A DNA stretch of 64,000 nt from Buxus sempervirens (taxonomy: Eukaryota > Streptophyta > Magnoliopsida > Buxales > Buxaceae): the NCBI GenBank assembly GCA_947561395.2, contig OX387194.1, positions 26,332,536-26,396,535 on the forward strand. Reading direction: 5' to 3'. The notes beneath the pieces are model-generated. The model searched no databases and was not told where the DNA came from. It worked only from the letters and a program-made list of their open reading frames with translations. Shown piece after piece: positions 1 to 64,000 of the stretch. The position numbers and the translations under genes were made by a program. Within the stretch, counting starts at the first letter, position 1; each line of letters begins with the position of its first letter.

Positions 1-408
1 CAAGGGTACACGGGCTTGACTAAGCCCACCAAGGATATCGTGGGCCTTCCAACAGGGCCCACCCAACCAGACTCAGATCACCTAAGTAATCAAGATAAAA
101 GCAACTAAAGGGACCCACACCACTCAGGTGGTCCCGCCAGACTTAACCAAATTGCATATCGGATTAGGAATCAGGTGAGACCAATGTAAGCTTACTCAAA
201 CCAGGGAACCCACGGGACCCGTCATCCGACGGGGTGGACCGAGGTGTCTACGGACTTCCCCGAACCACAACCGAGAATAGACTTAGAATCTCAAGCCGCA
301 GACCAAAAAGCCCTAATAGGCAAAATTAGGCACCCAGGTGTCCGCCTGCACCCCATCAGGCGGTGGCGACTCCGAATTTTCCCGTGCCGCGTTTCCCACG
401 CACGCACA
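1..408 (+). mobile_element. 3' end of a Tat-alpha LTR (partial)
   Basis: This is the last 408 bp of an LTR cut by the window start. It closely matches 37850-38247, the end of the full LTR at 34614-38247, including a GGAGTCGCCACC-type block (reverse strand, about 355-378) and the same terminal GCACGCACA. It ends in CA at 408 and no primer-binding site follows, so it is the outer end of a 3' or solo LTR. The next base belongs to an oppositely oriented LTR of the same family. The 101- and 76-residue frames here have no family features and are not called. Confidence 0.75.
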
Positions 409-540
409 GGAGAGAGGTGGGAGAGATGGGAGAGATGGAGGGAGAGGTGGGGAGTAGTTCGAATGGGAGAGAGATGGGAGAGATGGAGTGGCTTAAGTGT
501 GAGAGATGGAGGGATGACATGTGTCATGGAGAGAGGGGTT

Positions 541-900
541 GGGAGATGAGGTTGTGTTCGAAGATTGAGGGTTGGGTTAATGGAGATGGTTAGTGGGGTG
601 TTGGGAGATGGAGGGTTGGGTTAATGGAGATGGTTAGTGGGGTGTTGGGCGATGGAGGGTTGACATGTGTGATGGAGAGAGGGGTTGGGAGATGGAAGGT
701 TGTCTTGGAAGATGGAAGGTTGGGTTAATGGAGATGGTTAGTGGGGTGTTGGGAGATGGAGGGTTGGGTTAATGGAGATGGTTAGTGGGGTGTTGGGAGA
801 TGAAGAGGTGTGTTGGGAGATGGAGAGAGGGACAAGTGGCAATTGGTTAGAGGAGTGTTGGGAGATGAAGAGGTGTGTTGGGAGCTGGAGAGAGGGACAT
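541..900. repeat. G-rich minisatellite in Tat-alpha LTR
   Basis: Tandem, partly interrupted copies of a roughly 45-bp unit built around GGGTTGGGTTAATGGAGATG and GTTAGTGGGGTGTTGGGAGA. The homologous block in the other LTR copy (13470-13850) has extra units. Strand asymmetry is strong, with almost all G on the plus strand. Translated frames across it are repetitive and not genes. Confidence 0.8.
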
Positions 901-985
901 GTGGCATCCAATGTGGAGCTCCCCTTGTGCACACGTGGCATCCAATGTGGAGCACCCCTTATGCACACGTGGCATCCCACGTGGC
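896..985. repeat. G-box (CACGTGGC) repeat, short allele
   Basis: Repeats of a roughly 39-bp unit containing CACACGTGGCATCC, AATGTGGAGC and CCCCTTGTGCA. CACGTGGC is the G-box/ABRE core bound by plant bZIP factors. Two to three units are present here against four to five in the homologous LTR at 13848-14007. Confidence 0.7.
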
Positions 986-1520
986 TTTGCTAAAATTCCA
1001 GTAATACCCTTAGCTTTGACTGTTCATATCTTCTTCATCCGGACTCCGATTTGAGCAAACTCAATTGCGTTGGAATCGTATCGAAGTCCTCTATCCATTG
1101 GGATTGGGCTAAACACCTGGCTCGGGGTTCGAGGAAAAGTCAACTCTCGGCTCTTCCTCAAGTTTGACTGCCCGCAGAATCCTCATCCGGCCTCCGATTC
1201 CTGCAAAATCAGTTGCGTTGGAACCGTGTCGAGATTCTCTATCCAATGGTATAGAGCAAGGTACTTGGCACGGAAATCGAGGAAAAGTCAACTCTCGGCT
1301 CTTCCTCAAGTTTGACCGCCCGCAGAATCCTCATCCGGCCTCCGATTCCTGCAAAATCAGTTGCATTGGAACCGTGTCGAGATTCTCTATCCATTGAGAT
1401 ACAGCAAGGCAGCCAGATTTCATTTGATCGAAAGGTCAACTTTTGACCCTTCAGGGTTTGACTTTTTGGCAGGGTTCTGCATTTTTGGCTTTTTGGGAGC
1501 GCAAAAATGAGGTGCTTACA

Positions 1521-2108
1521 AGATCAATACCTTTTATCCTGAGTTCTTGGGCTTCTTGTACCCATATTTGTTGAAGCCGCTTGTGGTTGCCCTTTCAGAT
1601 TCCAGGATGTCTTCATAAGTAGGGGGAAGAACTGCAGGAGGATCCTCTGGTACTGGGGCATGGCTCTGCACCTGCTCTTTGATCCAAAAATGATAGTCCT
1701 TCACATGGGACTCAGAAAAGATCGGACCCCGCAGAAAGCGAACATAGGACCACTCATTCATTAACCGAGCATTTAGCCCCATGGTGGCTGGTGTAAGTGG
1801 CCCTACGAAATTCTCATATCCAGTTGGGATTGTGATCCCCTGGGTCGCTCCAAACTGCCGAAGAACCCTCAAAGGAAGATAGAGAACAGCAGATTTCAAG
1901 CCTGCTAGGACCAGAAAGTTCCTATCTCTGAAGCTGATCACTGTTTCGGGATTGGGTTGATAAGTGCCATGCCATCTCACTTGATCATCCTGGATAGTAC
2001 CCAAGAAAGTGAACCAACCTTACTTGCCACTTTGGATGTTAGGGCACCTCCTGTTGCTCATCAGAACAGGAACTTTCAATCTTGACTCAGGTGGTCAAGC
2101 AACCAAAG
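1521..2108 (-). pseudogene. DUF7745-like antisense gene, exon 2 fragment (duplicate copy)
   Basis: Minus-strand sequence matching exon 2 of the gene at 14543-15973 almost base for base. An open stretch of 156 residues (2004-1534) includes NPETVISFRDRNFLVLAG, LRVLRQFGATQGITIPTGYE and SHVKDYHFWIKEQVQSHAP. It starts at the same splice acceptor (CAG at 2109-2111) and is cut by the LTR start at 1520, exactly as in the other copy. Upstream in the gene direction only about 30 bp of intron remain before a breakpoint near 2143. It is part of a recent duplication that carries insertion junction and flank together. Function of the family is unknown. Confidence 0.75.
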
Positions 2109-2156
2109 CTGCAGAAAAGGGGAGTATTTCAATTTATTTCAATCTTGACTCAGGTG

Positions 2157-3020
2157 AATACACGGTGACGATTTTTCTTTGCGTCAGCGAGTGACTACGC
2201 CGTGATGACTTTTTCGCGTCCCATGTGTGAATACACGGTGACGTTTTCTTGCATCAGCGTGTGATTACGCAGTGATGGCTTTTTCACGTCCCATGTGTGA
2301 ATACACGATGACATTTCCTGCATCAGCGTGTGAATACGCGGTGATGGCTTTATCACGTCCCATGTGTGAATACACAGTGACGTTTTTCTTGCATCAGCAT
2401 GTGAATACGCAGTGATGGCTTTTTCACGTCCCATGTGTGAATACACGGTGACATTTTTTGGGAGATACCTTGCTCCTTTTGCCTTTGTCCATTACTTATC
2501 CTGACTTGGTTATTTCCTTTTTTCTTGCTTGATTGCATTCAAAATTGCCTCCGCCAATCTCCAATTCATCCGCCGGCGGTTTTAGTATTACAAACTTTGG
2601 TTATGCTGGGGCATTTGTTCCCCAATCTCAGACTCCTCTATTGGCAGCCTTGGTATTACAAACTTTGGTTTATGCCATTCCTTCACCAATCTCCGACTCC
2701 TCCGTCGGCAACTTTGGCATCAATTTGTTCCATTTCCAATGTGTGAATACACTGCGACGGTTCTTTCTTGCATCAGCGTGTGAATACGCAATGATGGCTT
2801 TTTCACGTCCCATGTGTGAATACACGGTGACGTTTTTCTTGCATCAGTGTGTGAATACGCAGTGATGGCTTTTTCACGTCCCATGTGTGAATACACGGTG
2901 ACGGTTTTTTCTTGCATCAGCGTGTGAATATGCAGTGATGGCTTTTTCACGTCCCATGTGTGAGTACACGGTGACGTTTTTCTTGCATCAGCGTGTGAAT
3001 ACGCAGTGATGGCTTTTTTG
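2157..3020. repeat. 71-bp minisatellite in two blocks
   Basis: About eight copies of a 70-71 bp unit containing CATGTGTGAATACACGGTGA, CTTGCATCAGCGTGTGAATA and GTGATGGCTTTTTCACGTCC. Copies begin near 2221, 2291, 2360, 2430, 2741, 2811, 2881 and 2952. The two blocks are split by 2456-2740, which holds shorter repeats around CCAATCTCCGACTC and TATTACAAACTTTGG. Tat/Ogre elements are known to carry variable tandem repeats in non-coding internal DNA. Open frames across it are repeat artefacts. Confidence 0.85.
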
Positions 3021-4951
3021 CGTCTGTCTCAAGTTCTATCAGTACCTGTAAAAGTTCTTGTGAAATTTAGGCAATTAGAATTTATTTGTTTCATCAAAAT
3101 TATGTGCAAATTCAAGAAATTTCTCCTTGGTTGAAACCTTTTGGGAATTCACCAAGTGTTTAGATTTCCTCTCTGACATGGGTCCATGGCAAGACCAGTA
3201 ATCTTTGGGTCAGTCACCTGACACTCTCATATAGACTTATGAAATGGTGCCTCCCGGCACTCCCTGTAAGGGTTTCAACACTTTTTACCTTCAATAGCAT
3301 GCCCCAGGTAGGAATGAGGGGGATTGTTTTGGTTCAGGGGGTTTCTCTGGCACTGCCCTCCCCCAGGCTTTTCTTTGATTTTCTCTCTTGTTTTTTTTCT
3401 TTTTCCCTCCCTTGGTTGGGGGTTGTCTAATGGTTTTTCTCTCATTGGTTCTCCCATTCGGATTCAGTGCCTTGCCCAGTTTTAGGGCCCTGACAATTTC
3501 CATGGATCATGACACAATGATCAAAAAGGACTTATCATTGGGACGAAATGTAGGCTTTGTTTCCAGTGTTTAGAAATGAAGGGTAATCAGGCTCAACCCC
3601 TATATAGCTTCACTCTATAGGTAACCATTATGTCTAGCCAAAGTTCTTCCCTCTTTTTTTTTTTGGTTCTGTCATTGCCAGTTTGTCCAAGATTAAATGT
3701 TACATTCCCTGTAATCAGAAAGGGCTTCACAGTAGGACGAAATGTAAGCTGGGTTCAAGGGTCCCGAAGAGATGATATGAAGGCTCAAAATTGATGAATG
3801 GGGTAAGAGCCATGTCCTGTCCACCTTTTTTGTTAGGGCTTGCTTCACCTTTGTTCCTGCAACTTTACGCTTAACTTTGCTTAGCTTATTCTCCTTTTTC
3901 CATCTTTGTTCTTCTCTTTCTTTCCCTTCTTTCTTGGGTATTCTGCCCCAAGTCTTAATTCTTGCCCTCGGGGTTTGCCCCGGCTTTTGTTTCTTCCTTT
4001 TTTTCTCTTTTCTTTTCTTTTCTTTCGAGGGATTGCCCCAGTTCTTTCTTCAAATTCTTGCTTTCTGGGGTTCTCTCCAGTCCTCATTTCTGTCCCCTTT
4101 GTTCTTAGGGTGCTTTTCGCTTTGCCCTATCTTCACCTTCATCCTTTCTGCGTCTCCGACTGTACGAAGCTTTATGCCCCTAGTTTTGAAGACACGACAT
4201 GGTAGGTCCAATGAAGGAATTGTTAGGCTCAAAGTGTTTTGCTAGGGTTCCATCTTGTGTCAGATGATTTTGGGAAAGATCAAGGATGGCCTTTCATCCT
4301 TTTACAGAGAATGTAACACTTAATTACTTTTGCACGATTAACTGGCTCGAGAACCATTTTCTTCTTTGTTCATTTTGTTTTTTTTTTTTTTGTTTGCTTT
4401 TCTGACTTTTACCCCAGTTTGGGGTGGCTAGACATAATGTGGGTTAGAAATGAGACGATCAAGCTCAACACGTTTAACTAGCGGAATTCATTTGAAGTAT
4501 CTTAGCCAAAAAATGGCCTCTCATCACTTCATTGAGATCATTGATCCTGGATCATGTCAGTGACCTTTGACTGGTATGGAGGCGCCTTGCCCTTTCTTTT
4601 CTTTTCTCTTATATAACAACTTGCCCCTTTGTTTGGCACGGTAGGTTTCAAATGTGATGTTGGGGGGATCCCTTGGCTATGTCGAGACCCACACAATTTG
4701 TGCCATTTGGCACATTTCACTTGTCAAATTTGAGTGTTCAGGTTTGTCTCGAGATCATGGTCATGCCTTGGTGTGGTCGAACACTTTAGTGATTTTCCAA
4801 AAGGTTTCATGAGTTTGCAAAACAAACATGTTATCAAGTTCAGAATTAAAACGAAAAGAAAAAGATAAACAGAAAAGAACAGCAAACTATGCAAGGGGTG
4901 GCCGATGCGAATCAGCGTTCTTGGAATTCAGTTGCATATTCCGAGATTTTT
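3021..4951. other. Non-coding, pyrimidine-rich internal DNA of Tat-alpha
   Basis: No coding region is supported. The plus strand has long T/C-rich runs and recurring words such as AGGCTCAA and GGACGAAATGTA. Its texture resembles 32506-33419, which separates integrase from the antisense genes in Tat-beta. On the minus strand it follows gag, where protease, RT and integrase would be expected, so pol seems to have been lost. Confidence 0.6.
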
Positions 4952-6369
4952 TTAATCCAACGGAGGATCAATTTTGAGTTCCCCAGCTTCAAGAAGATCT
5001 TGGACTGCATGAAGAAGGCTCCAACATTCCTCAGTATCATGCCCCGGTGCCCCTTTATGGTAACCGCATGCCTTAGCTGGGTCATACCCTCTACTTGCTG
5101 GTGCCCTTCTATTTGGTGGAACCTGCTTCAAGTGTCCTTCTTGCAACAAGGTGGGCAACAATTCTGACAAGGTATATGGGAGCTGTGTAAACACACGATT
5201 CTTCCTTTCTTCCTTGGTCAAAGGCTCCTTTAGCCGAGCTGGGGCGACACTGGCATGGGGGTGGTCGCTTTCTCTCTTGCGCTTGGCAGATCGGACATGG
5301 TTGATCGTTCCTTCATATCTTATGCCTTCATTCCCCCCATGGGAGGATCCTGTCATGGAGCCTCCTATCTTTCCATCCCTAACCGCATCTTCGATCCTGC
5401 CTGCCGCCATGATTAGGTCGGTGAAGTTCGCGGCACACTGCCCTAACAACATTGTGAAGTATGGTTGCCCCAGCGATGGGATGAACAAAGAAGTCTGTTC
5501 TTGTTCAAGGAGCGGGGGTTGCACCACACTTGCTAGTTTCATCCATCTTTTAGCGTAGTCTCTCACAGACTCGCTATTCTTCCTTGACAACCTTTGCAAT
5601 TCTACCCGGGTTTGAACCATTTGGCTATTCAAACGATACCGTTGGATGAACATGGCGGCCAAGTCGTTCCACGTCTTAATTTTGATTTTATCCAGACTCA
5701 AAAACCAAGAGTGAGCCGCGTCAGTCAACGACTTCTGGAAGAACTGTACCATGATCTGTTCTTCCTTGGCATACTGGCACATGTTGCTAGAATATGATCT
5801 TAGGTGGTTCAGTGGGCAACCCGTGCCGTCGAATTGATGTAGCTCAGGACATTTGAACTTAGCCGGGAGCTGGATGTCCGAAAAGAAGCAGAGGCTTTCA
5901 AGCGTGGCCTCGCTCTGCACTGTACTGGGTTGAACCTGTTTGAGGAGTTCTCTCATGGTGGCCATTTTGCCTTGCTTTCTTCTCTTACTGTTGCCAATTT
6001 TCCTTCAAACTGTGCTTCCTGAGTTCTGTACCAATCTTCGTCATCCTGCCCCAATTGAGCCGGTGCAAACTGATCCTGCTGCGTGATGTGGAAAGGCGCC
6101 GCTGGTGGTGGCGATGGTGGTGCCCCGGGAGGAGGATGCACCGGGTACAGTGGTGGTGCCATCTCTGCTTGTGGTGGGAAATGTGGCTGTGGCTGCTGGG
6201 CGGCCGACACTGCTGGTGGAACTTGCTTCAGCTCTCTTAGTTCTGCCATTAGTTTTTGGATGACGGACCCCATGCTGTCGATTTGCTGTTGCATCTCATT
6301 CACTACTGGCCCATGGCTAGATTCTGCCGGGTGCTGCCCCGGTGGTGTCTGCTCTCCTTGTTGGTCCAT
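4952..6369 (-). pseudogene. Tat/Ogre-type gag, frameshifted
   Basis: Capsid-nucleocapsid polyprotein of a Ty3/gypsy Tat element, which packages element RNA in cytoplasmic particles. The N-terminal part (6369-5953, 138 aa) is Pro/Gln-rich with a coiled-coil-like start. The second part (5965-4952, 337 aa) holds the retrotransposon gag core (AHSWFLSLDKIKIKTWNDLA, FIQRYRLNSQMVQTRVELQR, SVRDYAKRWMKLA). It ends with a compact Cys/His knuckle, CGYHKGAPGHDTEEC, typical of Tat gags. The two parts are in different frames with the break near 5960-5980 in an A-rich stretch, so the copy is disabled. No protease follows. ORF1 lies about 1.3 kb upstream. Confidence 0.88.
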
Positions 6370-6535
6370 ATCAAGCCTTTTCCTTGATCTTAGTAGGTAC
6401 GAACTTCTGGAGGCGATTTTGGTACCTGATGGAACAATTAGCAGGCATTAGTGCATTTTTACACAAATTTTTTACACAGCTTTATCTGATTTGTTTCTTT
6501 TTATTGATTTTTCTCATCTGATGTAATTGGACTAA

Positions 6536-6905
6536 CTGGTCTATTTTAGCTACCCTAAGGCAACAAGGGGAGAGAACCTGAATGAATCTGAAGACTGATC
6601 CATTTTGGTCGCTCGGAAGCGACTGGGAAAGAGAACCCTAGTGACCGAATCTATTCTAGCCACCCGTAGGTAACTGGGATAGAGAACCCTGTTTTTTCTG
6701 AAAGCTGATCTATTTTAGCCGCTCGGGAGTGGCTGGGAAAGAGAACCCTATTTAGCGAATCTATTTTGGCCACCCGTAGGTAACTGGGACAGAGAACCCT
6801 GTTTTTTCTGAAAGTTGATCTATTTTAGTCGCTCGGAAGCGACTGGGAAAAAGAACCCTATTCAACTGGTCTATTTTAGCCACTTGGCAAGGAAAGAGAA
6901 CCTTT
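6536..6905. repeat. Tandem repeat between ORF1 and gag (about 115-bp unit)
   Basis: About three copies of a roughly 115-bp composite unit. Each joins a block with GATCTATTTTAGCCGCTCGG and GACTGGGAAAGAGAACCCTA to one with GCCACCCGTAGGTAACTGGG and AGAACCCTGTTTTTTCTGAA. It lies in the intergenic leader between ORF1 and gag. No coding function is seen. Confidence 0.8.
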
Positions 6906-7044
6906 GATTTAAGGGGGTTTTGTTTGAGCTCAGAATCACAAGGCTGGACCACGCATGGCCAAAGAAGGGGGCTGATAAGGCAGCAACCAGGGTTGCTTTA
7001 GCTACGTCCGACTCATCCATTGACAGCTTTGGCAAATTGAGAAT

Positions 7045-7335
7045 TCGGCTAGTAGTACCTAGACGCTCCGCAGCCAATATCCGATTCAACCACCGGCGGC
7101 TTTGGTGTCACTAAATGGGGTAGGCTATGCCAGGACGCTCCTCCACCAATATCCGACTCATCCGTCGGCGGTTTCAGTGCCCTAAAGGATTCGGCTAGTA
7201 GTACCCGGACGCTCCGCAGCCAATATCCGATTCAATCACCGGCGGCTTTGGTGTCACTAAATGGGGTAGGCTATGCCAGGACGCTCCTCCACCAATATCC
7301 GACTCATCCGTCGGCGGTTTCGATGCCCTAAGGAA
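7045..7335. repeat. Two copies of a roughly 145-bp repeat
   Basis: Two tandem copies beginning at GGCTAGTAGTACC (about 7047 and 7193). Each contains GACGCTCCGCAGCCAATATC, CACCGGCGGCTTTGGTGTCA and ATCCGACTCATCCGTCGGCG. The CCGNCGGCGG words also occur near 2565-2715, suggesting related repeat material is scattered in the Tat-alpha interior. Confidence 0.75.
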
Positions 7336-7685
7336 ATCTGACCAAATGATCTTGGGAAAGATACAGACGGGTGCGATCTGAGCTCAAATTCTTGGGTGTT
7401 TTAAACACTTGCTGGTTTCAGGATCTCAATGAGAAAGATGCAATTAAAAGAGTTGGGGGTCGCAACGACTAGAAATTCCGCAATTGATTGAGAGAGATGG
7501 TCTATCGGAGACCGAGTTGCCCTATTTGAGGGAATTAGTTCTTTTATTTCAGGTTCTTGTTTTGTTAAGTTTGAACACATAACAGAATAGAAAGGCAATT
7601 CATGCTTAATAAAAAATAAAAAGAAAAATGCCACAGCGGCTCACAGTACATTAGCATATTCATCAAAATACAACAAAACCAAAGT

Positions 7686-9118
7686 CTAGCTAGGTTGGTC
7701 ATCATCATAGTGGGAGGACACGTCTTGCCTCCTCAAGGCGCGCAGAAGCTTGTTCCGCAGACGTCGGTCCTCCTCAGCGCGTTTGCGCACCAAGTCCAGT
7801 TCATGTTGCAAGGCCGTATTGGCCTGCCTACTCTCCCGTTCCGAATCCACGTAAGCTGAATGGATACGGGAGTGAGTCTCCTGTAGTTCGGCCACCCTGT
7901 CCCTGTATGTGTTAGGGGGCGGAACTGGAATGTCGCTTGAAGCGACAGGCTGAAGAGGTGGGGGGCCGTCGTGGCCAAATTCCCGAGCTATCCACTGCTC
8001 GTAGTCTTGAAAGTGTAATTCGGTGAAGACGTCTTCCCGGTATACGCACACCGTTTTCCACTCTGCCAGCAACTGTGTCCTCAGTCCCTTAGTGAGTGGA
8101 CCAATCAAACTGCTCAAGTTGTCCTGGAACGGGATTCCCTGCAGTTTCCCAAACTGTCTCAGAACCCGAATCGGATAGTACGGCACGGCCTGGGTAAGGC
8201 CTATCAAGGCAAGTCCCTCTCTTTTCTTGAAAGCTATGATGGGGGTGTAGGGGATGTTGTATGTACCCCACCATCTAATGTCCGTTTCTCCCTTCAGGTG
8301 GAGAAAGTGGTTAAACCAATCCTCACGAGCAGGTAGGTCTGGTTTGATCTCTCTTTGAGCCAACCAATAGATGTTGTCGCCGGTTGCCTTGTAATATACA
8401 CTGACAGGTGATGACACCATCAGGTGGTCTTGCAGCCAAATGTGGAGAAGGGGAGCGCACCCTTGAAACCTCCGAGTTCCGTTTTTGGACAAAGTCAGGG
8501 AATGGAACAGTTGAGCTAGGATCAGTGGCATGATTCGGTACCTCGTCCTGAGTTGATCCACAATTTCCATGAGGGCCAAATTAATGGTGTCTCCCCCAGT
8601 TGGAAAGAAGATTTGCGACAGAACCACAAGGGTGAAGGTGTCAAACCAAGCTCGGGGTCTTTCTTGCTTTTTGTTTCTCATTTTCTCAGCTAGAATGCTT
8701 TAGAGACCCGAGTAAATTATTTGTCACCTCCTAAGGTCTGGAATTCTCCCCTTGAGAGGCCAAAGAAAACGCAAGCTTCATTCTTGTAGCTTTCTTTGAG
8801 ACTTGGCCTAGCGGGTTCTCCTAAGTCGCGAAATCGGAGGAACAGGTCAAGTTCCTCAATTGTGGGAGTCAACTCGTTGATCCCGAATCGAAACACTGAA
8901 AGCTGGGGATCCCAGAAAAGCAAGGCTGCTTGGATCATATCCCAGTTGATCGGCACATTTAACAGGGACAACGTCTGTCCCATACAGTATTTGTGCTCCC
9001 ATTCAATCTGCTCACTCCCTTGGAGCTACCTTGTCCAAGAACGGATCCAGGGGGTATCCCAGGCGCACTTCTCTATTCTAGGGAAGCGAATTCTCTCAGA
9101 TGAGGATGACGATGCCAT
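7686..9118 (-). pseudogene. Tat-alpha ORF1, DUF7745-like protein, sense to element
   Basis: Extra ORF upstream of gag, a hallmark of Ogre-type Tat elements; its role is unknown. The likely start is 9118, where a Met-Ala-Ser5 N-terminus resembles the start of the antisense homologue at 15973. Family features are FWDPQLSVFRFGINELTPTI (a hydrophobic block then P-T-I-E-E), SYKNEACVFFGL, TLVVLSQIFFPTGGDTINLA, then a charged coiled coil over the last 70 residues. It is broken by an in-frame TAG near 9025 and a frameshift between 8717 and 8681. It reads through the equivalent of the splice junction of the antisense homologue (GCAPLLHIWLQDHL), so this sense copy lacks that intron. Confidence 0.8.
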
Positions 9119-10616
9119 GCCAACTATCCAATCGAAATTCCAAATCAATTCAGGTTCCACACCAAACTCGAAATCAGTCCTAAGACATGCATAATTTAAA
9201 GCAAAAGACCAATCACTAGCAGTTCTATCATGCTTCACCAAATAAAACAAAAAACAAAACAGTGTGGAATTTAACTCAAGCACACATGGTGTGTGGTCCT
9301 AGGAGTTGGCGCCAGTTAAGGTGGGACTCCTAGACACACTTGTGTAGAGGAGCACATTCAAGTCCCGATCAGTCTTTCAGTCTTTCTGTCTTTCATCTGT
9401 TCTTTCATCTGCTTCCAGTGTCGGACCACAGCAAAAATTACAACTTGCCATCGAGGGTGAATTTTTACAAAAATATTTACAAAGTTGTAAAGAATTCATC
9501 CTTAAGGCTGTTGGGAGCCAAAAGGGAGGATACAAATTGCTTTCTAAGTGGGTAGGTTAAAAAAAATTCCTAGATCTAGGGTTTTGTGCCCATATGCTTT
9601 CATCTGTTTTTCTGATCTGGCCGGCTTTTGTCTGCTCTAAAAGACCAATCTGGACTTAAAGTGCTCCCAGCGGACTCTAATGGGTCAAGACCCATAGCAT
9701 ACAGGACTCCATGCATGGATCTGGGGTGGTTCCCCTGATCATAATTAGGTGAGCTTCCTAAATTAGGGCTGAGGTCGCCCATGATCTAGGGTTTACTCCA
9801 TTTGATGCAAAAAGCGGGGGTTGCTGCACCTAATGCACTCTGGATTTTATTCCGATTTTATTCATTATTCACATCCTACTCACCCTCTCATGCTCAACGC
9901 GAGGTTCATTCAGAAAAGTTAGGTGGGGAAGGATACCCAGCCCGAGACATAAGCCTACAAGGGTCTGGACCAGTACTGGATCCTCGCGTGCCACGGCAAG
10001 AAACCGGTGGTGCTAATGGACTCCAGAAAACTGGGGGGATGGGTTTACCCTGCTTTCCCCGGCAAGCCACGGGAGCGTAGGTGCTAATACCATCCCAAAG
10101 ATCAGTTTGTAGGAATCAGAAGGGTAGGCTGCTAGAGAGGTCTAAGTCTTGGTAAAGAAGATGCAATATCCGTAACTCTCATTCATTCTGGGTCGGATCA
10201 TCCACGCATCCTCCCTCGTGCGTGTCACCCCACGCAGTTTATGCAGTTCATAAGAAAATGCGCCATCCACGGTGTGGTGGTGTGCTCGTGTGTGCAGGTA
10301 GGCTGCGTGCGGTGTCTAATCGGGTGAGTTTTGTCTGGATTTGGTTGGTAAAGGGATTATTACTGCCTCGTATAATAAAGTGTAGAATTAGCACGCAATA
10401 CGAGGTTCCGGGAGAGTCCCCAGGTAAGTGGGGGTCACAAGGGACCGCTTAAATCCCACTTGCCTTAGGCAATTATAGCGTCCTTTTGACAAGACTCCCC
10501 AGAATACGTAGTTACTCGTATTCTACATTTTACTAAAAAGATAGTAAACACCCTAAAACTAACTAAATCCCTCTTGTGTTAACTCATTCTAACCTAGGGT
10601 CTTAACGTGTCGAGAA
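9119..10616 (-). other. Long 5' leader of Tat-alpha
   Basis: About 1.5 kb between the primer site and ORF1 on the minus strand. No reading frame has family features; the 92- and 76-residue plus frames look random. Long leaders are usual in Ogre-type elements. I see no clear tandem repeat here. Confidence 0.55.
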
Positions 10617-10635
10617 GTCCCCAGTGGAGTCGCTA
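10617..10635 (-). promoter_or_regulatory. Primer-binding site, tRNA-Arg type
   Basis: The minus strand reads TAGCGACTCCACTGGGGAC, three bases inside the LTR end at 10639. Apart from the second base it matches the TGGCGACTCCACTGGGGA type used by Ogre elements, complementary to the 3' end of a tRNA-Arg. It fixes element polarity and identifies 10639-14542 as the 5' LTR. Confidence 0.8.
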
Positions 10636-13469
10636 GGCTGTGCACACCTGAAAAACGGTCGCACTGGTAGAAAACGGGAAATCGGAGTCACCACCGCCTG
10701 ATGGGGTGCAGGCGGACACCTGGGTGCCTAAGTTAGTCTAATTGGTTGGTATGCGGCGTGAGATTCTAAGTAAGGTCTCATTTGTGGTTCGGGGAAGTCC
10801 GTAGACACCCCGATCCACCCTGTCGGTTGACAGGTCCCAAAGAGCTTCCTAGGTTTGAGTCAGCTGCTTATTTTGGTTCTCACCCGGTTCCTAATCCAGC
10901 ACGTCATTTTAGTTAGGTCTCGGCGGGACCACCTGAGTGGTGTGGGTCCCTTTAGTTGATTTTATCTCGCTTAAATTAGGTGATCTGTGCCTGATGGTGT
11001 GGGCCCCGTTGAAAGGTCCACGGTGTCCTTGGTGGGCTGGGGTAAGCCCAGGTACCTATGTGGGCCTCTATCTAAGCCTAGGAGGCCCTGTAGGCTTTGG
11101 TAAAGTGAATTGATTTTACCTTAAAGTTTAATTTGAGCATTTATGAAATTTCCTTGTAACAAATGGGTCTGCATTGATTTGCGGGCCCCTAGGTGGGCCC
11201 CCATGATGGTTGCCAAAACGTTTTCAAATTATCTTATTTAAATTCACCAAAGGGTTGTGGACATTGGGGCTTGGGGCCCGTAGTCCAATCTTAGGCTCGC
11301 AAGCCCATGTTCCTGAAGTTTAGGGTTTTAAACCCTCACTTGGTTGGTTGGTGGGCTTTGACGGGCCCGATAGGCCCTTGCCCTTGGTCTCGGCCAAACC
11401 ACGCAATTTAAACGTCATTCCACACATCAAGGTTCGGGTGGGCCGCATTGGGTTTGGCCCGCCCGGTTCAATTACTTCGTTTTACTTAACTTGCTTATTT
11501 GCATGCTTTTGGGTTTATCGGGCTTGATGGGCCCCGTTGGAAGGCCCATTAATGTTTCCAAGTTGGACCGTGGTCCAGGTCCCATGTTGGGTTTCCGAGT
11601 GACCCGGAAACCCTATTGGTTTGCTTGGTTTGGTAAAACCCAAAAGCATTCTTTGGGGTTTTGCCAGTTGGGATGCATCTGTGGGCTTCTTGGGGTCTTT
11701 CTAGGGCTGTGTGGGCCCTTGCAAAGGCCCACCAGGGTGCTAGAGTTGTGGAGTCTCCAGCTCTTGGTCTCTTTTGGGTGGTTTCTACAGCAAGTAAAGG
11801 AGGGGGGAGGCATGGGAAGTTGCCTCCTCCATTTTGGATCATATATGTCAATAAACAGGGACCAAGGTGTCCATGTTTGGTCTCTTAGATTCCACCAACA
11901 GCAAGCATAATTGATGATGCAACCCAAACTCAAGAGATACCTAAAGCATGCTCCATGACATGAAATGTGCATGCATGTTTCCATGTGCATCTTGCACGGG
12001 GCAGCAAACATTTGGGCTCAAGTTTATGCAAAGTGGAGAGGGTAGCATGTGTTGAGAATAATCTAACATGCATACTACAATGGGGGTTCATGCATGCACT
12101 CAAAGTAGTTAACCAAAGAGGCATGTTACACAAGCACAAACAAAAAAGTAAATAAAAAAACCTGCTGGAATAGGGAGACAGCAACTGTCATGGGGTTTTA
12201 AGCATGCTAAAATCAGCAAGTAAAAAGGGGGGAGAGGGCATGCTAGTGTACGAAATCCAAAGCAATGAGGTTGGTAAAACAGCAACACTAGTAAAAGTGG
12301 TGGGAGAGCATGGCAGCAAACACAAAACAACGAGCACACTAAAGAGGGAGGGGATCTCATGCAAAGCCATGTACAAATGAAGTAACAAAACAAGAACTCA
12401 GCATGCTCCTTACCTAGACGTGGGTGCAGGTGTTTGTTGGGTTGAAGAACTTGAAAACAGATTTTTAATGCATACAAAACCCAACTAGATGATGTAGTGC
12501 ACAAAGCATTTTGATGTATCCCTTATAAATGCAAACATGTGCAAGCATGTGGAGCATGTTCACAATCAAGTGGGCTGATCTCCTACAGCCAAAACAGTGA
12601 CTGAAATGGGGTAAATATCATGATCGATCATACAAAAAAAAAAAAAAAATCAGCAAGAATGAAGATGCCTACATGGTCTAGAGATGAAAGCATACATGCC
12701 TTGAATATTGATGCACGATGGGAGAACTTTATGTTGATTTTCAGCATGCTTACCTTAATCTAACCCATTCATTTAACTTGAGAGAAGACACTTAAAGAAA
12801 GGGAGAGGAAGGGGGATTACGCAAGGATACATGAGATTACCACTTGAGAGGGAACACATTCCCTCAAAACACCCAAAACAGTAACTTAAATGGCCTAAAA
12901 GTGGAATTCCACCATCTCTCCACTTCCCATGAAAACCCTACGAATACCATCTTACCTTGGAGGCTTTCATATGGTGGAAACAAGAGGATAATGCATACCC
13001 CATTAGCATGGAAATAGATCTTATGACGTGGAAGAAACCAAGCATGGTAAAATCTTTAGAAAACCTTCATTTTAATATATGTGCCATAAAATATGGTAAG
13101 GAACCTTACCTAGGGATCTTGAGACCTTCTTGAGGTGTGTAGGCTTCTTCTTGAAGCTTGGACAAGAGTTGGAGCACCACTTTACAGCTCCACCAGCAGC
13201 AACTCCTCCTTTAACTTGGATGAGGATGAAGAAGAAGAAGAAGAGAAGGGAGAGCTTGGCCTAGAATGGGGTGTGGGGTGCTAAGAGATGAAGGAGAGGA
13301 GAGGCTTTTTTTTTTCTTTGGGAGGGGACGAATTGGAGAGAGGTGGGAGAGATGGAGGGAGAGGTGGGGAGTAGTTCGAATGGGAGAGAGATGGGAGAGA
13401 TGGAGTGGCTTAAGTGTGAGAGATGGAGGGATGACATGTGTCATGGAGAGAGGGGTTGGGAGATGAGGT

Positions 13470-13850
13470 TGTGTTGGAAGATGGAGGGTTGGGTTAATGG
13501 AGATGGTTAGTGGGGTGTTGGGAGATGGAGGGTTGGGTTAATGGAGGGTTAGGTTAATGGAGATGGTTAGTGGGGTGTTGGGCGATGGAGGGTTGACATG
13601 TGTGATGGAGAGAGGGGTTGGGAGATGAGGGGTTGTGTTGGGAGATGGAAGGTTGTCTTGGAAGATGGAAGGTTGGGTTAATGGAGATGGTTAGTGGGGT
13701 GTTGGGAGATGGAGGGTTGGGTTAATGGAGATGGTTAGTGGGGTGTTGGGAGATGAAGAGGTGTGTTGGGAGATGGAGAGAGGGACATGTGGCAATTGGT
13801 TAGAGGAGTGTTGGGAGATGAAGAGGTGTGTTGGGAGATGGAGAGAGGGA
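13470..13850. repeat. G-rich minisatellite in Tat-alpha 5' LTR
   Basis: Same 45-bp unit as at 541-900, with an added partial unit (GGGTTAGGTTAATGG near 13545) and a block with GAGGGGTTGTGTTGGGAGAT absent there. The copies differ mainly by unit number, as expected for replication slippage. Confidence 0.8.
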
Positions 13851-14007
13851 CATGTGGCATCCAATGTGGAGCTCCCCTTGTGCACACGTGGCATCCAATG
13901 TGGAGCTCCCCTTGTGCACACGTGGCATCCAATGTGGAGCTCCCCTTGTGCACACGTGGCATCCAATGTGGAGCACCCCTTATGCACACGTGGCATCCCA
14001 CGTGGCT
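13848..14007. repeat. G-box (CACGTGGC) tandem repeat, long allele
   Basis: Four consecutive copies of the roughly 39-bp unit (CACACGTGGCATCC, AATGTGGAGC, CCCCTTGTGCA), then a terminal CCCACGTGGC. It lies about 540-700 bp inside the LTR, in the expected U3 region. ACGTGGC cores are bound by plant bZIP (ABF/GBF) factors, so the array could act as an enhancer; that is inference. The copy at 896-985 has fewer units. Confidence 0.75.
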
Positions 14008-14050
14008 TTGCTAAAATTCCAGTAATACCCTTAGCTTTGACTGTTCATAT

Positions 14051-14425
14051 CTTCTTCATCCGGACTCCGATTTGAGCAAACTCAATTGCGTTGGAATCGT
14101 ATCGAAGTCCTCTATCCATTGGGATTGGGCTAAACACCTGGCTCGGGGTTCGAGGAAAAGTCAACTCTCGGCTCTTCCTCAAGTTTGACCGCCCGCAGAA
14201 TCCTCATCCGGCCTCCGATTCCTGCAAAATCAGTTGCGTTGGAACCGTGTCGAGATTCTCTATCCAATGGTATAGAGCAAGGTACTTGGCACCGAAATCG
14301 AGGAAAAGTCAACTCTCGACTCTTCCTCAAGTTTGACCGCCCGCAGAATCCTCATCCGGCCTCCGATTCCTACAAAATCAGTTGCGTTGGAACCATGTCG
14401 AGATTCTCTATCCATTGAGATACAG
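14051..14425. repeat. Three copies of a roughly 130-bp LTR repeat
   Basis: Each unit contains TCCGATTCCTGCAAAATCAG, GAGATTCTCTATCCAATGG and AAAGTCAACTCTCGGCTCTT. Homologous to 1030-1400, and in reverse to the 147-bp array at 34735-35460, so a repeat of this type belongs to the start of the Tat-alpha LTR in both subtypes. Confidence 0.8.
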
Positions 14426-14542
14426 CAAGGCAGCCAGATTTCATTTGATCGAAAGGTCAACTTTTGACCCTTCAGGGTTTGACTTTTTGGCAGGGTTCTG
14501 CATTTTTGGCTTTTTTGGGAGCGCAAAAATGAGGTGCTTACA

Positions 14543-15228
14543 AGATCAATACCTTTTATCCTGAGTTCTTGGGCTTCTTGTACCCATATTTGTTGAAGCC
14601 GCTTGTTGGTTGCCCTTTCAGATTCCAGGATGTGTTCATAAGTAGGGGGAAGAACTGCAGGAGGATCCTCTGGTACTGGGGCATGGCTCTGCACCTGCTC
14701 TTTGATCCAAAAATGATAGTCCTTCACATGCGACTCAGAAAAGATCGGACCCCGCAGAAAGCGAACATAGGACCACTCATTCATTAACCGAGCATTTAGC
14801 CCCATGGTGGCTGGTGTAAGTGGCCCTACGAAATTCTCATATCCAGTTGGGATTGTGATCCCCTGGGTCGCTCCAAACTGCCGAAGAACCCTCAAAGGAA
14901 GATAGAGAACAGCAGATTTCAAGCCTGCTAGGACCAGAAAGTTCCTATCTCTGAAGCTGATCACTGTTTCGGGATTGGGTTGATAAGTGCCATGCCATCT
15001 CACTTGATCATCCTGGATAGTACCCAAGAAAGTGAACCAACCTTACTTGCCACTTTGGATGTTAGGGCACCTCGTGTTGCTCATCAGAACAGTAACTTTC
15101 AATCTTGACTCAGGTGGTCAAGCAACCAAAGCTGCAGAAAAGGGGAGTATTTCAATTTATTTCAAAAGAAAAGAGAAAAAAAAGGGAAAGAAAAGAAAAA
15201 AAAAAGAAGAAGAGAGAAAAAAAAAAGA

Positions 15229-15259
<31 letters not shown>

Positions 15260-15973
15260 TTTATTTCTCTTTTACTTGTAGGATAGGGGCACATGCAAGG
15301 AAGCGTTTCTTCTTTCTGAAATAGCAATCGGTCAGAGCCTGGTATATCTCTGCCAAGATCATAGGGGCCAATCTCTCATGTTCCCTAACCTGGCAGACAA
15401 CTGAGATGAGAGCCAAGTCAACCTGATCATCACCCCATGGAAAAAGCAACTGGTTGACCACTATCAAAGTCAAAGCATTAAACCGGGCATCCTTGTCCTC
15501 ACCCCTTAGAAGTTTTTCAGTCAGAAAGGTCTTGGACAAGGTCAACAGTGTATCAGAATTTTCTAAGTCCTTCTTCCCTATACCCAAGAAGGTGGATGCC
15601 TCCTTTTTGTAACTAGGCTTAAGGGGCGGATTCACTACTTTTTTAGAAAACCTTAGGCCAAGGATGGTTTCAATTTCCTCAATGATAGGAATCATCTCTT
15701 TGTCATAAAAAAGGAAGAGATTTAATTCAAGTACCCAGTGTCCAATCAAAGCTTCAATGATTTCCCACTTAAAGGAATTTTAGGGATGTGTAGGATGTGG
15801 CCTAAGTGGATGGAATCCTAGAGAATTTCCTCATCAACGGTCATGGATTTAACCCACCTATCATTGAAGGAATCCACAACATTGTACCTGGTGAGATTAG
15901 GAGGTTTTGATCTAACAAGTTGTCTTGCAGGAGGAGATTCATCGGCAGAAGAGAACGGGGCGAGGGAAGCCAT
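14543..15973 (-). pseudogene. Antisense DUF7745-like gene of Tat-beta, left copy, with intron
   Basis: Gene of unknown function antisense to the Tat-beta element that carries it. Exon 1 runs from an ATG at 15973 (Met-Ala-Ser-Leu start) to 15276. The intron is 15275-15132 (GT donor after CTACAA; acceptor TTTTCTGCAG) with an AT dinucleotide run and a purine-rich plus strand. Exon 2 is 15131-14543, where the Tat-alpha LTR interrupts it. Family blocks: PIIEEIETILGLRFSKKVVN, FNALTLIVVNQLLFPWGDDQ, ISFRDRNFLVLAG, SHVKDYHFWIKEQVQSHAP. Exon 1 has an in-frame TAG near 15815, and the start of exon 2 has a deletion relative to the right copy and a stop. No product is expected. Confidence 0.8.
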
Positions 15974-16095
15974 GGAAGCACCAAAGAAGCCAAGGAAAGC
16001 AAAAAACGGAGAGCCCAGGGAGTTTTCAAACTATTAAAAACGTCACAATGACGTTCCCCATGAGTTTATATAGAAAATTCAAAAAAAGCAATAAA

Positions 16096-16228
16096 ATCCG
16101 CATTTATAATACGCGCGCAGCGTGCCCGTATAGAAAGTGCAGACACCATGTGCCCGTAAAAAATTTACGAGCAGCGAGTGCCCGCATTAATATTACGGGC
16201 ACAGCTAGTTTGTAATATAAATACGGTT
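16096..16228. repeat. Heptad inverted-repeat array 1 (five 28-nt units)
   Basis: Five units start at 16096, 16124, 16152, 16180 and 16208, a strict 28-nt period. Each has a 7-nt left arm (consensus GCCCGTA), a 7-nt mostly A/T loop, a 7-nt right arm (consensus TACGGGC, the reverse complement) and a 7-nt spacer (such as GCAGCGT, ACCATGT, AGCGAGT). The clearest dyad is at 16180-16200. The array lies between the two antisense genes, upstream of the DUF7745-like gene, where a promoter is expected. The matching stretch in the right half of Tat-beta has been deleted. Confidence 0.9.
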
Positions 16229-16444
16229 TCTTTGAAAAAATGCAAAAAAATGGGAAATTTCAATTTTAATGCTTTCCCAAGTTTCACCTGTCCATGCTTC
16301 AACATGTATCATGCAATGGAAGCAAGAAATAAAGAAGAAAAGAGCATAAATGAAGAAAAAATGAATCAAACTTCTTTTATATATATGAAAGTGTACATCA
16401 TTTTGTCAAAATACAAGTACATGAGATATCCTAATCTAATCTGT

Positions 16445-19312
16445 CTATCTAGATCTACCCCTGCGGCCACGACCACGTCCCCGACCTCGACCATTGCCTG
16501 AAGGTCGCCGGCGCTCAAAAACATGCTCCACAAGACAGCGAGCAGTACTACGGGTCATCCTGCTCAAAATAGACTGAATATCATACCACATATATAAAGG
16601 CACAAGGCCAGCAGTGGGATGATCAGGAGGAACGTACCCCGAAGTATCTACATATCCCGTAGAATCCACATCAGAATCCGCAAAGACAAGCTCACTCACA
16701 GGCTCGGCAGCAGGCACCTCCTCTGTTACAGCAGGCTCCATGGCAGGATCAGCAGGAATAGACGCCTTAGGAGCATCAGCATCAGGCATAGGCTCCGTAG
16801 GCTCAACAGAGGCCTCCTCTATCACCACAGCCTCCTCAGTAGGCTCCACCACAGCGGCATCCCCGGCCGACTCCATATCCATATTAGCAGAATCATCTGG
16901 AGAGGTCTCTGGTGTTGGAGCAGACTCTGGTACATCCTCAGTAGTAAAGGCAACAGTAGGTGCAACCTCGGCCTCAATCTCGGGCTCTGCTGCAGGCACC
17001 TTTACTGGTCTAGGAGAGGTCACAAACTCTACTTGTGCCACAGAGAAGACCTCGCCACGAAGATGCATAGGCGGCAATGAAGCAGGTGACCTAGAAGGGC
17101 TGGTTGGATCATCTTGAAAATAAGAAGAAGAATTCTAATCAGAGCATGATAAGCAGATATAAGAAGCATAAATTGAAAAGGGTGAAAGAATTAACCTGAG
17201 TATGAGATGGACTCGCATGGTCCTGTGCACTAAAAGGACCCGCCTGGCCCTGTGCCCAAGCAAGCTGTCCCCTGAGGTCTGCAACGGTGAAAAGGAGGGC
17301 GTCCCGCTCGGTAATAGCAGCGTCTCGCTGTTGCTCTATATCAGTGTACCAAGAACGGATCTCTGCCAACTGAGCCTCCTGAAATAGAAGAAAATGTGTC
17401 AGAAATGCCAAGTCAAAATAGAATACAAGAATGGAAGATCAAAAAGGGGAAGGCATACCGTGGTATCATAGGCCCTGATCACTACCCCTCCTATCTCCGT
17501 GACTCCACCACGGATAGGCATAGGTGGCATGAGGCACCCAACTGAAGCCTGCCTGAACCAGGCATCATAGTCACCCTCCTCTAACAATGTCTCTGCCTCC
17601 GTCCAATCTAGGAACTGGGCAGGCTCAATAGGAAAAGGAGGAAAAGGAGTAGTATCTGGTGGGATGGTAGGAATCCGAGGCTCCCCAACATGCTGATAAA
17701 AGAAGCGCTCACCGCAGTACTAGATGCTGCCCATCTGACTAATAAAGAACTGGTAATGCTGACGCCTCCGGTCAGGGGCAAACGCGTCATCTCTGGCGGC
17801 ATGCAGGGCCAGCACCTCATGAATGTCCTCCATCCAGGGGACGAACAGCTGAAAAACAGAAAGGAGAATATTAGGCATATGATTCAGGAAAAGGGAAAAA
17901 GGAAGAGCTAAAGAAGATTACCTCAAACCGATACAGCCTGTCCAGATGAGTCCAGGCAGACCTAGGACGACTCTTTTCAGAGTCATGCTCCACATGGCAC
18001 CATCTATGAGCCATAGGATATGTCTCCTCTGACATCGTAGAGGTAGGGTGGAAGTAGGGAATATAAACCCGAGCAAAAAACAGAAAAAGAAGAAAAAAGG
18101 GTCAGAAGAATAAAAAAAAGAGAAGAAGAGAAAGAAAAAATGGAGAAATAGGTGTTTCACCTGCAGGAAGGGCCAGAAGAATCTGCACCCAACTCCAGCT
18201 CCTAGAGAGGTAGAGAGGCCGCTAACTAATCGGCGCAGGCCAGCCAGAATGGTGCCGAAAATAAGCGAGCCCCAAGCGTACCTCCTCACTCGCTGCAAAT
18301 CTCCCAATAAACTTAAAAAATGAGGACTGACAGAAGTCATGTCCTCCGGGAAGAAGCATGAACCCATCATATACAGGAAGATGAAGCGGAAGGCAAAAGG
18401 GAAAACTGTATGACCGGCGGCAAGCTGACCAAGTTGTCTCCTCCTGAAGGTCTCTCTCAACCAAGTCAGAGACAATCGAGGCCTCCCTCTATCCCAGGCC
18501 TCTGGAGGCAATACCACATATCTGAGATAGGCAGCGATCTCTGCAGCATCTGGCATAACCATCTCGGGAATAATATCTCCAAACATCCTGATCCCTGTGA
18601 TGAGTGTGAAGTCGAATGGCCGGATCCCGATCTCAATATCTGAAAAGTGGAAGCTCAACGTCTCTGGAAAAAACCTCTCGAGCATCGCTACAATAAGGGC
18701 TCGATCCAAGCGCACATCAGGGATGGTGATGAAGAGGCCAAAACCAAACAAGTCCAACTCTTGGCGAAAGGCTGAACTGCAGTCTCCGAGAAATCTGATG
18801 AAGCTGGCCCAGCTCCCTCGGTAATGAGACAAGGGATACTCCAAAGGGATATCCGCCCTGATACAAGCTGAGGGATGAGTCTTCAAGCCATGTAGCAGGT
18901 TGGTATCCCTAATCTGTGATGCAACTACCTCAGGGACCTCAACCCTAGTCCTAGCCTCATCCCTGCCACAGCCTCCTCTACGGCCCTCATCTCAGCCTCT
19001 GTCTCTGCCTCCACCTCGGCGCCCGCTACGGCCCCTATCTTTGCCTAAAGCCTCAACTGCCGGCTAAGGAAATAAATTGGAAGGAAGAAAAGGATCAGAG
19101 TGATGAATTTCGAAAAGAAATTTGAATTCAGAAGGGTTAGAGTATACCTCTGGGGTCGCCTCACACGAATCCCCAGAAGGAAGATCTGGGATATTAGAAT
19201 CAGAATCCCTCTCAACTCTCGAGGATGAGGTCACATCAGCATGATCTCGCCGAACCCTCGAAGAAGAGGGCTCATCTGCAGGATCCTTAGAAGCTAATCG
19301 AATACGGGCCAT
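16445..19312 (-). pseudogene. Antisense plant mobile domain (PMD) gene of Tat-beta, left copy
   Basis: Six exons on the minus strand: 19312-19148, 19063-18161, about 18077-17922, 17848-17459, 17378-17196 and 17112-16445. Exon 1 is short, acidic and Ser/Arg-rich. Exon 2 holds the PMD core: FGFGLFITIPDVRLDRALIV, FFPETLSFHFSDIEIGIRPF, LTWLRETF, and YMMGSCFFPED followed by YAWGSLIFGTIL. Exon 5 looks coiled-coil. Exon 6 is Pro/Glu/Ala-rich with an Arg-Gly tail. PMD proteins (the MAIN/MAIL1 group) are plant proteins related to TE-borne ORFs; this one's role is unknown. An in-frame TAG in exon 4 (near 17721) and loss of the AG before exon 3 disable it. It is antisense to the element whose 3' LTR is 21204-23020. 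Confidence 0.82.
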
Positions 19313-20750
19313 CTGCGGTTCAAATCAGGGAAATGTTTCATTATTCTTGTTAAAATTTTTATTGCTTGATTTTCATTTTAACTAAGCTTAATCGTTTGCC
19401 GGAAAAAGGAAAGGAATTGTTGCAGAAATTCCTAATCAGGATTCTTTTAAAGGAGTTTATTTTTGAGAAATTTTATTGTTGTCTTTGAGGAAATTATGAA
19501 AAGATAGGAAGTGCAGACTTCTCATAGAAAAAAATGTGTTAAGTTGCAGCTTTTGTTGATATTTGTCAAGATGCTTAATCATACACTTTTGATTGGTTTC
19601 AGGATAATTTGACATTTGGGTGGATTAGTCATAGATTGGAGGCTGGCCGCTCAAGGGCAAGGATTCCAACCTCTCATTCAGAATATTTGTAGAAAAATCA
19701 GTCATGAGTCAAACAGGAATGTGGGATGCATTCTCACAGATACAAAATTCATGCAAGTACGGACAATAAATTCCGAGAGAAAGCTTTAGCAAAAAAATCA
19801 GATATTAAGGCAACTCAAAAAATTGGGAATGTGTGTCATGATCAAGAATAGGTTTGTAATTGCCTCAAATATTAAGACAAGTGGGAGCTGTATATTCAGT
19901 GACAAGAATCCCAGTCTCTCAGTCAAGAATCAGAAAAATTGCAAGCGACATTTCGCATGTGTCATTAGCAAGAAAAATCAGCATACGAATTGGCGTTTGA
20001 GGATTGCAGATCATTAGTAATCTGATGTATTCATTAAAAAGCTGGAAAATGCAGAAAATCAGCCGGCGGCCAAAGCATGAGTATATCAAAATACAAATCA
20101 GATAGGCATGCTTGGTAACAGTAAACATGAGAACAGAAATTGCACAGCATTCAATTGGGAGAAATTGCACAGTGTTCAATCTGGAGGAATTACACAGTAG
20201 AAGTTAATTATTTAACACATGCAAGAACAGAGAAATTGCATAACAAAAATCATGCATTTCGGTCAATTGCACAACAATTCCGGAGGAAACACATAGCATT
20301 CACAGCAAAAGATAATCATCTAGTGCAGGCATTCAAGAACAGAGAAGCATGATCATGAAGGAAACAGAAAATCAAAATATAATATCATCTGTTCGAGAGA
20401 AGTAAAAACTTGGAGAAGAAAAGGATACATACCTGTTTGTGGAGAAGAAGAAAGAGAGCTTTGGAGTTTACCACAGTCAAGAGCTTCGACATTGCCGACG
20501 CGGCAAATGCAGCAAAAGAAGGTCACGGCAATGAGAGAGGAGCGACAGTCGAATGGTGATCACCGGAGATGGTGGATGTCACCGGAGAAGATGAAGGTTG
20601 CCGGAGTGAACAGTGGTCGCTGGCGAAGTCGTGCACTGTTAGAGATTGAAGATCAAAGACCGGAGAAAAAGGTGCGGACGCAAGCAGTTTAGGGCGAAAT
20701 GCGAGCAAGAATGAAAGAAAAGTCGCGGTCATGATTAAGTAAGCCATTAA
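19313..20750. other. Upstream region of the left PMD gene
   Basis: No family-like reading frame is visible. It separates the PMD start from the inverted-repeat array at 20751 and the LTR at 21204. Part of it (about 20440-20700) is homologous in reverse to 26750-27050 of the right copy and probably belongs to the 5' leader of the PMD transcript. AT-rich, without clear tandem repeats. Confidence 0.5.
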
Positions 20751-20854
20751 ACCTGCAAAAGGAGCACGGGCAGCGGGCGCCTGCAAAAGTAATACGGTCA
20801 ATTGCGCCCGTATTCAAATTGCGGGCATGACCTGCTCGCAATATAAATACGGGC
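20751..20854. repeat. Heptad inverted-repeat array 2 (four units)
   Basis: Units start at 20751, 20779, 20806 and 20834, a 28-nt period with one step of 27. Arms are variants of GCCCGTA and TACGGGC, for example GCCCGTA (7 nt) TGCGGGC at 20806-20826 and GCTCGCA (7 nt) TACGGGC at 20834-20854. It lies upstream of the left PMD gene, and the homologous array 5 (26628-26731) also has one 27-nt step. The loop ATATAAA of the last unit forms a TATA-like stretch with its flanks. Confidence 0.88.
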
Positions 20855-21185
20855 AAATCAGAGAAATGCATTGTTTCATCATTTTCTTTACATTTTTCAG
20901 GAGATAAATGTTTATATTAGTTGTAAGTTGCAAGGATTGCCACCTTACCCACTTTTGTTTAAAAATTTTGTCTCAAAATCTCACTTCATAGCCACAAGTG
21001 CTCAGTGAGACTAAAGAGGAGGATTTGCCCCTTAAGGTTAGGGACTTTTCAGCAAATCCTCCACACAAATTCTTTTTCCAAAATCATCCTTTTTAATCCT
21101 TGCAAAATTCAATTAGTTAGACAAAATCTCAAAAAGTGCATTTGGTGGGTCTTTTTGCTCTCTGCTCGTAATTGGTTCCAATTAC

Positions 21186-21203
21186 TAGCAAAGAAGGGGC
21201 AGT
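21186..21203 (+). promoter_or_regulatory. Polypurine tract before left Tat-beta 3' LTR
   Basis: AGCAAAGAAGGGGCAGT directly precedes the LTR start TGTAGACACCCC at 21204. A polypurine tract primes plus-strand DNA synthesis and lies just 5' of the 3' LTR. This fixes element polarity as plus and shows that the genes at 14543-19312 are antisense. The right copy has the matching tract in reverse at 26278-26296. Confidence 0.8.
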
Positions 21204-21306
21204 TGTAGACACCCCAAATTGCCCTACAAAATGAAAAAATAATTGAAAACATGTAATTGGGATTTAAAACAGGTCAAAATGCATAAAATTTAATCATTTA
21301 AGCAGT

Positions 21307-21411
21307 GCCCGTATTGTATCTACGGGCTGGTCTTGCCCGAATTTTGTATACGGACACGCAGCGCCCGTAATAAGAATGCAGACACCACTTGCCTGCAATA
21401 TATATACGGGC
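21307..21411. repeat. Heptad inverted-repeat array 3 (four units, in U3)
   Basis: Units start at 21307, 21335, 21363 and 21391, exactly 28 nt apart. Modules are GCCCGTA / TTGTATC / TACGGGC / TGGTCTT, GCCCGAA / TTTTGTA / TACGGAC / ACGCAGC, GCCCGTA / ATAAGAA / TGCAGAC / ACCACTT, GCCTGCA / ATATATA / TACGGGC. The array ends about 200 bp upstream of the LTR TATA box, the same distance as in the right LTR. Confidence 0.92.
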
Positions 21412-21612
21412 GCAGGAGATTTGTGCAAATTTTATCCTTGCTCGATTTCTGAGCCTTATCTGCATCCAAATATCTCTCTAGGTGATCGAATTTATTTATT
21501 TATTTATTCGAATTATCCTTGTTGGCCATGGATGGGCATTATCCTTATTTTTAATCCAATCTGGTGGGATCATGGTATATCCTTCTGGACCAGCCGTACC
21601 CCTGGGTTTGCC

Positions 21613-21620
21613 TATAAATA
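21613..21620 (+). promoter_or_regulatory. TATA box of left Tat-beta LTR
   Basis: TATAAATA within CCTATAAATAGAGG, about 410 bp into the LTR, gives the expected transcription direction of the element (plus). The right LTR has the same box in reverse at 25862-25869. Confidence 0.7.
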
Positions 21621-23020
21621 GAGGTGAGATCCTTAAGCAAAGGCCACGAAAATTTGAAGTCTAAGGAGCTCCAAGTGAAGAGAGGAATCCCTGCTGCTCT
21701 GCTTGCTCAATCCAGGTAAGTCCCTTTTCCCTTTTATTTTCTGTCTTCAATTCTAGAAATAATAGGATCTTCTCCATTGTTGTAGAATAAGGCTTGGTTC
21801 TTATTTGTATTCCTAAACCTGCCTCCAAGTACCTCAAGAATCCTCTCTAGCCGTAAAACGTGAAGAGAGAGCTAAGGGAAAGGAGAACATGTGGATCCCT
21901 AGAATAGAACCCCATATATGTTTTTCTCCTTTTTTTTTATAGAATAAGGCCTTTGATTGTGTTTGTATACTCAAACCTGTTTCTAAGTACCTCAAGAATC
22001 CTCTTTAGCCGTAAAACGTGAAGAGAGAGCTAGGGGAAAAGAGAACAGGTGGATCCGTAGGGTAGACCCTCATGTGTTCTAATCTGTGAGATATGGCTGA
22101 TTTGAATATCGTGATCATATTTTAATGATTTTATTTTGAATCTGAATGAATCAAATGAATCCATGATGTTTATAGCATGATATCCTCAATTTTTTTTCTA
22201 AAATTTGGATTTTTCACCACTTTTGCACCTACAGCACTGTTTTCGTGATTTTTGTGATATTAGGCTAAGATCCTGGATCTATCATGATCAGTATGATAGA
22301 TCTGGATTCAGAAGCCTGAAAGTAACTTTTAGGGTTTCATGAGGTGGTTTTTTAGTCCTTTTTCATTTTTGAGAGAAGACCCGACGGTCTAAGGTCTCCC
22401 CTTTTGATGTTCTTCATCAACGTGGGTATTTTTGGTTTTTATTTCTTGATCTAATGTGAAATTTGGACTATACCTGTATCCTGGACTGTTCAAGTTCAAT
22501 TCTGCAATATTTTATAAAAATCATATTTTTCTAGATTTCCAGAATTTAACTTGAAGCTAGATGTTTGAAGTTCTCACTTTAGATTGGTTTTATCTGATTT
22601 TTTATCTCAATTTTATTTTAATCATGAAACCCTAGCAATGGTATGATAATATTTGAAAGTTCTGAATCAATCAAGCTATTCGTATGAAAAAACCATACAC
22701 TTTTGTCTTTTTGTGATTTTTATGATTTTTGTAGCAAGCCCTTTTTCCTTTATTTTAACATGAACAATGCCTGGAAACCACCTTGTATGGATGAATAGGG
22801 GTGCCTAACACCTTCCCCTGTTCAAAACCTAATCCCCTTACCCATCTCTGGTTGTTTTTTTTAATAGGGTTATTTTTACCCTAAATTTGCCTTTTTGTGC
22901 TTATTTGATAATTTTGGTGTTCATTCACACCTAAACAGAATGGTAGCGACTCTTTGTTTTTAACCAATCTCGTGTGATGATTAGGAAGTCATTGAATTGA
23001 TTTTTCCATGTCTCACACCA

Positions 23021-23700
23021 AGTACATACAAAGATGTTAAAAGTTGTTTTAGATATAATAAACATATAATATATGTAAAAGCAAAGTGAACATCTTTTTA
23101 CCTGTGTTGCTTCATCATTCCAGTAATACACAAGCGGTTCCCACTGCTTTGGAAGCACCCCAGGAGGACAATTACAAAATCTGTCCTCATTCGTCGTGTA
23201 AGGGTCATAATATTTTTCCTTCAAGTTTGACTTGGACTTGTCTTTCCATTTCTTATTCAGCAACTGCAATACAAACTCTTTCAGCTGCTCATCCAAGTCA
23301 AACTTTTCCTACATTGCACAACAAATCAATTTCCCAAGTCACAACCAATAAGCGCTGCTATGAAATAAATTAAAGAGATATTTAATTGAAATGATTACCT
23401 ATAATTTACCTAAACGTATTGACATGCTTGGTCCTTTGATCTGGCCAAACCTTCTTCCAGGAGAAGCGGTCAACGGGTATAACATGGCCATCTCGAGCCA
23501 ATGTCCCACAAAAATTTGATAATTTAGAGACATTAGGCCGATGGGCTATCCATGCTCAAATATATCTATGTGCACCTTTGTTCCAGACTTTGTTTGCTTG
23601 TGCAGTGATAGGCATCGAGTAGGGCCCTTGACCTTCCTTGCAGAAGAGTAGCCCTCGCCAACATCTACGCCTGATTGGCTTTCTACCATATCTTCGCACA
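23021..23700 (-). pseudogene. CACTA (En/Spm) transposase fragment, Transposase_24-like
   Basis: Relic of a plant CACTA transposon protein read on the minus strand over several exons or frames. The order is KVKGPTRCLSLHKQ, SGTKVHIDIFEHG, FCGTLARDGHVIPVDRFSWK (about 23520-23430), then DEQLKEFVLQLLNKKWKDKS, NLKEKYYDPYTTNEDRF and PKQWEPLVYYWNDEATQ (23296-23100). This R-G-P-T, F-L-G-T-x-A-R, W-K and Q-W-x-L-V-x-Y-W order is typical of Ptta/En/Spm proteins. It sits in the spacer between the two Tat-beta LTRs and is broken by stops and probable introns. No terminal CACTA motif was found. Confidence 0.75.
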
Positions 23701-23996
23701 TATAGATGTTTAAGGTAAATTCAAAGGAAAGTGATACAAATTAGAAATACAGGTGTATGAAAAAACAGAATACTAAGAATAGTAAATACATAATAGTATT
23801 CGATCACAACTAAAAACATTAAATACATTAAATAAAGAGGTTCCTAGCAACAATAGAAACAATAATAATAACAGAAAGTAAAACAAGCAACTGCAACACA
23901 ATGTTACTTGGATTCCTGCTCGTTTGCAATGGAATCAGCTAATGGACTTTGTTGCTCCATGAATGAATGATATGTTGCATCAACAGTTGTTACAGG
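23701..23996. other. AT-rich spacer, no feature seen
   Basis: AT-rich DNA between the CACTA relic and a Tat-alpha LTR end. It may be CACTA intron or further decayed transposon sequence. No reading frame or repeat is supported. Confidence 0.5.
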
Positions 23997-24455
23997 TGTG
24001 CGCATGTCCCGGTGAGGCGCTGCACTAAAAATGGGAGGAATCGGAGTCGCCACTGCCTGATGGGGTGTAGGCAGACACCTGGGTGCTTATACAGGTCTAT
24101 TTGAATGGTCTGCGGCTTTTTAAAGATTCGAGGTAAGTTCTCGGTTACGTCCAAGGAAGTCAAAAGACACCCTGGCCCGCCCCGTCGATTTGACAGGTCC
24201 CTCGGGTCTCCCTAGTTTGAGTCAACTTAGTTTCACCCAGTTCCTAATCCAACATGCTTATTTATTTGGTCTGAGTGGGGACCACTGAACATATAGGTCC
24301 CCTTGGTTTTTCATTGATTTTTATGTTTTTAGCCTTTTAGCGAAATGGGTCGGGTGTGGACCCCATTGGAAGGCCCATGGTGGATCAAATTGGACCGGCG
24401 GGTCCAAGGCCCATGTTGGGTTCTGGGTCGACCCAGAAAACCCTTTTGGTTCGAT
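23997..24455 (-). mobile_element. Tat-alpha LTR 3' end fragment
   Basis: Matches the 3' end of the Tat-alpha LTR (compare 10639-11640), including GGAGTCGCCACTGCCTGATG, the conserved block near its end. The outer end is TGTGCGCA at 23997. No primer site lies beyond it, so it is a 3' or solo LTR end. The right Tat-beta LTR cuts it at about 24456, showing that Tat-beta inserted into an older Tat-alpha LTR. Confidence 0.75.
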
Positions 24456-25861
24456 TGGTGTGAGACATGGAAAAATCAAATCCAATGACTTCCTCAATCA
24501 TCACGCGGGATTAATTTAAACAAAGAGTCGCCACCATTCAATTTAGGTGTGAATGGACACCAAAATATTAAATAAGCACAAAAGGCAATTTTAGGGTAAA
24601 AATAACCCTCCTAAAAAAAACAACCAGAGATGGGTAAGGGGATTAGGTTATGAACAGGGGAAGGTGTTAGGCACCCCTATTCATCCACACAAGGTGGTTG
24701 CCAGGTATTGTTCATGTTTTACAAAGAAAAAAGACTTGCTATAAAATTCATGAAAAATCACAAAAAAAGACAAAATTGTATGGTTTTTTCATATGAATAG
24801 CCTGATTGATCCAGAACTTTCAAATATGATCATACCATTCCTAGGGTTTCATGATCAAAATAAAATTGAGATAAAATCAAATAAAATCAATTTAAAGTGA
24901 AAAATCCAAAAATCTGGCTTCAAGTCAAATTCTAGAAATCTAGAAAAATATGATTTTTATAAAATATTTCAAAACTGAACTTGAATAATCCAGGACATAG
25001 ATAAAGCCCAACTTTCACATTAAATCTGAAAATCAAAACCAAAAATACCCACGTTGATGAAGAACATCAAAAGGGGAGATCTTAGACCGTAGGGTCTTCT
25101 CTCAATAATGAAAAACAATTTAAAAATCATATCATAAAACCCTAGAATTTATTTTCAAGCTTTTGGATCCAGATCTACCATATTGATCATGATAAATCCA
25201 AGATCTTAGTCTAAAACCACAAAAATCACGAAAACAGTGCTGTAGGTGCAAAAGTGGGAAAAATCCAAATTTTATCAAAAAGCGGGGATCTCATGCTATA
25301 AACATCATGGATTCATGTTATTCATTCAGATTCATCATAAAAGCCATTAAAACATGATCAAAATATCCAAAGCAGCCACATCTCACAGATTAGAGCACAT
25401 GGGGGTCTACCCTACGGATCCACCTGTTCCCTTTTCCCCTAGCTCTCTCTTCACGTTTTACAGCTAGAGAGACTCTTGAGGTACTTAGAGATAGGTTTAG
25501 GTACACAAACACAATCAAAGGCTTTATTCTAGAAAAAAAAGGAGAAAAACATATATGGGGTTCTATTCTAGGGATCCACCTGTTCTCTTTTCCCCTAGCT
25601 CTCTCTTCACGTTTTACGGCTAGAGAGACTCTTGAGGTACTTGGAGGCAAGTTTAGGAATACTAGATAAAAAAGATGGCCTTATTCTACAGCAATAGAGA
25701 AGATCCTATTACTTCTAGAATTGAAGACAGAAAATAAAAGGGAAAAGGGACTTCCCTGGATTGAGCAAGCAAAGCAGCAGGGGTTCCTCTCTTCTCTTGG
25801 AGCTCCTTAGAATTCCTTGGACTTCAAAATTTCGTGGCCCCTAGCCTAAGAATCTCACCTC

Positions 25862-25869
25862 TATTTATA
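25862..25869 (-). promoter_or_regulatory. TATA box of right Tat-beta LTR
   Basis: The minus strand reads CTATAAATAG, matching the box at 21613-21620. It is about 200 bp from the inverted-repeat array at 26071. Confidence 0.65.
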
Positions 25870-26070
25870 GGCAAGCACAGGGGCAAGGCTGGTCCAGAAG
25901 GATATATCCTGATCCTCAGGATAGAGTGAAAGTTGGAGATAATGCCCATCCATAGCCAACCAAGGTGGCTTCAGTGAATAAAAGACATAATTCGCTCATT
26001 TAAAGGGATATTGGACTAAAGATAAAGCTCAGAAATCGAGAGAAGAACAGAACTCGCACGAGTCTTAAGT

Positions 26071-26175
26071 GACCGTAAATGATTTACGGTCCAATGGTGC
26101 CCGTATTATCATTACGGGCGCTGCGTGCCCGTATGCAAAATTCACGCATGCTTAGCTCGTAGTGGCAATACGGTC
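26071..26175. repeat. Heptad inverted-repeat array 4 (four units, in U3)
   Basis: Units start at 26071, 26099, 26127 and 26155, exactly 28 nt apart. The first, GACCGTA / AATGATT / TACGGTC, is a perfect palindrome over 21 nt including its loop. The second is GCCCGTA / TTATCAT / TACGGGC. Spacers are CAATGGT, GCTGCGT and ATGCTTA. It occupies the same place in the LTR as array 3 although loops and spacers have changed. Confidence 0.92.
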
Positions 26176-26277
26176 CAGGCTCTAATTATTGATTTTCATG
26201 CAATTTTGGCCTATTATAATTTCCAATTAATGTTTTCATTATTTCCTCATTCTGTAGTGCAATTTGGGGTGTCTACA

Positions 26278-26296
26278 GCTGCCCCCTCTTTGCTGG
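26278..26296 (-). promoter_or_regulatory. Polypurine tract before right Tat-beta 3' LTR
   Basis: The minus strand reads CCAGCAAAGAGGGGGCAGC immediately before TGTAGACACCCC. It shows the element runs on the minus strand here, so the genes at 27976-32505 are antisense to it. Confidence 0.8.
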
Positions 26297-26627
26297 TAAT
26301 TGAAACCAATTATAAGCAGAGAGCACAAAGACCCACCAATTGTACTTTCTGAGACTTTTGTCTAACCAATTGCACTTTGCAAGGATTAAATGGATGATTT
26401 TATAAAAAAAGAATTTATTTTGGAAGATCTGCTAAAAAGTCCCTCAGCTTAAGGGCCAAATCCTCCTCTCTCCTCTCACCGAGCACTCGTGGCTATGAAG
26501 TGAGATTTAAGACAAAATTTTTAAACAAAAATGAGTATGGGGGCAATCCTTGCAACTTACAACTAATATAAACATTGATCTTTTGAAAAATGTGGAGAAA
26601 ATAATAAAATATGCAATTTTATGCTTC

Positions 26628-26731
26628 GCCCGTATTTTCCTTACGGACAGATGCAGCCCGTAATTGTTCTACGGGCGAACGGGACCGAATTAACTCTACG
26701 GGCGTCTACTGCCCGTACTGATTTTATGGAT
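26628..26731. repeat. Heptad inverted-repeat array 5 (four units)
   Basis: Units start at 26628, 26656, 26683 and 26711, a 28-nt period with one 27-nt step. Best dyad: GCCCGTA / ATTGTTC / TACGGGC at 26656-26676. It lies upstream of the right PMD gene and is the inverted homologue of array 2. Confidence 0.88.
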
Positions 26732-27975
26732 TTTACTCTCTTCTTAATACCGCGACCGCGGCTTCTTCTTCTTCTGCTCGCATTTGTGCCCTATTTCCTC
26801 CTCGACCATATTTCCTCCTATGGTTTTCCTCTTCTTCTTCAACTCTCCGACGCCCCACACGATTTCGCCGGCGACAGCAAGCTCAGGCGACCACTGTTCA
26901 TTCCGGCGACTCTCCTATTCCCGGCAAGCCTTCCTATTTCCAGCGACTGTTCCTGTTTTTTTTTTCATTGCTGTGATTGTGATCAAGTCATTGGAGTGCT
27001 TCACCTTCTCTCAATCGACTGTGGACACTCCTTGAAGCTTCGGTAGAGTAAGGGTTTCTCATTTGCTTGCCAGATTTCTTCCATTTCGACCGAATCCAGT
27101 AAGTGGCCGAAATTTCTCTGATTTTTCTTATGAACAGTATATGCAACAATAAAATCCATGGACGAAATTTTGCTCTTGATTAAACCAAATGCTTACTTTG
27201 TCTATATTGGGCGGATTTGATTTGCAATTTCTATGCCCTGCTTGAATCTTTGTTTCCATATGTAAGTAACAATTCGAACCATGCTGGATTTTGGGGATTT
27301 TTCTGTCTATATTGAGGATCCCAAAATTTTTCAGCATTTACTTGTTTTGCTAATGCCAACTGACAGCATTTCTCTTATTCTTGCTATGCCTATTTTCCAT
27401 GTGATTTTCTGCTTTGATCAGTTTACTTTTCTGCCTCTGAATGGACAAATTTGCTAGATGAATTTCCCGACTTTGAAGCTTGATTGTACTGATTTTGGAG
27501 CTTTGTATGAATTCATGTTGAACCCATGCCTAAACTTGCTTGATGAGCTTGCTTTTCCCAAGCGTTTTTCTGCCAATTTACCATGTATGCACTGTATTCT
27601 TCTAGAACCATTCTTATGATTGACACATAGTTGACTTTATGTCATCTTTGTTCAAAATATGAATTCTTCAATCTCTTGAATATTCCAAGCTTTTTGCCAA
27701 TTCACTGAAGTCACACAAAATTAATAGTTAGGGAATTAAAGCATTCTATACAAAATCAGAGTTTTTTTTTTCAATTTAGAAATAAACCCAAAACTTATAA
27801 ATATATTTTCTTAATTAAATCAAAGGTGAAAGGTGAACTCCTCCCGTTGGTTCGCATTTTCTTCCATTCTCCCTTTTTTCCTTTTTGCTGCAAATCAATT
27901 AAACTTGGTTAAAATAAAAATTAAGCAAAAAATTTTATCAAGAATAATTAACCAACTCCCTAGTTTGAACCGTAG
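26732..27975 (+). other. Upstream and 5' leader region of right PMD gene
   Basis: Non-coding DNA between array 5 and the PMD start. 26750-27050 is GC-richer and homologous to the left copy, probably transcribed leader. The overlapping 141- and 83-residue frames there have no family match that I recognise. 27100-27970 is AT-rich with no visible feature. Confidence 0.5.
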
Positions 27976-30802
27976 ATGGCCCGCCTTCGATCAGCTTCCA
28001 GGGATCCCGCAGATGAGCCTTCCTCTTCGAGGGTTAGGCGTGATCCTACTGATGTGTCCTCATCTTCGAGAGCCGAGAGGGATTCTGATTTAGACATTCC
28101 TGATCTTCCTTCTAGGGATTCGCGCGAGGCGACTCCAGAGGTATATTCTAACCTTTCTGAATTCAATATTCTTTCAAAAAATACATCCTCCTGATTCTTT
28201 CCTTCTTTCAATTTGTTTCCTTAGCCGACTGTTGAGGCTTCGGGCAGAGATAGGAGCCGTAGAGGGCGCCGCAGCGGAGTTAGAGATGTGGGCCATGATG
28301 AGGGCCGTAGAGGAGGCCGCAGGGGAGGCCATGGTAGAGATGAGGCCAGGACCAGGGTGGAGGTTTCTGAGGAGGTGGCTGCCCAAATTAGGGATACCGA
28401 CCTCTTGCATGGCTTGAGGACTCATCCCTCAGCGTGCATTAGGGTGGATATCCCTTTGGAGTATCCGATATCCCATTACAGAGGGATTTGGGCTAGCTTC
28501 ATTAGATTCTTGGGGGCTTGCAGTTCAGCCTACCGCCGGGAGCTAGGCTTACATGGCTTCGGCCTGTTTATCACCATTCCGGACGTGCGCATGGATCGAG
28601 CCCTCATTGCTGCACTGCTTGACAGATTCTTCCCGGAGACATTGAGCTTCCACTTCCCAGATATTGAGATCGGGATCCGGCCTTCTGACTTCACCCTTAT
28701 CACCGAGATTAGGATGACCGGTGATATTATTCCTGAGATGGTGATGCCAGATGCCGAGGAGGTCACTTCTTATCTTGGATATATAGTCTTGCCTCCTGAG
28801 GCCTGGGATAGAGGGAGAGCGAGATTGTCTCTGACATGGTTGAGAGAGACTTTCCTTAGGAGACAGCTTGGACGGCTGGTTGCTGGTGATCCTGTTTTTC
28901 CCTTTTCCTTCCGATTTATCTTCTTGTATATGATGGGCTCCTGCTTCTTCCCAGAGGACACGACTTCAGTTAGTCCTCACTTTTTGAGCTTATTGGGGGA
29001 TCTGCATCGAGCAAGGAGGTACGCCTGGGGCCCACTCATTTTTGGTACTATTTTGGCCAGACTACGCCGATCTGTGAGCGGCCTCTCTGCTTCCAGAGGA
29101 GCTGGAGTTGGGTGCAGATTCTTCTAGCCCTTCTTGCAGGTGAATCATTTTTTCCTTTTCTCTTTCTTTCTCTCTTTCTATCTCTCTTTTTCTATTCCTC
29201 TGACTCTTTTTTTTTCTGTCTGCAGTTCTTTGCTGGGGTTTATATACCCTATTTCCGCCCTACCTCTACGATGCCTGAGGATACGTATCCCATGGCACGT
29301 AGATGGTGTCATGTGGAGCACGACTCTGAAAGAGTCGTCCTAGGTCCGCCCGTGCCCACCTGGACAGACTATACCGGTCTGAGGTAATCTACTTTAATTC
29401 CTCTTCTTTTTTCTTTCTTTTTCTTCCTGAATCACATGTCTAATATTCTTTTTCTGGTTTTTCAGCTGTTTGTCCCCAGGATGGAGGACATTCATGAGGT
29501 GCTGGCCCTGCATGCAGCCAGAGATGATGCTTTCGTCCCTGACCAGAGACGTCAGAGATATCAGTTTTTCATTGGTCAGATGGGCAGCATCTGGTACTGC
29601 GGCGAGCGCTTCTTCTATCAGCATGTGGGGGAGCCGCGGATTCCTGCCATTCCTCCAGATACTACCCCTCCTTTCCTCCTATGCTTGTTGATCCTGCCCA
29701 GTTCCTAGATTGGACTGAGGTAGAGAAGTTATTAGAGGAGGGTGACTATGATGCCTGGTTCAGGCGAGCTTCAGTCAGGTGCCTTATGCCACCCATGCCT
29801 ATCCGTGGTGGAGTCACGGAGATAGGAAGGGTAGTGATTCGGGCCTACGATACGCCTTCTCTTTTTGTGATCTTCTATTTTCATTTCCTTTGAATTTGGC
29901 ATTTTTTGACTCCTTCTTTTCTATTTCAGGAGGCCCAGTTGGCAGAGATCCGGTCTCGATATGCTGATCTAGAGCGCTAGCGAGATGCTGCGATTGCTGA
30001 GCGGGACACCCTCTACATCACGATCTCGGACCTTTGGGAGCAGCTAGCCAGAGCACGGGGCCAGGAGGGTCCATCTGATGCACAGGACCAAGCGGGTCCG
30101 TCTGATGCACAGGTTAGTTTCTTCTTTTATTTCCATTCCTGCTCTTGCATTAGTTTGTCTTGTTCTGATTGAAGTTTCTTCTCTTATTTTCAGGAGGACA
30201 CAGCCGGCCCTTCTTCACTTGCTTCAACTGTGCCCATGCATCTTCGTGGGGAGGTTTTTTCTGTGGCACGGGTGGAGTTCGTGACTTCTCCCAGTCCGGT
30301 AGAGGCACCTACAGCAGAGCCTGAGATCGAGGCTGATATTGCACCTGCTGCTGAGGATGTGCCAGAGTCTGCCCCAGTACCTGAGACTGCTCCTGATGCA
30401 TCTGCTGAGTCGGCCATGGATACCGCTGTGGTAGAGCCTACCGTGGAGGCCATGGTGATTGAGGAGGCTTCAGCTGATCCTGTGGAGCCTGGTCCTGATG
30501 CTGATGTACCTGGGTCATCTGCTTCTGCTGGTCCTGCTATGGAGGCTGTAGAGGAGACGCCTGCTACTGCTGATCCTTCGGTCGATTCATCCCGTACTGA
30601 TTCAGATACTGAGTCTACAGGATATGTAGATACTTCAGGGTACGTTCCTCCTGATCATCCCACTGCTGGCCTTGTGCCTTTATATATTTGGCATGATATT
30701 CAATCTGTTTTGAGCAGGATGACTCGTAGCACAGCCCGAAATATTGTGCGGCATGTCTTTGAGCGCAGGCGATCTTCAGGCCATGGTCGGGGCAGAGGAT
30801 GA
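27976..30802 (+). pseudogene. Antisense plant mobile domain (PMD) gene of Tat-beta, right copy
   Basis: Six exons on the plus strand, antisense to the element: 27976-28140, 28225-29139, 29226-29383, 29466 to about 29853, 29930-30112 and 30194-30802. All introns but the fourth keep GT-AG ends. Exon 2 holds the PMD core (LHGFGLFITIPDVRMDRALI, FFPETLSFHFPDIEIGIRPS, LTWLRETF, YMMGSCFFPED, YAWGPLIFGTIL) after an Arg/Gly-rich start. Exon 5 is coiled-coil-like and exon 6 acidic, Pro-rich with a Gly-Arg tail. Defects are a TGG to TAG change at the end of exon 2 (29124), a frameshift in exon 4, loss of the donor after exon 4, a TAG in exon 5, and an early stop in the Arg-Gly tail. Cellular role unknown. 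Confidence 0.85.
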
Positions 30803-32505
30803 GGCCGTGGCTGTAGGGGCGGACCAGGTATAACGTGGTAGATTCTTTCTATAACAGATGGGTTAACTCCATGACCCTTGATGAGGAGATTCGCTGGGAT
30901 TCCATCCACTTAGGCCATATCCTACACATCCCTAAAATTCCCTTTAAGTGGGAAATCATTGAAGCTCTGATTGGACACTGGGTTCCTGAGCTGAATCTCT
31001 TCCGTTTTGATGATAAAGAGATGACTCCCACCATAGAAGAAATTGAAACCATCCTTGGCTTAAAATTTTCTGAAAAAGTTGTGAACCCACCCCTAAAGCC
31101 TAGCTACAAAAAGGAGGCCTCCACCTTCCTGGGTATAGGGAAGAAGGACTTAGGAAATTCTGATGCACTATTGACCTTGTCCAAGACCTTTTTGACTGAA
31201 AAACTTCTAAGGAGTGGGGACAAGGATGCCAGGTTTAATGCATTGACTCTGGTAGTGGTCAACCAGTTGCTTTTTCCACTGGGTGACGACCAAGTTGACT
31301 TGGCTCTCATCTCAGTCATCTGCCAAGTTAGGGAACGTGAGAGATTGGCCCCTATGATCTTAGCAGAGATATACAAGGCCCTTACTGACTGCTATTTCAG
31401 AAAGAAGAAACGCTTCCTTGCCTGCGCCCCTATCCTACAGGTAAAAAGGAAATAATAATAATTTTTTTTTCTTTCTTTTTTTTTCTTTCTTTTTTTTTCT
31501 TCTTCTTCTCTTTTTCTTTTTCTTTCCTTTTTTTTTCTTTCTTCTTTTCTTTTTTTTTTCTTCTTTTTTTTTCTCTTTGGAAATAAATTGAAATACTCCC
31601 CTTTTCTGCAGCTTTGGTTGCTTGACCACCTGAGCCAGGTTGAAGAGATAACTCGCCGCTTCTTTCCAAGATTGAAAGTTCCTGTTTTGATGAGCAATAG
31701 GGGGTGTCCTAATATCCAAGGCGGCAAGCAGGGCTGGTTCACTTTCTTGGGTACTCTCCAAGATGATCAGGTGACATGGCCTGGCACTTATCAGCCTACT
31801 CCAGAGACAGTGATCAGCTTCAGAGATAAGAACTTTCTGGTTCTAGCAGGCTTGAAATCTGCTATTCTTTATCCTACTTTGAGGGTTCTTCGGCAGTTTA
31901 GAGCGACTCAGGGGATTATGATCCCCACTGGATATGAGAAGCTCCTAGGGTCACTTACACCAGCCACCATGGGTCTAAATGCTCAGTTAATGAATGAGTG
32001 GTCCTATGTTCGTTTTCTGCGGGGTCCAGTCTTTTCTGAGTCCCATGTGAAGGACTATCACTTCTGGATCAAAGAGATGGTACAGAGTCATGCCCCAGTA
32101 CCCGAGGATCCTCCTGCAGTTATTCCCCCTACTTATGAGGACATCCTGGAGTCTGAAAGGGCAACCCACAAACGGCTTCAACAAATTTGGGTGCGTGAAG
32201 CACAAGAACTTAGGATAAAAGTCATTGATCTGGAGAGGAAACTTGAAGAGAAGAAGTCTGGTCGCATTGCCATGGAGAAGAAACTTGAAGAACAAAGGCA
32301 GGCTCGTCGCTTTGAAGTCCGAGCTATGCGGAAGAAATATCAGGATTCCCTGGCTGACCTTAGGGCGTTGAAGATCAAGCATTCTCTTTCAGATGAGATC
32401 ATCTCCTTTTTGAGTGACCCTGATGCAGAAGGAGCTTCTGGAATCATTGCAACTCAGGCAGCTAGGATTAGGGAGCTTGAGGAGCAGTTAGGAAGTAGGG
32501 ATTAG
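30803..32505 (+). pseudogene. Antisense DUF7745-like gene of Tat-beta, right copy, with intron
   Basis: The best-preserved member of this family here. Exon 1 (to 31440) and exon 2 (31612-32505) are separated by a phase-0 intron, 31441-31611, with donor CTACAG/GTAAAA and a long pyrimidine tract before TTTTCTGCAG. Blocks: WVPELNLFRFDDKEMTPTIE, FNALTLVVVNQLLFPLGDDQ, ISFRDKNFLVLAGLKSA, SHVKDYHFWIKEMVQSHAP, then a charged coiled coil (LERKLEEKKSGRIAMEKKLE) to the stop. The normal start (as at 15973 in the left copy) is missing: a deletion joins the PMD tail to codon TRYNVVDSF-like sequence near 30827. Both exons are otherwise open. Function unknown; homologous to ORF1 of Ogre-type elements. Confidence 0.82.
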
Positions 32506-33419
32506 ATTCTTTTATCTCCTTTTTTTTTCTTTTTTTTCATACTTTTAGACAAAAGCAAACTCCATTAGTGGAAAGATAATAGATTTAATTCAAAAATAGG
32601 TTTTATATTATTGGTCTCAAAATTCTCAGATGCTTATAAAAACATAAGTTTTATGAAAAAGTATTTGATTTCTCATCACTGGCCAAAGTATAGTTTTTTT
32701 TTTTTTTGAAAGCTGATCCAAAACACTTAATCACATATAATCAAAGGAATTAAAATCAGGTTGAATAATGAAAAGGGTGGTCCAAGCAATAGGGAGAGAC
32801 CAAATCTGTCTACCCCGTGGCCTTTAGAATCATCCCCTAATGGCTTTTTCTTCATGACTGACCCTGCTAATCTGTTCAGTTTCCAGTACTCATGCTGACT
32901 TCAGACTTGTACCACATGATCAACTCAACCTTTGATTTTTTTTTCTTCTTTTTTTTTTCTTTTTCTATTTTTTCTTTTGCCCCTAGTGCCAATTACGGTT
33001 TTCACTAGGGCCGGCTTCTGCATTCCATCATCACCAATCTTACTCTGGAAGTTGAATGAACATACTAGAATCACTGAGGGCTTAATAATAGGACAAAACA
33101 AAGGCTAAGCTTGGTTTATGAAAGAAAAGGTATTAAAGGCTCAAAATTTTCTAAGTGTGAAAATGGGTCAATCAGACTTACAATCATGATGAATTCAATC
33201 CCTTTCCCTTTCTTTTGTATTTGGCTTTTATTTGCCCCTATTTTTTTTCTCTTTTTGCTCCTATTGGCTTTGCCCCTATTGGCCTTGCCTTAGTATAAGA
33301 TTGTAAGTCTGATTTAGGTTTATCAAAGAAGACGAACAGGCTCAAATTGGCTTGACTAGGGATGAAAATTTTGGGATATAAGGAAAAATGGCCTCAGATC
33401 ATTTCCTAGTAATATTCAT
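32506..33419. other. Low-complexity region between integrase and antisense gene
   Basis: T-rich runs and words such as AAAGGCTCAAAATTT and TTGCCCCTATTGGC. The integrase (minus) and the DUF7745-like gene (plus) converge on it, so it should hold both transcript ends. No ORF is supported. Its texture resembles 3021-4951. Confidence 0.6.
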
Positions 33420-34613
33420 TCAAGGAAAATATCTCTTTACTGCATCAGAATTAATTGGCTCAGGAAAATCTTTCCCATCCATTTCTGTTAAGATGAGAGC
33501 ACCCCCTGATAGGACCTTCTTGACAACGTAAGGTCCTTTCCAATTTGGTTTGAATTTTCCACGAGGGTCTTCCAAAAAGGGTAAAATTTTCTTCAATACT
33601 AAATTTCCTTCTTGGAAAGTTCTGGGCTTCACCTTCTTATTGTAAGCCCTGGCCATTCTCTTCTGATACAATTGGCCATGACAAAGCGCCTTCAAACGCT
33701 TTTCTTCTATTAGATTGAGTTGATCATGTCTTGACTGTATCCATTCAGCTTCTTCTAATTTAGCTTCGATTAGCACTCTTAATGAAGGTATTTCTACTTC
33801 CACTGGTAAAACCGCTTCCATCCCATATACTAAGGAATACGGGGTTGCCCCTGTAGAAGATCGAATCGAGGTTCTGTAAGCATGTAGAGCAAGTGGCAGC
33901 ATTTCATGCCAATCTTTGAAACTTACTACCATCTTCTGAATAATCTTCTTTATGTTCTTATTTGCTGCTTCCACTGCCCCATTCATTTTTGGTCTGTAAG
34001 GAGCTGACTTATTATGGGTAATCTGAAATTGTTCACACATCTTTCTCATGTCCTTGTTCTTTAGGTTTGAAGCATTGTCTGATACTATGGCACTTGGGTG
34101 ACCATAGCGACAAATGATGTTGTGCTTCAAGAATTTCAGAACGTGGCTACTTGTAATGTTTGCATATGAAGCTACCTCTACCCACTTGGTGAAGTAATCA
34201 ATTGCTACAAGTATAAACCTGTGTCCATTTGATGCCTTTGGAGAGATCATTCCAATGACGTCTATACCCCACATGGAGAAGGGCCACGGGGATGTCATGT
34301 TGTGTAATTCACTTGGGGGTGCATTCTTGTTATCCGCGTACACTTGGCATAAATGACACCTTTTGACATGTATATAGCAATCGTGCTCCATAGTCGACCA
34401 GTAATATCCCAATCGCAGAATTTTCTTGGCAAGCATGTGCCCATTCATATGGGGTCCACACACTCCTCCATGTACAGTTTCAACTAACCTTTCTGACTCG
34501 GTCTTGGCAACATCTCTAAGTAGTATATCATTGTGTGATCTTTTGTACAACTGCCCACCACTTAAAAAGAACTGTCCTGCCAACCTTTGTATTGTTCTTT
34601 TCTCTGTAGAGGT
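33420..34613 (-). pseudogene. Tat/Ogre integrase, N-terminally truncated
   Basis: Integrase joins element DNA to the host chromosome. The frame is open over about 398 residues and ends at a natural stop. Parts in order: an H-H-C-C zinc domain (HMNGHMLAKKILRLGYYW to KRCHLCQ); a catalytic core with all three acidic residues, in MWGIDVIG, AIVSDNASNL and NGAVEAANKNIKKIIQKM; and a C-terminal domain with KFKPNWKGPYVV. The sequence style (SNGHRFILVAIDYFTKWVE, HAYRTSIRSSTGATPYSLVY) is that of Ogre/Tat. A Tat-alpha LTR cuts the frame at 34613/34614; the first 15 residues of the open frame come from that LTR. RT and RNase H are not in the window. Confidence 0.92.
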
Positions 34614-34734
34614 TGTAAGCACCTCATTTTTGCGCTCCCAGAAAAACAACAAATGCAAACCCTGGACAGAAAGTCAAACCCTAAGGGGTGAAAAGTTGAC
34701 TTTTTGATCAAGTGAAAATTGGCCACCTCGCTTT

Positions 34735-35460
34735 ATGCCATCGGATGAAGGTTCTGTGGGCGGTCAAACCTGAGCAGAGCCAAAAGTTGACTTTCTGCTA
34801 AAATCTTATCCAGAGGCCTACCCCTAGGTCATTGGATAGAGAATCTCGACACCGTTCCAACGCAACTGAGTTTGCAGGAATCGGGGTCCGAATGAAGGTT
34901 CTGAGGGCGGTCAAACCTGAGCAGTGCCAAAAGTTGACTTTCTAATAAAATCCGATCCAGAGGCCTACCCCTAGGTCATTGGATAGAGAGTCTCGACACG
35001 GTTCCAACGCAACTGAGTTTGCAGGAATCGGGGTCCGGATGAAGGTTCTGCGGGCGGTCAAACCTGAGCAAAGCCAAAAGTTGACTTTCTACTAAAATCC
35101 GATCCAGAGGCCTAACCCTAGGTCATTGGATAGAAAATCTCGACACGGTTCCAACGCAACTAAGTTTGCAGGAATCGGGGTCCGGATGAAGGTTCTGCGG
35201 GCGGTCAAACCTGAGTAGAGCCAAAAGTTGACTTTCTGCTAAAATCCGATCCAGAGGCCTACCCCTAGGTCATTGGATAGAGAATCTCGACGCGGTTCCA
35301 ACGCAACTGGGTTTGCAGGAATCGGGGTCCGGATGAAGGTTCTGCGGGCGGTCAAACCTGAGCAGAGCCAAAAGTTGACTTTCTGCTAAAATCCTATCCA
35401 GAGGCCTACCCCTAGGTCATGGGATGGAGGGCTCCGATACGATTCTAATGAAACTAAGTT
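34735..35460. repeat. 147-bp tandem array in Tat-alpha LTR
   Basis: Nearly five copies with period 147-148 bp; starts of GATGAAGGTTCTG fall near 34744, 34892, 35039, 35187 and 35334. Units contain GGTCAAACCTGAGCAGAGCC, AAAAGTTGACTTTCTGC and GGTCATTGGATAGAGAATCT. The array sits in the U3 part, 120 bp from the LTR start. Confidence 0.88.
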
Positions 35461-35527
35461 TGCCCAGATCGGAGTCCGGATAAAGAAAATATGAGCTGAT
35501 GAAGTTTCCGAGCAGCAAAACTGGCAA

Positions 35528-35880
35528 TCTGCGCACGTGGCAAAAAGCTGCACACGTGGCGAGTTGCGTAGGAAAATATCTCGGGGATCAAATCCGTAAA
35601 TATCCGAACATTCGAAATATCCAAGGGACTAAATCTGTAAAAATCTGAGAATATCGGATTTTACCAAAAATTTTCAGGGACTAAATCTGAATTTTTTAGA
35701 TTTTTTCGACCGGCGAGCGGCGGCATTAAATGATTTCTCATCATTATGCCGCTCGCGCGGACGTGGCAGCAGGGTATGCGCTCAGCTCAAGCTGAGCGGA
35801 TACCATTTTTTAAGTGAGCGGCCCTTTTTTTTAAGTGGGCGGGTCCTCTTTCTTTTTTTCCTTGGTCTATATAAACTGCG
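35528..35880 (+). promoter_or_regulatory. Promoter region of Tat-alpha LTR: G-boxes, dyads, TATA
   Basis: Two CACGTGGC boxes (GCGCACGTGGC and ACACGTGGC, about 35533-35560) are followed by a hairpin with arms GCGAGCGG and CCGCTCGC (35713-35756). A second has arms GGTATGCGCTCAGC and GCTGAGCGGATACC (35772-35803). TCTATATAAACTGC (TATATAA about 35867) follows. The order matches a U3 enhancer and core promoter. Function is inferred. Confidence 0.6.
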
Positions 35881-36875
35881 CAAAATCTCGCGCAAAGGGT
35901 TGGAAGAAATTTGGTTTGGAGGATTTTTGGTGCAGTGCCCAAGCTCCTTCCCCACCCGAACCCTACCTGTCTCAGTGGCTTCGGCCTCCCCAAGCTCCCC
36001 ACCTTGATCCAACACCCCCCTAGTCTTGCTTCTTCTTCATCCTCACGCAAACAAGCGGAGGCCGGTTGCTGCTGGAGGTGTAAGAGAGGAGAGCTCCAGG
36101 GATCGTGCTACCTCAAGAAGAAGCCACCACCTTGTACATAAGTGTAGGAACCTCAGGTACTGATCCTCACTCGTTTATATAAATAAAAATGGGAGTCATA
36201 TAAGCATGTTATCACTACTGTTTTTCTGTTCCTTTCATTGTCATGCATTTTTCCTTTTGCTCCTCCATTTTGGGTGACATGGAGGTCTCCAGGGTAAGGG
36301 AGACCTCATGCACGACCCCGTGAAGAAGACAAGGGTTTTATTGCTCCACTGAGTGCTCATGGGGTACCCGGCACTCCTGTGAAGAACCAGCTCCTCATTT
36401 AACTCATCTAATGTATCCCTGTAAACCCCCCTCCTCATTCCCTTCTTCGGGTGATTAGTGTGTAGTGATTAGTGTACACACTCGGAGGTCCAGCCGGGTG
36501 GGGGAAAGTGCATCCAGTGTTTGCATGTTGTTTTCTTATTTTATATTGCTGGACTTCCTAACATGCCCCCTACCCCCTGCCGTATGCTGTTTGCTCCTTG
36601 TTGTGCCCCTGTAAGCATGCTCCCATCACTCCATTAACTGTCTGTAGTTAGGACTGTGTTGTTTTGTGATAATCGGGTTTGGTTTCTTTTTTAGTGATAT
36701 GGAGTTGTGTCTTTAATCAGTTAGATTAATTCCAATGCATGTGTGAGTATCTTCTGGGGGGTGGTCGAAGCCCTGGGAGGTCTTACGGAGCCTAAAAAAC
36801 CAGTTACAGAGCTTAAAAATCAGCTAAAAAATGGAGTTCGAAAAAAAAAACCGAGAGCATCGAGTGTCCGCCGAG

Positions 36876-36931
36876 TTCGCGCGAAGCTCGCGCGAAGTGA
36901 GCGCGAAAACTTCGCGTGAACCTCGCGCGAA
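36876..36931. repeat. Two 7-7-7 dyads with the word TTCGCGC
   Basis: TTCGCGC / GAAGCTC / GCGCGAA at 36876-36896 and TTCGCGT / GAACCTC / GCGCGAA at 36911-36931, separated by 14 nt. The module lengths are those of the Tat-beta arrays with a different word. Related half-sites continue to about 36970. Confidence 0.75.
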
Positions 36932-39475
36932 GCTCGCGCTCAGTTTGCGCGAACCTCGCGCGAGCACTTTTCACGCTTCGCGGGTTTTCGGTCCGCCCAG
37001 CCCGCGCCGACCTTGCGCCTAGTGCCTGAGGTCGGCGCCCACCCCTAAAACATGCCGGATTGCTATATTTTTGAGAAATTTTGAAAACATCCTTTACCGT
37101 ACCGCCCCCCGCACCCCCCACCCCTTTTGTTCGCTACGCATCCAATCAGCTCCTTGGTATGGGTACCTCCCCTTGGACCCAGCATAATGAGCTAAATCTC
37201 TCCTTGCTAAGTGTTGATTTTGATATGTTTATGTGGCCTATATTCTGTAACTTTTATGGGTGGCGTTCCTAAGTCGAGCCAAATGACCAATAGGGTTTCC
37301 GGGTCACCCGGAAACCCAACATGGGACTTGGACCCTCGGTCCAACTTGATTTCCAGTGGGCCTTCCAACGGGGCCCACCCGGCCCAATAAACATGTATGC
37401 ATGCAACTTAATCAAGATAAGCGAAATTAACCAATTAAACCGGGCGGGCCAAACCTAAGGCGGTCCACCCGAACTAGATTAGTGAAATTGATGCATGAAG
37501 TGCATGGTTTGGCCGAGACAAGGGCGAGGGCCCACCGGGCCCGCCAAAGCCCGCCAACCGAACCAAGGAAGGGTGCAAACCCTAACTTCCGATAACTTGG
37601 GCTTACAAGCCCAGATTTGAACTGTGGGCCCCAAGCCCAGTGTCCAACCCATTTTGGTAAAATTAAAAAGATAAATCCAATAAAAATACTTGGCCGCCAT
37701 GTGGGCCCACCTTAGGGGCCCACAAACCAGTCCGGCCCACCTTTTCATGGAAAACACTTAAACTTTAAATTTGAACCTAAAGTAAAATCAAAACACTTAA
37801 CCAAAGGCCGAAGGGCCTCCTAGGATAGGCCGAGGCCCACAAGGGCACACGGGCTCGACTAAGCCCACCAAGGATACCGTGGGCCTTCCAACGGGGTCCA
37901 CCCAACCAGACTCAGATCACCTAAGTAATCAAGATAAAAGCAATTAAAGGGACCCACACCACTCAGGTGGTCCCGCCAAACTAAACCAAACTGCATATCG
38001 GATTAGGAATCAGGTGAGACCAATGTAAGCTGACTCAAACCAGGGAACCCACGGGACCCATCATCCGACGGGGCGGACTAGGGTGTCTACGGACTTCCCC
38101 AGACCGCAATCGAGAACAGACTTAGAATCTCAAGCCGCAGACCAAAAAGCCCTAATAGACAAGATTAGGCACCCAGGTGTCCGCCTGCACCCCATCAGGC
38201 GGTGGCGACTCCGAATTCCCACGTGCCACATTTCCGACGCACGCACACTTAGGATTCTGTTTTTACCCTAATTAGGAGTTTCTATAGTCTTAACATAATT
38301 ACTAAGAGTGTATGGATGTCCAAGCATGTCCATATAAGTAATTTGCTAGTGTTTAATTAAAATAAGATAGCCTACCTTGCCTATCTATCATACTCATGCA
38401 CCTTCACCAATCAAAATTCCAATAAGCACAATTGTGTACTTACTTGATGATTTATCCCTTCTCTTCTCTTCTCTAGAAATCTTTAGGCTTGATCTTTATC
38501 TTCCCTTCCTATTCATGTCAATAAAATTCCAATCAAACACTTAAACCAATACTTTCCTCAATAAATAATTAAATTATTTAAAAGGGAAAATCGAGGGATT
38601 ACAAGCTCAAAGATAAGGCTAAAAGATTTAAGAGTTATCAAAGTGCTAGGAAGCTTAAATTATTCATTATAATCTATATCTTACTATTACATTAATTAAT
38701 CAAATGAAATGCAACTACAATTTAACTAACTCTCAAACTCTACTAAATCATCTATTATTATTATAGGAAAATAAAAACACCTATATCAATATCCTACTCT
38801 TGTCTTCTGAATATTATACACTTCATGCCTACTATCAAACTAACCCCAGGCGTCCTCTCCAAGATCACCTGAAAACAAAACACTTAATAGCAAGAATGAG
38901 ATATAAAATCTCAGCAAGTAGCAAGATGCATGAAAGAAAACAGTTTATATATATATACATATCCTTTACAAACCTTTCATGAGTTGCAAAACAATATCAC
39001 CAGTATTGCTAAATCAAGAAGACAAAGCCGTATAAATCAAATCTACAATTTTCCACAAATTAATACAAATAGTTTTTTCCCAAAACAATTCATCATGTTA
39101 ATCATGTCATATTAATATTTCTTTCAAACCATTCTTGTCAAAACATTGCTAAACCGATCAATCAATCTCTTTCTAATTAGAAGAAAACCAATCATATATA
39201 ATTATTAATTAAAGCTCACCTTTAGGTAGTAGCCTACCTTTACCGTATGATGTAAACATATAATATCCACATCACCTCCGCAGGAGAATGTACATCTCTA
39301 AAACCACAGGCACCACCCCCTGCAGGAGATAGCATAACTCAACCGCAGAATGTGAATACAAAGCACCTACATCTCCCCAGCAGGAGATAGCTTCCTCACC
39401 CTCAAGTGGTAACTCACACATCCATCTCCCATGTGGGATGCAATCACGTATTAATCACATCTCCCCCACATGAGG

Positions 39476-39710
39476 TATAAGTCTCCGCCACCAAGCGAGT
39501 AAAAGTCTCCACCACCAAGCGGGTAAAAGTCTCTACCACCAAGCAAGTAATAATTTCTGCCACCAAGTAGGTAATAATTTCTGCCACCAATTAGATAATA
39601 ATTTCTACCAGAAAGTAGGTAATACACATCTCTGCCACCAAGCAGGTAAAACATATCTCTACCACCAAGTAGGTAAAACACATCTCTGCCACCAAGCAAG
39701 TAATCAATAA
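39476..39710. repeat. 28-30 bp minisatellite (ACCACCAAGNNGGTAA)
   Basis: About nine units around TCTGCCACCAAGTAGGTAAT. Its 110-residue translation (YLLGGRD repeats) is an artefact. It occupies the position where the related LTR at 52438 has short CCCTCATGG repeats. Confidence 0.8.
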
Positions 39711-40104
39711 ATCTGGCCATCAAGCCATTGTACAAATAATCCACATTCCAATATTGTATATAAAATAGTTTGTTCGTGTTCAATCAATAATCCAAAACCT
39801 CTTGTCAATACTTATTATATTCCTGGTGTGAAGTTCTTCTAAAGTTCAGAAATCAAGATACTTTAAAATATATTTTACTAAGTAAGAATCAACTTAAATC
39901 AGATTGTGAAATAGTCCCCAAAATCCTTTTATTTCCAAAGTAAGACAACCTTTTTACAAACAAACCTAAATCACTCTTCAAATTGTTTTTAATACAAAAG
40001 ATCATTGAAAAAAGTTGTAAACACTTGATATCTATTGGTTCATATATTTAAATTCATGAAAAAATAATTTTGTATTGGAATAATTCTTTAATTTAAGAAA
40101 AACC

Positions 40105-40370
40105 AAGTTTCAGTGTTGGTCGCTCAACCCCATCGCTGAAGCGATCTGGTTGGGCGACCATGATAATTAAGACAAAAATTAAACCAATGGGTGCTCAAGG
40201 TGGGCGCCCAAGTGATCCCCTTAGGCGACTTAACAAAATCGAATCTTTTAACAAGTCACTCAACCCGTCGCTCAGGCGACCTGGTTGGGTGACCTGTCTA
40301 AATTATTTCTAAAAATACATAAGCGAGACGCTTGTCCAGATCGCTTAGGTGATCGTGTTAGGGCTGACCC
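40105..40370. repeat. Compound dyads in decayed Tekay-like LTR
   Basis: Repeated hairpin words: GGTCGCTCAACC with GGTTGGGCGACC flanking ATCGCT-GAA-GCGAT (40118-40159), and GTCACTCAACC with GGTTGGGTGAC flanking GTCGCTC-AGGCGAC (40254-40296). Weaker copies follow (CTTAGGCGAC, GATCGCTTAGGTGATC). Confidence 0.65.
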
Positions 40371-40518
40371 AATTGCAGCAAATTCTGGAAATCCGACTTT
40401 TGTAATTCTTCTCTTTTAATTCTGTAAAACATGATTCCAACAATTCCAACCACTTCTAAATCATATATCCTCAACCTCTAAACATTCTAGATTAATCCAA
40501 ACACATCAAAGCCTAGAT

Positions 40519-42746
40519 TGTAAAACCCTGAATTTTCAAGAAATTTTTTAATTAAGAGTAATTAGGGGATTAAAGGATTTAATGAGGTTACTTAATCCAA
40601 TTTTAAAGAAAAGGCTTAATTGAGTGGGTTTGCTTTGAGTAAACTGGTTAAATTGATAAGGTTGGGTTTCTGTGGTTTGGTTCATTCAAGTGAGCCAACT
40701 TAAGTGTTACAGTTTGATTTAGTTGGTTTAGGTGTAATGGGTTTATATTGAATTATTTTATTGGAAGAAAAGAATTATTTTATTTAGTTGGGTTTGATTT
40801 AAAGGTTAATGGGATAATCAATTAACTTGCTTGGGTTCGGTTCATTTAAAAATATTATATAAATTGACATGGTTTATTTAAGTGGGTTTAGTTGGGTTCA
40901 CATGGTTTATTTAAGTGGGTTTAAATTGATTTGGTTTATGCGGGTTTAGTTGGGTTCATATGGTTTATTTAAGTGGGTTTAAATTGATTTGGTTTAAGTG
41001 GGTTTAGTTGGGTTCACATGGTTTATTTAAGTGGGTTTATGTGGTTTATTTAAGTGGGTTTGTTTAAATGTGTTATAGAGATTGATTGAGAACCGAGGGT
41101 TCTCATTTTTCTTTCCCATTCGTCAAGGTTTAGAGGAGGGGCGAAGGGAGAGAAGAGGAAGAGGGGCGAAGGGAGAGAAGAGAAGGGGAAGAAAAGAAGA
41201 GGAGGTAAGTAGTTTTTTTTTATACTGTTCTTGTTTTCTCACGATTTCAGAAGGTGAGTTGATTTTCTAGATGCTGAATCTCATGTATAAGTTCAACTAT
41301 CAAGCTTAATATTCAGTTTAATGTAATGATAGAAGATTTCAGTTGGTTTTAAGTGAAATGGATTGTTGGGGTGATCAAGCAAAACCTTTGAAATTCACGG
41401 AACCCGACTGGATCGCTGGGAAGTTTTGAAAAATATTTAAATTTTGGTGCAAAACATCAATAGTAAATAAAAATTGATGTATTATTTTAGAAAGTAATTA
41501 CATTTTAGCGTAAAACTTCTACTGTATTAATAAATTAGTACACCAAACCTAAATAATTACTTTTTAGTTTAGATTTTAGTTAGATTCAACAAATAAGTTC
41601 AAATCCCAAATAAATAATTATATTTTAGTTACATTTGGAAAGAAAAATCAAAATTCAAAGAAAAAGTGTTTAAAAATGGATTTTTGGATTTGTAACTTAA
41701 TTTAAAAATAAGATAATGGCAATTTAATAATAGTAAAGAGAAAACTAATAGTTGAGATACAATCTGGCATGTTACATGAACAAAATTTTAGGAAAATAAT
41801 AGTTGAAATAAAAAGGGTTGGTAGTTTGGTTGTGATATATTTTCTCCATATACCTGGAGAGTCAATTTGAGATGCCCATGTATTGGGTAGATGCTTTATT
41901 ACTGTGTACTCTAAGAGGCCCCGTGTACTCGGGATGTTCTAGTTGAGATTAGAACGAGTTGTGTTAATTATATTTTCATGGTTGGTTTCGATTTTAGAAC
42001 TTAGTAGGCATAGCGCTATATGGATCCATGTAGGAGCTAGGTAGTAGAAGGGATTGTGCTTTGCTAGTTGTAATTCCCTGTCCACGCACGCGTGTTCCAC
42101 TGTGTACTCAGTGAGGCCTGATCGTGTACTCGGCTGGCTGCGACTATTCACTCATTTTATCGTGTACTCGGACCATGTTTGGGTAGTTCTTGCCAACCCA
42201 TCACTGTACTGGGTGGGTTCTCCCGCAATAAGACAATGATCATGTACTCATCTTCGCACCTAAGCCGGGAGGTGGCATAGTGGACATTGTGATTACCCTG
42301 GTTAAAGACAGTCTTACTTCATGAGTCCTGCTATGGTTTGTTGATTTATTCTGGTTACTTTGTGTTTATTGATATTATTATTGTGGAATTATTCTATTTA
42401 TTCGTTTATTGTCGATTGATGCATATTTTAATCCGAATCATATTTTAGAAATGTTAAAATGTTTATGAGCATGCATAGGCTACTTATTGGGATATTCGTA
42501 TCTCAGACCGTTTGTTTTGTTTTCAGACCTTGGAAAGCCGATATCGAAGGGTAAAAGCGATGATCAGGTGAGATTAGATTAGAGATTAATATTTTAGTTT
42601 GAGTTGGTTTTAGTGGACTCTGTATATATATATTTAATTGTTTAGTCATGTTTCCTTTACTCTGGCTTTGTGATTCTGGGTGGAAATGTAACCTTTCAGT
42701 GATGAGTTACGGGTTAGTTCCCGTAACCCGGATCCGGGGCGCTACA
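40519..42746 (+). mobile_element. Solo LTR, Tekay-like, target duplication TAGAT
   Basis: 2228 bp from TGTAAAACCCTGAATTTT to GGATCCGGGGCGCTACA. It is flanked by TAGAT on both sides (40514-40518 and 42747-42751), so it is a complete solo LTR left by recombination between two LTRs. Its end (GGGTTAGTTCCCGTAACCCG) resembles in reverse the end of the LTR at 52438. It has no coding content. It is inserted in an older LTR of similar type. Confidence 0.92.
40870..41065. repeat. Repeat of about 60 bp in solo LTR
   Basis: Three or so copies containing GTTTAGTTGGGTTCACATGG, TTTATTTAAGTGGGTTTAAA and TTGATTTGGTTTA. Sequence drift between units is slight. Confidence 0.75.
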
Positions 42747-42751
42747 TAGAT

Positions 42752-43886
42752 CGACAATAAATCTTTATCAAAACCCAATAAAATCGACACTTAAAAGCAC
42801 ACTTGACAGTGTTCTTCCACTATATCCATGATCATTGAAACCCATGAAATATATTAAATAAAATATATGATTTTGCATCTCCAAGCATTATACAATAATT
42901 CCAAATCATACCAATTCGATTAAACCTAAAACCATGCAACGATTAAACGAAACGGGGTGTTACTACTTGCATCAAAACACAAAATCCTTCTCTTCAAGGT
43001 ATAGCCGAAATTCTGCTACTAATCGCACCCCTCTAGAGACCTCAAAACTTCATCTCCACCATTCAGATTGAAGTTCCACCAGTCATGAATAAAACCTCCA
43101 AATTTGAGGCCAATCCAACAGCTGGATCTTTGTAGATCGTCGTTTGAAGTTTGCTGGTTGGACTTCTCTGCAACTCCTTCTCTCTCTATATTCCCCAAAC
43201 GTGAGAGCCCTCTTTTCTTCTCTTTTTCCACTATATAATTGGATTAGAAGAAACCCTAATTCCTCCTTAAAGCCTCCCTTTTATAGACTCACCCAAAATA
43301 GAAGTCCTAATAGAATTTGGAAACTTTCTAACTAATCCCACTAGGTTTCCTAATTTCACTTAGAAGTTTTCCTAATCTTTCACAACTCCTCCTTTTAATT
43401 CTTCCCTCTTAATTCTAAATAAGAGAAACTTCAATTTTTCCTAATTTTCGTGCTAATTATTGCCCTTATTTTTAAATATTACAAAAACTCCCCAAAACTC
43501 CTCTTTTCCTCAACTTAAGGCTCTTAATCAACATAATTACCAATATGACCTTTTCCCACTTATTAAGCTATAAATATCATTATTAATAAGCAATTTAAAC
43601 CCAACTTAGGTCTAATGTAATTTCCCAAGTCTAATAATAATTTAATTAATCTATTTAATTATTTACCAATAATTAGTAGGAATTGACCAAAATACCCGTC
43701 TCTTGATAATTTTATATCTACCCATTGGATTTCCTGTAAAATTTTCAAATTTATTATCTATAGTATTTTTGGCTATAATACACACTTGGATTAATAACTA
43801 TCTTTCCCAAACTTCATATTTAACTTATTATCCAATATTTAGATTTATTTATTATATTACTATATTCAAAAATTCGGGGTTTTACA
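42752..43886 (-). mobile_element. Decayed Tekay-like LTR, start part (right of solo LTR)
   Basis: On the minus strand the LTR starts TGTAAAACCCCGAATTTTTG at 43886. A CTACTTGCATCAAAAC block (42963) corresponds to CTACTTGCCTCAGAT (54347) of the LTR at 52438-54968. With 38248-40518 it forms one LTR of roughly 3.4 kb or less split by the solo LTR. Confidence 0.65.
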
Positions 43887-44140
43887 GTAAACTTAGGTTG
43901 ACTAGATCATAATTGCACTATGTCCTCTCCATAGTGATACCTTTCCTTTTAGTTTCGGTCAAACCCATTGCATATCATATGCTCGTATGCAACTTAACTG
44001 GTCTGATATAATACATTACAGTATTTCGAGCAAGGACACTTCAACTTCTCATTACATGTTGCATCATGATCTTGGGCAAACTTGATGAACCCAATTACTT
44101 CATCAATGTACTCTCAACTAGCCCTATTTCATCCATATAT
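43887..44140 (-). pseudogene. CACTA transposase-associated domain fragment
   Basis: The minus strand encodes EYIDEVIGFIKFAQDHD, then KLKCPCSKYCN, then VAYEHMICNGFDRN and YHYGED. This order (F-I-x-F-A, C-P-C-x-x-C, V-x-x-H-x-x-x-x-G-F, H-x-G-E) is the Transpos_assoc zinc domain at the N-terminus of plant CACTA proteins. At least two in-frame stops show decay. It abuts the LTR start at 43886, so the LTR inserted into or beside a CACTA relic. Confidence 0.72.
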
Positions 44141-44329
44141 TAAAACATAACCTATTTAGTTAATATTTGATAATATTAAACTAACACCACAACATTAAAA
44201 TTTTTTTTCAGCCTATTAAATACCTAGAGCTGCGAATCCAACTTCTATCCATCAGCTAATATATTCTGTGTCACCAATGTAGGAATGTTGTCCTTGTTCT
44301 GCTGCAAAATAATACTCCATAAATAGGTT
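44141..44329. other. AT-rich DNA, no feature seen
   Basis: Probably intron or flank of the CACTA relic. No ORF or repeat is supported. Confidence 0.4.
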
Positions 44330-45222
44330 TGTAAAACCCCAAATTTTCATATAATAAATAAATAAATAATAAATAAAAGGAAATATGAGTTTAAGTCCTA
44401 GCTAAAATAAGAAGTGAAGATTTAGAGAATAAGTAATTCAAATAAGTAGTAAGTTGGAAATAAAGAAAGAATTTTAAGGAAATTAGCCTAAAAGGGCATT
44501 TTGGTAATTTTCAGAAAAGGGTAATTGATAAATAAAGCATTAAATAATAACTAGGATTAGAAAATAGAAGAAAATAATTTATTTAGACAAGTTAGGAATT
44601 AAAAGGAATAATAAAAGCCCAAATGAGGAAAAAGGGTAATTAGGAGATTTCAAGTCTTAATTTGGAGAAAAAGTAACATAATAAGGTTTTAGATGATATT
44701 TAGAGTTTAAGTAATTATTATGCACGAAAATAGGCTTTAAAGAGTGTTTAGATAATAAGAGGATTGATTAGTATTGTTTTAGTAGAAAAATAGAAGGTGG
44801 AGAAAAAGTAGGAATTAATTAGAAGGAGTTAGACTTTAATTAGACCTTGGTTGGGTTAACCCAAATTAAAGGAACCTATTAGGGTTGGTTTAGGACTTCT
44901 AAAGCCAAATATAAATAGGAGATTAAGGTGAGACAAGAGAGGATTTTCGTGGGTTTATTAATGAGAGAAAAGAGGGAGAGAAAGGAAGAAGGTTGTTAAT
45001 GGAGTTATCCGACCAGTCTCCATCAAATCGTGATCGGGGAAAATCTGTATGGTGGATCAACTTCAAGTTTGGAGGTTTTGATCTTCATTGATGGAACTAC
45101 AACGTGAACGGTGGAGATTTTAATTGAAGAATGCTAGGTTGGTGCGTTTGGGCGCAGAAGTTGGGTCCAGAATTAGAAACTTCAATGGAAGATGGATTTT
45201 TAGCGTATAAGACAAGTAGTAA
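44330..45222 (+). mobile_element. Tekay-like LTR start (truncated by nested LTR)
   Basis: Starts TGTAAAACCCCAAATTTTC at 44330. A TATAAATAG box near 44911 lies about 580 bp inside. Sequence up to AAGACAAGTAGTAA matches the CTACTTGC block region of related LTRs. It is cut at 45223 by another LTR start. The remainder would lie beyond the Athila element, outside the window. Confidence 0.65.
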
Positions 45223-46009
45223 TGTAAAATCCCAAATTTTTAATAAAATTAAAAATTATTAGTTTGGAAATTAATTTAAGACTAATTAAAATTTCATAGA
45301 GGAAGGAGATCAAGGAGTTAAACCGGGGACTCTTGGTCGAACCGGATGGGATAACTATAAATAAATAGATATGAGAAATTGCTGGAAATTATTGTTGGAG
45401 TGTCGCAAGGGCAATTTGGGAATTTCAGAAATTCAGAGATTATGTAAATTTGGGTAAGTGGTAATTATATCGTATGGTAATAATTTAATAAATTATTAAG
45501 GTAAATTGTATAAGGTTCAATTAAGCAAGGGTACATTTTAATTTCAATGGTCAAGAAATATTAATTTGGGAACCCTATTAAATATAATTGCATAGTGGAG
45601 GTTGTATTTGTTTAATGGCTAATTAGGGAGCTAAGGGTTAATGTGTCATAGTGTAGGAAGTTGGGTGGAGGAGCACTACAGCAGATCATTAAGGGGGAGC
45701 TGAAGGGTTGAGAACATGCAAGTGGTTCACAATGAGAGCTGCTGGAGGTGGCTCTTGAGCTTCCAAGGGTTGCTGGAGAAAGGACACTTGGAGTTCTTGT
45801 TGCTGGAGAAAAAGAGGAGCAGCAGAAGGAAGGGCCTTCTAGAGCTTCATTGTTGCTGCAGAAAAAAAAAGAAGAAGGAGAGAGCAGCAGAAGGTGGAGA
45901 ACCAGAGATTCTTTCGAAGTTCTGGAAAAAATTTTCTGCAGCAAGTTCAAGTGGTAGAGTGTTCCAGATGTCCAGATCAGGTAAGAACTTATTTTTGGTT
46001 AGGTTATAA
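45223..46009 (+). mobile_element. Second Tekay-like LTR start (nested, interrupted by Athila)
   Basis: Starts TGTAAAATCCCAAATTTTTA at 45223 inside the previous LTR and runs until the Athila LTR at 46010. 45715-45950 has short GTTGCTGGAGAA repeats; the frames there (97, 69 and 112 residues) are not credible genes. Confidence 0.6.
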
Positions 46010-47633
46010 TGGTGACTGTCGTACACAACAAAAAATAAACCACTACTTAAAAATATGCATATAGCAAGGTGAGTAGTGATCGTTCCACCGAGAGTTTCTA
46101 TCTCTTTTTATGCTTTAGAAAACAGAATTAAGAGGGGGGTTTTGTCACAATGAGATCAGAAAATAACAGATTACTAAAAAGACTTTAATAAATCAATCAA
46201 GAAAACAAACCTTGGTCTAAGTTAACTTCCACCATCGGAATATCAAAACTGATCATAGATGCTAGAATATATCAATTCACACATTGAACATTCACCCTTG
46301 GAAATACTTTCCAAACTCTTTGAATTATAATTAATCAGAAAACAAGCGATCTAATTAACCTAACTATTAAACAACCTCACACAAGCGGTAAAGATTTAAT
46401 CCAGCAGCAGCTTTAGGGACTAGAAAGATTGATGAATCTAAACAATACAATCACAAGCGGCTGTATTTAATCTAGCAGAAAATTCTTCCTAAAGTCTAAC
46501 AATTCCTGACGCAGCAAATCATTAAACCTCAGTTGCTTCACAGATTAGAGGGATCAAACAATTACGGATTTGATATCTAGCCTAGCAATAAATTGCAACG
46601 AATAACGAACTAGTAGGCCTCCAAGCAATTAGACGGGACAATCATGAGAATAAACATAGAAGAATATTCAATGCTCAAGTATAAACTGAACAATTAAAAC
46701 ATTAAGATCTCACAGCTTTATTAATTCCGAGGTTTCAGCCTCCTTTGACCAAGAATAAAAGTTTAGCCACACATGGCCATGGATCACAAAATAGAAGAAG
46801 AAAGGAAGAAGAGGAAGAGAAAGAGGACGTCCAGAACTCAGAAAAACTCTCCAGCAAAAAAAACCCCTTCCTTCACGTTTCAACTCCTCCTTTATAGAAA
46901 TCACATAAACTTGCCCAAAATTCCCTTTAAGAGAAAATAGGAACTTTCCTTCCAAGACTCCTAAGGAAGAGAGAACTTCCTTTCCTTGTATATCCACGAC
47001 CTGGAAGTCCAAAAATGACCTAATCTTCTTAATTAGAAACCCCTTAAAGTCCTCCTTTAAACTAGAAGAAGATCCCCAAGAAAAAGGAAACAAATCCGCA
47101 AAGTTCGGAATTTTATAACAGGTTTTAATACTTGATCGTTCGAACGTTCATCAAACGTGGGTCGAACGTTCAGGTCAAAAAGTTGTTTCCTCTTCTCTTG
47201 TTCGAACGTTCATCGAATGGCCAGCGAACGCTGCTCACAATTTCTCTATTTTTCACCAACGTTCGAACGTTAATCGAACGTTCAGCGAACGCTGCTCTCG
47301 GGTTTCTCTGCAGAACACCAACGTTGGAACGACATGCAAACTTTCAGCAAACGCTGCTCTCGAGTTTCTCTACATAACACCAACGTTCGAACGACAGGCG
47401 AACGGCCATCGAACGTTGATCATATCTTCTACAATTTGACTCCGATTTTTACGCCGTTTGAACCGTGACTTCTATAATCACCAAGAGTATCTCAGTTTAG
47501 CTTCATTTTGCCCACATGCTGCCAATTGTAACCTAAATCAAAATATGAGCATAATCAATATATTTAGGTACAAAAATAAATTCAAAAGGTTAAACATTAG
47601 CAGAGAAAAATATAACAAATTAAGTTCTTATCA
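46010..47633 (-). mobile_element. Athila 3' LTR (1624 bp)
   Basis: On the minus strand it starts TGATAAGAACTTAATTTG at 47633, next to the polypurine tract, and ends CAGTCACCA at 46010 (or CAGTCA at 46013). The segment 47137-47418 holds GTTCGAACG-type inverted repeats. Its frames (for example 46710-47093) are LTR sequence shared with the other LTR, not genes. Confidence 0.9.
47137..47418. repeat. Heptad dyads with the word CGTTCGA in Athila LTR
   Basis: At least four 7-7-7 dyads: CGTTCGA / ACGTTCA / TCAAACG (47137-47157), TGTTCGA / ACGTTCA / TCGAATG (47199-47219), CGTTCGA / ACGTTAA / TCGAACG (47260-47280), CGTTCGA / ACGACAG / GCGAACG (47384-47404). Most are followed by a further CG and AACGCTG or AACGTTG. 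The 5' LTR has the same dyads at about 63640-63925 with base changes, mostly at CpG. Confidence 0.85.
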
Positions 47634-47652
47634 AATTCCCCCACACTTAACC
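47634..47652 (-). promoter_or_regulatory. Athila polypurine tract
   Basis: The minus strand reads AAGTGTGGGGGAATT directly before the 3' LTR start TGATAAG. It is the plus-strand priming site. Confidence 0.8.
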
Positions 47653-49069
47653 TTTGCTCGTCCTCGAGCAAAACTTAAATTCACTTTCCCAAAAAATTCA
47701 GATTTATATCTCATTAACAAGACTCAGAAAGCAATTCAAAACTCAGAACATATCATGAACAAATATTTCTGAACTACTCACAATCACTTAGAAAGTATTT
47801 TCACTTGAAGGTGGAGCAAACCAAACACATAGACCCTCATAGAAATAAACACTCAACACTCATGCAATTGAAGGGTATGTGTTTCACTTAAATTCATTCC
47901 AATGGAATTGATCTACCATAAGCTTGTTTATCTTCTCAATTTCCACCACTGGGATCACATGGATAACACAAATCATAAGGGCTTTTCATGGGCTGTAATG
48001 GGGCTTAAGATTAAGGTAGGAAATAAGTGGGAATGTAGCTCAAAAGCCTTAGAAACTAATGGAGCAAAAGTACATCATCTCAAGCATAAATGTATAAGAC
48101 ATATAAAACCAATCACTCCCTTCAGAAAATTATCCTTTTTCATATATCATGCATAAACAAACCCTTTTTCTTCTTTTTCTTTTCTGTTCTGTTTTTCTAC
48201 TTCCTTTTTTTTTTTTTTTCAAAATAGTAGTGGAACTCCAGAATTGAGGATAAAAACATGTTCCCTTCCACCAATCATAGCCATACCAGCAAATCAAAAA
48301 CACCCCCACACTTACTTCTTGTACACCCATGCATACCAGAATAATGAACAATGCTCCACTAGATCTTCAGCTTGGGTAAAGGCATAAAAAAAAATTTTTT
48401 TTTTCTGGTATAAGATTTATAATCTGGGTTCTCAGAAAAGTCAATAAAGCTCAATGGGGTTTACAAAAGGAAAATAATCAATCACAAGGTAGGCTATTTG
48501 GCTTTTATAACTTATAACAAAGAAGGCCTTAATCATATTCATGCATACATGTGTCAATGTGATCTTGAATGAGAATTAAAGCAAGTTCTAGAGAAACAAA
48601 ACCAGGGAAGAATATCACACAAGAAAGAATAAAAGACTGATATGGATGTGTCAGTCAAAAGGCTCAAAATCTCACCGGCTTTTGTCTACCAAGTTTGGTA
48701 ATGGCCATCCTCAAGGAAAACAACTAAACCAAGTAATGCTAAATTGAAAGATTACTCATTCAATCATGTTCTGAATTTTTCTCAAACTTAACTGAATCTT
48801 GCTCATGACATACTCAATCAGCTACTGTTGAAAACCACACAAGAACAAAAACAAACTCACTTAAAAACAAATTAAAACACACTTGATACCCTCCCCCACA
48901 CTTAAAACTTACATTGTCCCCAATGTAAAGTAAATGCAAAGAAGAAGCAACAAAAATAACTAAAACATAAACGCAGAAATTAAAAGAGAAAAGGAACAAA
49001 CTCCCTTTGGGTTGCCTCCCAAGCAGCGCCTTTGTTTATTGTCTTTGGCTCGACTCAATTCTGCATTCT
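47653..49069 (-). other. Non-coding 3' region of Athila
   Basis: About 1.4 kb between the integrase stop and the polypurine tract. Short frames lack family features. Conserved non-coding words include GCTGCTTGGGAGGCAACCC (minus strand, near 49010-49030) and CATTGGGGACAATGTAAG (near 48915), both usual after pol in Athila-type elements. If an env-like ORF was once here it is gone. Confidence 0.6.
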
Positions 49070-49411
49070 TCAATCAGAATATGCTGGATCCTCAATATGC
49101 AATTCTGCCACTGGTTCTAATTGGAAACCTTCATGGAAAGGCTTAAGTCTATGTCCATTCACTTTGAACACTTTGGAAGTGATTAAGCTTTGCACTTCAA
49201 CTGCACCATGAGGAAAAATATTAGTAACAATAAAAGGTCCAATCCAACGAGAACGCAACTTACCAGGAAATAGACGAAGCCTTGAATGGTAAAGAAGGAC
49301 TTTTTGACCAATTTGAAACTCTTTTCTAGAGATCATCTTATCATGGAAAGCTTTTGTCTTTTCTGTATAAATCCTTGCACTCTCATAGGCATCATTTCGA
49401 ATTTCCTCTAG
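49070..49411 (-). pseudogene. Athila integrase C-terminal part
   Basis: Same frame as the upstream pol, separated by an in-frame TAA at 49412-49414. [31 protein letters not shown] and [13 protein letters not shown] are the GPY/F-like C-terminal domain of Athila integrase, involved in chromatin or DNA binding. It ends at a natural stop at 49070. Confidence 0.85.
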
Positions 49412-49930
49412 TTATTGTAGCTGCAACTTCCTATGATCTCCATTCTCATCCATCTTAATGTTAAAATTCTTGACAGCCCAATAAGCCTTGTGTTCTAATT
49501 CAACCGGAAGGTGGCATGGCTTCCCAAACACCAACCGATAAGGGGACATACCAATAGGAGTCTTGTATGCAGTCCTATATGCCCACAAAGCATCATATAA
49601 GTGCAAACTCCAATCTTTTCGATTTGGATTTACTGTTTTTTCAAGAATGGATTTGATTTCTTTATTCGATGCTTCAGCTTGTCCACTAGTTTGTGGGTGA
49701 TATGCAGTTGAAACTTTGTGGGTAATATGATATTTCTTCAGCAAAGCTTCCACAGTTCGATTGCAGAAATGAGTACCTCGGTCACTGATTAAAGCTCTTG
49801 GGATTTCAAATCTGGAAACTATATTTGACTTAAGAAAATCTGCAACAAAATCAACAGCAAGGAGGATATAAACAAAACCAAAGGACAAAGGGAAAGGTCC
49901 CATAAAATCAATGCCCCAAACATAAAAAAT
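49412..49930 (-). pseudogene. Athila integrase catalytic core with internal deletion
   Basis: Three catalytic positions are visible: Asp in WGIDFMGP, Asp in [10 protein letters not shown] and Glu in [15 protein letters not shown]. The distance between the two Asp is 41 residues against 60 in the integrase at 33420-34613, and [14 protein letters not shown] shows an abrupt join, so roughly 19 residues were lost in frame. It is bounded by TAA codons at 49931-49933 and 49412-49414. Catalysis is not expected. Confidence 0.88.
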
Positions 49931-51400
49931 TTAACAAAACAGTAGAGGGGTTTGTGGCATCTCATTCCTTTGGGAAATATTACCTGTTCTTTGACAATTA
50001 GCACATGTCTTACAAAAGGAATATGCATCTCGGAACAGATGTGGCCAATAAAAACCACATTCTAGTACCTTTCTTGCCGTTCTTTTAGCTCCAAAGTGTC
50101 TTCCACATGCATAAGAATGATAAAAGGTGAGAATGGAAGTAATTTCATGTTCAGGTACACACCTTCTTATTACTTGATCTACACAATGCTTCCATAAGTA
50201 GGGATCATCCCATACAAAATACTTACAGTCACTCTTTAGCTTGTCTCTTTGAGCTTTAACTAAATCAGGAGGTAACACATTAGTAACCAAATAATTGACA
50301 ATATTTGCATACCAAGGTAACTTCAAACTTGCTGAAAACAGTTGCTCATCAGGGAATGTTTCGTGCAACTGAAGTGTATCCTCTACATGAGTTAAGCGAC
50401 TCAAGTGATCTGCAACGCAGTTTTCTGTCCCTCTTTTATCTTTGATTACCATATCGAATTCACTCAAGAGAAGTATCCATCTGATCAATCTTGGTTTTGC
50501 TTCTTTCTTCGTCATCAAATAGCGAAGAGCTGCATGATCAGAATAAACAATCACTTTAGTACCAAGTAAGTAAGAACGGAACTTTTCCAAAGCAAAAACA
50601 ACAGCCAACAGTTCTTTCTCAGTCGTAGTGTAATTCTGTTGTGCATCATTCATAGTTCTGGAAGCATAGTAGATGGCATGAGATGCCTTGCCAATTCTTT
50701 GACCCAAAACAGCTCCTACAGCATAATCACTGGCATCACACATGATCTCAAAAGGCACAGTCCAATCAGGTGGCTGTATTACAGGGGTAGATGTCAACAG
50801 TGCTTTCAACTTGTCAAATGCCCTTTTGCGTGCTTCATCAAACTCAAAGGTCACATCCTTTTGTAGCAACTTGCATAAGGGGGATGCTATGTTGGAGAAG
50901 TCTTTGATAAATCTTCTGTAAAAACTTGGATGTCCAAGAAAAGAACGAATCTCCCATACACTAGTAGGATAAGGTAAAGATTGAATAATATCCACTTTAG
51001 CTTTATCTACCTCAATTCCTTTAGATGAAACAACATGACCCAATACTATACCTTGCTCAACTAGAAAATGACATTTTTCAGAATTTAACACAAGGTTAGT
51101 TTCTATGCATCTTTGAAGAACAAGTGTAAGGTTATGCAAACAGTTGTCAAAGGAATCTCCATGAACTGTAAAATCATCCATGAAAACTTCTATGAATTGT
51201 TCAAGATATTCAGAAAATATGCTAACCATACACCTTTGGAAAGTAGCTGGGGCATTGCAAAGGCCGAAAGGCATTCGTCGATATGCAAAAGTGCCAAATG
51301 GGCATGTGAAAGTTGTCTTTTCTTGATCTTCAGGAGCAATGGCAATCTGGAAGTAACCTGAATAACCATCAAGAAAATAGTAGTAAGAATGACCAGCTAA
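49931..51400 (-). pseudogene. Athila RT palm, RNase H and integrase zinc domain
   Basis: Continues the RT frame after a TGA (51401-51403). [18 protein letters not shown] and the catalytic [10 protein letters not shown] (about 51187-51158). RNase [34 protein letters not shown] and [11 protein letters not shown], with the expected acidic residues, then [11 protein letters not shown]. Integrase zinc domain: [19 protein letters not shown] to [10 protein letters not shown]. The frame ends in TAA at 49931. Sequence style is Athila/Calypso. Confidence 0.92.
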
Positions 51401-52432
51401 TCATTCAAGAATTTGATCAATAAAAGGCAAAGGAAAGTGATCCTTGCGGGTTACAGCATTTAATTTTCTGTAATCTATACAAACCCTCCACCCATTCTGA
51501 ACTCGGGTGGGAACTAACTCATCATGCTGATTTTTCACCACTGTTATTCCAATCTTCTTAGGAACCACTTGAACTGGGCTAACCCAACAGCTATCTGAAA
51601 TAGGATAGATCATCCCAACTTCCAGAAGTTTTAGGATTTCCTTTTTCACTACATCCATCATGGGTGGGTTCAGCTTTCTTTGTGGTTGGCGTGAAGGTTT
51701 TGCTCCTTCCAGCAAAATCCGATGCATGCATGTAGATGGACTGATTCCCTTAATATCTGCAATTGCCCAGCCAATAGCCATTTGATGCTTCTTAAGAACT
51801 TGGACAAGTTGTTCCTCTTGAGAGGCAGTCAGTTTGTTGGAGATGATTACTGGCAAGGTTCCTTTCTCTCCAAGGAAAGCATATTTCAGATGGTTTGGAA
51901 GAGGTTTCAATTCTGGAATGGGGGGCTGCAAAACAGAGGGTAAAGGCCTCTTGTTAGAAATTGGTAATGCAATGTGTTGAAAAGAATCTGTATCTTGTAA
52001 CTTTGGAGAAACATCCAATGCTGCAACAGTTTCATGTAAATCAGCATTCAAAGCTAATTCTACATTCTCTTTCTCAAGATGGTTGCTGAGGACAACTTCT
52101 AAATTATCTTTTCCATTAAGCTCTAAAGTGTCCTGTGCAAAAGAGTCAATTAGATCAACAGAGTATACAGGATTTTCATCACAAGGATATTTCATGGCAT
52201 CATATATATTAAACTTAACAAATGCACCATCAAATTCCATGGTAAGAGTGCCTTCATGAACATCTATCATAGTCTTAGATGTTTTTAAGAATGGTCTTCC
52301 TAGCAAGATAGGTGCATTCTGGTCACCATTTTCCATATCAAGAACATAAAAATCAGCAGGAAAAACCAAATCATTTACTTTCACTAGAACATCCTCCACA
52401 ACACCCTTAGGATATGCATTTGATCTGTCAGC
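51401..52432 (-). pseudogene. Athila protease C-terminus and RT N-terminus
   Basis: Starts right at the insertion site of the nested element. ADRSNAYPKGVVEDVLVKV and APILLGRPFLKTSKTMIDVH are the C-terminal protease part. LEVGMIYPISDSCWVSPVQV and WRVCIDYRKLNAVTRKDHFP are the fingers of reverse transcriptase. The TGA at 51401-51403 stands where related elements usually have an Arg codon, consistent with a C to T change at CpG. The first half of the protease is 8 kb away at 60502. Confidence 0.9.
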
Positions 52433-52437
52433 CAATT

Positions 52438-54968
52438 TGTAATGCCCCGGAACCGGGTTACGTGAAATAAACCGTAACTCATTCCCAAGGAGTTAGCTTT
52501 TCACACAAGATCGCTATATCAGAGTAAGGAAAACATGAAATGGCAACAACATAATCAGAGTCAACTAAAATTTTCCCCAACTCACCTAAACCAAGCATAT
52601 ACCCGCCTGAATCGTCCTCTCTGAGATCTGAAAACAAAACAAAATAGTGAGATACGACTATCTCAGCAAGTAGCAATGCATGCCTAAAATATAGTTGTAA
52701 CAATACTAAAACATGTACGATTAAAAATACACGACGATTAACCACGGTAATCCGTCTAATCTCGGAAATACATCGTCAATCACATTTGGAAAATCTTATG
52801 TATTGGGACTCGTGAAGTCTGTCTATTTTGTGTGACTAAGCACTAGTGTTCCAAACAATCCAGTTGAAATACTGCAACAGCTCAAACAACCAATTCATCG
52901 CCCTCATGGCGGAAATACCCGTGTGACCTCACCCTCATGGTGGAAACGGAGTTGCTGCAGCACTTCCCTCATGGAAGGCCTCTCCATCATAGAGGAAACG
53001 CATGAAGGAACCCTAGACTTAAATCCAAACAAAATATACAAAATTCACTACAACTCGACTGTGGATCCACACTAAGTCTCGCCCTAGTACTTTGACAAAA
53101 GATATAGTATACCACGTAAGATTTTCTTAAAATATGCCTTTAGTAAAAGAAACCAACATATTTAGTTAAGAATACCACATTCAATCTCAAATATGCACTA
53201 AAATAATCCAACAGTAAAAATATATAAAAATCTGCACCACCGGTAAAAGTCTATACTTATCTTCTAAAACAATCCAATGATATGTCATGAAGCCATTTCA
53301 TTTACCTTTCGGTTCAAAATAGAATTTAGGATAGTTCAAAAATATGACAAACGAAATTCAGATGAGTCGATAAGTGCCTTAAGTTCATATCCATAGACAA
53401 TTTGATAAACCCCTTTTGATTTACCACACTTAGTTCAAATCCACATTTGATAACTAGGTATTTACAAAAAAAAAACAGAAGTCATAACAGAGATCAAATA
53501 GTTTGATATAAACAAAACAGAAATAGCTCAAGAATGCACTACCAGATTTTTCCTAAACACTATACTTGCATTCACTATCATTAAAACTCAACATGACCTC
53601 CAAATCTGATTTATTCTCTAATGAAAATCCTAATTTTCTCTCACCAAATTCTTCCCATCATTATCGAATTGCTAAGCAACTTTAATCCAATCTTTTAAAC
53701 TTGTTTCAGGTGTTAAAATAAATGAATACAAGAAAAATTACAATAGCCGCACTCTACAAAATAAATTTGGATCTGGTGCTAACCGAAACAAGCTGGAGCT
53801 AACCTGGTAAGGTTGGCACCAGATAAGTTTCCCTAGCGCCAAATAATTTTTGAGTCTGGTGCTAACCTCTTTGAGGTTGGCGCCAGGTCCATTAGGTTGG
53901 CACCAGGTCCAAGCACTACGCGGCAGTGTTATTTTGGGTCTGGTGCTAACCTCTTTGAGGTTGGCGCCAGGTCCAATAGGTTGGCACCAGGTCCAAGCAG
54001 TAGGCGGCAGTTTTATTTTTGGTCTGGTGCTAACCTCTTTGAGGTTGGCGCCAGGTCCATTAGGTTGGCACCAGGTCTCGTTTCAACTCGGTAATTCTCA
54101 AAACTTGCGGCCAAAGCTCATTCTACCATTATCAACCAAAACAAACCTTATGAAACCTTCCAACCCAGCACATATGATCTTAATAACTCAATAATTCTCC
54201 TTCGAAAATAAACCAACCAGATTATACAACTATTAAACATCAAACGCTCGAACGAAACTTGGAAATTTCTTTAAACACAAATCTACCCTTTATATGATCT
54301 TAAAAACCACAAGAATCATGCTGTTTTCGAAGGTGCTACTTGCCTCAGATTTGATGAGAACCAACTCCATAGAATGCTACTGCTGAATAGATTCCTCACT
54401 TCCAAGATTTTGGACGTCTTCTGCTCCAACAAAAACAAACGTACTCACTAACAGCAACAAACTCTTCTTCTTCCTTCCAAACAAATCTCTCTCCACTCCT
54501 TCTCAACTCTCCGATCTAAAGTTTTCATTTGTTTGCACTACTCCGAATATGAGCGATCCAAATGGTTGGAAACGCTTGGGAAACCAACTATTTGTAACGC
54601 CCGGTGAAACACTTCTTTCGTTTCAAAAACTTTTTATTTCCTTTTTGATCATGTGTAGTGCTCCACCACCCTATCTCCTACACCATCCGCCCATCAACCC
54701 TTGGTAGATTAATCTATTCATCACACATATATATATATATATATTAATTATTATTTATTCATTTCCAGCTCCCTAAAATTTTCTCATAATATAATATTAT
54801 TTCAAATTGAAATTAAAAATATATATATCACTACTTATTATTAGCTTTTATAATTAATAATTTCTAAAATCCCAGAAATGCCCTTGCAACTCAACTACCT
54901 AAATTAACCCTCATTAATAATATTAGCACAATCCTTATATTAGCTAATCAAAAATCCGGGGTCTTACA
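52438..54968 (-). mobile_element. LARD 3' LTR (2531 bp)
   Basis: Bounded by TGTAATGCCCCGG at 52438 and GGGGTCTTACA at 54968 (plus strand). It has short CCCTCATGG repeats near 52910-52995 and an 84-bp dyad-bearing repeat at 53770-54080. Frames (88 and 114 residues) recur identically in the other LTR and lack protein features. Confidence 0.93.
53770..54085. repeat. 84-bp dyad repeat in LARD LTR
   Basis: Three full units and a diverged one. GGTGCTAACC / TCTTTGA / GGTTGGCGCC is a dyad with 10-nt arms and a 7-nt loop, followed after 10 nt by GGTTGGCACC. Repeated in the other LTR at 59300-59615. The translation (LTSLRLAPGPLGWHQVQ) is an artefact. Confidence 0.85.
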
Positions 54969-54985
54969 TACTCCCCTCCTTCAAA
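54969..54985 (-). promoter_or_regulatory. LARD polypurine tract
   Basis: The minus strand reads TTTGAAGGAGGGGAGTA before the 3' LTR start, preceded by the chromovirus-type AATTTCGAGGACGAAATTT. Confidence 0.8.
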
Positions 54986-57696
54986 AAAATTTCGTCCTCG
55001 AAATTTAAGACACGACGGTAACCAAAATCCACACTTCTTTGTTTATCCCATCCTTTCCTTCCCAAGCACTTGCTTATACTAGTTCAATATCTGAACCGGC
55101 TTTTCCCCTCAGTATCAATTCCCAGGATTTTGCATTTATCCTGCACATGAACCTTGCCTTTAAGCCCCTATTAAACTATCCTCTAAAATGAAAATCCTTG
55201 GCGACCTTCTCTCCTTTCTCCACTAACCTTCTGATGCATTTTCAATCTGAGATTGATACTTGCCTTTCTCAAATTTGCTGGATCAAACCAGACTACCAAT
55301 AGTACCTTAGTACTTCATCTCAAGCCTTCAATTCATCATTTTTTTTTAAATATATCTAGATATTAACTATTTAATCGACATAGCTTGCTGAAAAATTCTA
55401 CCCCAGAAAATTTAATCTCAGTAATATACGGATCATTACTAAAACCCAAAAGACTTTTACTATTTCAACTACACTCAAGAATATCTATACATTATGACTA
55501 CCTTCACCAATTCCCTTTTCATTAATACTTTTCAATTATAAATCTTATTCTCAACGTCTCTACCTTGACTCCAAAATTCCTTAAACCATCTCTTCTTAAT
55601 CCCCTAAAGTAAAACTTTAAATAGAATTAACTAACAATCATTGAATATACTGATTTTTATATTAGCACAAATTTAGTACTCTAGGAATAAGAATCCTTAC
55701 TTAATACAAATTCCCAATTCTCAATAGATTAAAGCTTCATGTATAAACCCATTTCAGAGTCTAATACTCAACCAAAGTCCTTTAACAACCATTTTTTTAA
55801 AACCCTTACGCAATCCCATAGAACAGCTTTTATAAAATTTAAACCAATTTTATTACATATATAAAAATAGCCGCACTTCAAATATTCTCATGGAATTAAT
55901 TTGCCGCACATGATATGAAACCAAGAGAATGCTGAACTTGGCCATTTGCTGGACTTCTTTGCATCTGAAATTTTTTTATTTTTTATTTTTTTATTTTTTA
56001 CACAACCTCTGAACTAATGTCTTGCTTCAAAAATACATCTAACACCTTTCAATTCAATCAAGTAAATACATCTAAACTGCCTCATATTTAATCTAATCAA
56101 AATTACTAAGTTCCATAGATCAAACACCCAGCATTTCTAACTCCAATTTTCTTAACTTTCAGCTAATGATACTTCTCCTAGACTGCACTAATTCCGATCT
56201 TTCTACACACTTCCAGCACTTCACTTAAGATCTAAATAACCCATATAAACACAATAGAATTTAATTTAACTCATATCTGTTAATGACTCAAATAGCACAT
56301 CACTTACGCCCAGATGTGGGTTTAGATTTAATATAAATCTGAGCTCATTCAAATTTAGGTTACGGCTCATATTGGAACTCAAATAATCTGAACTTAATCT
56401 AAACTCACATAACTCTGAATTTACATAAATCTGAACTCATATAATTATAAACAAAGAAAACACAAATTCTGCAATACACATTAGCGCCCATTTCTGAACC
56501 AATTTCCTCCATTGAAAAAAAAAAACTTCTAATCTCATGAACATCATTCCAATAACACAAATATACTAACTTGAATTTAATCTAAACATGCTAAATCTGA
56601 ATCTGAAAACATATCTCAGAAAATTTCTGTTTTCTTAAAAACCTGAATCCATAAATACACAATCCATTTGAGACATGGTGCCTGGAAAACTACTTGCAAA
56701 ATTACAATAGGACTGAACTAATTTCATTCCATCAAATCACTTTTCTCATGATTAAAATCTTATAACAATACCATTTCATCATCATGGGTTTAATCTAATT
56801 AAACTTAAATTGAATCATGGATTAGATGCCCTTCCATAAACAGAAAAATCAAATTTCGACCATCAAAATTCTCAAAATTCTAATATTTTTTTTTTTTTAT
56901 GATCACAAAATCATGCAAAAATTCTGATGGAAAATTTCTCCTCATGAAATTTCACCATTTGATTTCTAGAACCACCACACTTCCACTACGCCTTCACTCT
57001 TTACTTATAACACTTCATTCCAATCTCTTAAAATAATGTCTCCATAAATTTCTATATAAACATTATGGTTACCAACACCAAAACCTGACGAAGAAAATTT
57101 TCTCATGAGATTTTATCTTTGTTTTCTAAATCCACTATGCTTCCATTGCGCATTCCTTAATTTCCAAAACTCTAAATAAATTAATCACTTATAATTTCAT
57201 ATTTCAATGTTCATACTTGCTAATAAATACAAATACAAAAATAACTCAGAAGAGAATACCATGACTTGCTATCACCCACCATTTTATACATATGCATCTA
57301 TATGAAGAATAGGGAAGACATCATGAAAATCCCCTTATGGCTCAACTTATACCAATTAGCACATACACGCATTTTCTCACATACATATAAGTATTAGGAT
57401 ACATACCCCATTTGTATGAAGCTTAATACCCAAGTATGTGTTCAGCATTGGCCGATGCCTTACACTACTCAAGTATAGCTATATACATATGACTCATCAT
57501 CCAATTAAGCACACAGTAGCATGTATGCTTAATCAACCAGCACCAATTTCATGCTTCAGATATAATCATCAAAAATTAAGATTATTTCACATTCCCCAAA
57601 CACTTATCTTACTATTTATCTCTACCTCTTCTACTTCTCAGGATCTTCAAGTTCCCTCCGATTAGAACTACAGTAACTTTTCTCTAACCATGCAAA

Positions 57697-57736
<40 letters not shown>

Positions 57737-57953
57737 CATATATCACAAATAACAATCATATCATACCAAATAATTGTAGCATAAGGTTCAAGTAACTTAC
57801 CTTTAATAATAAAGATTGTAGCTATATTTGTATAAAGAACACTCTCATCCTAAATTTCCTATATAACTGGTGCTAACTAATGTGCACACAACCCCCAAAG
57901 CCATCCTAGGGTTTCCTATTTCTATGCCATGTTTCCTTTCAAAACTCTGATAT
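54986..57953 (-). other. Non-coding interior of the LARD
   Basis: About 3 kb of AT-rich DNA. The only frame above 70 codons (57438-57665, plus) has no family features. Simple repeats: a TATTTTTTATTTT run at 55975-56000 and a TAA trinucleotide run of about 12 units at 57699-57735. The lack of gag or pol remnants argues against simple decay of an autonomous copy. Confidence 0.8.
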
Positions 57954-57965
57954 GCTCTGATACCA
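57954..57965 (-). promoter_or_regulatory. LARD primer-binding site, tRNA-iMet type
   Basis: The minus strand reads TGGTATCAGAGC, two bases from the 5' LTR end (57968). It is complementary to the 3' end of plant initiator tRNA-Met. Confidence 0.88.
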
Positions 57966-57967
57966 TC

Positions 57968-60496
57968 TGTAACGCCCCGGAACCGGGTTACGTGAAATAA
58001 ACCGTAACTCATTCCCAAGGAGTTAGCTTTTCACACAGGATCGCTATATCAGAGTAAGGAAAACATGAAATGGCAACAACATAATCAGAGTCAACTAAAA
58101 TTTTCCCCAACTCACCTAAACCAAGCATATACCCGCCTGAATCGTCCTCTCTGAGATCTGAAAACAAAACAAAATAGTGAGATACGACTATCTCAGCAAG
58201 TAGCAATGCATGCCTAAAATATAGTTGTAACAATACTAAAACATGTACGATTAAAAATACACGACGATTAACCACGGTAATCCGTCTAATCTCGGAAATA
58301 CATCGTCAATCACATTCGGAAAATCTTATGTATTGGGACTCGTGAAGTCTGTCTATTTTGTGTGACTAAGCACTAGTGTTCCAAACAATCCAGTCGAAAT
58401 ACTGCAACAGCTCAAACAACCAATTCATCGCCCTCATGGCGGAAATACCCGTGTGACCTCACCCTCATGGTGGAAACGGAGTTGCTGCAGCACTTCCCTC
58501 ATGGAAGGCCTCTCCATCATGGAGGAAACGCATGAAGGAACCCTAGACTTAAATCCAAACAAAATATACAAAATTCACTACAACTCGACTGTGGATCCAC
58601 ACTAAGTCTCGCCCTAGTACTTTGACAAAAGATATAGTATACCACGTAAGATTTTCTTAAAATATGCCTTTAGTAAAAGAAACCAACATATTTAGTTAAG
58701 AATACCACATTCAATCTCAAATATGCACTAAAATAATCCAACAGTAAAAATATATAAAAATCTGCGCCACCGGTAAAAGTCTATACTTATCTTCTAAAAC
58801 AATCCAATGATATGTCATGAAGCCATTTCATTTACCTTTCGGTTCAAAATAGAATTTAGGATAGTTCAAAAATATGACAAACGAAATTCAGATGAGTCGA
58901 TAAGTGCCTTAAGTTCATATCCATAGACAATTTGATAAACCCCTTTTGATTTACCACACTTAGTTCAAATCCACATTTGATAACTAGGTATTTACAAAAA
59001 AAAAACAGAAGTCATAACAGAGATCAAATAGTTTGATATAAACAAAACAGAAATAGCTCAAGAATGCACTACCAGATTTTTCCTAAACACTATACTTGCA
59101 TTCACTATCATTAAAACTCAACATGACCTCCAAATCTGATTTATTCTCTAATGAAAATCCTAATTTTCTCTCACCAAATTCTTCCCATCATTATCGAATT
59201 GCTAAGCAACTTTAATCCAATCTTTTAAACTTGTTTCAGGTGTTAAAATAAATGAATACAAGAAAAATTACAATAGCCGCACTCTACAAAATAAATTTGG
59301 ATCTGGTGCTAACCGAAACAAGCTGGAGCTAACCTGGTAAGGTTGGCACCAGATAAGTTTCCCTAGCGCCAAATAATTTTTGAGTCTGGTGCTAACCTCT
59401 TTGAGGTTGGCGCCAGGTCCATTAGGTTGGCACCAGGTCCAAGCACTACGCGGCAGTGTTATTTTGGGTCTGGTGCTAACCTCTTTGAGGTTGGCGCCAG
59501 GTCCAATAGGTTGGCACCAGGTCCAAGCAGTAGGCGGCAGTTTTATTTTTGGTCTGGTGCTAACCTCTTTGAGGTTGGCGCCAGGTCCATTAGATTGGCA
59601 CCAGGTCTCGTTTCAACTCGGTAATTCTCAAAACTTGCGGCCAAAGCTCATTCTACCATTATCAACCAAAACAAACCTTATGAAACCTTCCAACCCAGCA
59701 CATATGATCTTAATAACTCAATAATTCTCCTTCGAAAATAAACCAACCAGATTATACAACTATTAAACATCAAACGCTCGAACGAAACTTGGAAATTTCT
59801 TTAAACACAAATCTACCCTTTATATGATCTTAAAAACCACAAGAATCATGCTGTTTTCGAAGGTGCTACTTGCCTCAGATTTGATGAGAACCAACTCCAT
59901 AGAATGCTACTGCTGAATAGATTCCTCACTTCCAAGATTTTGGACGTCTTCTGCTCCAACAAAAACAAACGTACTCACTAACAGCAACAAACTCTTCTTC
60001 TTCCTTCCAAACAAATCTCTCTCCACTCCTTCTCAACTCTCCGATCTAAAGTTTTCATTTGTTTGCACTACTCCGAATATGAGCGATCCAAATGGTTGGA
60101 AACGCTTGGGAAACCAACTATTTGTAACGCCCGGTGAAACACTTCTTTCGTTTCAAAAAATTTTTATTTCCTTTTTGATCATGTGTAGTGCTCCACCACC
60201 CTATCTCCTACACCATCCGCCCATCAACCCTTGGTAGATTAATCTATTCATCACACATATATATATATATATTAATTATTATTTATTCATTTCCAGCTCC
60301 CTAAAATTTTCTCATAATATAATATTATTTCAAATTGAAATTAAAAATATATATATCACTACTTATTATTAGCTTTTATAATTAATAATTTCTAAAATCC
60401 CAGAAATGCCCTTGCAACTCAACTACCTAAATTAACCCTCATTAATAATATTAGCACAATCCTTATATTAGCTAATCAAAAATCCGGGGTCTTACA
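57968..60496 (-). mobile_element. LARD 5' LTR (2529 bp)
   Basis: Near-identical to 52438-54968; by-eye differences include TAACGCC for TAATGCC, CATTCGG for CATTTGG, CAGTCG for CAGTTG and a shorter TA run. Most are C/T or G/A changes. Confidence 0.93.
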
Positions 60497-60501
60497 CAAT
60501 T

Positions 60502-61465
60502 GGATTACGACACCAGTTTTGTTCAAAGGTCCAAGTTTTAAGGAATCATAAATAGAATATGGCATGACATTTATAGAAGCTCCTAAATCTATCATGGCGT
60601 TCTCAAACTTGGTGTCTCCTATCAGACAAGGGATAGTAAACATACCTGGATCCTTGCATTTTGTAGGGAGTTTACTTTGAATAACAGCAGAAACATTCTC
60701 CCCTACTCTTACTTTCCCAGTAAGTTTCTGTCTCCTCTTTATGGTACATAGCTCTTTCAGAAATTTGGCATAACGAGGTACTTGTTTAATAGCATCAAAT
60801 AGTGGAATATTTACCTCAAATTTTCGGAAAGTCTCATAAAGATCTGAGTTCTTCTCATATTTTCTATTTTCTGTTAAAGCCAAAGGAAAAGGTGGTACTG
60901 GTTTATAATAAGGAAGAGGATGGAATATACTTGGTTCATTTTCATTTGGAATGTCTTTCATGGCTTCACTGGTTTTCTCCTCTTCTTTATTCAGCATTGT
61001 AGGTGTTGGCTTTACTTGAGTTTCAACTTCTTTACCACTTCTCAAAACAATTGCACTGGAATTCTCTCTTGGATTCACTATTGTTTGAGAAGGTAATTTT
61101 CCTGAATTTTGTGCTTCCAAACAACTAATGGCAGTGGCCATTTGACCTACTTGGTTTTCCAAGCCTTGAATACTGTTTCTTGTCTCTTGCTGGAACTGTT
61201 TTGTCTCCTGTTGAAATTGCACAGTGTTAGTGGCAAGAGATTTAACAATATCTTCTAAAGACATACCAAAATTAGAAGTGTGGCCCTGTTGTTGTCTTGG
61301 GGGGTATGGTTGCTTATATTGCTGGAAATTTGATCTGTTTGGAGGTATTGGCTGAGTTGCTTGTGGATTCCCATATCTAAGATTTGGGTGATCCCTCCAC
61401 CCTGGGTTATATGTATCTGAATAAGGATCATATTTCCTTTGAGGTTGTCCAGGAAAACCATTTGC
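60502..61465 (-). pseudogene. Athila gag C-terminus and protease N-terminus
   Basis: Same frame as gag beyond a TAG at 61466-61468. A Gln-rich coiled-coil-like stretch (FQQETKQFQQETRNSIQGLE), a Pro-rich linker (FHPLPYYKPVPPFPLA) and the protease active site in NAMIDLGASINVMPYSIYDS (Asp-Leu-Gly, near 60580) follow. The frame is interrupted at VVIQL by the nested element and resumes at 52432. The TAG probably arose from a Gln codon by C to T change, judging from related elements. Confidence 0.9.
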
Positions 61466-62470
61466 CTAGTTTGCTTGTTCATCATATTCCTCTCTAAGAG
61501 TTGGACATATGTCTGTTGCATGTCCTTCTATAGAGCAAATTCCACAAACCTTTGCTGTTTGCATGTTACCTACAGCCATATTACGAACAAGAGAAGTTAG
61601 ACTTGCAATTTGCTGTTCAAGGGAAGAAATATTTACCTCTTTGCCTTGTTTAGATGAAGAATCAAGTCTACTGCCAAATTGCTGAGAGTTGGCTGCCATA
61701 TTTGCAGTCAGATTTCTAGCAGCTTCTGGAGTTTTATCTACCAAAGCTCCTCCACTGGCAGCATCAATTATGTTTCTTTCAGTGGGTAGAAGTCCTTCAT
61801 AAAAGTACTGGATCAGTAGCTGTTCACTGATTTGATGATAGGGACAGCTTGCACACAACTTCTTGAATCTTTCCCAATACTCATACAGAGATTCTCCATT
61901 GTTTTGCTTTACACCACAAATTTCTTTTCTTATATTTGCTGCTCTTGAAGCTGGGAAATATTTTTCCAGAAATAATCTTTTCATTTCATTCCATGTAGTA
62001 ACAGTCCCAGAAGGTAAGTAATAAAGCCAATCTTTAGCCGAATCCTTCAAAGAGAATGGGAAGGCTCTTAATTTAATCTGCTCTTCAGTCACTCCAGTGG
62101 GTTTCATGCTTATACACACCACGTCAAACTCCTTCAGATGTTTGTGAGGTTCTTCACCTACAAATCCATGAAAAGAAGGCAAAAGATGTATCAGTCCAGA
62201 CTTTAATTCAAAATTAGTTGCCACATCTAAAGTAGGAAAAGTTATGCATAAAGGTTGCTGATTTAAATCAGGAGCAGCAAGCTCTTTCAAAGTTCTGTTT
62301 CCAGCCATGGTTCCTTCTTCTTCGGAATCAGATTCACCAGCAAAAAGAGATGGATCGTTCTCTTCTGAATGTCTCTGTGCTGCCCTCCGTAGCCTGTGCA
62401 AACTTCTTTCGATTTCTGGATCTTTCTGCAAATAACCTTGGTTAGAAGATCGAGTTGCAGTCATAAACAA
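61466..62470 (-). pseudogene. Athila gag, N-terminal and core
   Basis: Structural protein of the retrotransposon particle. The open stretch begins at 62470, but the usual Athila start may be the later Met of TMAGNRTLKELAAPDLNQQ. The core has LIHLLPSFHGFVGEEPHKHL, FPFSLKDSAKDWLYYLPSG, MKRLFLEKYFPASRAANIRK and YEYWERFKKLCASCPYHQIS. A zinc knuckle, CGICSIEGHATDIC (C-x2-C-x4-H-x4-C), lies near residues 309-322. A TAG follows the knuckle. The primer site lies 25 bp upstream. Confidence 0.92.
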
Positions 62471-62495
62471 TCAAAGATGATTATCAAAGAGAAAC

Positions 62496-62513
62496 TCCCC
62501 GGCAACGGCGCCA
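62496..62513 (-). promoter_or_regulatory. Athila primer-binding site, tRNA-Asp type
   Basis: The minus strand reads TGGCGCCGTTGCCGGGGA, complementary to the 3' end of plant tRNA-Asp(GTC). It lies five bases from the LTR end if that end is 62519. It is the standard primer of Athila elements. Confidence 0.93.
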
Positions 62514-62518
62514 AAATT

Positions 62519-64000
62519 TGGTGACTGTCGTACACAACAAAAAATAAACCACTACTTAAAAATATGCATATAGCAAGGTGAGTAGGGATCGTTCCACCGA
62601 GAGTTTCTATCTCTTTTTATGCTTTAGAAAACAGAATTAATAGGGGGGTTTTGTCACAATGAGATCAGAAAATAACAGATTACTAAAAAGACTTTAATAA
62701 ATCAATCAAGAAAACAAACCTTGGTCTAAGTTAACTTCCACCATCAGAATATCAAAACTGATCATAGATGCTAGAATATATCAATTCACACATTGAACAT
62801 TCACCCTTGGAAATACTTTCCAAACTCTTTGAATTATAGTTAATCAGAAAACAAGCGATCTAATTAACCCTAACTACTAAACAACCTCACACAAGCGGTA
62901 AAGATTTAATCCAGCAGCAGCTTTAGGGACTAGAAAGATTGATGAATCTAAACAATAAAATCACAAGCGGCTGTATTTAATCTAGCAGAAAATTCTTCCT
63001 AAAGTCTAACAATTCCTGACGCAGCAAATCATTAAACCTCAGTTGCTTCACAGATTAGAGGGATCAAACAATTACGGATTTGATATCTAGCCTAGCAATA
63101 AATTGCAACGAATAACGAACTAGTAGGCCTCCTAGCAATTAGACGGGACAATCATGAGAATAAACATAGAAGAATATTCAATGCTCAAGTATAAACTGAA
63201 CAATTAAAACATTAAGATCTCACAGCTTTATTAATTCCGAGGTTTCAGCCTCCTTTGACCAAGAATAAAAGTTTAGCCACACATGGCCATGGATCACAAA
63301 ATAGAAGAAGAAAGGAAGAAGAGGAAGAGAAAGAGGACGTCCAGAACTCAGAAAAACTCTCCATAAAAAAAACCCCTTCCTTCACATTTCAACTCCTCTA
63401 TAGAAATCACATAAACTTGCCCAAAATTCCCTTTAAGAGAAAATAGGAACTTTCCTTCCAAGACTCCTAAGGAAGAGAGAACTTCCTTTCCTTGTATATC
63501 CACGACCTAGAAGTCCAAAAACGACCTAATCTTCTTAATTAGAAACCCCTTAAAGTCCTCCTTTAAACTAGAAGAAGATCCCCAAGAAAAAGGAAACAAA
63601 TCCGCAAAGTTCGGAATTTTATAACAGGTTTTAATACTTGATCGTTCGAATGTTCATCAAACGTGGGTCGAACGTTCAGGTCAAAAAGTTGTTTCCTCTT
63701 CTCTTGTTCGAACGTTCATCGAACGGCCAGCGAACGCTGCTCACAATTTCTCTATTTTTCACCAACGTTCGAACGTCAATCGAACGTTCAGCGAACGCTG
63801 CTCTCGGGTTTCTCTGCAGAACACCAACGTTCGAACAACAGGAAAACTTTCAGCGAATGCTGCTCTCGGGTTTCTCTGCATAACACCAACGTTCGAACGA
63901 CAGGCGAATGGCCATCGAACGTTGATCATATCTTCTACAATTTGACTCCGATTTTTACACCGTTTGAACCGTGACTTCTATAATCACCAAGAGTATCTCA
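62519..64000 (-). mobile_element. Athila 5' LTR (partial, window end)
   Basis: Matches 46010 to about 47490 of the 3' LTR; about 140 bp more should lie beyond 64000. It carries the CGTTCGA dyads at 63640-63925. The flanking target duplication is outside the window. Frames at 63255-63974 are LTR sequence. Confidence 0.9.

Follow-up and report, generated by a model that had tools for sequence, protein, structure and literature searches.

Rows of alternating GCCCGTA half-sites as candidate shared DNA operators at predicted promoters of a decayed Tat-like retrotransposon

In the window (the whole stretch of 64,000 nucleotides analysed), five arrays of inverted 7-nt arms lie in two copies of one decayed Tat-like LTR retrotransposon. 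We propose, with a probability of about two in three, that these arrays are double-stranded DNA operators common to predicted promoters of the element, namely those of the LTR and of two antisense PMD-type genes. Each row would offer 8 or 10 half-sites of the sequence GCCCGTA, 14 bp apart and alternating in orientation. A dimer or a lined-up oligomer of a candidate protein could occupy such a row and, once bound, would switch these promoters, or keep them open, together. The arrays and the features around them are as follows.

14260..15779, minus strand: frames of the antisense gene aORF1; 15261-15779 matches DUF7745 (1.2e-17) and PMD (1.1e-8)
15820..15973, minus strand: putative start of aORF1, where an ATG at 15973 opens 51 codons
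16065..16072, minus strand: TATA box TATATAAA, upstream of the antisense DUF7745/PMD gene aORF1 and separated from A1 by 23 bp
16096..16228: array A1, 5 units, 133 bp, adjoining the predicted aORF1 promoter
17918..18991, minus strand: aORF2 frame, PMD match 2.1e-14
20751..20854: array A2, with 4 units and a single 6-nt spacer, located 5' of aORF2
21204..22937, plus strand: LTR of the Left copy (TGTAGACACC...), boundaries approximate, homologous to that of the Right copy
21307..21411: array A3, with 4 units, some 100 bp into the Left LTR
21613..21618, plus strand: TATAAA motif in the Left LTR, 201 bp beyond A3
24540..26277, minus strand: LTR of the Right copy, boundaries approximate
25864..25869, minus strand: TATAAA motif in the Right LTR, at a distance of 201 bp from A4
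26071..26175: array A4, with 4 units, homologous to A3
26628..26731: array A5, with 4 units and a single 6-nt spacer, homologous to A2
28225..29127, plus strand: aORF2 frame of the Right copy, PMD match 9.2e-14
30817..31455, plus strand: aORF1 frame of the Right copy, DUF7745 (1e-20) and PMD (5.9e-12)
33420..34673, minus strand: integrase frame of the Right copy, rve 1.6e-13, upstream of the Right antisense genes

The two copies, Left and Right, are inverted with respect to each other and 84% identical. Their layout is Tat/Retand-like, with antisense genes between pol and the 3' LTR; in the Right copy the integrase lies on the minus strand and the aORFs on the plus strand. The ATG at 15973 is presumably joined to the downstream DUF7745/PMD frames of aORF1, of which the frame at 14260-15042 resembles PMD weakly (0.0093, below the cut-off). 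For aORF2, the ATG lies at 19312, following a possible 5' intron. When three PMD-type frames were aligned, the other two were 84% and 30% identical to the first. No TRP28 domain was found in the 20 frames scanned, PMD and DUF7745 turning up instead, and no reverse transcriptase of this element appeared among the frames scanned or in a crude motif search. Searches for relatives returned little. One palindrome pattern matched 70 stretches in viral contigs, which we took for chance, longer or LTR-specific patterns gave 0 matches, and a pattern search of genome contigs gave 3 bacterial stretches. An integrase scan revealed no relative, searching proteins with the frame of aORF2 retained 0 of 5362 candidates, and a PDB search produced no match at E up to 1.

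All five arrays lie at the coordinates given in the preliminary description and share the architecture reported there, arm(7)-loop(7)-arm(7)-spacer(7); they comprise 21 units and 42 arms. Its 28-nt period in all but two steps was likewise recovered: 14/16 unit-to-unit steps measure 28 nt and 2/16 measure 27 nt. Since the same spacer is short in both homologous arrays, the two 27-nt steps probably reflect one event. A fixed-architecture scan of the 64 kb, its consensus taken from the arrays themselves, gave them scores of 49, 49, 47, 34 and 33 out of 56, against a mean of 12.9 (sd 3.1) and a score of 26 for the best unrelated site among the 40 matches listed. A motif-free scan, requiring a 7-mer with at least 3 forward and at least 3 reverse copies in 140 bp, found 15 loci including all five arrays, and 0 in one copy of the sequence shuffled in 300-bp blocks. 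The loci are nevertheless three rather than five, because 20751/26628 and 21307/26071 are each one site in two inverted copies; A1 has no counterpart in the Right copy.

TATA boxes adjoin the arrays at two of these three loci, and in the LTR the distance to the array is identical in both copies; this position at promoters was noted post hoc, and three loci are few. No clear TATA box was seen beside A2, near which the promoter of aORF2 may lie.

We then compared the modules. The arms stay close to the consensus GCCCGTA, with G at position 5 and A at position 7 in 41/42 arms each, and their identity between units is 0.71 and 0.79 versus 0.28 expected by composition. Loop identity between units, by contrast, is 0.374 versus 0.368 by composition. 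Loops are indeed mostly A/T-rich as first described (18% GC; spacers 52%), and spacers, described there as freely varying, do not vary with complete freedom: as oriented here, 10 of the 14 full-length ones have A as their first letter. Between the Left and Right copies, loops and spacers (58/97) have diverged more than arms (88/112; P 0.004). The arms, at 79% between copies, are no better conserved than the flanks, which reach 71-86% nearby and 89-92% deeper in the LTR. No indel separates the copies over 209 bp of array, where 6.2 would be expected from the flanks (27 gap events per 276 substitutions; P 0.002); counted by window the result is weak, as 23% of 105-bp flank windows are also free of indels. 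These figures are consistent with the spacing being under selection. Against such a constraint the preliminary description had set free variation of loop and spacer length in other copies, or arms decaying independently; in these arrays the lengths do not vary freely, which speaks for it, and the arms do decay independently, which speaks against it.

A functionless tandem repeat, arising by slippage in one promoter region and then spread by duplication like Tat-type 3' repeats, is an unlikely source of this pattern. Plain decay would blur loops and arms equally, but here the arms hold while the loops are at composition level. Some likeness of loops and spacers between loci does suit this origin: beyond the two homologous pairs, four comparisons reach P<0.02, out of up to 100 scanned, among which chance would give one or two. 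Retand elements, too, commonly have repeats near the 3' LTR, according to the portions of PMC11963269 available.

Hairpin RNA, which the preliminary description had offered beside a protein with two 7-nt half-sites, is disfavoured, and the protein reading fits. Transcripts through the arrays would form stem-loops that yield small RNAs or serve as a signal for packaging or processing, and all 10 array strands are indeed more stably folded than their dinucleotide-shuffled versions (z -2.7 to -9.1). Among controls that keep the arms, the A1 minus strand beats all three (P 0.02, 0.02, 0.008) and the A2 minus strand two of three (P 0.04, 0.045, 0.17). When arms were fixed and only loop and spacer letters shuffled, however, 8 of the 10 strands were no better at P 0.05 (one at 0.0525), the marginal exceptions being A1 minus (P 0.02) and A2 minus (P 0.04), and A3, A4 minus and A5 fold worse than the mean of the arm-keeping controls. 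Covariation is absent as well: pairing within units stands at 106/147, versus a mean of 110.3 for randomly dealt partners (P 0.96), and of the 147 paired positions 40 carry a change in a single arm and 2 carry changes in both arms, with pairing surviving at one of these 2. The arms are thus complementary, as had been claimed, but only because every arm stays near one consensus. Because the arms do not covary and folding is mostly given by the arms alone, we favour protein half-sites over hairpin RNA, which we regard as very unlikely; A1, moreover, lies upstream of its TATA box. A fold-back of the whole array, hinted at by A1 minus (z -9.1), was also considered and rejected, as pairing outside the arms, around the 13 centres tested, did not exceed that in shuffled sequence (lowest P 0.054).

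Equally improbable is that the rows are a host silencing target, recruiting not an activator but methylation or a repressor of the host. Their CpG observed/expected ratio of 1.2-1.77 would suit such a target (0.33 elsewhere in the Left LTR and 0.09 before it), and repeats can be targets of RNA-directed methylation (PMC10398659, in part). Yet keeping a silencing target brings the element no gain, and array CpG is kept, not lost. That each array is a small mobile insertion, akin to a tiny fold-back element, is scarcely credible, for despite three sites of similar length no consistent duplicated flanks are seen by eye and homologous array sites are kept in both element copies.

The shared-operator reading, in which a protein binds half-sites, fits because the arm consensus is kept, the loops are not, the lengths hold and promoter signals adjoin. 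The CpG excess of the arrays also speaks for it; CpG retention between the copies speaks against it, at 11/16 in arms, 5/15 in the U3 flank (P 0.08, no clear excess of the arms) and 10/16 in the transcribed part of the LTR. Judged from sequence, the arrays may thus be bound by protein and may affect transcription or silencing. As for the binder, a host factor is a tentative first candidate; the element's own PMD or DUF7745 protein is possible but doubtful. We hold it just as doubtful that the element regulates itself, its antisense-encoded PMD/DUF7745 proteins binding the rows that precede the LTR promoter and their own genes and thereby activating it or lifting its silencing. If true, VANC would have a counterpart among retrotransposons, and regulation by DNA binding would be suggested as an original function of the PMD family, whose members include MAIN and MAIL1, silencing proteins of the host. 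The way in which host PMD proteins get to their target genes is described as an open question in the part of PMC9899485 at hand, and in one survey of plant Gypsy elements PMD is the commonest extra domain, its function given there as unknown (PMC9289625, in part). One DNA word at the LTR promoter region and in the regions before both antisense PMD-type genes permits a cheap, direct binding test, which would ask whether PMD-type proteins regulate their own element. As a side observation, the DOWN motif instance CATGCAGTTT (PMC9899485, same part) has five letters in common with an arm variant; we do not count it as evidence.

Known systems, compared here from partial texts of the sources, resemble the arrays in different respects. 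Antisense genes and tandem repeats occur in Retand and Grande, where the antisense genes of Retand mostly carry TRP28 rather than PMD and DUF7745, and the parts of these reports available mention no shared promoter word (PMC11963269, PMC7264820). ARF dimers on IR7 bind two inverted half-sites 7 bp apart (PMC10690724). The ARF half-site is TGTCNN, however, and forms no regular rows of eight or ten; with an arm consensus of GCCCGTA, we rejected an ARF IR7 identity. Tnt1 is a copia element. The BII boxes of its LTR also lie within an LTR promoter and are known to bind DNA-binding factors, but these are host factors, and no antisense genes are shown there (PMC3316501). In CACTA subterminal repeats, TNPA-type proteins encoded by the element bind rows of short sites, each combining a GC-rich with an AT-rich part (PMC2613891); those rows serve DNA transposon ends needed for excision, unlike the LTR and internal promoters here. 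VANDAL is a MULE DNA transposon and no LTR element, whereas integrase and LTRs are present here; the published VANC21 motif is YAGTATTAY, and VANC binding is proven where we read candidate sites. As in VANDAL elements and their VANC proteins, a short motif is repeated in noncoding parts of a plant transposable element, with rapid change around the motif and words specific to a family (PMC5735166, PMC10398659).

Writing out the modules of the five arrays gave 21 units and 42 arms, and together with the sequence itself it bore out the positions and anatomy assigned to them in the preliminary description: arm, loop, inverted arm and spacer, each of 7 nt, with arm consensus GCCCGTA. Steps between units were 28 nt in 14 of 16 cases and 27 nt in the other 2. 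When the 64 kb were scanned for this fixed architecture, the arrays scored 49, 49, 47, 34 and 33 of 56, and no unrelated site among the best 40 matches listed exceeded 26. A motif-free scan gave 15 loci in the window, the five arrays included, and 0 loci in one shuffled copy of it. Tandem Repeats Finder at score 40 reported none of the arrays, in keeping with a repeat in which the arms alone recur.

Array and element features
16096-16228, array A1
20751-20854, array A2
21307-21411, array A3
26071-26175, array A4
26628-26731, array A5
about 21204-22937, plus strand, LTR of the Left copy, ends approximate
about 26277-24540, minus strand, LTR of the Right copy, ends approximate
33420-34673, minus strand, integrase frame of the Right copy, preceding two opposite-strand genes
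16072-16065, minus strand, TATATAAA, 23 bp from the end of A1
15973, minus strand, ATG after TATATAAA, opening 51 codons and then a stop, ahead of DUF7745/PMD frames

The window, which by its sequence resembles plant DNA (PMD, DUF7745, LTR elements), holds one LTR retrotransposon as two inverted, decayed copies. Left 20690-23021 aligned with Right 26793-24455 at 84% identity, Left 16458-19412 with Right 30819-27877 at 79%, and Left 14543-15892 with Right 32231-30823 at 85%. These alignments make A2 and A5 one site in two copies, and likewise A3 and A4; A1 lies inside about 565 bp without counterpart in Right. The evidence on the arrays comes from one element family, three loci and two decayed copies. 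The opposite-strand genes of Right matched DUF7745/PMD (aORF1) and PMD (aORF2), and the layout, integrase followed by antisense genes, fits the name Tat used in the preliminary description; a reverse transcriptase of this element was not found among the window frames scanned. The copies face each other (14543-32231) and stop at about matching points past the LTR (23021 and 24455); the sequence separating them looks unrelated. Tandem repeats of 147/148 bp occur at three places near antisense genes and integrase (1024-1521, 14045-14543 and 34613-35494). A further DUF7745/PMD frame (7686-8699, minus strand), with a gag frame close by (4952-6004), aligned with aORF2 at 30% identity and with gaps; no GCCCGTA array stood beside it among the matches listed in the fixed-architecture scan.

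No indel separated Left from Right within either of the paired arrays (209 bp in all). Flanking sequence as far as the end of the LTR carried 27 gap events per 276 substitutions, predicting 6.2 in the arrays (P 0.002). A window-based count weakens this result, as 23% of 105-bp flank windows were likewise indel-free. Loops and spacers of A1-A3 contained 1 indel against 4.7-7.9 expected (P 0.05-0.003), an expectation for which the depth back to the common unit was assumed to be 0.3-0.5 substitutions per site. From these sequence comparisons, constraint on module spacing is likely, though not proven. Identity between copies was 79% in arms (88/112), against 71-86% in flanks near the arrays and 89-92% deeper into the LTR, indicating that between Left and Right arms are no better conserved than flanks. 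Loops and spacers were less alike (58/97) than arms (P 0.004), and the case for selection on arms rests on this difference and on comparison between units.

The arms act more like half-sites than like stems. Agreement between units was far above composition in arms (0.71 and 0.79 vs 0.28), slightly above it in spacers (0.326 vs 0.252) and near it in loops (0.374 vs 0.368). By position, the 42 oriented arms carried G in 38, C in 29, C in 36, C in 35, G in 41, T in 30 and A in 41; T directly before the arm (22/42) and A or T in the positions directly after it (35/42 and 40/42) are weaker leanings in a setting itself A/T-rich. T at arm position 4 was associated with C at position 6 across all five arrays (5/7 vs 4/35, P 0.003), which may reflect two binding variants or shared descent. 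Covariation of arms within units, a check raised in the preliminary description, was absent: partner arms paired at 106 of 147 positions, against a mean of 110.3 for random partners (P 0.96). Pairing across the spacer was similar to that of random partners (88/112 vs 86.7, P 0.37). A change affected a single arm at 40 of the 147 paired positions and both arms at 2, 1 of the latter still pairing. All 10 strands of the arrays folded more stably than dinucleotide shuffles. When arms were kept and the remainder shuffled, 8 of 10 strands did not differ from the controls at P 0.05 (P 0.0525 in one case). For A3, A4 minus and A5, folding was worse than the control mean. The exceptions were the minus strands of A1 (P 0.02; other two controls 0.02 and 0.008) and A2 (P 0.04; other two 0.045 and 0.17), all P values being uncorrected for 30 tests.

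In Left, an array adjoins each of three predicted promoters, an adjacency of three loci noticed after the fact. Beside A1, we infer that the 51-codon opening and the DUF7745/PMD frames form one gene. A3 and A4 start about 100 bp into the LTR, and TATAAA was found in both copies 201 bp past their ends. A2 and A5 are located 5' of aORF2. In Left the ATG of this gene, at 19312, comes after an apparent 5' intron, and no clear TATA box was found there. CpG observed/expected was 1.2-1.77 in the arrays, compared with 0.33 for the remainder of the Left LTR, 0.09 immediately ahead of it and 0.53 over the window; much of this excess is the motif itself. Between copies, 11/16 CpGs were retained in arms, compared with 5/15 in flanking U3 sequence (P 0.08) and 10/16 within the transcribed portion of the LTR.

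Other repeats of the window also gave inverted-word rows in the motif-free scan, with differing words.

Other inverted-word rows
47161-47404 and 63721-63904, CAACGTT/AACGTTC (AACGTTCG type) row of 62-bp repeats in an LTR-like repeat pair, 98% identical
59301 and 53761, GCGCCAG and CTAACCT words, with inverted GGCGCCAACC-type words in 84-bp repeats (53836-54077 and 59366-59607) inside a 2.5-kb repeat pair, 99.6% identical
36861-36985, GCGCGAA / TCGCGCGAA palindrome row, about 1 kb downstream of TATATAAA near 35868
45801, 56321, 23841, 16801 and 10981, five more loci, each with three or more copies of a 7-mer in each orientation

TATAAAA at 47117 (minus strand) lies about 100 bp from the 47161 row, the row being upstream; a gag frame (61466-62470) accompanies this repeat pair. 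The 36861-36985 row and the TATATAAA near 35868 may belong to the LTR or leader of another element. Should rows of this kind be family-specific operators, the GCCCGTA arrays would be one case of several.

Among titles and abstract openings on PMD and LTR elements, U3 palindromic repeats and antisense ORFs with binding sites, a weak search with most subscription journals outside it, no published counterpart of such an array was found. Regulatory roles have been proposed for antisense genes of LTR elements (PMC11963269, PMC7264820). PMD is reported as the commonest extra domain in a Gypsy element survey (PMC9289625), and two PMD clades as encoded by Gypsy elements alone (PMC5418596). Genes with a promoter motif require host PMD proteins (PMC7156037, PMC9899485).

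In the simplest reading, each array would line up half-sites to which a dimer or oligomer binds, and such rows beside the element's promoters could give these a joint response. ARF dimers on IR7 sites offer a precedent for inverted half-sites at 7 bp (PMC10690724). Were the binder a host factor, the arrays would be enhancers comparable to the Tnt1 LTR boxes (PMC3316501). Were it encoded by the element, for which the antisense PMD/DUF7745 proteins are candidates, the arrays would constitute a self-regulon, paralleled by VANC and its targets (PMC5735166, PMC10398659) and by TNPA and the CACTA subterminal repeats (PMC2613891).
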